This document shows positions 1-47,792 of a stretch of 47,792 nucleotides of DNA, in pieces (the first letter of the stretch is position 1; every line of letters begins with the position of its first letter). The notes under the pieces are model-generated. The model saw only the letters and a list, made by a program, of their open reading frames with translations, did no database searches and had not been told where the DNA came from. The stretch is taken from contig NZ_JAGQED010000031.1 of NCBI RefSeq assembly GCF_018304965.1, positions 1 to 47,792 on the forward strand, in the 5' to 3' direction. The position numbers were made by a program, and so were the translations under genes. The stretch comes from Collimonas antrihumi. GTDB lineage: Bacteria > Pseudomonadota > Gammaproteobacteria > Burkholderiales > Burkholderiaceae_D.

Positions 1-53
1 GGCATCATTCGTCTGAGAATGGCTTCCTTGCGTTCTAATGAATAGCGTTTCAC
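1..53 (-). CDS. Transposase OrfA, N-terminus only (runs off the window)
   Basis: A GTG start at 51-53 on the minus strand opens VKRYSLERKEAILRRMMP, after which the window ends. This opening matches the typical N-terminus of helix-turn-helix OrfA transposase subunits of IS3-type elements, which bind the element ends. Only about 17 residues are visible, so the family call rests on that pattern alone. An in-frame ATG slightly upstream hits a stop at once, so GTG is the only sensible start. Confidence 0.5.
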   Translation of the reverse strand, partial: MKRYSLERKEAILRRMM

Positions 54-120
54 TGCATGTCTTCGCTCCGCCCCCTGAGCTTTTTAAGAAAAATCAGATG
101 ACGCGACATCTATCCTGACA
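1..120 (-). mobile_element. End of an IS3-like insertion sequence
   Basis: The RHS reading frame on the minus strand reads ...HRGER down to about position 127 and then leaves the family pattern. From about 120 downward a new sequence begins TGTCAGGATAG and is followed by a short leader and the start of a transposase. The 5'-TG end is usual for IS3-family elements. The exact boundary and any target duplication cannot be set because the other end lies outside the window. The element is inserted into an RHS gene remnant and points the same way as it. Confidence 0.55.
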
Positions 121-1794
121 CAGGGGGCGTTCGCCGCGATGGTTGTAGCTATAGCTGGCCAGGCTGCGGTTTTCCTGGCGTATTTCAGACAATTTGCCGA
201 ACGCATCCCAGACATATTCCCGATTGGCGATACGCTGCGGCTGGCCGCCGCTATCGTATTTCGTGTGGTTTGCTGCGCTGCCAAGCGAGCGGTTGCTGTT
301 GGCCGCATAGACATTCTTGACCGAATTGGTGGTCAGGTCAGCCTGGTCCTTGATCCCTTGCTGCCCCAGCAGCCGGTTGCCGGCGCCGTCATAGAAATAG
401 CGGTCGGTGCTTTGCGGTGCGCTTGCCACGATCAGACGGTCCTGGGCGTCGTAGGCGTAGCTGCCGGTTTGCTGATGTGGCGCAGTCAGCATCCCCCGAT
501 TCTGGATATGCAGCAAATTACCTTGCGTGTCCCACAAGTAGCGCTGATCCAGCAGCGCTTGCGAGTCCTCCGGCAAACCAAGCGCGCCTGGCAACCCGGA
601 CGTGCCATTGACGGCGCTGGCGGGCGTTGCGGCTGCCTGCGCATCGGCGATGCCCAGCACGCGTTCCAGCATGGCGGTCTGCACGTTGCCGCTATTGGCC
701 GGACGGCGATATACCACCCTTGCCAACGCGCCTTCCCTGCTGCGCTGGAATTGGGCCTCGATGCCATTGCCGTAGGCATAGCTCTTGAGCCCGACGATGT
801 CGCGTTCGATGTTTTGTACCAGCACCTTGGCAGGCAACAACCACTGGAGCCAGGGCGTTTGAATCCGGCTGCGCGTCAGTGCAACGATCTGATCCTGGCC
901 ATTACGCTGATACTGAATTGCACTGCCGTCCGGCAGGCTGACGCTTTGCAATTGTTCGTGTTCGTCGTAGCGATAGCGGGTAATGGCGCTGATAGCGGAG
1001 GGCGATGTGCTGCCGTTGATCTGTTTCAGCGTCACCGTCTTGCTCACCATCAGTCCGCGTTGGTTGTAGGCATAACGTTCGCTTTGGGTCGGGTAATCCA
1101 GCGCGACCAGCCGTTGCCCTTGGTATTGCCAACTGGTGACGACCGGTTCGCTGGTCTTGGCGTCAAACACGGTTTGTTTGCTGATACGCCCCATGGGGTC
1201 GTACTCATAGCGAGCGCGATTGCCATTGCCGTCGGCGCTTGCTGTCAGGCGTCCGGCGGCGTCGAAGGCGCGCGTGCTGGTGCCGCTGTCAGGGCTGATG
1301 ATGGCGACCGTGCGGTCGAAATCATCTCTGATGGTGCGGGTGACGGCGCCGTTCGGTGCTGTCACTGCCGCGGCTCTGCCTTGGCTATCGTTCTCGAACC
1401 TGACCACGCTATTGGCGGCTGACGTCACGTCAGTCAGGTGCAGATTGGCATCGTAACGATAGCGCTTTTGGCGGCCCAGGCTATCGCTCAATATGGCGGG
1501 CATATTCTGGTCGTTGTAGGCGATCCGTTTGATGCCGCCGGTGTTGTCCCATGTTGCTATCAGACGATTCTGAGCGTCGTAACGATAATGTTGTATCTGC
1601 TGAATACGCGCGTTTTGCGTAGCGGATTCGACCAGATTGCTCTCCGTATCGAAACTATTTCGCGCGATCACGCCGAGTGCGCTGGCGGTCCAGATGTTAT
1701 GGCCGAGAATATCGAAGCCATATCCGCCCCGATTAGAACGGTTGATTAATTCTGCTACCGCTTTCCTTGACCGTACTTCCGTCTTTGACTTCAA
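94..1794 (-). pseudogene. RHS/YD-repeat core fragment, truncated at both ends
   Basis: The frame carries many YD-repeat units (YRYDAQNRL, YEYDPMGRI, YAYDAQDRL, YVWDAFGKL), the signature of the RHS beta-cage shell. It has no signal peptide, no start with a ribosome binding site (the first possible codon is TTG) and no conserved PDPxGLxGG-like core end. Its recognisable homology begins near 1740, exactly where the upstream beta-helix gene stops. Its end is cut by the IS at about 120, which adds a short foreign tail (PLCQDRCRVI). It resembles the full-length RHS protein encoded at 2799-7646 (compare its TPWLQWLLPAKVLV with that protein's LPAWLQWAKAILPKQTVV) but is clearly divergent. It is probably a displaced RHS core and not an expressed gene. 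Confidence 0.7.
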
Positions 1795-2788
1795 TCGGCG
1801 TTTCTACTTTCACAAAACTGTTCTCTTGCACCACGACTTCCCGGCTGTTGCTCAGTCCGATCGCAATCGTCTTATCCACGCTGCCATCCAGCGTTATGGA
1901 ATTATTGCGTACGACAGATCCATCGCCATTGCGCAGATAGAGCGTATAGGCAGCCACGCCTCGGTTATTTGTTTTCTGGGTAATTGTGTTGTTTTCAATC
2001 AGTGCTTTGGGGCCGAAATTCAAGACTGATACTTTTGCTTCGTCATCTCCCGAAAATTTTGGCTTGCCATCCGCCACAAGCCGATTTTCCAGAATCGCGC
2101 CAATATGATTATTGCGGATGACGTTGCCTGTGCCAGACAACAGGATCGGACTAAAGACATCGACAAAATTTATGCTTTCAATGATGAAGCGCGTATCCGT
2201 GAACTGTGCATTGGGCAAAACCGGGTAAACCGGATAGGAATAAACAGGAGCCATTTTCCAATTCGTACTGCGCTGAGCCAGCTCGATCCCCGTACCGACG
2301 CCTTTGATGGTTCCGTTGTGTATGCGGATGTTCTTTCCGTGCCCCGAGATGCCGGTATAGCCTCGCGTTCCGATCGTCCCGAGAGTATGTCCACGCAGAT
2401 CAACGTCAACATTGTCAGCTTCAATGTCTATAAAATTTCCGCCGCATCCGTGCGCCCATGGGCTGCACGCAAAATCATAGTCCTGGTCCAAGCAATAACG
2501 ACCAGACTGTCTAATCGCGATGTAGGGCTTGTTGAAACTTGCTTTATCCCAGCGCAATACAACGCAAGAACTCCCAGAATCGTTCTGTACACTCTCAGGC
2601 TGACTAGTTGCCCCTGCCTTGGTGCGATTACTTTGAAGCGATCGGTCGGCTTGATTATTTTTGAGAAAAAATTCTCTAAATACAAAAGCCGGCGTAAAAG
2701 ATATCTCTTCAGTTCTAGCCGGAAAAGCAGCGGCTAACAGGCCAAACATCAAACTGACCCGCAGAGATACAAGTAACTTATCAAACAT
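1733..2788 (-). CDS. Secreted right-handed beta-helix protein
   Basis: The protein has about 351 residues. The chosen ATG at 2788 is preceded by AAGGA and opens MFDKLLVSLRVSLMFGLLAAAFPARTEE, a Sec signal peptide; a longer frame to 2857 would overlap the RHS gene and lacks this feature. The body has parallel beta-helix character: IDIEADNVDVDLRGHTLG, IRIHNGTIKGVGTGIEL, NVIRNNHIG, ALIENNTI, SVVRNNSITLDG, EVVVQENSF. Such folds occur in pectate-lyase-like enzymes, adhesins and carbohydrate-binding proteins; no catalytic set can be named here. Several Cys (SCVVLRWD, YCLDQDYDFACSPWAHGCGG) suggest disulfides, fitting the periplasm or outside. It starts 11 bp after the RHS stop, so it is co-transcribed with it. 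It occupies the position where an RHS immunity or partner gene would be expected, but its function is unknown. Confidence 0.75.
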   Translation of the reverse strand: MFDKLLVSLRVSLMFGLLAAAFPARTEEISFTPAFVFREFFLKNNQADRSLQSNRTKAGATSQPESVQNDSGSSCVVLRWDKASFNKPYIAIRQSGRYCLDQDYDFACSPWAHGCGGNFIDIEADNVDVDLRGHTLGTIGTRGYTGISGHGKNIRIHNGTIKGVGTGIELAQRSTNWKMAPVYSYPVYPVLPNAQFTDTRFIIESINFVDVFSPILLSGTGNVIRNNHIGAILENRLVADGKPKFSGDDEAKVSVLNFGPKALIENNTITQKTNNRGVAAYTLYLRNGDGSVVRNNSITLDGSVDKTIAIGLSNSREVVVQENSFVKVETPIEVKDGSTVKESGSRINQPF

Positions 2789-2798
2789 TATGCAATCC

Positions 2799-5700
2799 TT
2801 ATTTAACAAGAATGGTCCCCGGATAATCCTTCTGAGCCAAACTTCCAAGAAAATCATCGCGATTAGATTTACCGGCAGCTTCGTTGTACTTATCTGCGCC
2901 CCTTAAATCTATTCCACTTATGCCAAACGTATCCAGGGCATCTTGCAGCGCCGCTAATTTCTTAGGAAAATTTTTGTCTGTATTGTCCTCATTTTCATTA
3001 ATACCGTTGAACGCAATCAGATACATCTTCAATTCATCCCAATTTTTCGCTTTGGTTTTGTCACCAAATTGCTGCAATTTATTAAAAACAGCCTCTTCCA
3101 TGTCGAGCGTTCGTTGTTCATTGACATCCCATTTCACAGTATGCGGAGGGAGAAACAAATCGACAGTGCCGCCTTTAGCATCGCTCCAAGCCCCCCACAG
3201 CTTACCCTCATGATCATACGTATAATCAGGATCATGCCCATAGAGTCCGTGACCAAGACCCAGATTTTTCTGATCGGCTGTGTAATGTATAAATCCCCAT
3301 TGAATAACATTTACCTCTTTAAGCGGATCAAAAGAAATATTGTTCTCATCGCGGTGGGCAAAAGTGTCTTCAAAAGCATGCAGGTATTCTCCAGAAAATT
3401 GGAGGCAAGCATTTCGCTTCCCAGCTGCATCTGCAGTGATCGCTGCGGAGAATAAATTATCAAGTTGGGCGCTGCTAGGATTTTTTATATTGGTTCCATC
3501 CGTTCCGCCCGGCATAACAAAATGGTATTTCAGGAGCGCATCTGCATTTTCCTGCATAGATTTGAGACTTAAGCCATCTGGCATAGGAGTAGTGAGCGGA
3601 TTGTCATCAACATATTGATCACCCAATGCGATGATTCGAGCATCCTTGCTATCGACGCCTGCCATCAATGCTAGAAAGAGAGTCATGTAATAGTGAGTAT
3701 CACGCTCATACAGACCCAACGGATCAATTTTATTGATGGGATCACCCGATACATACGTATAGGCATCAGATCCTTCCAGATAGCCCAATGGATCAGGTTG
3801 CAAATAGCGCCCGGCGGCGGGATTATAGGTTCGATGATAATTATCATGTAAACCAGTCTCAGCGTCGTAATATTGCCCTGGCAAGCGTAAATTGAGCGTG
3901 CTGCCTTCCTTGCTTTGAATTTTTGCTTGTCCCCAAGGGGCGACGTCGGCTTGCCAAACCATATGTTGGCTGCTATCCGTCATAGCTATTGGCGCACCAC
4001 GTTGATCGGTATGGATGTAGAGAATTCGCTGCTCTTTACCTCTTTCGCTTTCCAACTTAGCAATCGGGGTCTCATTGCCGTCCGCAGTTAGATATAGATA
4101 TTGCGTTCTGATATGCCCCTGCGCATCAATTTCTGCAGCTAAACGGCCTTTGTCCCACAAATAGCGGGTAGTGGTAGCAGCGCTCTGCTGGTTACCATAA
4201 ACGACTTTGGTGACCCGTTGACTGAAGCTGTTGTAACGATATGTGACAACTAGCATACCGCTCTTGCTGTCGACTATTGTTTCAACCTGGCCTTCTGGCG
4301 TATAGCGATAGCGGAACTCACCGTCGTCTATTACTCGGCCAAGTTTGTCGCGATGACTAGGCGTCAAATGCAATATGCTGTTACTTGTGGCGGCTACTTT
4401 CAGCGGACCATAGTTTCCTTTAGCTGATTTTAACGCGCCGAATCCGGAGTAATCATAAGTAGCTTTTACGATACCGCTGCCGGGATTGGTCCGCGTATCG
4501 GCGGCGGCTTGCAGAGCCCGGATGCGCGGGCCTACACCGTAGTCATAACGCCAGCTGGCGATACTGTTGCGGTCGGCACCGATCTTCATCGACGTCAGGC
4601 GTCCGGCGATATCAAATCCTTTCGCCGTCTTAATCCCGTTGCCTTGGGTATAGCCGGTCAGACCGTTGTAGGGATTAAAGCCGATATCGGCGACCACGGT
4701 TTGTTTTGGCAGAATAGCTTTAGCCCATTGCAGCCAAGCCGGCAGTTTCTCGATTTGGCCAGCAATGCTGGCTGAGCGCTCGCCTTGCAGGCTGATGCTG
4801 CGCGCTACCTGCGTTGCTTGGTCGCGTTCAATCTGCATCACCTGGCCGTCGGCCAGGCGCTGGGTGCTGGGCTCACCTGTACGCGGGTCATAGGTCGTGG
4901 CCAGGGTGTAGCTTTGCTGGTCGATGGTGATGCGGGTCTGCGCTATGCGGCCTGCGGCATCGTAGGCATAGGCGGTGGTTTGAACCGGATCCGTGACGTC
5001 GATGAGCCGGTTGCCTTGATAGCGCAAGGTTACCGTCGAGACTTTGGCGGTGCCGGCGGCAGTTGTTGTTTTTTGAATCATGCGGCCCGCCAGGTCGTAG
5101 CGGAAGTCGATGCTGCTGCCGTCTGCCTGGTCGAGCCGGATCATCCGGTCGCGGATATCGTAGCTGGCGATCTTATTGCCGTAATCGGCCAGGTGGATTT
5201 TCAGCACACGGCCGAAATCGTCGCGCAAGATATTGGGTTGAATTTTTCTTGTTGTCTCATCGGATGACGACGGCGCCAGTTGAAAATTGATCCGCAGCAT
5301 GCCGTCTGCCGCCAGATCGATGTTGGCGCGTGCAGTATTGCTCTTGTTTGCTGCACTCAGATGCAATACATCGTCGCCGTCCAGATGCCTTGCCAGTCTT
5401 CCTTGTGCATCGTAGGCATAGGTATCGAGCCTGCCGTCTGGCTGCAACTGGCGAGACAGCCGGTTGTTTTCGTCGTAGCTGCGGTAAGTCGCCCGAACCA
5501 GCTTGCCTTGCGCTTGTTCCTCTGCGGGCTCGTACAAACCGCTGACCTTGACCCTGCCTTCGGTATCCAGGCTGAGCTCACTGAAATACCCTTGCGCGTC
5601 TTCCATGTGAACCGGCCGGCCGGCGCTGTCGTAGCGCAAGCTGATGCCACGGCCGGCGGCGTCGGACAGCGCGCTGACCTGATCCAGTGCATTGTACTGG

Positions 5701-7646
5701 CGTTCAGTGATCAGTCCGGCACGTTCGGTGCGCGTGACCATGCCTAGCGTGTTGTATGCCAGATTGGTGACGATGCCGTCATCCGCAATATCTTGCGACA
5801 AGCGTCCGGTGCCTTCGTCGCGCGTGAAGTGGCGACTGAGATTGAGCGGATACGTGACCGCTGTGACAAAGCTGCCACGATGGTCATACGCGATCTGGGT
5901 GACGTCGGAATCGCTCGGATCATTGTTCGGACCATTCGCCAGCGGTCCGTCAATCCGGCTCAGCAGGCTGCGGCCATTGATCTTGCTGTAGCCATAGCTG
6001 GTACTGCGCTCGATAGCCGCTGCCGCTGTCTTGCCATCGACGGCCGGCGCGAAGCCGCTTTCGCTGACCTTGGTCACCTGGCCCACATCGTTATAGGCAA
6101 TCCGGGTGATCACTTCCTTGCCCGCAATCACACTCGGCCGGGCAATCACTATCGGCGTCGAGCTGGGCTGCGCAGCGGGGTTGTTCTTGTCCAGCGCCGG
6201 ATATTCGTAGCGGGTCAGCCATTGCGCCGGCTGCGGCTTGCCATTTGCGTAGCCGATGCGGCTGGTGCGCACAATCCGTCCGTAACTATCGAATTCAGTC
6301 TTGCTGGTCGTAATCGCCTGCCCGCCGTCATTGAGTTGCGTAGTCTCGGTCAGCCGTCCCACCATGTCGTAACCGTAACGCACATTGCTTGGGCCGCAGG
6401 TGGCGCAACCGGCGCCGCGGATTTCGAGCAAGCGGTATTCGCCGCCAATGATGCTATAGCTGTAGCTGGTCCTTTGGCCCAGACTGTTGGTCAGGATCAC
6501 CTTGTTGGTTGGCTGGCGGTCGAAGAAGACTTGCTCCAGGCCGGTGCCCGGCGCCAGACGCTTCGGTTCCAGCGGCTTGCCGTCTTTATCCGCTTGCAAC
6601 CGCGCCGGACTGCCCTTGACACTCAAGATGCCGCGGCCATTCTGGTCGTAGATCCAGGTGCTTAGCCGCTGATTGACCAGCTTGCCATCACTGCCGCTGC
6701 CGTTGACGCTGATACCGGTCAGGAGCGTCGGGAAATGCGGGTCTTCATAGTGGTAGGTGCGGCTGACGCTGCTCGTGCTGGTGCCGCGTTCGGTATAGGC
6801 GTGTGCTTTCCGATTGGCATCGTAGCTGGTCGGAATCGTCACCTTGACCAGGTTGGCCAGCAACAGCGCCTTGTCGAGCGTGCTGCCTTGCGGCGCTTCG
6901 CTGCCGTAGCTGTAACCGAAGCGGCCTACCGGGCTGTCGATGCTTTGCACACCACGAAAACGGTCACCTTGCCGTGCACTTTGCTTGTCGAGGTAGTTCA
7001 GGTGCAGGCTGCGGCCTTGCGGATCGGTCACTTTGAGCAACATGCCTTTGGCATCGCGCGTCAGGCTGACGAATTCGCCGGTCGGCGCGGCGATCTGCAC
7101 CAGCTTGCCGTCGCTGTTGAAGTTCAGCTGGCGGCCGTTGGGCCAGATCCAGGTGTATTCGTCGCCGTTGTGCTTCTTCTCGATCAGCAACTTGCCGTTG
7201 GCAGGATTGGCGCTGCTGCACAGGCTCGGATGGCTCGGATCGCGATCGAAGATGATACGGGTGCCGTCGGCCTGCACAATCTGGATGTTGCTGCTGGAGA
7301 CATACAGGTCGGTTTCATAGCTGAGCTTCCAGCCACGGCCAAACGCGCCGTTGGGCACATTGGGCATACTGTACTGGCTGTTGTAGTGACGGATGATCTC
7401 CAGCCCCAGCACCCCGGGCAGCGCCGGCAAGTCAGTCTCTTGCTGGTACTTGTTGCCGTTGATGATGTTGATCGGGTTGCCGGCCCCCTGGTTGGTGCTG
7501 CTGTCGTTACCGAGGCTGGCAGCCTGGGGGCCGCCGTTGCAGGTCTGGCCGCCCGGGCTCGGGCCGCAGGCCTGCACCGGAGCCGATCCGGAAAACAACG
7601 CGGCCAGTAACGCCGGGATAGCAAATAGTTTAGGCAATAGACGCAT
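2799..7646 (-). CDS. Secreted RHS/YD-repeat protein with variable C-terminal tip
   Basis: The protein has about 1615 residues. ATG at 7646 is preceded by GGAG; a TTG two codons earlier is less likely. It opens with a Sec signal peptide (MRLLPKLFAIPALLAALFSG...APVQA) and a DUF6531-like segment (GNPINIINGNKYQQETDLP). Dozens of YD repeats follow, then the RHS core end (YYDAETGLHDNYHRTYNPAAGRYLQPDPLGYLEG... NKIDPLGLYERD). About 303 residues after this form a unique tip with HYYMT, QYVDD and GEYLHAFEDTFAHRD. These motifs recall DUF6765 and helical zinc-phospholipase/Het-C-like domains with metal-binding His and Asp. RHS shells usually encapsulate a toxic C-terminal domain, so this is a candidate exported toxin or adhesin. 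It starts 2 nt after the DUF192-TadE stop, at the end of the tad operon. No VgrG or PAAR gene is present. The tip DNA (about 2800-3710) is visibly richer in A and T than the core. Confidence 0.85.
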   Translation of the reverse strand: MRLLPKLFAIPALLAALFSGSAPVQACGPSPGGQTCNGGPQAASLGNDSSTNQGAGNPINIINGNKYQQETDLPALPGVLGLEIIRHYNSQYSMPNVPNGAFGRGWKLSYETDLYVSSSNIQIVQADGTRIIFDRDPSHPSLCSSANPANGKLLIEKKHNGDEYTWIWPNGRQLNFNSDGKLVQIAAPTGEFVSLTRDAKGMLLKVTDPQGRSLHLNYLDKQSARQGDRFRGVQSIDSPVGRFGYSYGSEAPQGSTLDKALLLANLVKVTIPTSYDANRKAHAYTERGTSTSSVSRTYHYEDPHFPTLLTGISVNGSGSDGKLVNQRLSTWIYDQNGRGILSVKGSPARLQADKDGKPLEPKRLAPGTGLEQVFFDRQPTNKVILTNSLGQRTSYSYSIIGGEYRLLEIRGAGCATCGPSNVRYGYDMVGRLTETTQLNDGGQAITTSKTEFDSYGRIVRTSRIGYANGKPQPAQWLTRYEYPALDKNNPAAQPSSTPIVIARPSVIAGKEVITRIAYNDVGQVTKVSESGFAPAVDGKTAAAAIERSTSYGYSKINGRSLLSRIDGPLANGPNNDPSDSDVTQIAYDHRGSFVTAVTYPLNLSRHFTRDEGTGRLSQDIADDGIVTNLAYNTLGMVTRTERAGLITERQYNALDQVSALSDAAGRGISLRYDSAGRPVHMEDAQGYFSELSLDTEGRVKVSGLYEPAEEQAQGKLVRATYRSYDENNRLSRQLQPDGRLDTYAYDAQGRLARHLDGDDVLHLSAANKSNTARANIDLAADGMLRINFQLAPSSSDETTRKIQPNILRDDFGRVLKIHLADYGNKIASYDIRDRMIRLDQADGSSIDFRYDLAGRMIQKTTTAAGTAKVSTVTLRYQGNRLIDVTDPVQTTAYAYDAAGRIAQTRITIDQQSYTLATTYDPRTGEPSTQRLADGQVMQIERDQATQVARSISLQGERSASIAGQIEKLPAWLQWAKAILPKQTVVADIGFNPYNGLTGYTQGNGIKTAKGFDIAGRLTSMKIGADRNSIASWRYDYGVGPRIRALQAAADTRTNPGSGIVKATYDYSGFGALKSAKGNYGPLKVAATSNSILHLTPSHRDKLGRVIDDGEFRYRYTPEGQVETIVDSKSGMLVVTYRYNSFSQRVTKVVYGNQQSAATTTRYLWDKGRLAAEIDAQGHIRTQYLYLTADGNETPIAKLESERGKEQRILYIHTDQRGAPIAMTDSSQHMVWQADVAPWGQAKIQSKEGSTLNLRLPGQYYDAETGLHDNYHRTYNPAAGRYLQPDPLGYLEGSDAYTYVSGDPINKIDPLGLYERDTHYYMTLFLALMAGVDSKDARIIALGDQYVDDNPLTTPMPDGLSLKSMQENADALLKYHFVMPGGTDGTNIKNPSSAQLDNLFSAAITADAAGKRNACLQFSGEYLHAFEDTFAHRDENNISFDPLKEVNVIQWGFIHYTADQKNLGLGHGLYGHDPDYTYDHEGKLWGAWSDAKGGTVDLFLPPHTVKWDVNEQRTLDMEEAVFNKLQQFGDKTKAKNWDELKMYLIAFNGINENEDNTDKNFPKKLAALQDALDTFGISGIDLRGADKYNEAAGKSNRDDFLGSLAQKDYPGTILVK

Positions 7647-7648
7647 GA

Positions 7649-9040
7649 TCAAGCTCCGTTACAGACTGGGCAGTTAGGGCCCGTACAGGTTCCGCCCGGA
7701 TCAACCGGTTTAGGCGGCACTGTGCAACCGACACTTCCGCATGCAGGAGGATCGGTGGTGACGACAGGCGGATCTCCCGGATTGGTCGGATCACCGCCAT
7801 TGCCCATGCCTGGCGTTGATACAGGGTTGTCAGGTTCGATAGCATCCGATTGCATCTGCATGGTGACATTGGTCACCACAGGTATGCGGCCGTTGTTGAC
7901 CAGCTGCGTGTAAACCGGGTCCGTTTTGGTATCGAGCCATTTCAGGTACTTGGTGTAAATCAAACCCATCAACGGCACCTTGGGTGTATAGCCTTGCGTG
8001 ATGCGCACCTTGATCACGTTGGCGTCCTGGAGACTTTGCCCGGAACTGCTTCCTATCTTGCTGGAATCCTTGAACGCCAGATTGCGGTTGGGAATCACAC
8101 GCTTACCGTTACCTACCGTTTGAGTGAGGGTGTCGTCCTTCCAGTCGTCGAAGCTTTCTTTCGTAGGATTGAGAAGCTCGATCCATGCGCCACCTTGGGC
8201 CAGGGACTTGCTGCAGGCAGCCTGGTCATCGGCGGTAAACGTCGCTCCCGCCAAGGCTTGCGCCGCAGCCAGGTCGCCCGGATTTTTAGTGGATTCGCAG
8301 ATAGCCAGCGCCCTGGACCTGGCCAATTGCTGCACGGTCAGTCCGCCGCCGTAGAGCGGGATCAAGGCATTCGTATAGGCTTTTCCGACAGAAGACAAAC
8401 TGGCGTTGGCCATGCTTCCCGCGCGGGCGGCCATGAAGCTGGCCTGATTCATTTGGTTTTTGGCAAAAAACAGCATGCCGTATTGCAGTACGGCCAATCC
8501 TAACAAGCTGATGATCGGGCCCACCACGGCAAACTCGATCATCGACGCCCCGCGCTGCAAGCGCATGGATGGTTTTGCTGCTGCTTTCCGATACGGCGCA
8601 GCCGATGCTTGCAGGTCGACCGCCTCGCTCTGTTTCCCGGCCTCGAAATAGGGATGGCACAAGCGATCGCCTTGGCGAATTGCGAACTTGTCGACCGCCC
8701 CGCCGGGCAGTTCCAACGTGTGGACCGCGCGCGCCAGACGTCGCCCTTGCGCATCTGTCCCCGAGCTGCGGCTAGCGCGCCATGGCTTGAGATTGGGCAC
8801 ACATTTGGTGACGATACCGTTTGCATCGAGGTAAATCACATCAATTGCGTAGCGCATGAACGCGGTGTGAACGCTTGGACAGCGCGTGATCAGCATGCCA
8901 GGCATTTTTTTTATGCACACCTGCATCGGACGGCTCATCATCAAACCGACGAAGCGCTGCAGGAAATTATCGGCCAGCCTGAGCTCGAACTCATGCATGC
9001 CACTGCTGGTTTGTATGGTTGCAGTTTGGAAGTTTTTCAT
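7649..9040 (-). CDS. DUF192-TadE fusion pseudopilin
   Basis: The protein has about 463 residues. The ATG at 9040 overlaps the tadC stop (ATGA). Residues 1 to about 135 form a DUF192 domain (ELRLADNFLQRFVGLMMS, TAFMRYAIDVIYLDANGIV, HTLELPGGAVDKFAIRQGD). After a linker comes a TadE-like prepilin segment (RGASMIEFAVVGPIISLLG LAVLQYG), which would be processed or anchored in the inner membrane like other Tad pseudopilins. The periplasmic part ends in a Pro/Gly/Thr-rich tail with five Cys, including CGSVGC and CTGPNCPVC. DUF192 proteins are usually separate small secreted proteins; the fusion to TadE is unusual. The RHS gene starts two bases after its stop, so the two are probably translated together. 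The Cys-rich tail may form disulfides in the periplasm. Confidence 0.8.
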   Translation of the reverse strand: MKNFQTATIQTSSGMHEFELRLADNFLQRFVGLMMSRPMQVCIKKMPGMLITRCPSVHTAFMRYAIDVIYLDANGIVTKCVPNLKPWRASRSSGTDAQGRRLARAVHTLELPGGAVDKFAIRQGDRLCHPYFEAGKQSEAVDLQASAAPYRKAAAKPSMRLQRGASMIEFAVVGPIISLLGLAVLQYGMLFFAKNQMNQASFMAARAGSMANASLSSVGKAYTNALIPLYGGGLTVQQLARSRALAICESTKNPGDLAAAQALAGATFTADDQAACSKSLAQGGAWIELLNPTKESFDDWKDDTLTQTVGNGKRVIPNRNLAFKDSSKIGSSSGQSLQDANVIKVRITQGYTPKVPLMGLIYTKYLKWLDTKTDPVYTQLVNNGRIPVVTNVTMQMQSDAIEPDNPVSTPGMGNGGDPTNPGDPPVVTTDPPACGSVGCTVPPKPVDPGGTCTGPNCPVCNGA

Positions 9041-9969
9041 AGACCTGAATGTATGAACTTCATCACAATCGGAAAGAACAGCACAATGAAAGTGCATGGA
9101 AAAATAAAGACGATCAATGGAAACAACATCTTTACCGGCGCTTCCATGGCCAATTTTTCCGCCCGTAAAAAGCGTTCGGTACGACGCTGATCCGCCTGCG
9201 CACGCAGTACCGGCCCCAGATTCATGCCCATGCTCTCCGCTTGAATCACGGCAGTCGTAAAATTGGTGACGCTGGCTTCGTTCAGGCGATCGGCCATGTC
9301 ACGTAACGACATGGCGCGCCCTTTACCCGCGCGGATATCACGCAGGACACGCTGGAACTCTTCCCGCAAGACACCTTTCGGCCCCTTTGCCACTGCCTGG
9401 TTCATCGCACCTTGCATGTTGAGCCCGGCTTCGACGCACAGCGTAATGATGTCTAGATAAAACGGCAGTGTCTTGAGCAACTCGCGACGCCTGGCGCCCA
9501 GCAGGTCGCTCAGCCAGATCGCCGGGTAAGCCCAGCCGCACAAAGCGCCGCAGGCAGTTACCTGCAAATAGAGGCTGCTGCGAAAGCCTGTGTCATCCGC
9601 CGAAGCATGATCGAAAGAACCTAGCCCCCACCAAAATGCAATCGCCGCCAGCGCCGCTGCGAATATGCGGCTCGCCATGAATTGCGTCGGGCTGATAGTG
9701 AAATCCAGCCCGGCCTTGCGCAAACGCGTCAGCAATGCGGCATGCGCCTTGCCGGAGATAAGCGGGTTGATGTAATAACTGATTGCCTGAATCGGCCACC
9801 ATACCAGACGAAAGCCCAGCGGCGGCGGGTCCTTGTATTCACGATCTTCTTCCGGGACTGCAGCTACCGCGCGACTGATCAGCCACGCCACCAGCGCTAC
9901 CGAGAGGCCGATCGCCAATGCAAACAGCATGCTGATCAAGCCAAAATTTTTACTCACTGCGTCATTCAT
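9037..9969 (-). CDS. tadC: Tad pilus inner-membrane protein TadC
   Basis: The protein has about 310 residues and belongs to the type II secretion F / GspF-like family. The start MNDAVSKNF at 9969 follows an AGAGAG site; a longer frame to 10005 would run toward tadB. It has an N-terminal membrane segment, a second hydrophobic pair around the middle, the T2SF domain (LPFYLDIITLCVEAGLNMQGAMNQA ... ALREEF-type helices) and C-terminal membrane helices (APVKMLFPLIVFIFPCTFIV). With TadB it forms the inner-membrane platform on which the TadA ATPase acts to assemble Flp pilin. It lies 19 bp downstream of tadB and its stop overlaps the next start by ATGA. Confidence 0.9.
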   Translation of the reverse strand: MNDAVSKNFGLISMLFALAIGLSVALVAWLISRAVAAVPEEDREYKDPPPLGFRLVWWPIQAISYYINPLISGKAHAALLTRLRKAGLDFTISPTQFMASRIFAAALAAIAFWWGLGSFDHASADDTGFRSSLYLQVTACGALCGWAYPAIWLSDLLGARRRELLKTLPFYLDIITLCVEAGLNMQGAMNQAVAKGPKGVLREEFQRVLRDIRAGKGRAMSLRDMADRLNEASVTNFTTAVIQAESMGMNLGPVLRAQADQRRTERFLRAEKLAMEAPVKMLFPLIVFIFPCTFIVLFFPIVMKFIHSGL

Positions 9970-9988
9970 ATCGATGCTCTCTTGCCGA

Positions 9989-10849
9989 TCAGACGTCAAT
10001 CGCAATAATCTTGCGAATCACAAACACGCCCATGAACTCAAAAAAGGCAATCACGCCAAGCGTGGCCCATCCGGTGCGGCTGTGCCACAGCAAGCTCATG
10101 GCTTCCGGTTCCATCTTGTTAAGAATCGCCATCAGCACCATCGGCAACAATCCGACCACCCAGGCTTGCAGTTTTCCTTGTGCGGTAAGGGCGCCGATCT
10201 TGCCTTCCATTTGTAGACGGCTGCGAATGGTGTTTGCTGTGCGCTCCAGCGTCTCGGCCAGGCCGCCGCCGGTTTCATTGGCGATACGCATTGCCGACAC
10301 GACCAGCGTCGTGGTTTGGGTTGGCATACGGCGCGCCAGGTTGTTCAGGCTCTGTTCCAAAGTGACGCCCAGGCGCTGTTCGCGGATCATGAGTGAAAAC
10401 TCCTGCCCCAACGGCGCTTGCGCTTCAGTGACCAGTTGCTGGATCGCAGAAGTCAGGCCGACGCCGGCGCGCATGCCGCCGGATAGCATCATCAAGGCAT
10501 CAGGCAGTTGCTCTTCGAATTTGCGCAGGCGACGCTTGCGCATCCATGCATACAAGGTGCGCGGCAACAATGCCAGTGCAAAGAACACGGGGAGTGCGAT
10601 GACGGCGGTGCCTGTGATGATCCATACCAGTAAGCCGCCAAGCGCCATGACGGCGAGGTTGGCCACGAACAGTTTGGTCGGATCGATGAACAGAAAAAAT
10701 TCCTGCGCCTGGAACTTGGTGCGTTCGGTGAAATTAGCGCGGTAGCGATTCATCGTCACCGTTCCCATGTCGATGATGAACCAGCCCAGCAGTCCTGCCG
10801 ACAGGGCCACTACGACGGTAATGATGGTGAGCATGTTGCTGTTATTCAT
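9989..10849 (-). CDS. tadB: Tad pilus inner-membrane protein TadB
   Basis: The protein has 286 residues of the GspF-like T2SF family. It has an N-terminal transmembrane helix (MLTIITVVVALSAGLLGWFI), two central helices (LFVANLAVMALGGLLVWIITG and the following stretch), the cytoplasmic T2SF domain (FEEQLPDALMMLSGGMRAGVGLTSAI, MRIANETGGGLAETLERTANTIR) and C-terminal helices. TadB partners TadC as the platform of the Flp pilus machine. It starts 12 bp after the TadA stop, in the same operon. Length and domain order are normal for the family. Confidence 0.92.
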   Translation of the reverse strand: MNNSNMLTIITVVVALSAGLLGWFIIDMGTVTMNRYRANFTERTKFQAQEFFLFIDPTKLFVANLAVMALGGLLVWIITGTAVIALPVFFALALLPRTLYAWMRKRRLRKFEEQLPDALMMLSGGMRAGVGLTSAIQQLVTEAQAPLGQEFSLMIREQRLGVTLEQSLNNLARRMPTQTTTLVVSAMRIANETGGGLAETLERTANTIRSRLQMEGKIGALTAQGKLQAWVVGLLPMVLMAILNKMEPEAMSLLWHSRTGWATLGVIAFFEFMGVFVIRKIIAIDV

Positions 10850-10861
10850 GGCTCCGCCCTG

Positions 10862-12715
10862 TCAATTGGCTGTATGCATGGAATTGTGTTCGGCATGAGC
10901 ACCCTGCATTTCATCGAACGGTTTGAAGATGGCCATGTCAAGATCGCTGCCGGTAGCACGCAATTCCTCATAGAAGGTCGGCACCATGTCGCAGCCGCTG
11001 AAGTAGCCGGTTACCTTGTTGTGTGGCCCGGTATAACCTTTATTGACGAATTTGAATAACTCCTGAATCTGGATTTTTCCGCTTTCCATGCCGGTCAGTT
11101 CGGTAATGCTGGTGACCATCCGCGTGCCGCAGCCAAAACGGGTCTGCTGCACGACGATGTCGACTGCCGATGAAATCTGTTCGCGAATCGCCACCAGCGG
11201 CAAATCCATACCCGCCATCAAAACCATGGTTTCCAGACGAGCCAGGCCGTCGCGCGGCGTATTGGCATGAAGCGTCGTCAACGACCCTTCATGGCCGGTG
11301 TTCATCGCCTGCAACATGTCCATCGCTTCCGCGCCGCGACACTCGCCGACCACAATCCGGTCCGGACGCATCCGCAAGGTGTTCTTGACCAGTTCCCGGA
11401 TCAGCACTGCGCCCTTGCCTTCGACGTTGGCAGGACGCGATTCGAGACTGATCAAGTGTTCATGGTGCAATTTGAGCTCAGCCGCGTCCTCCACCGTGAT
11501 GACGCGTTCGCCGGCAGGAATAAAATTGGACAGGATATTGAGCAGAGTGGTTTTCCCGGAGCCGGTACCGCCGGAGACGATGATATTCTTGCGCGACAGA
11601 ACGCAGATTTCCAGAAAGCTCGCCATCGCCGGACTAAGCGCGCCAAATTGCACCAGGTCTTGCGCGCCCAGTTTGCGTCTGGAGAATTTACGAATGGTCA
11701 GGCAGGCGCCTTTGAGCGCCAGCGGGGGAATAATCGCATTGACCCGTGAACCGTCTTTCAAGCGCGCATCAACCATCGGCGACGATTCATCGATGCGCCG
11801 TCCCAATGGTGCGACGATGCGTTCAATCACCCCCATCACTGCACGGTCTCCGGTGAAGGTAAGCGCATGCTTTTGCAGGCGGCCCGCGCGTTCGACATAG
11901 ATTTCATCGAATCGGTTGACCATGATTTCGGTCACGCTATCGTCGGCCAGCAATTCTTCCAGCGGCCCCAGGCCGATTGCTTCGTCGAGCACTTGCTTGC
12001 ACAGCAGCTCGCGATCCAGCTCGGCCGGAATGTCCAGATCCACCTCACGCAGAATCTGGCGTATCAGCGCACTGGTTTCTTTGCGCAGATGCTCATCCGT
12101 CATGCTGTGCACGTCGTGGCGCCGCAAGTCCATCGTTTCCAGCAGCTTGGCATGAATGCGCTTGCGCCATTCAAACTCAAGCTCCTTGCGCTTCGGATCC
12201 GGTGCAATCACCAGCGCGAAACTGGCGCTCGCCGATGCTTGCGGCGGCTTTTGGTCGGCACCCCCAAAGACTTCTGCCTCCGCTTGTTCTTGCAAGATCT
12301 GACGTTGGACCCGCTCGGCAGTCAGCCGCGACGCCTTCAGTTCGTCGGTCGCCATCTGATTACGGATAGCCGCCGTGTCGGAACGCGATTTCGGGTGGGC
12401 TGCCTGCACCATGCCGGAATTTTCCCCAAGCTCCATTACGCGCAGCTTGAAAGGACCAATACCGATGACTTCGCCTTCCTTCAATGGCCCATACTGGCCG
12501 TCGATACGTGCACCGTTGACGCTGACGCCACCGAACGATCCCATGTCTTCGAGCAGGACACCCGAAGGGGTCTTGAGCAGTCGTGCGTGTTCTTTTGAGA
12601 CACGCCAGCTATCGAGGCGAACCTCATTCTGCGAGCCTTTGCCGATCACACATTCATCTGGCGCCTGCACCGATTTTTTATTGCCGTCGGAGTCGAGTAT
12701 TTCTATCTGGAGCAT
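10862..12715 (-). CDS. tadA: Tad pilus ATPase TadA/CpaF with N-terminal FHA domain
   Basis: The protein has 617 residues. Residues 1 to about 95 form an FHA phosphothreonine-binding fold (VIGKGSQNEVRLDSWRVSKEHARL, EDMGSFGGVSVNG). A charged linker follows, then the secretion ATPase: Walker A GGTGSGKT at residues 382-389, Walker B-type RPDRIVVGECRG at about 450-461 and a His-box (TGHEGSLTTLHANTPRDGL). It powers Flp pilus assembly from the cytoplasmic face. CpaF proteins are usually shorter; the fused FHA domain suggests control by a Thr-kinase or phosphoprotein. Such fusions are known in betaproteobacterial tad loci. No separate TadZ/CpaE is encoded in the window. Confidence 0.93.
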   Translation of the reverse strand: MLQIEILDSDGNKKSVQAPDECVIGKGSQNEVRLDSWRVSKEHARLLKTPSGVLLEDMGSFGGVSVNGARIDGQYGPLKEGEVIGIGPFKLRVMELGENSGMVQAAHPKSRSDTAAIRNQMATDELKASRLTAERVQRQILQEQAEAEVFGGADQKPPQASASASFALVIAPDPKRKELEFEWRKRIHAKLLETMDLRRHDVHSMTDEHLRKETSALIRQILREVDLDIPAELDRELLCKQVLDEAIGLGPLEELLADDSVTEIMVNRFDEIYVERAGRLQKHALTFTGDRAVMGVIERIVAPLGRRIDESSPMVDARLKDGSRVNAIIPPLALKGACLTIRKFSRRKLGAQDLVQFGALSPAMASFLEICVLSRKNIIVSGGTGSGKTTLLNILSNFIPAGERVITVEDAAELKLHHEHLISLESRPANVEGKGAVLIRELVKNTLRMRPDRIVVGECRGAEAMDMLQAMNTGHEGSLTTLHANTPRDGLARLETMVLMAGMDLPLVAIREQISSAVDIVVQQTRFGCGTRMVTSITELTGMESGKIQIQELFKFVNKGYTGPHNKVTGYFSGCDMVPTFYEELRATGSDLDMAIFKPFDEMQGAHAEHNSMHTAN

Positions 12716-12736
12716 GGTTTCACCTTACTTTTATCT

Positions 12737-15013
12737 CTACTGCGCCGCGATCGGCAACAGCCATTGCGTGGCGACCCAGCCGCGCTTGCCATCGATCTGT
12801 ACCGGTGACCAGTAGCCATTGGGAGCCTGCGGTAAACCTTCGACGATGCTACCGCTTGCCAATTGTTGAATCACCGGCGCATTGACATCGGCGCTAGTCC
12901 TCAGCGCCAGTTGGTTCAAGGTGACGCGATAACGCCTGGCTTCAGTCGCATCATTGTTCTTGGCGTTGGCCGTGAGCGTAGTGGCATTGGCCGGTTTCAG
13001 ATCAGGATTACTTGAGCCGATGATGCTGCCTTGCTGATCAGGCCGGGCAATCGTGCTGGCCGAATAAGAGCGAATTGCCGGTTGCAGCTTCGACGGTTCC
13101 ACCGATGCACTAGCGACCCAACCGTTGACGGCGCCGACGACGACATTGCGCCACTGAGGAAAATCGAGCGGCTGCGGATCGAGGCTGCCCATCTGCACGA
13201 TGGAGCCGCGCCCAAGTTGCAGCAACGTCCTGCTTTGCTGATCAGGCTCGGCATGCACGATCAAGCCGTCCTGCTTGACTTGCAACGAGCTGCCTCCGAC
13301 CTGCAGCGGGTTTTGCCCGGCCGGCACCAGTGCCGCACTGGCGGCAGCTCTGATGCTAGCCGCTTGAGCCGGAACGATTGGCGCAGGTTCTGCCGGCGCC
13401 ATCGCCGGTGCGGCGGATTCATCGCTACCGGTTTCTACGGCAGAAGGATGAACCGGGGCGAGCGAGGGTTGGTTAGTGCGCGCCGGATCGACACCCGGCT
13501 GCAGTGGATCCGTCAAATACGGTTTCTTGCCGAAATTGTCTTCCAGGCGCTGACTCGCACGCTGGACCCGGTCGACCAGTCCGGCCGAGCGGCTGTCGAC
13601 CACGGTGGGAGTAACGAAAACCACCAGTTCGGTCTCATCGTTCTGGAAACGCTTGGAACGGAACAGGGCGCCAAGGATAGGGATATCGCCGAGGAAAGGA
13701 ACCTTGTCGATATTATTGCTGGTCTTGCGTGAAATCAGGCCCGACAGCACCAGTGTTTCGCCGTTTCTGACATTGAATTCGGTATTGGTTTTGCGCGTGC
13801 TGATGGCAGGACCCGCAGTGGTCACGACGGAACCGTCAATGGCGCTGACTTCGCTTTCAATCTTGGCGCGAATCACGCCGTTACGGTCCACTCGCGGTTC
13901 GATGTCGAGCTTGATGCCGTATGGCTTGAACATGACGGTCAGGCCGTTGATGGAGGAGACCGAATACGGATACTCGCCGCCGACCAGAAAACTAGCTTTG
14001 GAGCCGTTACGCGCCGACAATTGCGGCTCCGACAGAACCGTTGCCTGGCCGTTTTGCGCCAACAGATTCAACTGGGCATTGAGACCCAGATTGACCGCGC
14101 TCAACACATTGAGTGCTGACGGCAGCACCACGCCGGTACCGGAGTTACCACCTGGAGCTGTGATCGGCACCGGATTATCCTGGCCTGTTTTTATGTTGAT
14201 CTGATAGGGACCATCGGTACCGCGCCGTGCCGGACTCCAGATGCCGCCGATGATCGCACCGCCGGTGGAGGTCCATTTCAATCCCAGCTCACGCAGTTCG
14301 GTTTTCGGAAACTCGACCACTTTCACATCCATCAGCACCATTTGTTCCCAGCCCAGCTGGTTGGTGAAGTTGACGATCTGCGGATAGCGCTTGGCCAGGT
14401 CGTCGATTTTCTTGATGTCGGCATCGGTCAGGTCGTCGCCCTCGACGATCACCTTGTCGCCGATAATTGAAGCCTTGGTGTTGGGGATGGTTGTCAGGAA
14501 GGCCGCGATCTCGCGCGCAAAGCGGCTGGTGTCGCCCGGCACGATATTGATCTTGACACGCTGGTAGCGGCCATCTTCATTCCAGATAAACAGCGACGAG
14601 GTGCCGGCCGCATTGGCAAACAGGATCACCTCCCGGTTGTCGAGCGCTGCCGCGCTCATGATCTGGCCGTTGCCGACGGCGATGCGGGCGACGCCCGGCG
14701 CCGGGAATACGCGCGACTCGCCTACAAACATTTCGATCTCGGGAATCTGCGCCTGGTCGTCCTGCTTTTTGATCGGGTTATAGGGTTGGCTCAGAGCAAC
14801 AGCTGAGCGTTTGAGGTTGGAGCGATACGTATCTGCGTAGCCATTCTTGGCCGGCAGGTTCACTCCTTTATCGGCGCCGCTTTCAGCGTTGGCAATGTTT
14901 GACGGAGCGCTCTGCGCGTTGGCTGTCATGTCGGCCCCGGCAAAAGCAAGCGCTAGAAAAAGCATCAGCGGCTTGACGGGGAAAAAGGGAGATTGGCTAT
15001 TGTTATTTATCAT
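12737..15013 (-). CDS. cpaC: Tad outer-membrane secretin CpaC/RcpA with two SH3-like C-terminal domains
   Basis: The protein has 758 residues, longer than the usual 450-550 for the family. It has a signal peptide (MLFLALAFAGADMTANAQS), a pilus-type N-terminal secretin domain (EIEMFVGESRVFPAPGVARIAVGN), a BON-like segment (KASIIGDKVIVEGDDL) and the secretin core (VLMDVKVVEFPKTELRELGL, LSEPQLSARNGSKASFLVGG, PFLGDIPILGALFRS). After a Pro/Ala-rich linker come two bacterial SH3-like repeats: about 575-640 (GLIVHAEPDQQSRTLLQLG ... GWVASASV) and about 690-758 (LALRTSADVNAPVIQQLASG ... GWVATQWLL). The secretin forms the outer-membrane pore for the pilus. The SH3 repeats may bind peptidoglycan or partners; this is inference. 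Confidence 0.9.
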   Translation of the reverse strand: MINNNSQSPFFPVKPLMLFLALAFAGADMTANAQSAPSNIANAESGADKGVNLPAKNGYADTYRSNLKRSAVALSQPYNPIKKQDDQAQIPEIEMFVGESRVFPAPGVARIAVGNGQIMSAAALDNREVILFANAAGTSSLFIWNEDGRYQRVKINIVPGDTSRFAREIAAFLTTIPNTKASIIGDKVIVEGDDLTDADIKKIDDLAKRYPQIVNFTNQLGWEQMVLMDVKVVEFPKTELRELGLKWTSTGGAIIGGIWSPARRGTDGPYQINIKTGQDNPVPITAPGGNSGTGVVLPSALNVLSAVNLGLNAQLNLLAQNGQATVLSEPQLSARNGSKASFLVGGEYPYSVSSINGLTVMFKPYGIKLDIEPRVDRNGVIRAKIESEVSAIDGSVVTTAGPAISTRKTNTEFNVRNGETLVLSGLISRKTSNNIDKVPFLGDIPILGALFRSKRFQNDETELVVFVTPTVVDSRSAGLVDRVQRASQRLEDNFGKKPYLTDPLQPGVDPARTNQPSLAPVHPSAVETGSDESAAPAMAPAEPAPIVPAQAASIRAAASAALVPAGQNPLQVGGSSLQVKQDGLIVHAEPDQQSRTLLQLGRGSIVQMGSLDPQPLDFPQWRNVVVGAVNGWVASASVEPSKLQPAIRSYSASTIARPDQQGSIIGSSNPDLKPANATTLTANAKNNDATEARRYRVTLNQLALRTSADVNAPVIQQLASGSIVEGLPQAPNGYWSPVQIDGKRGWVATQWLLPIAAQ

Positions 15014-15086
15014 TGGGGGTCAACTCGTTTTAACTCGCTACTCAGTTCAAATTGCATTCAATCGGCTGCTTTGCTGCGTGCTTGCC

Positions 15087-16094
15087 TTAACGCTGGCCAT
15101 TGCCGGCGTTGTTGATCGCGGCCATCGATGATTGCGCGGGATTTGGAATAACTGCTTGACCTGCCGTGGCCTGCGGGCCAGGCCGGATTTGAGCTGCAGC
15201 AGCGGGACGTGACATGCCGTCGAGCTGCCCGACAGGATTAGCCGCTGGAGTCTGATATTTGCTGAGCAACAGAGCTTCTTCCGGGATTTTGCTGTTGCCG
15301 CCACCGTAAATTACCGGTACCTGATTGTCCGACGGTTCGCGCGTGTTGCCGCCAGTGAGCCCGAGCAACGAAGCGACATCTGCATTGCTGTTGCCGATCG
15401 GCTGCTTGTCTTGCGGATTGCGCAGCAGCGCGGTAATTTTCCCGGCTTCACGCGCGACGATAATGTTTTGCGCCTGCTCGGGCGAAGTCTCGAGAGTGAC
15501 AGTTGAATATTCACGCCGTTCACCGCTCTTCGGATCATCGATCGAGCGTTGACCGGTAGCCATCACCGGAATGCTCTGCAACAGCGGGAATGTAATCTTT
15601 TTCCCCTTTTTGTCGATCGTCGCCATCAAGTCCACCATGTCGCCCGGCTCAAGCATTCCCGAGATCGAATTGATTTCATCGACCGCTACTGTCAATGCCC
15701 TGTGGCCGGGTGCAACCCGCGCCGAAAAAGTGGGGACTCTTTTGGTCTCCATCAGACCCCATATAATCATCTCGCCGGCATTGACGGGGTAAGCCAGAAC
15801 CTGGCCTTCGACGCGATCAAACGCATCCGGCAAAATGGCTTGCGAGTGCGAATACTGCAGCGGCACCGAGCGCACCGCGACATTTTCAGAAGACAGTCTT
15901 TCGCCTTTCTTCAACTCACGTTTGGCCACCACGACGTCGATAGTCTCGCCTTTGCTGCGCGCTTCGATCGCCTCCATCTGGTGCGACAGGAAACTGCGGG
16001 CGGCAAGCGCCGCCAACAGACCGATACTGAGAGCCACGCCGAGAATGATCCAGGTTTTGCCCGGTTTGAATTTTTTAGGTAGGGAAAGCTTCAT
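15087..16094 (-). CDS. cpaB: Tad pilus assembly protein CpaB/RcpC
   Basis: The protein has 335 residues. It has an N-terminal transmembrane helix (WIILGVALSIGLLAALAARSF), a SAF domain (IDVVVAKRELKKGERLSSENVAVRSVP ... VEGQVLAYPVNAGEMI) and the RcpC/CpaB domain (ALTVAVDEINSISGMLEPGDMVDLMATID, TVTLETSPEQAQNIIVAREAGKITALLRNP). The last 80 residues are Pro/Ala/Gln-rich and probably disordered. CpaB is a periplasmic component thought to work with the secretin. It precedes the secretin gene by 73 bp, the normal order in tad loci. Confidence 0.9.
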   Translation of the reverse strand: MKLSLPKKFKPGKTWIILGVALSIGLLAALAARSFLSHQMEAIEARSKGETIDVVVAKRELKKGERLSSENVAVRSVPLQYSHSQAILPDAFDRVEGQVLAYPVNAGEMIIWGLMETKRVPTFSARVAPGHRALTVAVDEINSISGMLEPGDMVDLMATIDKKGKKITFPLLQSIPVMATGQRSIDDPKSGERREYSTVTLETSPEQAQNIIVAREAGKITALLRNPQDKQPIGNSNADVASLLGLTGGNTREPSDNQVPVIYGGGNSKIPEEALLLSKYQTPAANPVGQLDGMSRPAAAAQIRPGPQATAGQAVIPNPAQSSMAAINNAGNGQR

Positions 16095-16108
16095 AAAGTC
16101 AGGTCAAA

Positions 16109-16315
16109 TTAGAGCGGAAGTGAAAGGGAATAGCTGTATTTGTGGTAGGCCACTTTGAAGGCATCAATCAGCTGCCAAAGCACGCTGTTCGAATCGATCA
16201 TGCCGACTCCCAATGCGAAAGCAAGTGCGGCGCAGACGACGGCATATTCAAGCGATGCCTGGCCCGCTTGCCTGTTCAGGCAAGCGCTACCGGTGTAGAT
16301 CTGCGGATTGTTCAT
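16109..16315 (-). CDS. Small Flp-like minor pilin
   Basis: The protein has 68 residues. It contains a prepilin-type site followed by a hydrophobic helix: QAGQASLEYAVVCAALAFALGVGM, with the Glu-Tyr pair at +4/+5 relative to Gly, as in Flp pilins. The short C-terminal part (LIDAFKVAYHKYSYSLSLPL) resembles the tail of Flp subunits. It overlaps the stop of the upstream secreted protein (ATGA) and lies 14 bp before cpaB. It could be a minor pilin or an initiator subunit alongside the main Flp at 20321. The helix contains Cys, which is unusual for the major pilin. Confidence 0.65.
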   Translation of the reverse strand: MNNPQIYTGSACLNRQAGQASLEYAVVCAALAFALGVGMIDSNSVLWQLIDAFKVAYHKYSYSLSLPL

Positions 16316-17103
16316 TTATAGTTCTCCATCTGCGTAACAATGCTGAGCACGATCGATGTGCTGCCGTTGCCGTCGCGTGCAATCGTGGCGACAGCTTCCT
16401 TTCCTTTTCCCTTGAACAGCAAGGTCCTGCCGTTTGTCAGCCGGGCGTGAATGCGGTTCAGCGTTCTGTCATCGGACGTCACCTCGCGGTCGAGTTCCTG
16501 GCCGTCTTTTTCCATGATGTCTTTAAGCGCATTCGCGTTCAATGTTTCGCTGTGGCCGTTGACGATCACCAGCTGCGTATTCAGCTTGCCGCCGTCCTGG
16601 GACGATACCTGGCTGATTATTTTCGACCCGGACGGCAAGCGATTGAGCCATCGCCCGTTGCTGTCCTGCGTTTTTTCCCGACTCTGGACCATGGCTTTCA
16701 CATCGGTCACTGCCGCCAGGCCTTTGCTGCCCTGCCCGGCCGCTTCGATTTGCACCGTCAGGTAGTAATGCCCTTCGGCCCGCCCCAGAATCTGCTTGTT
16801 GCCGAGTGTGTTTTCCACTAACGGCTTGCCCAAGCTCTGGCGAAACCAATCGAGCAATTCAGCCGGCTTTTTCTGCGATACGAAGCCCTGTATCCGCATT
16901 GGCAAACCGTTGGCCGTGAGCTGCTCGCCGATACCGAAAGCATCGGCCGATTTCGGCAGCGCGATACTGGGCCAGACATTCTGTGCCGACGCGTACCCCA
17001 GAAAAAACGTGCAGCCGACCCCTATCATCGCCAGACAAGTGGACACGCGGCGGCACATAGCCAAGGCCGCTTGGCTCCGTCGGCAAAAAGATGTCCGGAT
17101 CAC
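16312..17103 (-). CDS. Secreted protein of unknown function in the tad operon
   Basis: The protein has about 263 residues. GTG at 17103 overlaps the upstream stop as GTGA and follows a TGAGAG site; ATG at 17058 is an alternative start. Either start leaves a signal peptide (VSTCLAMIGVGCTFFLGYASAQN). The body shows no recognised domain. It includes LDWFRQSLGKPL and long beta-rich stretches (KQILGRAEGHYYLTVQIEAA, NTQLVIVNGHSETLN), which suggest a small alpha/beta periplasmic protein. Its place between a TadE-like pseudopilin and the mini-pilin indicates a role in pilus assembly. The function cannot be named. Confidence 0.6.
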   Translation of the reverse strand: MIRTSFCRRSQAALAMCRRVSTCLAMIGVGCTFFLGYASAQNVWPSIALPKSADAFGIGEQLTANGLPMRIQGFVSQKKPAELLDWFRQSLGKPLVENTLGNKQILGRAEGHYYLTVQIEAAGQGSKGLAAVTDVKAMVQSREKTQDSNGRWLNRLPSGSKIISQVSSQDGGKLNTQLVIVNGHSETLNANALKDIMEKDGQELDREVTSDDRTLNRIHARLTNGRTLLFKGKGKEAVATIARDGNGSTSIVLSIVTQMENYK

Positions 17104-17933
17104 CGGGATGCTCTCAGACGATCCGGCGGCACCACGTCTTGCCAAAAATCCAGCTTGCCCAGTTTGGGGCCTTTGGTGATGCCGCCAGGCAGTTCGATCA
17201 CCATCACTACCGGGTCGACGATGACCGACAACGGCGCCAATGCTTTCCCCGGAAAAATTTCAACGTTGCTCAGTTTGTCTTGCACGCTGCCTGGATCGCG
17301 TCCTGACCAGCCATCGATCAAGAGACTTGTGCTGCGGCTCATGCGCAGGTTGATTGCGTCAAATGGCTTGTAGAAGTTCAGGTCGCCTGGCAAGTTGACC
17401 AATGTCACCGAGACATTGGCGCTATAGATGCCGCGATCCTGGAGCGAGAGAGGCCTCTTCAGCAAAAACGGCTGGCCGTCGCTGGCTGACGTAAATCCTC
17501 CGCCGTGATCGCTGTTGTGGTCAGGGCCGAAGCTGACATTGACGTCGCTATCGAAATGCTTGATCAACGGCGCATCCTTCGGATCGCGCCAAAACAGGTT
17601 CTGATTGGCTTTGAAATCGCCGGCGACGTCATTGGTCTTGATGGCGGCATCCGGGTTGCTGAAGAAGCGGCGCCTTACTTCAGCCGCCAGTTGTGCAGCC
17701 GGCTTCCAGCTGCTGACGGCATCATTGCGCGTCATCGCTTCAAAGGCGACATAGCGGCTGGCCAGCTGCGTGCTGTGCGCGATGTCCTGATACTTGGCGA
17801 TCATCGGCACCAACAGGAACAGCGGCAACAGCGCCACCGAGATCACCAGGAATTCGGTCAGGGCCTGGCCTTTCGAATCGGCAAGACCGGACTTACGCAA
17901 AGCTGGGCTGGCTATGCGCGGCGCGAATTTCAC
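17100..17933 (-). CDS. TadE-like pseudopilin
   Basis: The protein has 277 residues. The N-terminus carries a TadE-type prepilin motif (KGQALTEFLVISVALLPLFLL VPMIAKYQDIAH): Gly at the cleavage site, Glu at +5 and a long hydrophobic helix. The remaining 230 residues are periplasmic and poorly conserved. TadE/TadF-type pseudopilins are processed by the Tad prepilin peptidase and are needed for pilus assembly. Its start overlaps the stop of the upstream gene (ATGA at 17930-17933) and its stop overlaps the next start, indicating translational coupling. Confidence 0.75.
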   Translation of the reverse strand: MKFAPRIASPALRKSGLADSKGQALTEFLVISVALLPLFLLVPMIAKYQDIAHSTQLASRYVAFEAMTRNDAVSSWKPAAQLAAEVRRRFFSNPDAAIKTNDVAGDFKANQNLFWRDPKDAPLIKHFDSDVNVSFGPDHNSDHGGGFTSASDGQPFLLKRPLSLQDRGIYSANVSVTLVNLPGDLNFYKPFDAINLRMSRSTSLLIDGWSGRDPGSVQDKLSNVEIFPGKALAPLSVIVDPVVMVIELPGGITKGPKLGKLDFWQDVVPPDRLRASR

Positions 17934-18847
17934 GGCTTGCCTCCCGGCTGCGTGACCTGGAAGCCGCCAGCCAGGTGCGGTGCGAACACGTTCTCACCGA
18001 CTCTTACGTCCTGCGCTGCCTGTTTGGCAGTCATGGAGATTCCTTTGGCAGAGCTGCGCTCCAGCACCAGTTTGGCGGCTGGCGTAAAGCTGCCGCCGTT
18101 GGCGACGCACATGGTATCGCCGAGCAGTCTTTCGGGTTGGCACGAGATGCCCAGAATGTTCTTGGACGGCCCGGATGCAGCAGGCATGGCTGCCTCCATT
18201 TGCGTGATGACGCTGGCAGGAATGGCCGGATTGCGCTTGAGTTGCGCGATCACATCGGCCGGATTTTTTCCTTGCGACGGCCGGGCGTTGCGGTGAACAT
18301 CCATCGCACATTGGCCGCGTGCTGTTTTGGCGACCAGGTCGATCTGGCACATGCCGGCAGATGATTTCAGGGTGGCGGTAGTCCATAAGCCACGCGACCT
18401 GGAATGGGATTTGGCTGCCAGGGCCGGACCGTCGGCTACGCTGCAGTCTTCCGGATTCAATATATAAATCCAGGCGGCGCTATAGGTGATGGCAAAATTC
18501 CTGGTGGCGTAGAAATCTTCGCGGAAGCCATTCAGGTGCTCGGGCCATTCAGTCGGCAAGTTGACCGGCAGGTTTGCTTCGCGCTTGGTGGCGGCGCAAC
18601 TGGCGACATCGCGCTTAAGTTGCTCCAGGCGTACTGCATTATCTGGGTCGCCTTGTAGAGCGCCCTGCAAACGTGCATAGTGAACCAGCACTTCCTTGCC
18701 ACCTTTGCCGCTTTCGTGCGGCATGGGCGCGTTCAGTATTTCGCGTTCCAGTCCGGTCTCGGCATACACAGGAGCAGATAGCAATGCGGCCGTGGATGCC
18801 GTTACGGCGAAAAGATGGCGGGAGAGACGTGCGACAGCTGATTTCAT
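17930..18847 (-). CDS. Secreted protein of unknown function in the tad operon
   Basis: The protein has 305 residues with a clear signal peptide (HLFAVTASTAALLSAPVYAETG). The mature part contains five Cys (including VASCAATKRE, GMCQIDL, ISCQPERLLG and TMCVANGG), which suggests periplasmic disulfides, and a C-terminal segment ending FAPHLAGGFQVTQPGGKP. I do not recognise a domain. It is coupled at both ends by ATGA overlaps, between the TadG-like gene and the TadE-like gene, so a structural or regulatory role in the Tad machine is likely. It is probably restricted to this type of tad locus. Confidence 0.6.
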   Translation of the reverse strand: MKSAVARLSRHLFAVTASTAALLSAPVYAETGLEREILNAPMPHESGKGGKEVLVHYARLQGALQGDPDNAVRLEQLKRDVASCAATKREANLPVNLPTEWPEHLNGFREDFYATRNFAITYSAAWIYILNPEDCSVADGPALAAKSHSRSRGLWTTATLKSSAGMCQIDLVAKTARGQCAMDVHRNARPSQGKNPADVIAQLKRNPAIPASVITQMEAAMPAASGPSKNILGISCQPERLLGDTMCVANGGSFTPAAKLVLERSSAKGISMTAKQAAQDVRVGENVFAPHLAGGFQVTQPGGKP

Positions 18848-20286
18848 GGTGGTAGAACCGTTCCTTGGAGTGATTGGGCAACAGCCTTGATGTCATCCGG
18901 CACTTCAATCAGATGAACTTGCCAATAAGGGTTAAACAGGCTCGCCAGCTCGGTTTTGCCGTCGGCGCGAGGCACCGGCCGCGAAAAGAACACCTCTGAC
19001 GCGGAGACGCTGGCGTAGTATCCGCCGGCCGGTGTGCCCTGGTAATTGTTCAAATGTGCCGATGGCTTGACCGCCGAACGTGCATCGGAGGTAGCGGTCT
19101 GGTCGGACTGGCGCCGGAGCCGGATGGCGAATCGGACCTTGGGATCCTGCTTGCTCTTGTCTGCGTTGTCCGGGGTGTAGGCAAGCGCCTTGTCGGACAG
19201 CTCGAAGAAGCCGGGCAGGCCGGTGTAGTTCCAGTCGTTGCTGGAAGCCCTCGACGCCGCTTGAGAATTTTCCCTGCCGCTGGTGACTGTGCCGCCGCCT
19301 CCCGATGAATCGCCGTCGTTTGCGCTTTGCTTGCCGTAGCCGAGCGCTCCCTCATCAGTTCGGCATCTTTTGATCCACCGTCCTTTCGGGCGATACCTGT
19401 AAATCGACGCCGTATCCAGTGCCCGCCATTCGTCGTAGCCGATGAGTTCTGTGCCACCCGCACGATTGACATAGTCGAAGTGTGGAAGTGGATCCCAACA
19501 GGTTGGTATCAGTGCATTGCTGCGCCAATGACGAGATGGAACAAAACTGTCCAGGTTAGCTGACGCTTTCGTTACCTGGGCAAACCGCTCGCGCTGATCC
19601 CCACTGTAGCGCTGCATGATCGGCGAGCCGTCAAACGCAAAGAAGGTATCGAGCAATGGCACCACATCAACCTGGACCTCGCCGTCATTCAGGTAGTTGG
19701 CGTTCGCCACCTGCTGCATCACGTCTTTGCGGGCAACCGGCAAGGTCGCCAGCATGGTGACCTGGGATGCCTGCAATATCGCTTTGGCGGCGTCCGATGC
19801 GACCACCATCGCTTCAGCGGCGACCTGCACCGCTTCGCTGACAATTTCCACAGTGCCGATGACGTTGGCGTAATACAAACCGGAGCACACCGGGATATAC
19901 AAGGTCATGGCCTTGGCAACCGGCTCTGAATAATAGGTTTCGCAGCCCAGCTGGGCGGTGCTCTCAGCGTGGGTCTTGGTGTACTGGGCCCATGAGGAGA
20001 GGCTGACCATTTGTGCAATGGTCACCTCGTTGGCCACCATCGCCCGATTGGTATAGGCGATATAGTTCAGCGCGCGTGCGTGCATCACCCCGGCGCTGTA
20101 GGCAACAGCGTCGGAGGTATTGACGAGCTTGGTTTTCTCGCGGGAAAGCTGACCGGTGTTAAAAAGGAAGAAAAGCGCGGCCAAGCCAGCTACCAGGACA
20201 AAAATCCCGTAGATGAGCGCTTGGCCCTGCTGAAATCGCCTCCCCTTGAACGCTGGCCAGCTTCGGCGAAAGCTGGCGCGTGGCAT
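18844..20286 (-). CDS. tadG: TadG-like pilus assembly protein
   Basis: The protein has 480 residues. The N-terminus has the Tad/TadG helix (QGQALIYGIFVLVAGLAALFF LFNTGQLSREKTKLVNTSDAVAYSAG), the form seen in the Flp pilus-assembly TadE/G-like family, with the characteristic NxSDAAAYSA-type sequence just after the membrane segment. The large periplasmic part is rich in Ala, Ser and Thr, with a Gly/Ser-rich low-complexity stretch (DGDSSGGGGTVTSG). It lies 35 bp downstream of the Flp pilin stop. No von Willebrand A domain motif is evident, unlike classical TadG. Confidence 0.75.
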   Translation of the reverse strand: MPRASFRRSWPAFKGRRFQQGQALIYGIFVLVAGLAALFFLFNTGQLSREKTKLVNTSDAVAYSAGVMHARALNYIAYTNRAMVANEVTIAQMVSLSSWAQYTKTHAESTAQLGCETYYSEPVAKAMTLYIPVCSGLYYANVIGTVEIVSEAVQVAAEAMVVASDAAKAILQASQVTMLATLPVARKDVMQQVANANYLNDGEVQVDVVPLLDTFFAFDGSPIMQRYSGDQRERFAQVTKASANLDSFVPSRHWRSNALIPTCWDPLPHFDYVNRAGGTELIGYDEWRALDTASIYRYRPKGRWIKRCRTDEGALGYGKQSANDGDSSGGGGTVTSGRENSQAASRASSNDWNYTGLPGFFELSDKALAYTPDNADKSKQDPKVRFAIRLRRQSDQTATSDARSAVKPSAHLNNYQGTPAGGYYASVSASEVFFSRPVPRADGKTELASLFNPYWQVHLIEVPDDIKAVAQSLQGTVLPP

Positions 20287-20320
20287 GATGCTTGGTACGC
20301 TATGAAGTTCTGGCTAAGTC

Positions 20321-20581
20321 TTAGCGAGAATTATCGTTAGTGTATTTGTTCAAGCCCTTTTTCACGCCTTCGCCCGAGGCCGCGGTAGCCGCGGTTTGGG
20401 CCGCCGTAATTGCCGCACCGCCGGATTGGCCGGCAACTTCGTTGGCAATACCTGCGGTCTGGTTACGGATGGTTTGACCGAAGAATTGATAAACAGCAAT
20501 CGCGGCGACGGCGATCAGCGCAACGATGATGATGTACTCGGTCATGCCTTGACCGCGCTGTTTGTTTTTGAACATAGACAT
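20321..20581 (-). CDS. flp: Flp major pilin
   Basis: The protein has about 86 residues. It opens MSMFKNKQRGQGMTEYIIIV, with the Flp prepilin cleavage site (Gly followed by QGMTEY) and a hydrophobic helix. The tail is Ala/Gly/Thr-rich (GQSGGAAITAAQTAATAASG). This start follows GGGGAG; an in-frame ATG six codons earlier overlaps that site and is less likely. It is the first gene of the minus-strand tad operon, preceded by a 438-bp gap in which the promoter must lie. It would be cleaved by a TadV prepilin peptidase, which is not in the window. Confidence 0.88.
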   Translation of the reverse strand: MSMFKNKQRGQGMTEYIIIVALIAVAAIAVYQFFGQTIRNQTAGIANEVAGQSGGAAITAAQTAATAASGEGVKKGLNKYTNDNSR

Positions 20582-20655
20582 CTGTGAATTACTCCCCATT
20601 TTTTACAATAAAAACAATAAACGCGTAGACGCATATCGGCCAGACGCTACTTTCA

Positions 20656-20772
20656 GCACCTTATAGGTGCATTCATTGAAAAATTTCCTTAAAGAAATAT
20701 GTTGCCCATTTAAAAATGTTGCGTCAAGAAAATTGATTCTTTTTGTTAACATTAGTTGTTAATTGTTAACAT
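20656..20772 (-). promoter_or_regulatory. Candidate control region of the flp-tad operon
   Basis: Between flp and the divergent DUF3460 gene no protein gene is convincing. On the minus strand a TTGACG box (20722-20727) and a CAACAT box (20699-20704) lie 17 bp apart, a weak sigma-70 match about 118 bp before the flp start. A perfect hairpin GCACCT-TAT-AGGTGC spans 20656-20670 in the leader. Two GTTAAC sites at 20745-20750 and 20765-20770 flank TTAATTG-type sequence and could be an operator. The surrounding DNA is AT-rich. These are sequence observations; binding factors are unknown. Confidence 0.35.
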
Positions 20773-21019
20773 CATTTTTTTGACAGGCAGTGATCGTCGA
20801 AAGGGGTTGCTGCAGAAGCTGCAGCGCCTGCGCATCACCTGAATCAACAGCCGCTTCGACTTGTAGATCTGGCTGGAGCGGACAATGTCAGCAGGCCATG
20901 GGGCTGAGGCGATCGAATATCGGCGTGCGCTGCAAGACCTGTGATCTTGCCGTGTTAAAGACTCAAAGGAAACTCGCAGCGCCGTTGGCAGTCCAAAAAG
21001 TATTAGGCCTGGAGGCCAT

Positions 21020-21232
21020 ATGTTTACCAAACGGAAAGACTACCGAATCGGTCACGATGGTTATGTCTCGGAAATCACCCAGTTCCTGGACAAGTTTCTC
21101 GTAGAACATCCAGAAGTGGTCGACGAGCAAAGCCGGGGCTGGCACATATTCTGGGATCGTAACGTCGACCTGGGTGAATTGAAAAAGGCCGGCGAGGATA
21201 GCGTGCCCACCAAACCTTACTACTACAGCTGA
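21020..21232 (+). CDS. DUF3460 family protein
   Basis: The protein has 70 residues and matches the small betaproteobacterial DUF3460 family by pattern (YVSEITQFLDKFLVEHPEVVDEQSRGWHIFWDR... PTKPYYYS). It is probably cytoplasmic; no function is known. The start at 21020 has a strong GGAGG site just upstream. It is transcribed away from the tad operon. The 438 bp before it hold the flp control region and no other supported gene. Confidence 0.8.
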   Translation: MFTKRKDYRIGHDGYVSEITQFLDKFLVEHPEVVDEQSRGWHIFWDRNVDLGELKKAGEDSVPTKPYYYS

Positions 21233-21264
21233 CCGGACTAAGGGCAAATCAGCAAGAAACTCGT

Positions 21265-21320
21265 AACAAATCCGCTGTAACAATCTCGCGGCAACCATCC
21301 CGCCGCAACAATCCCGCTTT
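21265..21320 (+). repeat. Four degenerate 14-bp tandem repeats
   Basis: Four consecutive 14-mers follow the pattern AACAATCCCGC with variable last bases: 21265-21278, 21279-21292, 21293-21306 and 21307-21320. A weaker fifth unit precedes them. They lie in the gap between two plus-strand genes and encode nothing obvious. Confidence 0.7.
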
Positions 21321-21469
21321 AAGCTTATTTTAATTTGCGGCCGCTAAGATGGATTCTGCAGGCGCCCCAAATTGCTTCACAGTCGCGCCAAATTGCATTG
21401 TGCAATGTCGTATTTTTCGCCATTCCGCTGTTCTCCCATTGTGGGAGATACATTTTTGGAGGAGGCACC

Positions 21470-21892
21470 ATGAACAAGCGCACTCTTTTTGCCCTATCCG
21501 TACTGATGGCGGCAAACCTGGCATTTGCTGCCGATACTACGCAAAGTCGGCTGCAGCCAACCACCAGCGGTGTCGCCACCTATGTTTCCGGCGGTATCGG
21601 GCAGGACGAATCAACTGCCATACAGCAAGCAGCAAAGAACTACTCCCTGGAACTTGAGTTTGTCATCAAGGCTACTCCCAAGGATGAGTTTACTTCTGAC
21701 ATACAAGTGAAGATGAGCGACGCCAGCCACAAAACCGTCCTGGATACAGTATCAAAGGGGCCTTTCCTCCTGGCACAACTACCAGCCGGGCGTTATCACC
21801 TCGAGGCAATCAAGAACGGCCAAACCAAGGCCCACGATGTGACCATCAAGCCGGGATCGCATCAACGTATCATGTTTGAATGGTCCGAGTAG
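21470..21892 (+). CDS. Small secreted protein, carboxypeptidase-regulatory-like
   Basis: The protein has 140 residues. ATG at 21470 follows GGAGGAGGCACC and opens a signal peptide (MNKRTLFALSVLMAANLAFA). The mature part has a beta-sandwich look (LELEFVIKATPKDEF, IQVKMSDASHKTVLDTVSKG, LPAGRYHLEAIKNGQTKAHDV), as in carboxypeptidase-regulatory-like domains found in Burkholderiales secreted proteins. The role is unknown. A hairpin CTCCCA-TTG-TGGGAG (21433-21447) sits just before the ribosome binding site and may affect translation. Confidence 0.65.
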   Translation: MNKRTLFALSVLMAANLAFAADTTQSRLQPTTSGVATYVSGGIGQDESTAIQQAAKNYSLELEFVIKATPKDEFTSDIQVKMSDASHKTVLDTVSKGPFLLAQLPAGRYHLEAIKNGQTKAHDVTIKPGSHQRIMFEWSE

Positions 21893-22195
21893 CGGATCTG
21901 CAACATTTTTAGCAAGATTTGATAACTGTGATTCGAGCAAGCAGTGCCACGGAATAGTTGGCTCCTGAGTGGCAGGTAGAAAAAATGTATAGCCTTCATC
22001 AACATTTATTTCGTGACAAATACCCGTGCTGGCGTAGTATGTAAATGAAAGAAACACTTAAATTCTTCACCAGATAAATATGTCTCATTTGAAACATGTC
22101 TCTCGGAAAAGGAGTTAAAAAATAATATTTTCATTTGCTGGCTTGAAAACTGCTTACTCGATCATTACCTTCTGTCTTAATTACCGGGAGCGCAT

Positions 22196-22453
22196 ATGAA
22201 CCTGATTTATAACAGTGACCAATACAGCGTCGTCGAATTTGGTGCCGATGAACAACGCGAAGCTTTACGTTTCGGCGGCTATGAAATCGTCGATAAATCA
22301 TTCAAGCGTGAGATTTTCATTGCTGGTGCTTTGGCTGAATTTTTCCGTAAAGGGGTCGAGGATTTGATTGCGACCGAGCCGAGCATCGAAGATATCGATG
22401 CCTTTTTAGGCAATTATGACTCGATGATGAGTCAGCCGGTAACGTTACAGTAA
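22196..22453 (+). CDS. DUF3567 family protein
   Basis: The protein has 85 residues and matches the conserved betaproteobacterial DUF3567 family (MNLIYNSDQYSVVEFGADE, LRFGGYEIVDKSFKREIFIAG, PSIEDIDAFLGNYDSMMSQP). It is soluble and of unknown function. GGGAG precedes the ATG. The 303-bp gap before it is AT-rich and holds no gene I can support; a 7-bp direct repeat ATGTCTC occurs twice there, 16 bp apart. Confidence 0.82.
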   Translation: MNLIYNSDQYSVVEFGADEQREALRFGGYEIVDKSFKREIFIAGALAEFFRKGVEDLIATEPSIEDIDAFLGNYDSMMSQPVTLQ

Positions 22454-22585
22454 CCTCGTTTCCGATCCACCTCGTTTCAGTCAACCTGCTGTTGCCGACA
22501 CCGTCGACAGCCATCAGGAAGACTGGGACGGCTTAAGCATTGTTGCCGTAGCTTCGCTTGCGGCGTATTTCCCGCGCCTTCCCCC

Positions 22586-23323
22586 ATGTACGCCAATTCC
22601 AGCCCGATTCACAGTGCCCAAAGCGGCGTTCATGACCAGCTTGCAGCGACCGTCGCCAAACATGCGGCGCACACCTTCCAAAAACCGGTCAGCGCTTACA
22701 ACCAGCGCGCTTTTGACGACAGCATTGCCGCCTGGCGCGCCGCCGGCAGCTTGCCTTTGATCTTGGATGCAGGTTGCGGCGTCGGCTTGTCGACCATGCA
22801 TCTGGCGGCACAATATCCTGATCATTTCGTGATTGGAGTCGATCAGTCTGCGGACCGGGTCGGCCGCAATACCTTGTGGCCGGGCGCGGCGCCGCTGCCG
22901 GACAATTTCCTGCGGATTCGTGCCGATCTGGTGGATTATTGGCGGCTACTGCTGGCTGCCGGGATTTTCCCGGCCCGGCACTATTTGCTGTATCCGAATC
23001 CGTGGCCGAAGATTGGCCAGCTGAGCCGCCGCTGGCATGGCCATCCGGTGTTTCCGGATATTGCCGCCCTCGGGGGAATTCTGGAGTGCCGTAGTAACTG
23101 GCAGATCTATGTAGAGGAATGCGCCAGCGCCTTGGGCCAGCTCAGCGGCAAAGAGGTTGGCTGCGAAGTGTATCAGCCGACGCTGCCAATCACGCCGTTT
23201 GAGAGCAAATACCTGGCTTCCGGCCATCAGTTGTGGCGGTGCCAGGTCAGCCTCGGCGAGCCACGAGTCTTGCAAGATCCCCGCGAGCCAGGCCGACCTG
23301 CGGGAACGTTCCAGACAACTTAG
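22586..23323 (+). CDS. trmB: TrmB-like tRNA (guanine-N7)-methyltransferase
   Basis: The protein has 245 residues. It has a SAM-binding Rossmann fold ([32 protein letters not shown]) and the TrmB hallmark YPNPWPK near residue 135, followed by a W/H-rich segment ([12 protein letters not shown]) and [13 protein letters not shown] at the end, similar to the family's T-F-E-...-G-x-x-I motif. Canonical TrmB methylates G46 of tRNA. The sequence is divergent (the usual DPWPK is NPWPK), so it may be a paralogue with another target. No clear ribosome binding site precedes the ATG. Its stop overlaps the convergent kup stop by 4 bp. Confidence 0.65.
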
Positions 23324-25221
23324 ATTTCGACCTTGGTACCCAGCTCAACCACCCGATTGACCGGGATATGGAAAAAGTCAGAAGGTTTAGCCGCGTTCTG
23401 ATACATCCAGGCGAAGAGCTTTTCACGCCACAGTCGCATGCCCGGGATCTTGCTCGGTATCACGGTATCGCGCGCCAGGAAGAAAGACGTATCCATCACA
23501 TCGAATTCAAGGCCGAACTGGTTGGTGGCCAAAGCCATCACGGACTGCACGTCGGGCGCTTCCTTGAAACCGAACGCTGCGCGCAGGATATACACATCGT
23601 TGCCCAGTTCCTTCAAGGTCAAACGCTTGCTGTCTTCGACGAACGGCACGTCCCAGATACTGATTTTCAGGAAGAACACCCGCTTGTGCAAAATGCGGTT
23701 GTGCTTCAGGTTATGCAGCAACGCTACCGGCACGGTCGCCACATTGCCGGTCATGAATACCGCGGTGCCTTCGACCCGATGCGGCGGATGCGCCAGCAAG
23801 CCTTCGACGAAAGGCTCCAGCGGAATGCCTTCGTCCTTGCTGCGTTCACGCAGCAGCATGCGGCCCGAGTACCAGGTCATCAACAGGAAGAATGCAAAGC
23901 CGCCGAGCAGCAGCGGGAACCAGCCGCCGTCGATAATTTTCAGCAGATTGGCGGTGAAGAAGGCGAAATCGACAATGAAGAAGGCGCTGATGACCAGCGC
24001 CACCAGGAAGGGATTCCACTTCCACACGGTACGCATGACCACCGCCGCCAGCACGGTCGTGATCAGCATGGTGGTGGTGACGGCGACGCCGTAGGCGGCG
24101 GCCAGGTTGTCGGATTTCTTGAAGGCCAGCACTACTGCCACCACCAGTATCAGCAGCATCCAGTTAATTACCGGCACATAAATCTGGCCACGTTCATCTT
24201 CGGACGTATGCAGGATCCGCATGCGCGGCACGAAGCCGAGCAAGATGGCCTGGCTGGTCAACGAGAACGCGCCCGAGATCACGGCTTGCGATGCGATCAC
24301 GGTGGCGGCGGTCGCCAGGATCACCATCGGCAGCAGCAAGGCGTCCGGCACCATCAGGTAAAACGGATTCTGGATCGCACTCGGATTCATCAGCAAATTC
24401 GCGCCTTGGCCGAAGTAATTCAACATCAGGCAAGGCATGACGGTAAACAACCAGGCAAAACGGATAGGCCGGATGCCGAAATGCCCCATGTCGGCATAGA
24501 GTGCCTCGGCGCCGGTCAGCACCAGCACTACCGAGCCCAGCACGACGAAAGCCTGTAGAGCATGCTGTTGCATGAAAGCGAAAGCATAATAAGGATTAAT
24601 CGCTACCAGGATTTCCGGTGCTTTGATGACGTTGTAGACACCTAGCACGCCCAGCGACAAGAACCAGACGAACATCACCGGGCCGAATAATTTCCCCACC
24701 ACCGTGGTGCCGTGTTTCTGGATCAGGAACAAGGCAATCAGGATCACAAGCGATAACGGCAACACATATCGCGACAGTCCCGGCGTGGCGATTTCCAATC
24801 CTTCCACCGCCGACAACACCGAAATTGCCGGGGTAATCACGACGTCGCCATAAAACATGCAAGCCCCGAATACGCCCAGCATCATCAGCAGCTTGGCGCG
24901 GCTTGAGCCGGTTTTTGCGGTACGCAGCGACAAAGCCATCAAGGCCAGTACCCCGCCTTCGCCGTTATTATCGGCGCGCATCACAAACAATACGTATTTC
25001 AGCGAGACCACGATCGTGATCGCCCAGAACAGCATCGAGATAATTCCCAACACTGCTGCCGGCGTAAACGGGATGCCGTGCTCCGCGCTAAAACACTCTT
25101 TCAGCGCATACAGCGGACTGGTGCCGATATCGCCGAACACGATGCCCAACGCAGCCAGCGTAATGATGTGTAGACGGGATGACTTGAATCCGGGGCTGTT
25201 GCTGGTTTGCGTATTACTCAT
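23320..25221 (-). CDS. kup: Low-affinity potassium uptake protein Kup
   Basis: The protein has 633 residues, normal for the family. The start [11 protein letters not shown] at 25221 follows AGAGAGAG. About 12 transmembrane helices follow. Family motifs include [17 protein letters not shown] near residue 30, [44 protein letters not shown] and NYFGQGA. The C-terminal 140 residues are cytoplasmic. Kup imports K+ with protons. It is monocistronic and convergent with the TrmB-like gene. Confidence 0.95.
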
Positions 25222-25507
25222 GTTCTCTCTCTTATTGGTAAGGGCAAGTCTGGCATGCATGGCCCGCTTACTTCAATTTGATAACTGCCTGAATCTTTTG
25301 CCGCATTGCACAAGGAGGCGGATTTTACTATTGAACCCTTGGCCGGAACTAATTTGGAATGTTATTGCCGTTGCTAAAATACATCGCTGCACGCCTCGAT
25401 TTGTGCCTATTCGTGGACATACGCAGGTTCCAGCCCTGGTTCAGCGCTGATTCAGTTTAAGCCTTCAGGACAGCACTGGACGATGACAAAAGATTATCAC
25501 ACCTATC

Positions 25508-26431
25508 CTACTCAGTACCTTCAGTGTCTCTCGGCGTCTTTAATTCCAGCGCCCGTTCATACAGGGCATTTTTCTTTTGCCCGGTAATTTGCGCCGCCAA
25601 TGCTGAAGCTTGCTTAATCGACAACTCAGCCAACAGTATCTGCAACACCCGCTCTCCTTCAGCGCTGTCGTCGAGCGCTACCGGCGCGGCTTCGATCAGC
25701 AACACGAACTCGCCCTTTTGCCGATTGCCGTCGGCCGCCAGCCAGCCCGGCGCCTCGCCCAAGGGGCAACGGTGTACGCTCTCGAACAATTTGGTCAACT
25801 CGCGCGCCAGCACGATTTGACGGCTTGGCCCGAAGGCTTGCAGCAAGGCATCAACGGTTTCTACGATCCGATGCGGCGCCTCATACAACACTAACGTCGC
25901 AGTTGCGCCAACCAGGCCGGCCAATACGATCTCGCGCTGCCTTGCCTTGCTCGGCAAGAATCCGACGAACTGAAACCGATCGTTCACCAGGCCGCTGACC
26001 GACAACGCGGTAACCGCCGCCGACGGCCCGGGCAACGGCAATGCGCGCAAACCGGCGCGCAGCACGGCGTCGACAATCCGTGCCCCGGGATCCGACACTG
26101 CCGGCGTGCCGGCATCGGACACCAGCGCGATGCGCTCGCCAGCCTGCAAGCGCGCAACGATCTTGTCTGCCACTTCCCGTTCGTTATGCTCGTGCGCCGC
26201 CACCAGGGACTTGGATAAACCATAGCGATTCAGCAAATGGGCAGTATTCCGGGTGTCCTCGCATGCCACCGCGTCGACCATGGACAATACATGCAAGGCC
26301 CGCAGGCTGATATCGCAGACATTTCCGATCGGTGTGGCCAACACATATAATGTGGACGCGGGATACGCTTGCTGCGCCACCTCATCCAGAATCGCTGGGT
26401 TGATGAGGCTGCTGGCAGATTGATGAGTCAT
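25508..26431 (-). CDS. rsmI: 16S rRNA 2'-O-methyltransferase RsmI
   Basis: The protein has 307 residues of the tetrapyrrole-methylase fold (YVLATPIGNVCDISLRALHVL, CEDTRNTAHLLNRYGL, LVSDAGTPAVSDPG, LPGPSAAVTALSVSGL, FVGFLPSKARQR, LYEAPHRIVETVDAL). RsmI methylates C1402 of 16S rRNA. It is divergent to lpoA; the two start codons are only 12 bp apart, so the rsmI promoter must lie inside lpoA or its mRNA may be leaderless. No purine-rich site precedes its ATG. Confidence 0.94.
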   Translation of the reverse strand: MTHQSASSLINPAILDEVAQQAYPASTLYVLATPIGNVCDISLRALHVLSMVDAVACEDTRNTAHLLNRYGLSKSLVAAHEHNEREVADKIVARLQAGERIALVSDAGTPAVSDPGARIVDAVLRAGLRALPLPGPSAAVTALSVSGLVNDRFQFVGFLPSKARQREIVLAGLVGATATLVLYEAPHRIVETVDALLQAFGPSRQIVLARELTKLFESVHRCPLGEAPGWLAADGNRQKGEFVLLIEAAPVALDDSAEGERVLQILLAELSIKQASALAAQITGQKKNALYERALELKTPRDTEGTE

Positions 26432-26443
26432 GGGGAGTTATGA

Positions 26444-27604
26444 ATGTTATATAAATGGGCCAAACGGGCCAGGTTGGCACTTCTGGCAAGTATCCTCTTG
26501 AACGGATTGTGCCCGCCTGCGCTGGCAAACACAACCTCGGCCGGATCGGCCAGCCTGGATGGCGGCGCCGACAGCATTCCTCTCGCCAGCATCGCCTTGT
26601 TGCTGCCCCTGCGCTCAGGCCCGCTGGGCGCGGCTGCCGACGCCGTGCGCGGCGGCTTTTTAAACGCTTACGAACGCGACAAGAGCGGCCTGGCCGTTAC
26701 CGTGATCGAAGCTGCCGATACCCCTGGCGATATGCTGGCAGCCTATCTCACTGCCAGCAAGAAGTACGATATCCTGGTCGGCCCGCTGTCGCGCACCGGT
26801 CTTACCGCCATCATCCAGAACGGCAAGGTGGAGAAACCGACGATTGCCCTGACCCAACCGGATTTTGCGGCCAGCAAGGAAATGGCCCTGCCGGCGCAGT
26901 TGCTGCCCATCGGCTTGTCGATCGAGGCCGAAGCGCGGCAAGTCGGCAGCTGGGTCGGCGCGGATTACGCGCCTGGCACGGTATTTGTCCTCAGCACCAA
27001 CGCAGCCTGGCAAAAGCGCGTCGCGAATGCCTTCATACAGCAAGTCCAAGGCAGCGGGCTGCACACCAATTCGATGACGTTGAGCCTGGAAGACGGCACC
27101 CTCAACGCCGGTGCATTGACACAATTGCAGCAACGCATACAAACTGAAAAGCCGCGTTTGCTGTTTGCCGCGCTAAACGCCGACCAGGCCAAGCAGGTCC
27201 GCAGCGCGATTGGCGAGGAAACGCCGATCTTCGGCATCTCCCAAATGAATCCGCTGATCTCGAACGACAATAATCCGGAACATCAAATCCCTGAGCTGAA
27301 CGGCGTGCGGCTGCTGGATATTCCCTGGCAGGTAGAGCCCGACCACCCGGCCGTCATGGCGTATCCGCACCAGCTGGTGGCCGCCGACCAGCGCCCCAAC
27401 GCCGACCTGGAGCGCCTGTATGCGCTGGGCATCGATGCTTTCCGCATCGCTCACGAAATCGCCGCGCGCAATACGGTATTCCAGATCGACGGTGTGACCG
27501 GCCAGCTGAATATCAGTTTTGGCGTAGGCACGCCGAGATTTGAACGCATAGAACCGACCGCGGCCTACCAAAATGGCATAGTCATGCCTCTCGGCGCTCC
27601 CTGA
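26444..27604 (+). CDS. lpoA: Penicillin-binding protein activator, LpoA-like
   Basis: The protein has 386 residues. GGGGAG precedes the ATG. It has an N-terminal export signal (LALLASILLNGLCPPALA) and a periplasmic-binding-protein-like fold (IALLLPLRSGPLGAAADAVRGGFLNAYERD, ILVGPLSRTGLTAII, PTIALTQPD, ARLLFAALNADQAKQVR-type strands, LDIPWQVEPDHPAV). This matches the C-terminal domain of LpoA (YraM); the N-terminal TPR domain of the E. coli protein is missing. LpoA stimulates PBP1a in peptidoglycan synthesis. It heads the yraN-diaA-dolP series. Confidence 0.8.
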   Translation: MLYKWAKRARLALLASILLNGLCPPALANTTSAGSASLDGGADSIPLASIALLLPLRSGPLGAAADAVRGGFLNAYERDKSGLAVTVIEAADTPGDMLAAYLTASKKYDILVGPLSRTGLTAIIQNGKVEKPTIALTQPDFAASKEMALPAQLLPIGLSIEAEARQVGSWVGADYAPGTVFVLSTNAAWQKRVANAFIQQVQGSGLHTNSMTLSLEDGTLNAGALTQLQQRIQTEKPRLLFAALNADQAKQVRSAIGEETPIFGISQMNPLISNDNNPEHQIPELNGVRLLDIPWQVEPDHPAVMAYPHQLVAADQRPNADLERLYALGIDAFRIAHEIAARNTVFQIDGVTGQLNISFGVGTPRFERIEPTAAYQNGIVMPLGAP

Positions 27605-27618
27605 TTCCGCCGGGCGCC

Positions 27619-27990
27619 GTGATCAAACTCCCGAAAATGCCATCACCGCGCCAGGCCAGCGGTCAAATGGCGGAAGATCGCGCGCTGGCTTATTTGCAGC
27701 AGCGCGGACTGAAGCTGATCGAAAGGAATTTCCGTTGCAAGGCCGGTGAAATCGATTTGATCCTGGCCGAACCGGCTTCGAACCTGCTGGTTTTTGTCGA
27801 GGTCCGGCAGCGTAACAGTCAACGCTACGGCGGTGCCGCTGCTAGCGTCACGCGTAGCAAACAAGCCAAACTCATCATTGCCGCCCAGATCTTCCTGCTG
27901 CGCTATGCCGCTCTGCCGGCCTGTCGTTTCGATGTGATTGCCATCGAAGACGATGCCATCGAATGGATCAAGCAAGCTTTCGAGGCCTGA
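27619..27990 (+). CDS. yraN: YraN / UPF0102 nuclease-like protein
   Basis: The protein has 123 residues. It follows the UPF0102 pattern: GQMAEDRALAYLQQRGLKLIERNFRCKAGEIDLIL, then VFVEVRQRNSQRYGGAAASV. This resembles the endonuclease-fold core with Asp and Glu-x-Arg/Lys residues. Its function is not established. The start used is GTG at 27619, with ATG at 27637 an alternative; neither has a strong ribosome site. It follows lpoA by 14 bp. Confidence 0.88.
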   Translation: MIKLPKMPSPRQASGQMAEDRALAYLQQRGLKLIERNFRCKAGEIDLILAEPASNLLVFVEVRQRNSQRYGGAAASVTRSKQAKLIIAAQIFLLRYAALPACRFDVIAIEDDAIEWIKQAFEA

Positions 27991-28039
27991 TTGATCTACC
28001 GTCGGCAACGGCAACGCCGCTATAATCCGGTCACCATAG

Positions 28040-29399
<1,360 letters not shown>

Positions 29400-29424
29400 G
29401 CGATTGCCTTGAAACGCTGGAGCG

Positions 29425-29460
29425 AATCGGCTTGCTAATCGGCACGTAAACCGGCTTGCT
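29425..29460 (+). repeat. Three degenerate 12-bp tandem repeats
   Basis: Three consecutive 12-mers (29425-29436, 29437-29448, 29449-29460) follow AATCGGCTTGCT with a few changes in the middle unit. They lie between dolP and its terminator. Confidence 0.6.
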
Positions 29461-29485
29461 TTTCCGCTTCTTGTCATATAACGTT

Positions 29486-29518
29486 GCCGCTGGACAAATT
29501 GTCCGGCGGCTTTTTTTT
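29486..29518 (+). terminator. Rho-independent terminator after dolP
   Basis: An 11-bp stem (29486-29496 with 29500-29510, one G-T pair) closes an AAT loop and is followed by eight T. It ends the lpoA-dolP series. The lemA ATG at 29529 begins only 10 bp after the T run, so the lemA leader overlaps the terminator. Confidence 0.85.
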
Positions 29519-29528
29519 GGGGAAAACC

Positions 29529-30119
29529 ATGATCGGGTTCATCATTTTTCTGGCAATTGTGCTTGCCATCGTATTTTGGGTGGTCGGTATTTATAACCGC
29601 CTGGTGAGTTTCCGTAACCGCTTCAAGAACGCGTTTGCCCAGATCGACGTGCAACTGAAACGCCGCTACGACCTGATTCCGAATCTGGTGGAAACCGCCA
29701 AGGGTTACATGAAGCATGAGCGTGAAACGCTGGAGGCGGTGATCTCGGCGCGCAACCAGGCGGTCAGCGCCAACGCCAAGGTCGGCGGCAACGCTACCGA
29801 TGCCGCCGCCGTGCAGCAGATGGCCGCAAGCGAAGGCGCACTCAGCGCCAGTCTTGGAAAACTGTTTGCCTTGTCGGAAGCCTACCCGGATCTGAAGGCC
29901 AATCAGAACATGATGCAACTCACCGAAGAGTTGACCGGCACGGAAAATAAAATCGGCTTCTCACGCCAGGCCTATAACGACAGCGTGATGGAATACAACA
30001 CCGCTATCGAGCAAGTCCCCGGCTCGATATTCGCCAACATGTTTACTTTCAAGCCGGCGGAACTGCTGCAGGCGACCGAAGCACCGGAAGAGCGCAAGGC
30101 GGTCAAGGTCACATTCTGA
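29529..30119 (+). CDS. lemA: LemA family membrane protein
   Basis: The protein has 196 residues. It has an N-terminal transmembrane helix (MIGFIIFLAIVLAIVFWVVGI) and then the helical LemA domain (YNRLVSFRNRFKNAFAQIDVQLKRRYDLIPNLVETAKGYM, ENKIGFSRQAYNDSVMEYNT, PGSIFANMFTFKPAELLQA). A longer frame beginning at 29484 lies in the terminator and is not the start. LemA proteins are commonly paired with an M48 protease, as here; the function is poorly known. Confidence 0.92.
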   Translation: MIGFIIFLAIVLAIVFWVVGIYNRLVSFRNRFKNAFAQIDVQLKRRYDLIPNLVETAKGYMKHERETLEAVISARNQAVSANAKVGGNATDAAAVQQMAASEGALSASLGKLFALSEAYPDLKANQNMMQLTEELTGTENKIGFSRQAYNDSVMEYNTAIEQVPGSIFANMFTFKPAELLQATEAPEERKAVKVTF

Positions 30120-30129
30120 TCAAGTCCGG

Positions 30130-30184
30130 ATCCGGCTTGAATCCGGCTTGAATCCCGCTAGAACCCAGCTAACACCCGGCCTGA
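30130..30184 (+). repeat. Five degenerate 11-bp tandem repeats
   Basis: Five 11-mers in a row follow ATCCGGCTTGA: 30130-30140 and 30141-30151 are identical, and the next three drift (units at 30152, 30163 and 30174). They fill the gap between lemA and the M48 protease gene. Confidence 0.75.
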
Positions 30185-30199
30185 AATGAACTGGCACGC

Positions 30200-32164
30200 A
30201 TGACTTTCTTTGAACAGCAGCACCAGGCGCGTCAGGAAACCAGGAAACTGGTGTTCCTTTTCGTGCTGGCGGTGATCGCAATCGTGATCGCCGTCAATCT
30301 GGCGATGGCGCTGGTATGGACCTTCAAGTTCGGCAGCCATCATGGCTTCCTGCGTCAATATCCCAAAGGTTTTTTCGAGATCAATACCTTGATCACGCTG
30401 GTGCTGATTGGCGGCGGCACCCTGATCCAGACCTTCAACCTGCGCGATGGCGGCGATGCCGTGGCCTTGATGGCCGGCGGCCGCACAGTCTCGCCATCCA
30501 GCGGCGATTTGCAAGAGCGGCGGTTGTTGAACGTGGTGGAAGAAATGGCGCTGGCTTCCGGCATTGCCTGCCCCAAGGTCTACCTGCTGGAACACGAAGA
30601 TGCGATCAATGCCTTTGCCGCCGGTTATAACCAGAATGAAGCCGTGGTCGCCGTCACGCGCGGCACTTTGAGCCGGCTCACGCGCGACGAATTGCAGGGT
30701 GTGGTCGGCCACGAGTTCAGCCATATCCTGAATGGCGACATGCGCTTGAATATCCATTTGATCGGCGTCTTGTTCGGGATCCAGATGATTGCCGGCTTCG
30801 GCCAGCAACTGATGAATGCCGGCCGCTATTGGGGCGGGCGCGACGACAAGGGACCGCCATGGCAGCTGGTGCTGTTCGTGGCCGGCCTGGTGCTGTTCGC
30901 GGTCGGCTATATCGGTATTTTTTTTGGCCGCCTGATCAAATCCGCGGTGTCGCGCCAGCGTGAATTCCTGGCTGATGCCAGCGCCGTCCAGTTCACCCGC
31001 AATCCTGAAGGCATTGGCGGCGCCTTGCGCAAGATCGGCGGCCTCACCGATGGCAAAAAAATCGGCTCGCAAATCAATCATCCGAATGCCGAACAACTCT
31101 CGCATCTGTTCCTTGGCAGCGTCCGCCCCAATTTGCTGGACGGCTGGTTTGCCACGCACCCGCCGCTGGCAGAACGCTTGAAGCGTATCTACGGCCGGAA
31201 CATGACACCGCTCGACGCACCCGAATTGGCGGTGCCGCATGCACCAATCGTTGAGCGCATGGCAGATCTGCCGTTCGTCACTGCCGGTTTGGCAGGTGCC
31301 GCGATTGTGTCAACGTCCGCGCAGATAACCGCTGGATTATCGACACCATCGCTTGAGTTCGGCAATAGCAGCGGCAGATCGCCATTGTCGCCGCAACTCG
31401 ATGGCGCGGTGCACGATCCTGTCGCAGCTTGCGCGGTAGTCTATGCACTATTGTTGGGTGACGGCGCGGAGCGCGACGCGCAACTTTCCCTACTCAACAA
31501 AGAAGCGCCGCAGCAAGCCGCCTTGGCCACTTTCCTGTCCGAGTCGATAGCGCAGTTGCCGCTCAGCGCCAGGCTGCCTTTGGTCGACTTGGCGACACCG
31601 GCATTGCGTCAACTGGCGCAACCTGAACGCGACAAGATGCTGGCGCTGGCAGACCAGCTGATCGCCGCCGACAGCCGCATCACGCTGGCCGAATTTGTGT
31701 TACAGACCATCTTGACGCGTCGCCTGGCGCCGCGCGCCGGACGTCTGGTGCCGATCAAATACAATCGCCTGTCCGAACTCAACCGCGAGGTCGCCGTGCT
31801 GCTGTCGCTGGTGGCGCATGTGGCAGTGCCTGCCAGCCATGGCGACGCCAGCGCCGCGCGCCTGGCCGTTTTCCTGCGCGGCGCGCAGCTTTGTCCGGAA
31901 CTCAAGCTCGCCGCCCAGGATTATTGCAATGGCGCCAGCCTCAGCTTCCCGCAGGTGAAGCTGGCCCTGGACCACGCCAATCAACTGGCGCCGCTGGCCA
32001 AACCGCAATTGATCAAGGCTTTGCTTGCGGTCGCCGACAACGGCGCTGAATTGCCGATTGCCAGCGCCGATATCCTGCGTGCAATTTGCGCCGGCATCGA
32101 AGCGCCGATACCGCCGGCAGTCGCCGCCACTTATCACGCCTATCCGTGGCAATTCGATAATTAA
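30200..32164 (+). CDS. M48 family metalloprotease, HtpX-like
   Basis: The protein has 654 residues. Two N-terminal transmembrane helices (LVFLFVLAVIAIVIAVNLAM and INTLITLVLIGGGTLI) precede the zincin domain, with the zinc motif HEFSH at residues 171-175 and the third ligand in REFLADASAVQF. Two more helices lie in between. The C-terminal 300 residues form an extension after the protease domain that resembles the alpha-helical tails of larger M48 proteins. It probably degrades misfolded membrane proteins. Its pairing with lemA is conserved in proteobacteria. Confidence 0.88.
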   Translation: MTFFEQQHQARQETRKLVFLFVLAVIAIVIAVNLAMALVWTFKFGSHHGFLRQYPKGFFEINTLITLVLIGGGTLIQTFNLRDGGDAVALMAGGRTVSPSSGDLQERRLLNVVEEMALASGIACPKVYLLEHEDAINAFAAGYNQNEAVVAVTRGTLSRLTRDELQGVVGHEFSHILNGDMRLNIHLIGVLFGIQMIAGFGQQLMNAGRYWGGRDDKGPPWQLVLFVAGLVLFAVGYIGIFFGRLIKSAVSRQREFLADASAVQFTRNPEGIGGALRKIGGLTDGKKIGSQINHPNAEQLSHLFLGSVRPNLLDGWFATHPPLAERLKRIYGRNMTPLDAPELAVPHAPIVERMADLPFVTAGLAGAAIVSTSAQITAGLSTPSLEFGNSSGRSPLSPQLDGAVHDPVAACAVVYALLLGDGAERDAQLSLLNKEAPQQAALATFLSESIAQLPLSARLPLVDLATPALRQLAQPERDKMLALADQLIAADSRITLAEFVLQTILTRRLAPRAGRLVPIKYNRLSELNREVAVLLSLVAHVAVPASHGDASAARLAVFLRGAQLCPELKLAAQDYCNGASLSFPQVKLALDHANQLAPLAKPQLIKALLAVADNGAELPIASADILRAICAGIEAPIPPAVAATYHAYPWQFDN

Positions 32165-32209
32165 TTCACAATAATTCTGTCGCTTTCGGCAAGTCCTCGA
32201 TCAGATCGT

Positions 32210-32215
32210 TATAAT
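32210..32215 (+). promoter_or_regulatory. TATAAT -10 box for the thioredoxin gene
   Basis: A perfect TATAAT lies 35 bp before the ATG at 32251. The -35 side is weak (TTCGGC-type sequence near 32185). This suggests the gene has its own promoter downstream of the protease gene. Confidence 0.4.
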
Positions 32216-32250
32216 GAACATTCTCGGGTTTCCCCGTATTGGATGTGGTC

Positions 32251-32781
32251 ATGCAAGCTCAAGTTGAAAATACCGCCGGTAAACGGCTTTGGATCAAGGC
32301 TGCGGGTGCTGTAGCGGTGGTAGCGCTGGCGCTGGCCGGCTACATGTCGATGTCGAACACGCATGCCGCGCCCGACGTCTCGTTTACCAATCTGAAGGGT
32401 GAACAGGTGTCGCTGAAGAACTTGCGCGGCAAAGTGGTGATGGTGAATTTCTGGGCCACCAGCTGCACCACCTGTGTCGCCGAGATGCCGCAAATGGTGC
32501 AAACCTACAATATGTACAAGGATAAGGGCCTCGACTATGTCGCCGTGGCAATGAGCTACGACCCGCCTAACTACGTGTTGAATTTCGTGCAAACCCGCAG
32601 CCTGCCGTTCCAGGTGACGCTGGATACGCAAAGCAAGCTGGCCAATTCCTTCGGCGATGTCAAGCTGACACCGACTACCTTTGTCATCGACAAGCAAGGC
32701 AATATCATCAAGCGCTACGTTGGCGCACCCAAGTTTGAAGAGTTGCACGCACTACTGGATAAAGCACTGGCAGCAGCATAA
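32251..32781 (+). CDS. TlpA-like periplasmic thiol-disulfide protein
   Basis: The protein has 176 residues. An N-terminal membrane anchor (LWIKAAGAVAVVALALAGYM) precedes a TlpA/AhpC-TSA thioredoxin fold with active-site WATSCTTC (Cys72, Cys75) and the cis-Pro segment KLTPTTFVIDKQGNIIKRYVG. The CTTC dithiol differs from the CxPC type and suggests a reducing role in the periplasm, for example in cytochrome maturation or repair of oxidised thiols; this is inference. An ATG four codons upstream is an alternative start. Confidence 0.85.
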   Translation: MQAQVENTAGKRLWIKAAGAVAVVALALAGYMSMSNTHAAPDVSFTNLKGEQVSLKNLRGKVVMVNFWATSCTTCVAEMPQMVQTYNMYKDKGLDYVAVAMSYDPPNYVLNFVQTRSLPFQVTLDTQSKLANSFGDVKLTPTTFVIDKQGNIIKRYVGAPKFEELHALLDKALAAA

Positions 32782-32786
32782 AAAAT

Positions 32787-32810
32787 GGGCGCATCAAGCG
32801 CCCTTTTTTT
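32787..32810 (+). terminator. Rho-independent terminator after the thioredoxin gene
   Basis: The stem GGGCGC (32787-32792) pairs with GCGCCC (32798-32803) around an ATCAA loop, followed by seven T. Confidence 0.9.
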
Positions 32811-32830
32811 ATGCCTGCATGAAATCCAAT

Positions 32831-33343
32831 CTATCTCGACGTCGCTGCACGCGAAGCCGTATCGTACAAGCCCGAGGCGGTGCGTAACAGCTTTGCTGCA
32901 TCACCCAACGCCTGGTTCGACAAACCGGTATCAGACAGCACCGTAATCAGGCACTCCTCGCGCATTTCGCGATATTTGAGACACAGTGCGTAACCGCTCT
33001 CAGTAGCCGAGAAATAAGCCTCCTTGCCTACTTTTTCGCTTTTTACATAGCCGGCTTTTACCAGTTTCTTCAATGCGTAACTGGCAATATGCGTATCCTC
33101 GATATTCAACACGAAGCAGATGTCGGCCAGGCTCTTTTTGCGTTCACGGTGACAAACATGATGCAACAAAGAAACTTCGACCGGAGTCATATCCTTGACG
33201 CCGGCAGCCGACATGCAACGCGCCATCCAGCGATTAAACGCATTGCCGGCAATGATCAATGCGTATTCCAGCTCAGACAGTTCGACACTGCTTTCCGAAG
33301 CCAGATGAGCAGAAGACAGGATTTTAGGGGCAGTAACGTTCAT
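32831..33343 (-). CDS. MarR-type winged-helix regulator
   Basis: The protein has 170 residues. The start at 33343 follows AGGAAA; a longer frame seven codons upstream is less likely. It has a MarR-like arrangement: helical N-terminus (EYALIIAGNAFNRWMARCM), winged helix (SLADICFVLNIEDTHIASYALKKLVKAGYVKSEKVGKEAYFSATESGYALC) and a C-terminal helix pair. It resembles the predicted MarR-family regulators of COG5631. The ligand and target are unknown; it is divergent from the pxp operon, which may be its target. Confidence 0.75.
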   Translation of the reverse strand: MNVTAPKILSSAHLASESSVELSELEYALIIAGNAFNRWMARCMSAAGVKDMTPVEVSLLHHVCHRERKKSLADICFVLNIEDTHIASYALKKLVKAGYVKSEKVGKEAYFSATESGYALCLKYREMREECLITVLSDTGLSNQALGDAAKLLRTASGLYDTASRAATSR

Positions 33344-33553
33344 ACATTTCCTACAAAACGCCAAGAAAAATTAATCATACAACTAGTTTCGCTAAAAACC
33401 AGAGCGAATTTATGCCTGCGTTTCTGCAACAACACAAACTATTTACACACAAATTATTGACATTTTATTTTTGATGAACGATATTGCCCCTTGATTAAGC
33501 TCTTGGTAATAAAGAGTAAGCTTGTTGGGGGTAGACTAATTCAGCACGCTGCG

Positions 33554-33577
33554 ACGGCTGCTAACACGGCTGCTAAC
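33554..33577 (+). repeat. Two exact 12-bp tandem repeats upstream of pxpB
   Basis: ACGGCTGCTAAC occurs twice in tandem (33554-33565, 33566-33577) in the 361-bp gap between the MarR-type gene and pxpB. Apart from this, I see no gene in the gap; the part next to the regulator gene is AT-rich and would contain the divergent promoters. Confidence 0.7.
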
Positions 33578-33704
33578 TTATTCCGCCATTTCTTTGCAAT
33601 TCAACGTGTTGTTCAAGCAGTCGAGGACAGAGTCATGCGCCGCCTCGCGGCATTTCTCTCTGCGCCGCAACTGCCGACTATTCTGCCGAAGGAAGCTAGC
33701 CGTC

Positions 33705-34358
33705 ATGACTCAAGCCGTCATACAAGCTCTTGGTGAAAGCGCCCTGATATTGAATGCAGGCGCCAGCGCCACCCTGGAATGCCAACAGCGCTTGTGGGCC
33801 ATCGCCGCCAAAGCCTCGCATTGGCCACACGTGCGCGACGTCGTACCGGGCATGAATAACCTGACAATCCTGTTCGATCCGCTAGCAGCCGATGCGCAGC
33901 AACTGGCAGATAAACTCCAGAGCGCATGGGACGCCGCCTCAATCAGTCAAAAGGCCGGGCGAAAAATCGACATTCCGGTGGTCTATGGCGGTGCCAGCGG
34001 CCCCGACCTGGAAGAAGTCGCACGTCACACCGGCTTGTCGCCGGCGGAGATCGTCAAACGCCATACGGCGGCTGAATATATCGTCTATTTCATCGGCTTC
34101 CAGCCGGGCTTTCCTTACCTCGGCGGGCTCGATCCGCAACTGGCCACCCCGCGCCGCAGCGAGCCACGGCTGGTAGTGCCGGCCGGCTCGGTCGGCATTG
34201 GCGGCAGCCAGACCGGGATTTATCCGGCGGCCTCGCCCGGCGGCTGGCAACTGATCGGCCATAGCGCGCTGCAGCTGTTCGATCCTGCCGCCAATCCTCC
34301 TACCTTGCTGCAACCGGGTGACCACGTACGTTTCGTCGCCAGCGAGGTGATTGCATGA
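33705..34358 (+). CDS. pxpB: 5-oxoprolinase subunit PxpB
   Basis: The protein has 217 residues of the KipI/PxpB family. The motifs are VIQALGESALILNAG, HVRDVVPGMNNLTILFDP, IDIPVVYGGASGPDLEEVARHTGLS, YFIGFQPGFPYLGGLD and PAGSVGIGGSQTGIYPAASPGGWQLIGH. PxpB, PxpC and PxpA together hydrolyse 5-oxoproline to glutamate with ATP. Translation starts at 33705 (MTQAVIQALG); a longer frame lacks homology. Its stop overlaps the pxpC start (ATGA). Confidence 0.92.
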   Translation: MTQAVIQALGESALILNAGASATLECQQRLWAIAAKASHWPHVRDVVPGMNNLTILFDPLAADAQQLADKLQSAWDAASISQKAGRKIDIPVVYGGASGPDLEEVARHTGLSPAEIVKRHTAAEYIVYFIGFQPGFPYLGGLDPQLATPRRSEPRLVVPAGSVGIGGSQTGIYPAASPGGWQLIGHSALQLFDPAANPPTLLQPGDHVRFVASEVIA

Positions 34359-35359
34359 TCAAGATCCTCCGCGCCGGGCGCATCAATTCGGTCCAGGACA
34401 TGGGCCGCAGCGGCTTTCGCCATCTCGGCATCTGCCAGTCCGGAGCGCTGGACCGCACCGCGCTCGCCATCGCCAATCTGCTGGTAGGTAATCCGCGCGA
34501 CGCTGCCGCTATCGAATTCACGCTCGGCCCGTGCCAGCTGGAGTTTGGATTCGACACCCGCATCGCCTTGGGTGGCGCCGATTTCGCGGCGGCGCTGGAT
34601 GGCCGCGCCCTGCCGCCGTGGTGGAGTGTGCGGGTACGTGCCGGACAAATTCTGAAGCTGGAAGCAGCACGTCACGGGATGCGCGCTTACCTGGCGGTCG
34701 CCGGCGGCATCAACTCCGCAACCCAGCTGGGTTCGCGCGCCACCGATCTGCAGGCCGGCTTTGGCGGCCACGGCGGCCGCGCCCTGACCGAAGGCGACGG
34801 CCTGTCTGCCGGCGAGTTGAACGACCCGGCCGCGCCGCTGCATACTGCGGCGTCTTTCGGTGTGCGGCCGCCCTCCTGGTACCAGGCCGACGATACCGAA
34901 ACACTGGCGATCCGCGTCATACCCGGCCCTGAATACGAGCTGTTCACGGTGGCGGCACAAAAAACCTTCTGGAACGGCAGCTGGACCTTGACGCCGCAAA
35001 GCAATCGCATGGGCTTTCGCCTGAGCGGGCCGGAACTGAAGATCAAGAAAGGCGGCGACCTGCTGTCCCATGGCGTGCTGCCTGGAGTCATCCAGGTGCC
35101 GCCTGCCGGCCAGCCCATCGTCTTGATGGCGGATGCCCAAACCACCGGCGGCTATCCAAAAATAGGCGTGGTGATCGGCGCCGACCTGGCCAAGCTGGCA
35201 CAGCTGCGCTTCAATCGCACCATACAGTTTGTCGAATGCGACGCCGCCCAGGCGCGCGAGGAATTGCGCCAGGAAGCGGCATACCTACAGCAAATCGAAA
35301 CCGCGATGCACTGGTTGCGTCCGGCCAAAAAGGGAGCAGAGCATGCCCACGAAAGATAA
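34355..35359 (+). CDS. pxpC: 5-oxoprolinase subunit PxpC
   Basis: The protein has 334 residues of the KipA/biotin-dependent-carboxylase-like family. Motifs include [68 protein letters not shown] and [13 protein letters not shown]. It partners PxpB. Its end overlaps the pxpA start by 17 bp, so the three subunits are tightly coupled. Confidence 0.92.
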
Positions 35360-36158
35360 ACGACAAAGTAAGCGACACCAACAAGTCGACCTTAACGCCG
35401 ACCTCGGCGAACAAAGCAACGGTAGCGACGAAGCATTACTGGCGCTGGTAAGTTCCGCCAACATCGCTTGCGGCTGGCACGCCGGCAGCGCCTTGATGAT
35501 GCAGCAATGCGTGACGTGGGCGGTAGCGCAAGAAGTCGCCATCGGCGCCCATCCGAGTTTTCCCGATCGCGACAATTTCGGCCGCACCGAAATGCAGCTT
35601 CCGGCCAACGAAATCTACAGCGGCGTGCAGTATCAGATCGGTGCACTGGCGGCGATTGCCGGCGCCCATGGCGCGCAGCTGGCGCACGTCAAGCCGCACG
35701 GCGCGCTGTACAACATGGCAGCGCGCGATGCCGCACTGGCCGACACCATCGTCGCTGCGATCCGCGACGTCGATCCGGCGCTGGCCTTGTTCGGCCTGGC
35801 CGGCAGCGAGCTGATCGCCGCCGCCCATCGCGCCGGCCTGCTGGCGGTGGAAGAAGTATTTGCCGACCGCGGCTACATGGCGGACGGCAGCCTGGTCAAG
35901 CGTGGCACACCCGGCGCCCTGATCGAAGACGAAGAGCAGGCATTGGCACAAACCATGCATATGATCCGTGACGGCAAAGTGCACGCGATCGACGGCAGCT
36001 GGGCGCCGGTCAAGGCAGATACAGTGTGCCTGCACGGCGACGGTGCGCATGCGCTGGCGTTTGCGCACCGTATCCATGACGAACTGACGCAGCAAGGCAT
36101 CGCCATCCGCGCGCCTCGGATAGCAACCGCCGAGACCCTGTTTCCACTGCTAGGCTAA
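35343..36158 (+). CDS. pxpA: 5-oxoprolinase subunit PxpA (LamB/YcsF family)
   Basis: The protein has 271 residues. Family motifs are [89 protein letters not shown] and [11 protein letters not shown]. PxpA is thought to bear the hydrolytic site of 5-oxoprolinase. GGGAG precedes the start at 35343. It is followed by a 114-bp gap with short tandem repeats. Confidence 0.93.
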
Positions 36159-36164
36159 GTAATC

Positions 36165-36215
36165 AGTAACATCACAGTAGCGTCACAGTAACACCAGATA
36201 ACACCCGATAACACC
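36165..36215 (+). repeat. Degenerate 10-11-bp tandem repeats after pxpA
   Basis: AGTAACATCAC and AGTAGCGTCAC (11-mers from 36165) are followed by AGTAACACC and two near-identical 10-mers (AGATAACACC, CGATAACACC) ending at 36215. Confidence 0.6.
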
Positions 36216-36272
36216 AAAAAATCAACAGAACCGGCGGCGCGGCAACGACCGCCTCAACATCAGGAGATAGCA

Positions 36273-36992
36273 ATGACCGTAACAGAATTATTGCCGCTCA
36301 TCGGCATACCGATCGTAGTGGCAGGCTTTGCCTTGAAATTCAACCCCTTGCTGGTGGTGACCGTGGCGGGTCTGTCTACCGGGCTCGCGGTTGGCATGGA
36401 TATCGGCACTTTGCTGGAAACCTTTGGCGAGAAATTCATCAACAGCCGTTCGCTGGCTGTCTATGTGTTGATCCTGCCAGTGATCGGCCTGCTTGAAAGT
36501 TACGGCTTGAAAGAACGCGCGCAAGACTGGATTTCGAGCATGGCCGCCGCCACCTCGGCACGTATCCTGATGTTGTACTTTGTGTTGCGCCAAGGTTTCG
36601 GCGCGCTCGGCCTGACCTATATCGGCGGCCAGGCACAAACCGTGCGGCCGCTGCTGGCGCCGATGGTTGAGGGCGCCGCTACCGCGCGCCACGGCGAATT
36701 GCCGCTGCACATCCGCGACAAGCTGCGTGCGCATTCCGCTGCTTGCGACAACATCGCCGTGTTCTTCGGCGAAGACATTTTCATTGCCTTCGGCGCGGTG
36801 CTGCTGATGGATGCCTTCCTCAAGGAAAACGGCATTCTCGGTATCGAACCGCTGCATCTCGGCTTGTGGGCCATTCCCACTGCTATCGCGGCGCTGATCA
36901 TTCACATGTTCCGCCTGGTGCGGCTTGACGCCAGCATCGCGCGCGACGTCGCCGACTGGAAAAAAACTGAAGGAAACGAGGTAACAGCATGA
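36273..36992 (+). CDS. DUF969 membrane protein, putative pyroglutamate permease part
   Basis: The protein has 239 residues with at least five hydrophobic helices (LLPLIGIPIVVAGFALKF, LLVVTVAGLSTGLAVGMDIG, LAVYVLILPVIGLLESYG, ARILMLYFVLRQGFGALGL, IFIAFGAVLLMDAFL). It matches DUF969. With the next gene (DUF979) it forms a pair typically placed beside pxpABC and pcp; a role as a 5-oxoproline transporter is a common inference and unproven here. A GGAGATAGCA site precedes the ATG. Confidence 0.85.
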   Translation: MTVTELLPLIGIPIVVAGFALKFNPLLVVTVAGLSTGLAVGMDIGTLLETFGEKFINSRSLAVYVLILPVIGLLESYGLKERAQDWISSMAAATSARILMLYFVLRQGFGALGLTYIGGQAQTVRPLLAPMVEGAATARHGELPLHIRDKLRAHSAACDNIAVFFGEDIFIAFGAVLLMDAFLKENGILGIEPLHLGLWAIPTAIAALIIHMFRLVRLDASIARDVADWKKTEGNEVTA

Positions 36993-37975
36993 GCGCCCTG
37001 ATCACCATCAATGAGATCTACTACCTGATCGGCGTCATCCTCATGCTGCTGGTTGGCATGACCTTGCGCGACAAGGGCAATCCGAAACGCATGACTACCG
37101 CCTTGTTCTGGTTCCTGTTCGGCACGGTATTCCTGTTCAGCGATTTGCTGGTTTCCGCACTTGGCAAGTCGATGGCCTACCGGATCATCGGCGTGGAGGT
37201 CGTGCTGATTTCGTTAATCGCCGGATTCGGCTTGCTGTCCATCGGTTCGTACAAACAACGCAGCCATGACGAGCGTCAGGCGTCGGCCAATCAGATCGGC
37301 AACTGGATTTTCTTGCCTGCCGTGCTGATCCCGGTAGTTACCGTACTGTGCACGGTTCTGCTGAAGGGTGTGTCGGTCGGCGGCGTCTATCTGCTCGATC
37401 AGAAACAGCTGACGCTGGCGGCGCTGTGCGTAGGCTGTATCAGCGCAATCCTGGCTGGCTGGAAACTGACCGGCGGCACACCGCTGCACGCCGTGCGTGA
37501 ATCGCGCCGGCTGCTCGACGCCATCGGCTGGGCCGCTGTCCTGCCGCAAATGCTGGCGATGCTCGGTGGCGTGTTCGTTGCTGCGCAAACCGGCAAGTCG
37601 GTGCAAGAAGTCGTCAGCCTGTTCGTCAATCCGGACAGCCGTTTCATGCTGGTGGTGATTTACTGCGTCGGCATGGCCTTGTTCACCATGATCATGGGTA
37701 ACGCCTTTGCTGCCTTCCCGGTATTGACCGCCGGCATTGCCCTGCCCTTCCTGATCACTGTCCATCACGCCGATCCGGCGCCGCTGGTGACTATCGGCAT
37801 GCTGGCCGGTTATTGCGGTACATTGATGACACCGATGGGCGCCAACTACAACATCGTGCCGGCGGCGCTGTTGGAATTAAAGGATAAATACCTGGTGATC
37901 AAAACCCAGATTCCGACGGCATTGACACTATTGGCAGCGAATATACTGTTGATGTATTTCCTCATATTCCGCTAA
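36989..37975 (+). CDS. DUF979 membrane protein, partner of DUF969
   Basis: The protein has 328 residues with about nine hydrophobic segments. It overlaps the DUF969 stop (ATGA). The pattern matches DUF979 (YYLIGVILMLLVGMTLRDKGNPKR, VEVVLISLIAGFGLLSIG, AGYCGTLMTPMGANYNIVPAALLEL). Polar helix breaks near GNAFAAFPVLTAGI and GTLMTPMGANYNIV resemble substrate-path segments of transporters. It is co-translated with DUF969, so the two probably form one membrane complex. Confidence 0.85.
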   Translation: MSALITINEIYYLIGVILMLLVGMTLRDKGNPKRMTTALFWFLFGTVFLFSDLLVSALGKSMAYRIIGVEVVLISLIAGFGLLSIGSYKQRSHDERQASANQIGNWIFLPAVLIPVVTVLCTVLLKGVSVGGVYLLDQKQLTLAALCVGCISAILAGWKLTGGTPLHAVRESRRLLDAIGWAAVLPQMLAMLGGVFVAAQTGKSVQEVVSLFVNPDSRFMLVVIYCVGMALFTMIMGNAFAAFPVLTAGIALPFLITVHHADPAPLVTIGMLAGYCGTLMTPMGANYNIVPAALLELKDKYLVIKTQIPTALTLLAANILLMYFLIFR

Positions 37976-37984
37976 GGAGACACC

Positions 37985-38995
37985 ATGCACCTTACTCTTG
38001 ATCAGGTTGCGGCCTTTGCGCGCTTGCCTTTGCGCTCGCTACGCCACGAATATCCGAACTACATCATGCACGCCTTGAACGGCCCGCAAGATGCGCAAAC
38101 GCCGCGCGCCATGCATCCCGTGTTCTACGGCTGCTACGACTGGCATTCTGCGGTACACGGCTACTGGCTGCTGGCTCGCTGCGCCCGCCTGTATCCGACC
38201 TTGCCGCAGCAGGACGAAATCGCGGCGCTGTTCGACGAACATTTCACCGCCGCCAACATGCAACAAGAGCTGGCGTATTTCCAGGCGCCGGGACGGGTGT
38301 CTTTTGAACGCCCATACGGCTGGGCCTGGATCATGGCGCTGGCGCAGGAACTGGGAACCTGGCAGCACCCCAAGGCCAAAACCTGGCTGGCGGCCATGGA
38401 GCCGCTGGTGGCTGAAATCCGCAGCCGCGTGTTCAGCTATTTCTCCAAGCTCAGTTATGCGATCCGGGTCGGCACCCATTACAACAGCGCGTTTGCGTTA
38501 AAGCTGATACTCGATTTCGCTCGCCATCGCCAGGACAGCGAACTGGAAAGCGCCGTAGTCAACGCCGCCTGCCGTTATTTCATGAGCGACAGCAATTACC
38601 CGGCGCACTACGAACCAGGCGGCGACGAATTCCTGTCGGCAGCGCTGACCGAAGCGTTGCTGATGGCTGACGTGCTTGAAGCAGATGTCTTCGTCGACTG
38701 GTTTGCCCAGTATTTGCCGGCACTGGCCGATATCGACCGGCTGATGAATCCGGCCGAGGTCAGCGACCATAGCGATCCCAAGATCGCCCATCTGAACGGT
38801 TTGAACTTGAGCCGCGCCTGGTGCATGAAAAGGATTGCCCGGCGCTTGCCGGAAAACGATCCGGCCACCGCCACGTTGGTTGCGGCCGCGCGCCGTCATA
38901 TGGAGGCAGGCCTGCCGCACGTCGTTAGCGGCGAATATGCCGGCGAGCACTGGCTGGCGACGTTTGCCATGATGGCGATGGAAACAAACAACTAA
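37985..38995 (+). CDS. DUF2891 family protein
   Basis: The protein has 336 residues. It has no signal peptide or membrane segment. Conserved patterns include HPVFYGCYDWHSAVHGYWLL near residue 45, QLPRRVSFERPYGWAWIMALAQEL-type helices and VRVGTHYNSAFALKLILDFA. The regular helix-loop pattern and the DWHS and HYNSAF segments suggest an alpha/alpha-barrel enzyme, but the function is unknown. TAAGGAGACACC precedes the ATG. Its place between the transporter pair and pcp indicates a role in pyroglutamyl metabolism. Confidence 0.82.
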   Translation: MHLTLDQVAAFARLPLRSLRHEYPNYIMHALNGPQDAQTPRAMHPVFYGCYDWHSAVHGYWLLARCARLYPTLPQQDEIAALFDEHFTAANMQQELAYFQAPGRVSFERPYGWAWIMALAQELGTWQHPKAKTWLAAMEPLVAEIRSRVFSYFSKLSYAIRVGTHYNSAFALKLILDFARHRQDSELESAVVNAACRYFMSDSNYPAHYEPGGDEFLSAALTEALLMADVLEADVFVDWFAQYLPALADIDRLMNPAEVSDHSDPKIAHLNGLNLSRAWCMKRIARRLPENDPATATLVAAARRHMEAGLPHVVSGEYAGEHWLATFAMMAMETNN

Positions 38996-39016
38996 GGCAA
39001 CTAAGGCAGGTAACTC

Positions 39017-39679
39017 ATGGTTCAGAAAATTCAGCACCGCATTTTACTCACCGGCTTTGAGCCGTTTGAGCAAGAGCCGCTTAATCCGTCGTGGGAAGCC
39101 GTACGCGCGCTGGATGGCTGGCAATGCGAAGGCGCCGTCGTGGCAGCACGTCAATTGCCCTGCGTTTTCGGCACCGCGTTGGAGGTGCTGGATCAATTGA
39201 TCGATGAGCTCAAACCGGTACTGGTCATTTGCGTCGGCCAGGCCGGTGGCCGCAGCCAGTTGTCGGTGGAGAGAGTGGCCATCAATGTCGACGATGCACG
39301 GATTGCCGACAATGCCGGCCGCCAACCTATCGACCAACCGATACACAGCGACGGCCCCGCGGCGTATTTTTCCACGCTGCCGATCAAAGGCCTGGTCAAG
39401 GCGATGCGTGCTGCCGGCATCCCGGCCGAAGTGTCGCAAACCGCCGGCACCTTTGTCTGCAACCATGTGTTTTATGGACTGATGCATCGGCTGGCCGCGC
39501 ATACGCCTGCAGTCCGCGGCGGCTTCATTCACATCCCCTATATTCCTTCGCAGGCTGCACGCCATCCAGGACAACCCAGTCTGGCGCTGGATACGATCGT
39601 CGAGGGTTTACAGGTCGCACTGCAGAGCGCCGTGACGTTGCAGCAGGATGTGATCGAAGGCGGTGGTCAGCTGCACTAA
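39017..39679 (+). CDS. pcp: Pyroglutamyl-peptidase I (Pcp)
   Basis: The protein has 220 residues. The cysteine-peptidase triad is visible: Glu85 ([11 protein letters not shown]), Cys148 ([16 protein letters not shown]) and His172 ([12 protein letters not shown]). The N-terminus has [20 protein letters not shown]. Pcp removes N-terminal pyroglutamate from peptides in the cytosol and releases 5-oxoproline, the substrate of PxpABC encoded upstream. It ends the operon. No clear terminator follows. Confidence 0.95.
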
Positions 39680-39744
39680 ATCTAGTGCATGCGCCGGCAC
39701 ATGCGGATTCCGTTAATTTCCTGATTTTCGGCAAGCCGATCTTG

Positions 39745-39764
39745 TATCATTGGTTATCATTGGT
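39745..39764 (+). repeat. Exact 10-bp tandem duplication
   Basis: TATCATTGGT occurs twice in tandem in the gap between pcp and the orphan atpC. Confidence 0.7.
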
Positions 39765-39815
39765 TTAGCGTAGTGAGAAACAACCTGATGATGAAGTCTA
39801 GCTACAGGAACCCGT

Positions 39816-40232
39816 ATGTCGGAAACTCAAGTCGTTGTCGTTAGTCCGGAAGGCGAGCTGTACGCCGGGAGCGCCGGATTGGTCACCCTGCCGGGCATCG
39901 CCGGCTCGCTGGGTATCTTGCCCGGCCACACTCCGCTGCTGACACGCCTGAAGCCGGGCGCAGTCCATATCAAACGTCTGACCGGCGAAGATGATTTCAT
40001 TTATGTCGCCGGCGGCTACGCCGAAATCCAACCGCACTCCGTCACCATCCTGGCCGACACCGCGATCCGCGGCAAGGATCTGGACGAAGCCAAAGCCACC
40101 GCGGCAAGACAACAAGCCGAGGAACGTTTACAGAATCTGGCGTCGAATATCGACTACGCGCTGGCGCAAGCCGAATTGGCTGAGGCAACCGCACAACTCG
40201 CCACGTTGGCGCAGATGCGGCGCGGCAAATAA
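39816..40232 (+). CDS. atpC: F-type ATP synthase epsilon subunit, orphan copy
   Basis: The protein has 138 residues and follows the epsilon subunit closely: [73 protein letters not shown], then two C-terminal helices. Epsilon couples gamma rotation and inhibits hydrolysis. Normally atpC closes the atpIBEFHAGDC operon; here it stands alone, behind pcp and before a convergent gene, so it is probably a second or relocated copy. CAGGAACCCGT precedes the ATG. Confidence 0.9.
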
Positions 40233-40275
40233 CCTCATCAAGGTACTTCGCTGACGCCAGCCGCCTCGCGGCAGA

Positions 40276-40902
40276 TCAACGCGGTTGCAGTGTGATTCCG
40301 CCATTCGATGGCCGGCCGCCACCGCCCGGAGGTTTGCCACCTGGTGGCCGGTTGCCGCCCGGCGGCCTGGCGCCGTGTGGCGGACGATTTCCACCGCCGA
40401 AGCCCGGCTGCGGATGCGGCCTGCCTGGCTTGACTACCGGCGGTTTCGGATGCGGCCTTGGCGGCGGCCGCACAACAACTGGAGGACGCGGCCGGTGCGG
40501 CCGATGCGCCCAGTGCGACTGCTGCCCGTACCACGGCCGATGGCGATAATTCTGGTTCCAATAAGCGCCGAGTGTAAAGGCGATGATCGGCAATCCGATA
40601 GAGCTGCCATAGGTCATCACAGGCACCTGGTTGCCTTGGTAGGGATAATTCAGGTTTTGCGCATACACCCAACCACGATTGCCATCCGGCAGCGTCACAT
40701 CGCACCAGCTATAACCGTTGATACAACCAGCCACCGATACCGGCGTGCCGGGACGAAGCTGAGCCACCAACGGATAATCGCGCGCCGGGCCGGCCCGCAG
40801 ATTGACGTTTTTACTGGTAAATGCCTGCTGCTGGGCAACTGCGGCAATAGGGACGCTGAAGCAAGCGACTGCAATCAACGGCAACAAACGGTTGCGAAAC
40901 AT
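40276..40902 (-). CDS. Secreted SH3-domain protein with Pro/Gly-rich tail
   Basis: The protein has about 208 residues. The start at 40902 follows GGAGGT. It has a signal peptide (LLPLIAVACFSVPIAAVAQQ) and one SH3-like domain (FTSKNVNLRAGPARDYPLVAQLRPGTPVSVAGCINGYSWCDVTLPDGNRGWVYAQNL). The last 80 residues are dominated by Pro, Arg, His and Gly (HRPHRPRPP, RPPPRPHPKPP, GGGNRPPHGARPPGGNRPPGG), so they are probably disordered; His-rich segments might bind metals or polyanions. It may interact with peptidoglycan. It converges with the orphan atpC. Confidence 0.75.
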   Translation of the reverse strand: MFRNRLLPLIAVACFSVPIAAVAQQQAFTSKNVNLRAGPARDYPLVAQLRPGTPVSVAGCINGYSWCDVTLPDGNRGWVYAQNLNYPYQGNQVPVMTYGSSIGLPIIAFTLGAYWNQNYRHRPWYGQQSHWAHRPHRPRPPVVVRPPPRPHPKPPVVKPGRPHPQPGFGGGNRPPHGARPPGGNRPPGGKPPGGGGRPSNGGITLQPR

Positions 40903-40983
40903 GACCACCTCCAATGGATTGACAATCGATACTGCGCCCTGTGTGAACGCTGTTAAGAATACATCGAAAATTACTTAGTGGAA

Positions 40984-41019
40984 ATATCAGGTTGATTGAT
41001 ACACACTATCACCTGATAT
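40984..41019 (+). promoter_or_regulatory. Inverted-repeat operator of the toxin-antitoxin pair
   Basis: ATATCAGGT (40984-40992) and its exact reverse complement ACCTGATAT (41011-41019) are separated by 18 bp, with inner TGAT/ATCA bases extending the symmetry. It lies about 80 bp before the toxin gene in a low-GC gap. Antitoxins of this class often repress their own operon through such palindromes. Confidence 0.5.
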
Positions 41020-41098
41020 GAAGATGAATAGTCGCATAAAACAATGCGTAAAAGACAATTTTTATCACCAAAAAGTAATTTATAAACTACAATAAGGC

Positions 41099-41395
41099 AT
41101 GCTTGAAATAAAACAAACCGAGACTTTCCGAAAATGGCGAATCCAGCTAAAGGATGAGAAGGTACGAGGTTTGATAGCATCCCGCTTAGACCGCTTGGTC
41201 TTCGGGCATGCTGGTGACGTGGAGCCCGTTGGACAAGGGATCAGCGAGATGCGCATCCATTACGGCCCTGGATACCGCATCTACTTCCATAAACGAGGTG
41301 GCACGATCATCGTTTTACTTTGCGGCGGCGATAAGGGTACACAAGCAAAAGACATCAAGACGGCAAAGCTTCTTGCTGCTGAATGGAGTGAATGA
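41099..41395 (+). CDS. RelE/ParE-type toxin of a toxin-antitoxin pair
   Basis: The protein has 98 residues. It follows the HI1419-like addiction-module toxin pattern (EIKQTETFRKWRIQLKDEKVRGLIASRLDRLVFGHAGDVEPVGQGISEMRIHYGPGYRIYFHKRG). RelE-type toxins cleave mRNA at the ribosome. The toxin comes first and the antitoxin second, the reverse of most relBE loci but normal for HigBA-type pairs. It is separated from the antitoxin by 1 bp. Confidence 0.85.
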   Translation: MLEIKQTETFRKWRIQLKDEKVRGLIASRLDRLVFGHAGDVEPVGQGISEMRIHYGPGYRIYFHKRGGTIIVLLCGGDKGTQAKDIKTAKLLAAEWSE

Positions 41396-41396
41396 A

Positions 41397-41687
41397 ATGA
41401 CCAAAGAAAAACTGACAAGCTACGATCCTGCCGAAGATTTGGCTTCTAGCGAAGCAATCGCGGCTTTCATGGCAGCAGCATTCGAGACGAGCGATGTCGG
41501 TTATATAGCGCATGCGCTAGGTGTTGTCGCTCGTGCGAAGGGCATGGCGGAAATCGCGGGACAGACCGGCCTTTCCCGCGAACAGCTTTATCGCTCTTTC
41601 AGCGAGAACGGCAACCCGACCTTAAAAACCACTCTTGCCGTGATGAAGGCGCTTGGCATTGATCTGACCGCCAAGGTTCACGCCTGA
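41397..41687 (+). CDS. Helix-turn-helix antitoxin of the addiction module
   Basis: The protein has 96 residues of the HI1420-like antidote family (SYDPAEDLASSEAIAAFMAAAFETSDVGYIAHALGVVARAKGMAEIAGQTGLSREQLYRSFSENGNPTLKTTLAVMKALGIDL). The HTH is clear (MAEIAGQTGLSREQLYR). It would bind the toxin and the palindrome at 40984-41019. Confidence 0.88.
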   Translation: MTKEKLTSYDPAEDLASSEAIAAFMAAAFETSDVGYIAHALGVVARAKGMAEIAGQTGLSREQLYRSFSENGNPTLKTTLAVMKALGIDLTAKVHA

Positions 41688-41743
41688 CTACGTCTATCGG
41701 GATTCAATACGACGAAAATCTATCTGCGATTGAATCCCGCGGA

Positions 41744-41870
41744 AATAGTCTTATCAATTATTGAGCATTCGCAACCATTGTGAACGATCAGTAGTTAATG
41801 AGACAAATCTGCCTATTTGGAACATTTTAATGCATTAATTAACGAGACAAATTCAGTAATTGACGAGACT
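41744..41870 (+). repeat. Left copy of a transposon-end-like repeat
   Basis: This lies in the 429-bp gap between the antitoxin gene and the VTT protein gene, which holds no supported gene. It opens with a 65-bp imperfect palindrome: 31-bp arms at 41744-41774 and 41778-41808 around CCA, 21 of 31 positions pairing. TTAAYGAGACAAAT motifs follow at 41795-41808 and 41839-41852 and a weaker TTGACGAGACT at 41860-41870. A second copy in the same orientation begins at 47134. Arrays of related motifs at ends are typical of multi-site transposases. Confidence 0.7.
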
Positions 41871-41899
41871 CTTTTCATCTCACTATGATTCTCTCCTAC

Positions 41900-41935
41900 G
41901 TAAGCCAATCAGTAAGCCAATCAGTAAGCCAATCA
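41900..41935 (+). repeat. Three exact 12-bp tandem repeats
   Basis: GTAAGCCAATCA is repeated three times without mismatch at 41900-41911, 41912-41923 and 41924-41935, just downstream of the transposon-end-like repeat. Confidence 0.85.
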
Positions 41936-42116
41936 ATTTGAGCACCAAATCAGGCGCCGAGTCGTCGTCACTCATCAACCTATTGTGGCAGGCGGTGTAA
42001 CCGCATTAAAGCTGCGGCCAATTTGCGTTTTTTACATAGCATTCCGTCATGCTCAACGTATCGTCAAGAGGCACCATAAAAATGAAGCCAGCCACCTCAA
42101 CTTGCGAGTCCCTGCC

Positions 42117-42677
42117 ATGCGTCGCTACAAACGGCTGTTGATCGTTGTTCTGTTTCTGGCGGCGCTGCTCGCCTTATTTCAATTTTCAGGACTTAGAGAA
42201 CATTTCAATTTGGCGTTTCTTCATCAACAGATCGTCGACAATAAAGTCAGCGGTTTGGTGATCTTCGTCCTACTGTTTTGCCTGGGTAATCTGATTCAGA
42301 TACCCGGCTGGATATTTCTCGCGGCGGCGGTACTGGCCCTGGGAAAGATCTGGGGTGGTTTGGCGACCTATATCGCGGCAGTCATCTCCTGTGCATTTAC
42401 TTTTTTAACAATACGCTTCATCGGCGGCGATGCAATGCGAGAATTGAAAAACCGATATGCGTTGCAAATCCTCCATGGCCTGGATGCGCATCCCATTAAA
42501 AGCATTGCATTGTTAAGAGTATTGTTTCAGACCGTTCCTGCCCTGAATTACGCGCTGGCTTTGTCCGGCGTGAAGTTTTATAAATATCTGATTGGCACCA
42601 TGCTCGGCTTGCCATTGCCGATCATGTTGTATTGCCTGTTTTTTGATTATATTGGCAAGGTGCTGCATGTGTATTGA
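42117..42677 (+). CDS. TVP38/TMEM64 (VTT-domain) membrane protein
   Basis: The protein has 186 residues. Hydrophobic segments include LLIVVLFLAALLALFQFSG, GLVIFVLLFCLGNLIQIPGWIFLAAAVLALG, ATYIAAVISCAFTFLTIRFIGG, LRVLFQTVPALNYALALSGVKFYKYLIGTMLGLPL. This is the VTT (DedA-like) pattern. The start at 42117 (MRRYKRLL) is chosen because the upstream 44 codons look non-coding; no good ribosome site is seen. VTT proteins act in lipid scrambling or export in some systems; the role here is unknown. It opens the segment between the two long repeats. Confidence 0.75.
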   Translation: MRRYKRLLIVVLFLAALLALFQFSGLREHFNLAFLHQQIVDNKVSGLVIFVLLFCLGNLIQIPGWIFLAAAVLALGKIWGGLATYIAAVISCAFTFLTIRFIGGDAMRELKNRYALQILHGLDAHPIKSIALLRVLFQTVPALNYALALSGVKFYKYLIGTMLGLPLPIMLYCLFFDYIGKVLHVY

Positions 42678-42707
42678 GCTGCCTTGTGGCTTAGAACCTA
42701 TGCAATA

Positions 42708-42941
42708 ATGGCGCTGGCAGCCGCCCCAAAAACTGTCACGCTCGACGTCAAAAACATGACCTGCGAACTGTGCCCAATTACTGTCAAAAAATCGCTGGAT
42801 AAGATGTCCGGTGTGAGGTCCGTCAAGGTTGATTTCAACAAGAAGACAGCGGTCGTTACCTATGACCCTGACAAAGCTCGAACGGAGGCATTGACCAAGG
42901 CCACCACGAACGCAGGCTATCCGTCCACTTTGCACAAGTGA
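42708..42941 (+). CDS. merP: MerP-like heavy-metal-binding protein lacking a signal peptide
   Basis: The protein has 77 residues from ATG at 42708. The HMA domain is clear: VTLDVKNMTCELCPITVKKSLDKMSGVRSVKVDFNKKTAVVTYDPDK, with metal-binding Cys in the MTCELC motif. Mature MerP sequences share CPITVKK, LTKAT and NAGYPS. The usual MerP signal peptide is absent; only ALAAAP remains before the mature domain, so the gene seems 5'-truncated. A TTG at 42684 does not restore it. It could act in the cytosol or be non-functional. Confidence 0.75.
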   Translation: MALAAAPKTVTLDVKNMTCELCPITVKKSLDKMSGVRSVKVDFNKKTAVVTYDPDKARTEALTKATTNAGYPSTLHK

Positions 42942-42947
42942 CGTGCC

Positions 42948-43163
42948 ATGCCCAACGCTATCGTCCTTGAATCTGTTCTGACTTGCCCGCAATGCGGCTT
43001 TGCCAAGCTGGAGAGCATGCCTACCGACGCTTGCCAGTACTATTACGAGTGTAGTAACTGCAAGGCGCTGCTGCGGCCTAATCCAGGTGATTGCTGTGTG
43101 TTTTGTTCGTTCGGCTCGGTAAAATGTCCGCCGATTCAAGCGCAGCACGGATGCTGCAAATAG
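42948..43163 (+). CDS. GDCC-motif Cys-rich protein of mercury-type loci
   Basis: The protein has 71 residues. It has four Cys pairs: CPQCGF, CSNCKALLRPNPGDCCVFCSFGSVKCPPI and a C-terminal CCK. The GDCCVFCSFG...CPPIQ segment is typical of a small protein family found in mercury-resistance loci. It is probably a zinc-ribbon-like metal-binding protein. It follows the MerP-like gene by 6 bp and may be co-translated. Confidence 0.78.
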   Translation: MPNAIVLESVLTCPQCGFAKLESMPTDACQYYYECSNCKALLRPNPGDCCVFCSFGSVKCPPIQAQHGCCK

Positions 43164-43201
43164 TGTCTGAAATGCGATTTTTCTGCGAGCGTCGAACCGC
43201 G

Positions 43202-43858
43202 TCATTCCTGGGGCGTTACCCGTGCAAACAGCCGTTGCCCGTATCTTTTGCTGAGGGCCAAGAACAGGGCCGTCACGCCGAAGTTCGACATCAGAATCAT
43301 GATCGTTGCATCAAGCGGATGGAACAAGGACAAGGCGCTCGCCGTCATCGCGGCGACCGCAAGACTGCCCGTCATCACAACCGGCGTCGGAGATAATCGC
43401 GCCACGTAGCGCAACATGATGAGCATCGTCAGCGATAGAGGGATCGCTGTTAGCACCAACGTTGCGAAGCAGCGTGCAGTCTCTCCAAGAGACATACCTT
43501 CCGGACCGATACTGACCCAGTTAGTCAAACATCCATAGCCAATCGTAGAAATCCATACCGCCAGCGCAGGCATCGGCAATAGCAGCCAGCGCCGGGACAG
43601 TCCCGGAATACTTGCAATAAACGATGCTATTGCGGCGAGAACAGCAGTCACTAGAGCTGCAGCGACACCGGTAATAAAAACAGGCTGATGCAGCTTGAGC
43701 ATCAGATCTGGCCGAACACCATGTCCGACGGCAACTAACGCCAGCATCAATGCCGCAAACAATAACCAGCACGCAGCACGTACCACTGGCGACCGCAAGC
43801 GTCGCACCGGCTTGACATCTGTGACTAACGAGTCGATGAGATTGGCGGTCGGTTTCAT
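43202..43858 (-). CDS. nrsF: NrsF-like anti-sigma factor (DUF1109)
   Basis: The protein has 218 residues and about six transmembrane helices (AACWLLFAALMLALVAVGHG, FITGVAAALVTAVLAAIASFIAS, WLLLPMPALAVWISTIGYGC, ATLVLTAIPLSLTMLIMLRY, VVMTGSLAVAAMTASALSLF, MILMSNFGVTALFLAL). The N-terminus (TANLIDSLVTDVKPVRRLRSP) matches the DUF1109/NrsF sigma-binding segment. It binds and restrains the cognate ECF sigma factor; conserved membrane Cys sense metal stress in known examples, and here Cys at GYGCLTNW and ARCFATL could do so. Its start overlaps the end of the sigma gene by 4 bp. Confidence 0.85.
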   Translation of the reverse strand: MKPTANLIDSLVTDVKPVRRLRSPVVRAACWLLFAALMLALVAVGHGVRPDLMLKLHQPVFITGVAAALVTAVLAAIASFIASIPGLSRRWLLLPMPALAVWISTIGYGCLTNWVSIGPEGMSLGETARCFATLVLTAIPLSLTMLIMLRYVARLSPTPVVMTGSLAVAAMTASALSLFHPLDATIMILMSNFGVTALFLALSKRYGQRLFARVTPQE

Positions 43859-44514
43859 GTGTTGCCACCTCGTTTGCCGATCATCTTGCGCAGGCTCTTC
43901 AAGGCACGATGGGTCGCGGTTTTCAGCGCAGCGACCGACATGCCGCTAGACGCGGCAGCTTCCTTCAATGACATTTCTTCCAATTTCAGCATTTGTATTG
44001 CATCTCGTTGTCCAGCTGGCAGGCGCGCGACGGCCGCGCGCAACATGCTGGCATCTGTTGCCTCTTCCTGGAGATTCGCTTCAGAGGCCGATAAGGTTTC
44101 ATAATCCTGATCGAGCGGTGCTTCGTGTGCATTATGGCGCCCCTGCCGTCGCAGACTGTCAATGATGCGCCGGCTGGCGATAGCAACCAGCCAAGGGCCG
44201 AACGGGCGAGTCGGATCGTACGTGTGCCGCACTGTATGTATGGTCAACAGAATATCTTGCACCGCATCTTCGGCATCGCTGCGATTGCCAATGCGGCGTA
44301 TGGCAAGCACCCGCAAATAAGGCGTAATCTCTTCGAGCAGGCGTCGGTAAGCCTCACCGTCGCCCTCCTGTGCTCGAGCCATATAGATGGACCAGTCGAG
44401 AGTGCCATCGGTGCGGGTATCAGGTGCTGCGGAAGAATTGTCCCGCGCGCCCGAATCCTGAGAACTCTGTACGAGACTCAGTGACGGGCCGGGGCGGCGT
44501 GTTTCGGATGACAT
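43855..44514 (-). CDS. ECF sigma factor of the SigF/NrsF type
   Basis: The protein has 219 residues. ATG at 44514 opens MSSETRRPG; a longer frame to 44760 overlaps the divergent precursor gene and is unlikely. Region 2 is visible as IYMARAQEGDGEAYRRLLEEITPYLRVLAIRRIGNRSDAEDAVQDILLTIHTVRHTYDPTRPFGPWLVAIASRRIIDSLRR. Region 4 is RLPAGQRDAIQMLKLEEMSLKEAAASSGMSVAALKTATHRALKSLR. Its partner is the NrsF-like protein. It is divergent from the bufferin precursor gene, whose promoter matches the SigF consensus. Confidence 0.9.
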   Translation of the reverse strand: MSSETRRPGPSLSLVQSSQDSGARDNSSAAPDTRTDGTLDWSIYMARAQEGDGEAYRRLLEEITPYLRVLAIRRIGNRSDAEDAVQDILLTIHTVRHTYDPTRPFGPWLVAIASRRIIDSLRRQGRHNAHEAPLDQDYETLSASEANLQEEATDASMLRAAVARLPAGQRDAIQMLKLEEMSLKEAAASSGMSVAALKTATHRALKSLRKMIGKRGGNT

Positions 44515-44572
44515 AGGCAAATTTTGCGCTCCGAGAAGGATTCTGTCTCGAAAAATAAATTTTTTATGCGGC

Positions 44573-44598
44573 GTAACCTTTGGGGGACTCCAGACGAA
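44573..44598 (+). promoter_or_regulatory. SigF-type promoter of the bufferin operon
   Basis: GTAACC at 44573-44578 and CGAA at 44595-44598 are exactly 16 bp apart. This equals the GTAACC-N16-CGAA promoter reported for Caulobacter SigF. It lies 50 bp before the precursor start. The ECF sigma factor encoded divergently would recognise it. Confidence 0.7.
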
Positions 44599-44648
44599 TT
44601 TATCAGCAAGGCCGCGATTCTGCGGTCTCAACCTGAGGAGAATGCAAA

Positions 44649-44966
44649 ATGAGCAAACAAGCATGGGCAGCTTCGACGCTGTCCGCCGCAATCGGTCTCG
44701 CACTCGCAATGCAAGCGCCGGTACAGGCCCAGAATATGAAGGACATGAGCGCCATGCCACAGCCCGTCAAGGACAATATGGCGAGAATGGCAAAAAACAA
44801 GCTGGAGAAATGTTACAGCATCAATACGGTCGCGAAGAACGACTGTGCTGAAGGTGCGCATTCTTGTGCTGGTCAGGCTACACAGGCACGCGATCCGAAG
44901 TCCTTCGTGTTGCTGCCGGCCGGCGATTGTTCCAAGATTCAAGGTGGCAAGTTGCAGGCAAGCTGA
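44649..44966 (+). CDS. bufA: Bufferin precursor (DUF2282, BufA1-like)
   Basis: The protein has 105 residues. AGGAG precedes the ATG. It has a signal peptide (AASTLSAAIGLALAMQAPVQAQ) and a mature part with four Cys: 55 (EKCYSINTV), 66 (KNDCAEGAHSC), 73 and 94 (PAGDCSKIQ). The pattern Cys-Y...NDCA-GAHSCAG...GDC matches DUF2282, the precursors of bufferins: RiPPs that bind copper after the MNIO enzyme converts core Cys to thiooxazoles. Unlike most RiPPs, the leader is a Sec signal peptide. The modifying genes follow directly. Confidence 0.88.
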   Translation: MSKQAWAASTLSAAIGLALAMQAPVQAQNMKDMSAMPQPVKDNMARMAKNKLEKCYSINTVAKNDCAEGAHSCAGQATQARDPKSFVLLPAGDCSKIQGGKLQAS

Positions 44967-44980
44967 GCAAGCATCACAGT

Positions 44981-45871
44981 ATGAACGCTATTGTTGCCAA
45001 GATGCAGGATATGTCCAGCCCGATCCCCGCGAAAGCGGGAGTCGGACTGCGCTTTCGACATCATCAAGCCGTTATCGACTCGTCTCCCGATGTCGCCTGG
45101 TTCGAGGTGCACACCGAAAATTACATGGGTGGTGGTACAGCACCACAATACCTGGACAAGATTCGTTGCGACTATCCGATTTCTCTGCATGGCGTCGGTT
45201 TGTCGCTCGGCAGTGCTGACGGACTTGACGTAGCGCACCTGGCCCGCCTACGGAGCGTGGCCGACCGGATTGAGCCCGGATTGATTTCCGAACACTTGTC
45301 TTGGAGCGCCGTCGGCGGCACGTATCTGGCTGACCTGTTGCCGCTGCCGATGACCGAAGAAGCATTGCATATTGTTTGCCGGCATGTCGACCAGGTGCAG
45401 GCTCACCTCAAGCGGCGCATCCTGATCGAAAATCCTTCGACCTACCTGCGTTTTCATCACTCAACGATTCCAGAGTGGGAATTCCTCGCACAAGTCGCCC
45501 AGCGTACCGGCTGCGGAATTCTGTGTGATGTCAACAACATCTACGTCAGCGCCAGCAATCACGGCTGGGACGCGATGACCTATCTCTATGCTTTGCCGCC
45601 GGCAGCGATCGGCGAAATCCATCTGGCCGGCCATAGCATCCGGCAACTCGGGAACGGACAAACGTTACGTATCGACGACCACGGCTCCCGCGTGGCGCCT
45701 GCCGTCTGGGCGCTCTATCGGGAGGCGCTTAAACGTTTCGGGCCGGTTCCCACCTTGATTGAATGGGATACCGACGTGCCAGCGCTTGAAATATTGATGG
45801 AAGAAGCCGCAGTCGCCGAGGCTGCTCTCGAGAAACAACGACAGGAGTCCATCCATGCCAACGTTACTTGA
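44981..45871 (+). CDS. bufB: MNIO-family (DUF692) peptide-modifying iron oxygenase
   Basis: The protein has 296 residues of the DUF692 multinuclear non-heme iron oxidase family, a TIM-barrel enzyme like MbnB and TglH. Metal and active-site motifs are visible: FEVHTENYMG, ISLHGVGLSLG, LISEHLSW, ILIENPSTYL, ILCDVNNIYVSASNHG, EIHLAGH, IDDHGSRV and LIEWDTDVP. It should modify the Cys of the precursor encoded 14 bp upstream. ATG at 44981 is chosen because the longer frame enters the precursor gene. The last 17 bp overlap the next gene. Confidence 0.9.
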   Translation: MNAIVAKMQDMSSPIPAKAGVGLRFRHHQAVIDSSPDVAWFEVHTENYMGGGTAPQYLDKIRCDYPISLHGVGLSLGSADGLDVAHLARLRSVADRIEPGLISEHLSWSAVGGTYLADLLPLPMTEEALHIVCRHVDQVQAHLKRRILIENPSTYLRFHHSTIPEWEFLAQVAQRTGCGILCDVNNIYVSASNHGWDAMTYLYALPPAAIGEIHLAGHSIRQLGNGQTLRIDDHGSRVAPAVWALYREALKRFGPVPTLIEWDTDVPALEILMEEAAVAEAALEKQRQESIHANVT

Positions 45872-46658
45872 ACTGCAACGCACGATTGAGCAAAGCATGC
45901 TGCACCACCTGGATGGCGACCTGTCTGCCTATGTGATCGCCGACGGCTTGGACGGTGGTGCGCGTCTCGGCATTTACCGCAATACCTGTACCAGTGTGCT
46001 TGCAACGGCACTGACCCTGTCTTTCCCGGCCGTCCGCTATCTGGTGGGCGCGGAATTCTTTGAAGGTGCTGCGCGCTTGTTCGCCGCCGAAGCCCCTCCA
46101 CACAGTGCATTGCTAGATGAATATGGCGCTGATTTTCCTGAATTCCTGGCACAGCTTCCCCAAGCCGTATCGTTACCCTATCTCGCCGATGTGGCCCGCC
46201 TTGAATGGCAAGTGAATATTGTGCTGCACGCAGCAGACGCGCAGCCGCTCGATGTAGCCCGGCTTGTACAATTAGATGAAGCTGAGCTGGCGCATTGGCG
46301 GTTTGCACCCCACCCTGCGGCAAAATTGCTGCGCTGCGATTTTCCTGCGGACGCTATCTGGCATGCAGTACTGGAGCGCGACGATAGTGCCATGACGGCA
46401 ATCGATCTCGCAGACGGCCCGGTTTGGCTGCTGGTTCAGCGAGTGGAGAGCGGTGTCGCCTTGGTGCGCCTGAGTGAGTGTCAGTGGCGTTTTACAGCGG
46501 TGCTATTTTCCGGGCAACCATTGCACGCGGCGTTGGAGGACGCCCCTTGTGCCGATGCGCAAGCCGTGCTGGCCGCGCACCTGAGACGCGGATGCTTTAT
46601 AAACATCGGCCTGACAGACACAGCGTCGAAACTCTCGTTCAGGAGGATTCGTTCATGA
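45855..46658 (+). CDS. bufC: DUF2063 partner protein of the MNIO enzyme
   Basis: The protein has 267 residues. The DUF2063 N-terminal helical domain is clear (LLELQRTIEQSMLH, RLGIYRNTCTSVLATALTLSFPAVRYLVGAEFFEGAARLFAAEAPPHSALLDEYGADFPEFLA, YLADVARLEWQVNIVLHAADAQPL). It is predicted to recruit the precursor to the DUF692 enzyme. It overlaps bufB by 17 bp and its stop overlaps the next start (ATGA). Confidence 0.88.
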   Translation: MPTLLELQRTIEQSMLHHLDGDLSAYVIADGLDGGARLGIYRNTCTSVLATALTLSFPAVRYLVGAEFFEGAARLFAAEAPPHSALLDEYGADFPEFLAQLPQAVSLPYLADVARLEWQVNIVLHAADAQPLDVARLVQLDEAELAHWRFAPHPAAKLLRCDFPADAIWHAVLERDDSAMTAIDLADGPVWLLVQRVESGVALVRLSECQWRFTAVLFSGQPLHAALEDAPCADAQAVLAAHLRRGCFINIGLTDTASKLSFRRIRS

Positions 46659-47134
46659 CACTCATATCGCAATCGGCTACGCCGCCGAACCTAAATGACA
46701 AGCGCCTGGTACGTCTTGTCCAATGGTTCGAGCGTGTGCCTTATACGTTCCTCGCCATTCCTCTACGGATCGCGGTTGCCACGATATTCTGGAACTCAGC
46801 AATGACCAAGCTCGCGAACTGGGAGACTGCCCTCGAACTGTTCGTGGAAGAATACAAGTTGCCCCTCCTGCCGCCGGAACTCGCGGCCTACATGGCGGTA
46901 TCGATCGAATTGACTGCACCGGTGCTGCTAGTGCTGGGATTGGCGACTCGCCCCGTAGCGCTGCTACTGTTGGGCATGACGACGGTCATCGAGATATTTG
47001 TCTATCCGTTAGCGTGGCCCACCCATATCCAGTGGGCTGCGATGCTGCTGGTGCTGCTATGCCGCGGTGCCGGAAGCTGGTCCTTTGATCATTTACTGTG
47101 GGAGCGATGGATGGATCGCCATAACCAAATCTGA
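46655..47134 (+). CDS. DoxX family membrane protein of the bufferin operon
   Basis: The protein has 159 residues with four transmembrane helices (FLAIPLRIAVATIFWNSAM, AYMAVSIELTAPVLLVLGLATRPVALLLLGMTTVIEIF, WAAMLLVLLCRGAGSW). It matches the DoxX pattern (RIAVATIFWNSAMTKLANWE). AGGAGG precedes the ATG at 46655, which overlaps the bufC stop. DoxX genes commonly end bufferin and related MNIO operons; the role may be in the redox or membrane step. Its stop codon shares bases with the start of the right repeat. Confidence 0.87.
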   Translation: MTLISQSATPPNLNDKRLVRLVQWFERVPYTFLAIPLRIAVATIFWNSAMTKLANWETALELFVEEYKLPLLPPELAAYMAVSIELTAPVLLVLGLATRPVALLLLGMTTVIEIFVYPLAWPTHIQWAAMLLVLLCRGAGSWSFDHLLWERWMDRHNQI

Positions 47135-47263
47135 TTTGTCTCACGAATTACTAATTTTTCACAACCATTGTGAACGATCAGTAGTTAATGCGACAAATTG
47201 CCTGTTTTGGCGTATATTCATCCAGAAGTTAACGAGACAATTATCAGAAGTTGTTGCGATAAT
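47134..47263 (+). repeat. Right copy of the transposon-end-like repeat
   Basis: A 65-bp imperfect palindrome spans 47134-47198: arms of 31 bp around CCA pair at 24 of 31 positions, with a perfect inner TTCACAA/TTGTGAA. Motifs TTAATGCGACAAAT (47185-47198) and TTAACGAGACAATT (47229-47242) are 44 bp apart, the same spacing as in the left copy; a weaker third lies at 47251-47263. It is in direct orientation to the copy at 41744. It begins within the DoxX stop codon. Confidence 0.72.
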
Positions 47264-47358
47264 ATCCAACCTGTCGCACCAGCTCCCGGAGGCGCTCTCT
47301 GGCCAGTCGCAATTTGCCAGCGGATCGTCTGTGTTCATAAACGCAAAATGAGCCTCGT

Positions 47359-47668
47359 ATGTCAAAGATCGAAACGGAACTCATCCAGTTACGTGCAGAA
47401 AATGACATGCTCAAGAGGCCCCTTTCCACGCACGGCATTGCAATTCCAAAACATGTGACCACCGCAGATTCCGTTGGCCCCGCCACTCGTCCCATTGCCA
47501 GCTCGCTCCCCAGACGCAAAAATCAAGCTGTTCCGCCGGCTCTATCAGGGAAGGAACGAGGTCTATCCTGTCCGATGGGAAAGCCAGAAAACTGGCAAAA
47601 CTGGGTACTCACCAGTCTGTGCAAACGAGTGGCGGTACGGCGTTTGTGACAAGCCACGGATAAAGGTA
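47359..47668 (+). pseudogene. TOTE-type primase domain fragment, frameshifted
   Basis: The first frame opens MSKIETELIQLRAENDMLK RPLSTHGIA from 47359. A second frame continues from about 47500: SPDAKIKLFRRLYQGRNEVYPVRWESQKTGKTGYSPVCANEWRYGVCDKPRIK. This is the typical N-terminal part of the archaeo-eukaryotic primase of TOTE conflict systems. The two parts are out of frame near 47500, so a single-base change has broken the gene. It is cut at about 47669, after CDKPRIK. A complete gene would exceed 900 codons. Confidence 0.6.
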
Positions 47669-47792
47669 ATCGCTCTTTCCTACCCACCTTCCGCTGCTGA
47701 ATCGATCGGCCGAGAATCGGACTTTTTCGAAGAGGAGAAGTCGTATGGAGAATGCACAAGAGCGTAGCGCGGTATGGCGTGAGCGGCTGCTG
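47669..47792 (+). mobile_element. Left end of an IS66-like element
   Basis: From 47669 the sequence leaves the primase pattern and starts GTAATCGCTC, similar to the GTAA-type ends of IS66 elements. A leader follows, then the start of a small gene at 47745. The far end lies outside the window, so the identity and target duplication are not verifiable. Confidence 0.45.
47745..47792 (+). CDS. IS66-type accessory protein TnpA, N-terminus (runs off the window)
   Basis: AGGAG precedes ATG at 47745, which opens MENAQERSAVWRERLL. This resembles the N-terminus of IS66 accessory orf TnpA. Only 16 residues are visible, so the call depends on context. Confidence 0.4.
   Translation, partial: MENAQERSAVWRERLL

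Follow-up and report, generated by a model that had tools for sequence, protein, structure and literature searches.

The window analysed here, a stretch of 47,792 nucleotides from Collimonas antrihumi, contains a group of closely packed genes that a first-pass annotation had described as a bufferin-type copper RiPP cassette. It had added that the MerP-like and GDCC proteins encoded nearby might extend the metal range beyond copper. Two questions arise: whether these genes form a copper-buffering operon of a known kind, and whether their neighbors bear on the metals handled. The cassette belongs to an already known kind, the Buf1 bufferin clusters of the "gig" type. What is new is a putative subtype, delineated by sequence comparison, in which a CCH-variant anti-sigma factor and a one-sided promoter are combined with the frequent company of GDCC or mer genes in Burkholderiales. 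This subtype may handle a wider range of metals, with weak support in the case of the window strain.

Identification of a Buf1-type bufferin operon

All four cassette genes lie where they had been placed, and their order, their overlaps (17 bases between bufB and bufC, 4 bases between bufC and doxX) and their family models were confirmed (Table 1). BufB matches the NF050167 model (MNIO_BufB) at 385.8 bits, above the curated cut-off of 310, and PF05114 at 352.5 bits; it is the single PF05114 match in the strain's own genome. BufC scores under the HvfC cut-off, as does DoxX with the HvfX family (NF050144, 55.2 bits, cut-off 80). Among 80 fetched loci, the closest BufB proteins are those of Herbaspirillum sp. 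RV1423 (93%) and Collimonas sp. OK242 (87%). Between doxX and the end of the window there are short open frames only.

Table 1. Features of the locus (positions in the window). The sigF Pfam matches were scored on a longer frame from 44760, the start at 44514 being a chosen ATG; the MerP profile span refers to the frame that opens with the ATG at 42708.
Feature	Position	Strand	Basis
merP-like gene, mature HMA domain only	42708-42941	+	TIGR02052, 98.5 bits, profile 19-91 of 92
GDCCVxC Cys-rich protein, 71 aa	42948-43163	+	NF041374, 103.8 bits, cut-off 40; alignment
nrsF, CCH-variant anti-sigma factor (Cys110, Cys130, His180)	43202-43858	-	PF06532, 95.1 bits; alignment
sigF, ECF sigma factor, divergent from bufA	43855-44514	-	Sigma70_r2 and r4_2 over cut-off
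Sigma-F-type promoter GTAACC-N16-CGAA, upstream of bufA	44573-44598	+	Exact match to Caulobacter consensus
bufA, Buf1 (DUF2282) precursor, 105 aa	44649-44966	+	PF10048, 70.4 bits, cut-off 22.4
bufB, MNIO (DUF692) bufferin maturase	44981-45871	+	NF050167 MNIO_BufB, PF05114
bufC, DUF2063 partner with RRE-like part	45855-46658	+	PF09836, 69.3 bits, cut-off 27.2
doxX, DoxX-family membrane protein	46655-47134	+	PF07681, 62.3 bits, cut-off 23.6

The precursor had been read as a four-cysteine DUF2282 protein, and so it proved to be, with a clear PF10048 match and cysteines at positions 55, 66, 73 and 94. All four are aligned in 47 of 47 precursors, a set from which sequences shorter than 60 amino acids were dropped and in which one locus figures twice (L033 and L139). 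By eye only, the BufA N-terminus resembles a Sec-type signal peptide, with Lys, a hydrophobic stretch and an AxA-like site. The predicted mature N-terminus is rich in methionine, with 5 Met per 18 residues (MKDMSAMPQPVKDNMARM), and these residues might add copper ligands.

BufB aligns with a solved DUF692 structure (3bww, E 1.4e-35), and its iron-ligand motifs, judged against those of MbnB and TglH, appear intact. A sequence search of the PDB with BufC, or with BufA, found no relative. The model of BufC, predicted from 62 sequences with a pLDDT of 93, matches TglI (8hci/8hi7; E 9.2e-07 and 1.5e-06) and NGO1945 (3dee; E 8.8e-04) with TM-scores of about 0.5 for both, and matches the RRE protein TbiB1 (5v1u) weakly (E 1.9).

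The same gene content and order, and the four cysteines, recur in Caulobacter CC3252-CC3257 as presented in the excerpted text of PMC3511200 and PMC12452194. There, too, an MNIO-DUF2063-DoxX set is accompanied by a divergent sigF-nrsF pair and by a GTAACC-N16-CGAA element at bufA. The gene order is also equal to that of the Buf1 clusters in the excerpts of PMC12452194. Among Buf1 clusters generally, DoxX and a divergent sigF-nrsF pair are common without being required. The gigPABT-rpoQ-rsqA genes of Cupriavidus metallidurans follow the same operon plan with a divergent sigma/anti-sigma pair, and gig transcription in that species is induced by copper and gold (excerpts of PMC10304878). Over the aligned parts, the buf proteins of C. 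metallidurans and of the window are 35-55% identical (BufB 46%, BufA 35%), the sigma factors 39% and the anti-sigma factors 32%. The gig system differs from that of the window in that its BufA has another core (AGAGTTCAG) and no more than two Met in its start, its anti-sigma factor belongs to the Cys-Cys type, and its GTAACC elements point in both directions. More remote are the oxazolin/captophorin EGKCG clusters (HvfABC, excerpts of PMC13097082), which share an MNIO, a DUF2063-type partner, thiooxazole chemistry and copper, but whose precursor belongs to a different family from that of the window.

In all likelihood, the locus is a Buf1-type (gig-type) bufferin operon under the control of SigF and NrsF, acting as a periplasmic copper buffer. 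The gene content and order, the promoter sequence, the conserved residues and the predicted BufC fold were all observed here, and the description as a bufferin-type copper RiPP cassette finds backing in the family models, gene order, promoter and fold. Published homologues are the source of what is proposed for the chemistry, the disulfide bond, export, copper binding and induction. Metal stress would cause the membrane protein NrsF to free SigF, which would transcribe bufA-bufB-bufC-doxX from the GTAACC-N16-CGAA promoter. BufB, as an iron-dependent MNIO, and BufC, as its recognition partner, would oxidize Cys66 and Cys73 of BufA in the cytoplasm, the products probably being thiooxazoles. The peptide would leave by the Sec route, retaining an outer disulfide between Cys55 and Cys94, and once exported would bind surplus copper in the periplasm.

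A one-sided sigma-F-type promoter

The first-pass annotation had the cassette begin at what is the first base of the sigma-F-type promoter. Its sequence conforms exactly to the sigma-F promoter consensus of Caulobacter, GTAACC-N16-CGAA (as given in the excerpts of PMC3511200), and the match is the only exact one in the whole window. The sigF-bufA stretch of relatives was scanned with a looser pattern, GTAAC[CG]-N15..17-CG[AT]. The scan covered 35 loci with a SigF identity of 55% or more, counting the window itself (L006 and L033 represent the same locus). A GTAACC-type site faces bufA in all 35, and in none of these loci of the window's clade does such a site face sigF. The window departs in this respect from the Caulobacter-type sigma-F regulon, which has a GTAACC-type promoter on the sigF side as well. 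Three Cys-Cys-type loci (L144, L145 and L146) have two GTAACC-type sites pointing apart; another (L147) has one, and a further one (L148) has none that can be paired. Rhizobium sp. T136, with an NrsF of the CCH type, has a different gene order and lacks a GTAACC-type site near bufA.

The pattern GTAACC-N15/16-CGA was tried as a marker of the sigma-F regulon in the strain's own genome and rejected. It gave 47 matches as compared with 119 for a reversed control pattern, so that the motif alone is uninformative in this genome. One such match other than the buf site, with a GTAACCTTT start (C77), falls within a long frame resembling a TonB receptor.

A variant anti-sigma factor

The divergent sigF-nrsF pair (43202-44514) is absent from the first-pass annotation and carries the most distinctive feature of the locus. 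According to the excerpts of PMC3511200, Cys131 and Cys181 of Caulobacter NrsF matter for repression and are probably periplasmic. The window NrsF differs from this pair, whose members are 50 residues apart, in that no second cysteine is found; a histidine stands in its place, and there is one cysteine more.

These differences were followed in an alignment of 34 distinct NrsF proteins of the window's clade and 29 of the other type, 9 of the latter being from fetched loci and 20 hand-picked from further matches. The first sensor cysteine (Cys130 in the window) is present in 33 of the 34 and in all 29. At the second sensor position, which lies in an ungapped neighborhood, all 34 clade members have His (His180 in the window), as against Cys in 28 of the 29 others, the sole exception (L200) having Glu. 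The additional cysteine (Cys110) is found in 33 of the 34 and is mostly replaced by Val, Ile, Ala, Ser or Thr in the other type, where the pairing of this column is unsure owing to the low identity of the two types and to gaps near it. The one clade member that lacks both cysteines (L050) is apparently frame-shifted. The C, C, H pattern also occurs in plasmid-borne NrsF proteins from Rhizobium sp. T136 and from Nitrobacter hamburgensis.

The inducers shown in the Caulobacter sigma-F paper are chromium and cadmium (excerpts of PMC3511200). Because the window NrsF is a variant, it would be unsafe to transfer the inducers of Caulobacter or of C. metallidurans to the window system. With both NrsF cysteines mutated in Caulobacter, the natural Cys-to-His swap offers a ready test of metal sensing by NrsF and of its specificity.

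A merP-GDCC pair next to the operon

The GDCC gene of the window is convergent with nrsF and is separated by 6 bases from a merP-like gene, which is immediately preceded by a VTT-domain gene. Unlike most of its relatives, the MerP protein read from the ATG lacks a signal peptide; an alternative TTG start at 42684 would add 8 residues, giving a very short hydrophobic start. A signal loss resembling this one is seen in the MerP of one relative (L038). Compared with the merR-merT-merP-GDCCVxC mercury module, the window keeps the MerP domain and the order relative to GDCC, but neither merT nor merR was recognized beside merP among the listed frames, and the normal MerP signal peptide is missing. 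The complete order merR, merT, merP, GDCC occurs in Collimonas OK242, and several relatives have merT upstream of merP. A search for MerT in the own genome gave no match, and the control genomes gave none either. The window scan revealed no sigma-F-like site ahead of the pair. Against the PDB, the best match of the predicted GDCC structure (pLDDT 85) has an E of 0.93, far from the threshold of 0.001, and the fold therefore gave no hint of function.

By its sequence, export of the window MerP is likely to have been lost, and the merP-GDCC pair would most likely be a remnant, a decayed mercury module lying outside the buf operon. Thus, while both genes reported beside the cassette are present, the wider metal range that had been drawn from them is weak for the window, since merT and merR are not adjacent and the MerP export signal is apparently lost, and since the pair is convergent with nrsF without a sigma-F-like site ahead.

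GDCC and mer genes near buf operons of relatives

The flanks of the 80 BufB loci, some of which end at contig ends, were surveyed for GDCC by tblastn. Matches were obtained in 20 loci (a fragment in L037), all of them among the first 37; the remaining 43 gave no match, and in L060 a GDCC gene lies just beyond the fetched flank. MerP matches are present in 10 of the 80 loci, a further match of 29% being left uncounted. The first 37 loci yielded 36 genomes for a further count, selected purely on BufB similarity, and in 18 of these, with gene places matched by hand, a full GDCC gene lies within 3 kb of bufB. The near-bufB copies in these 18 genomes make up 20 of the 38 GDCC copies over the cut-off, where 0.03 would be expected at the density found elsewhere. 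The association of GDCC with buf across these relatives is real and far above chance, although the genomes are related; the very small Poisson values for linkage are not used as probabilities because of this relatedness and the dominance of Paraburkholderia and its allies.

At least four arrangements occur. GDCC is convergent with nrsF (the window, L033, L057, L058, L061, L063), behind nrsF on the nrsF strand (L034, L035, L038, L066, L067), behind doxX on the doxX strand in 9 of the 80 loci (L039, L046, L047, L051, L053, L054, L057, L058, L062), or convergent with doxX (L048, plus the L037 fragment). One GDCC-bearing locus (L065) has no sigF or nrsF match. As annotated by NCBI, a Paraburkholderia phenoliruptrix plasmid carries bufABC-doxX-GDCCVxC and a Burkholderia contaminans plasmid bufABC-doxX-thioredoxin-merR-merT-merP-GDCCVxC. 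The buf stretches of Nitrobacter and Rhizobium gave no GDCC match.

It is somewhat more probable than not that GDCC and the mer genes are mere passengers, left by a mobile merR-merT-merP-GDCC element that landed near buf in metal-resistance islands and decayed with no functional link. The state of the window copy, which has lost merT and merR along with the export signal typical of MerP, is consistent with this explanation, as are a plasmid on which merR-merP-GDCC adjoins a Tn3-family transposase, a Stenotrophomonas plasmid with merR-merT-merP-GDCC 3 kb from a sigF-nrsF-DUF2282 set, and the finding that GDCC genes near buf are not a single clade. Passenger status does not predict, however, that GDCC should follow doxX at 15-93 bases (gaps in six measured loci) in several lineages with no MerP match nearby, nor that merT-merP-GDCC should lie behind nrsF with no merR between, as in L034.

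A competing proposal is that the subtype is geared to softer metals (Hg, Au, Ag) besides or instead of copper. The CCH anti-sigma factor would then sense a different metal, and GDCCVxC, together with MerT-MerP in the loci that have them, would be a functional partner handing on thiol-bound metal. This proposal we consider doubtful. The closeness of GDCC to bufB in half of the 36 genomes, its varied placement, the genes behind doxX with their annotated plasmid case, and the published MerC-bufferin fusions (excerpts of PMC12452194) all point in its direction. So does a count in the family sample, in which GDCC is close to 3 of 5 CCH-type but to 0 of 18 other NrsF genes (2 of 4 versus 0 of 18 without the window), the 23 being those within 10 kb of BufB among the matches listed; types were assigned by score, with the sequence read for all 5 CCH-type genes and for 12 of the others, one of these 18 being a fragment. 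The linkage is weaker, however, in even samples than in the set chosen by BufB similarity: in a manual count over the listed places, within 10 kb and with the own genome excluded, it occurs in 3 of 21 genomes with both genes in the family sample (G007, G295, G312) and in 3 of 29 in the order sample (G054, G057, G071). No match to the window NrsF lies near the linked buf genes in G312, G054, G057 or G071; four of the six linked cases being without a window-type NrsF, the linkage is not confined to clusters of the CCH type. Mobile mercury modules may, moreover, cluster with buf as shared islands, and what speaks against a working mer partner in the window itself (no adjacent merT or merR, no normal MerP signal, no sigma-F-like site before the pair) applies here too, a similar signal loss being seen in L038.

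In its broadest form, the proposal would have the CCH subtype, present in Burkholderiales and as far afield as plasmids of Rhizobium and Nitrobacter, sense metal by Cys-Cys-His, repeatedly recruit GDCCVxC in Burkholderiales and serve as a soft-metal (Cu/Hg/Au) rather than a copper-only system; we judge this unlikely. The recurrent GDCCVxC gene is nonetheless a candidate accessory of bufferin systems, a role of which no description was found among the open-licence papers listed. Through this gene, the connection between bufferins and mercury modules extends further than the few published MerC fusions.

Decay or silence of the cassette itself in the window strain, within an island undergoing degradation, would fit the truncated mer neighbor and the short frames listed from doxX to the window end but is very improbable, as the six buf, sigF and nrsF frames are open and are covered by family models for most of their length, and the promoter is undamaged.

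The idea that GDCC genes near buf form one buf-specific clade was rejected on a tree of 72 columns only. To place the genes behind doxX, this tree requires 4 changes, of which starred branches force at least 3. Three such changes may equal one gain plus two losses.

Surroundings of the truncated merP gene

A gene for a VTT-domain membrane protein immediately precedes the truncated merP of the window (see table). A gene 95% identical to it is found in another genome of the genus (locus L140), where it lies immediately 5' of the GDCC gene; no MerP match was found at this site. At locus L038, the MerP domain is fused in frame to an apparent MerT start, and the junction (MALAAAPKT) resembles that of the window. 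The two merP forms perhaps reflect a related deletion.

Genes at the two merP loci
Gene	Position	Strand	Remark
VTT-domain membrane protein	41985-42677	+	immediately 5' of truncated merP
MerP domain	L038:3783-4103	-	without own signal, as in the window

Related cassettes and neighboring genes

In Herbaspirillum sp. RV1423 (L032:1700-1960), the bufA frame lacks the signal-peptide part, and no sigF-nrsF was found at this locus by tblastn; the cassette looks as if its upstream side had been cut off. The Stenotrophomonas plasmid (L208:725-8848) carries DUF2282-DUF692-DUF2063-DoxX genes and, 4 kb from this set, a second, lone DUF2282 gene from which sigF-nrsF diverges, with merR-merT-merP and a GDCC gene nearby. 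At L203:7660-8262 of Nitrobacter, the CCH-type nrsF overlaps at its end with a gene for a thiol-disulfide protein of the TlpA type, and on the B. contaminans plasmid (L202) doxX is followed by a thioredoxin gene.

Elsewhere in the window, two small genes (41099-41687, plus strand) resemble a HigBA-like toxin-antitoxin module. By eye, the minus strand encodes long, Rhs-like proteins with YD-type repeats (94-7652) and a gene run resembling a Tad/Flp pilus cluster (7649-20286), and short frames 3' of doxX near the window end (47350-47450) resemble an IS-element remnant.
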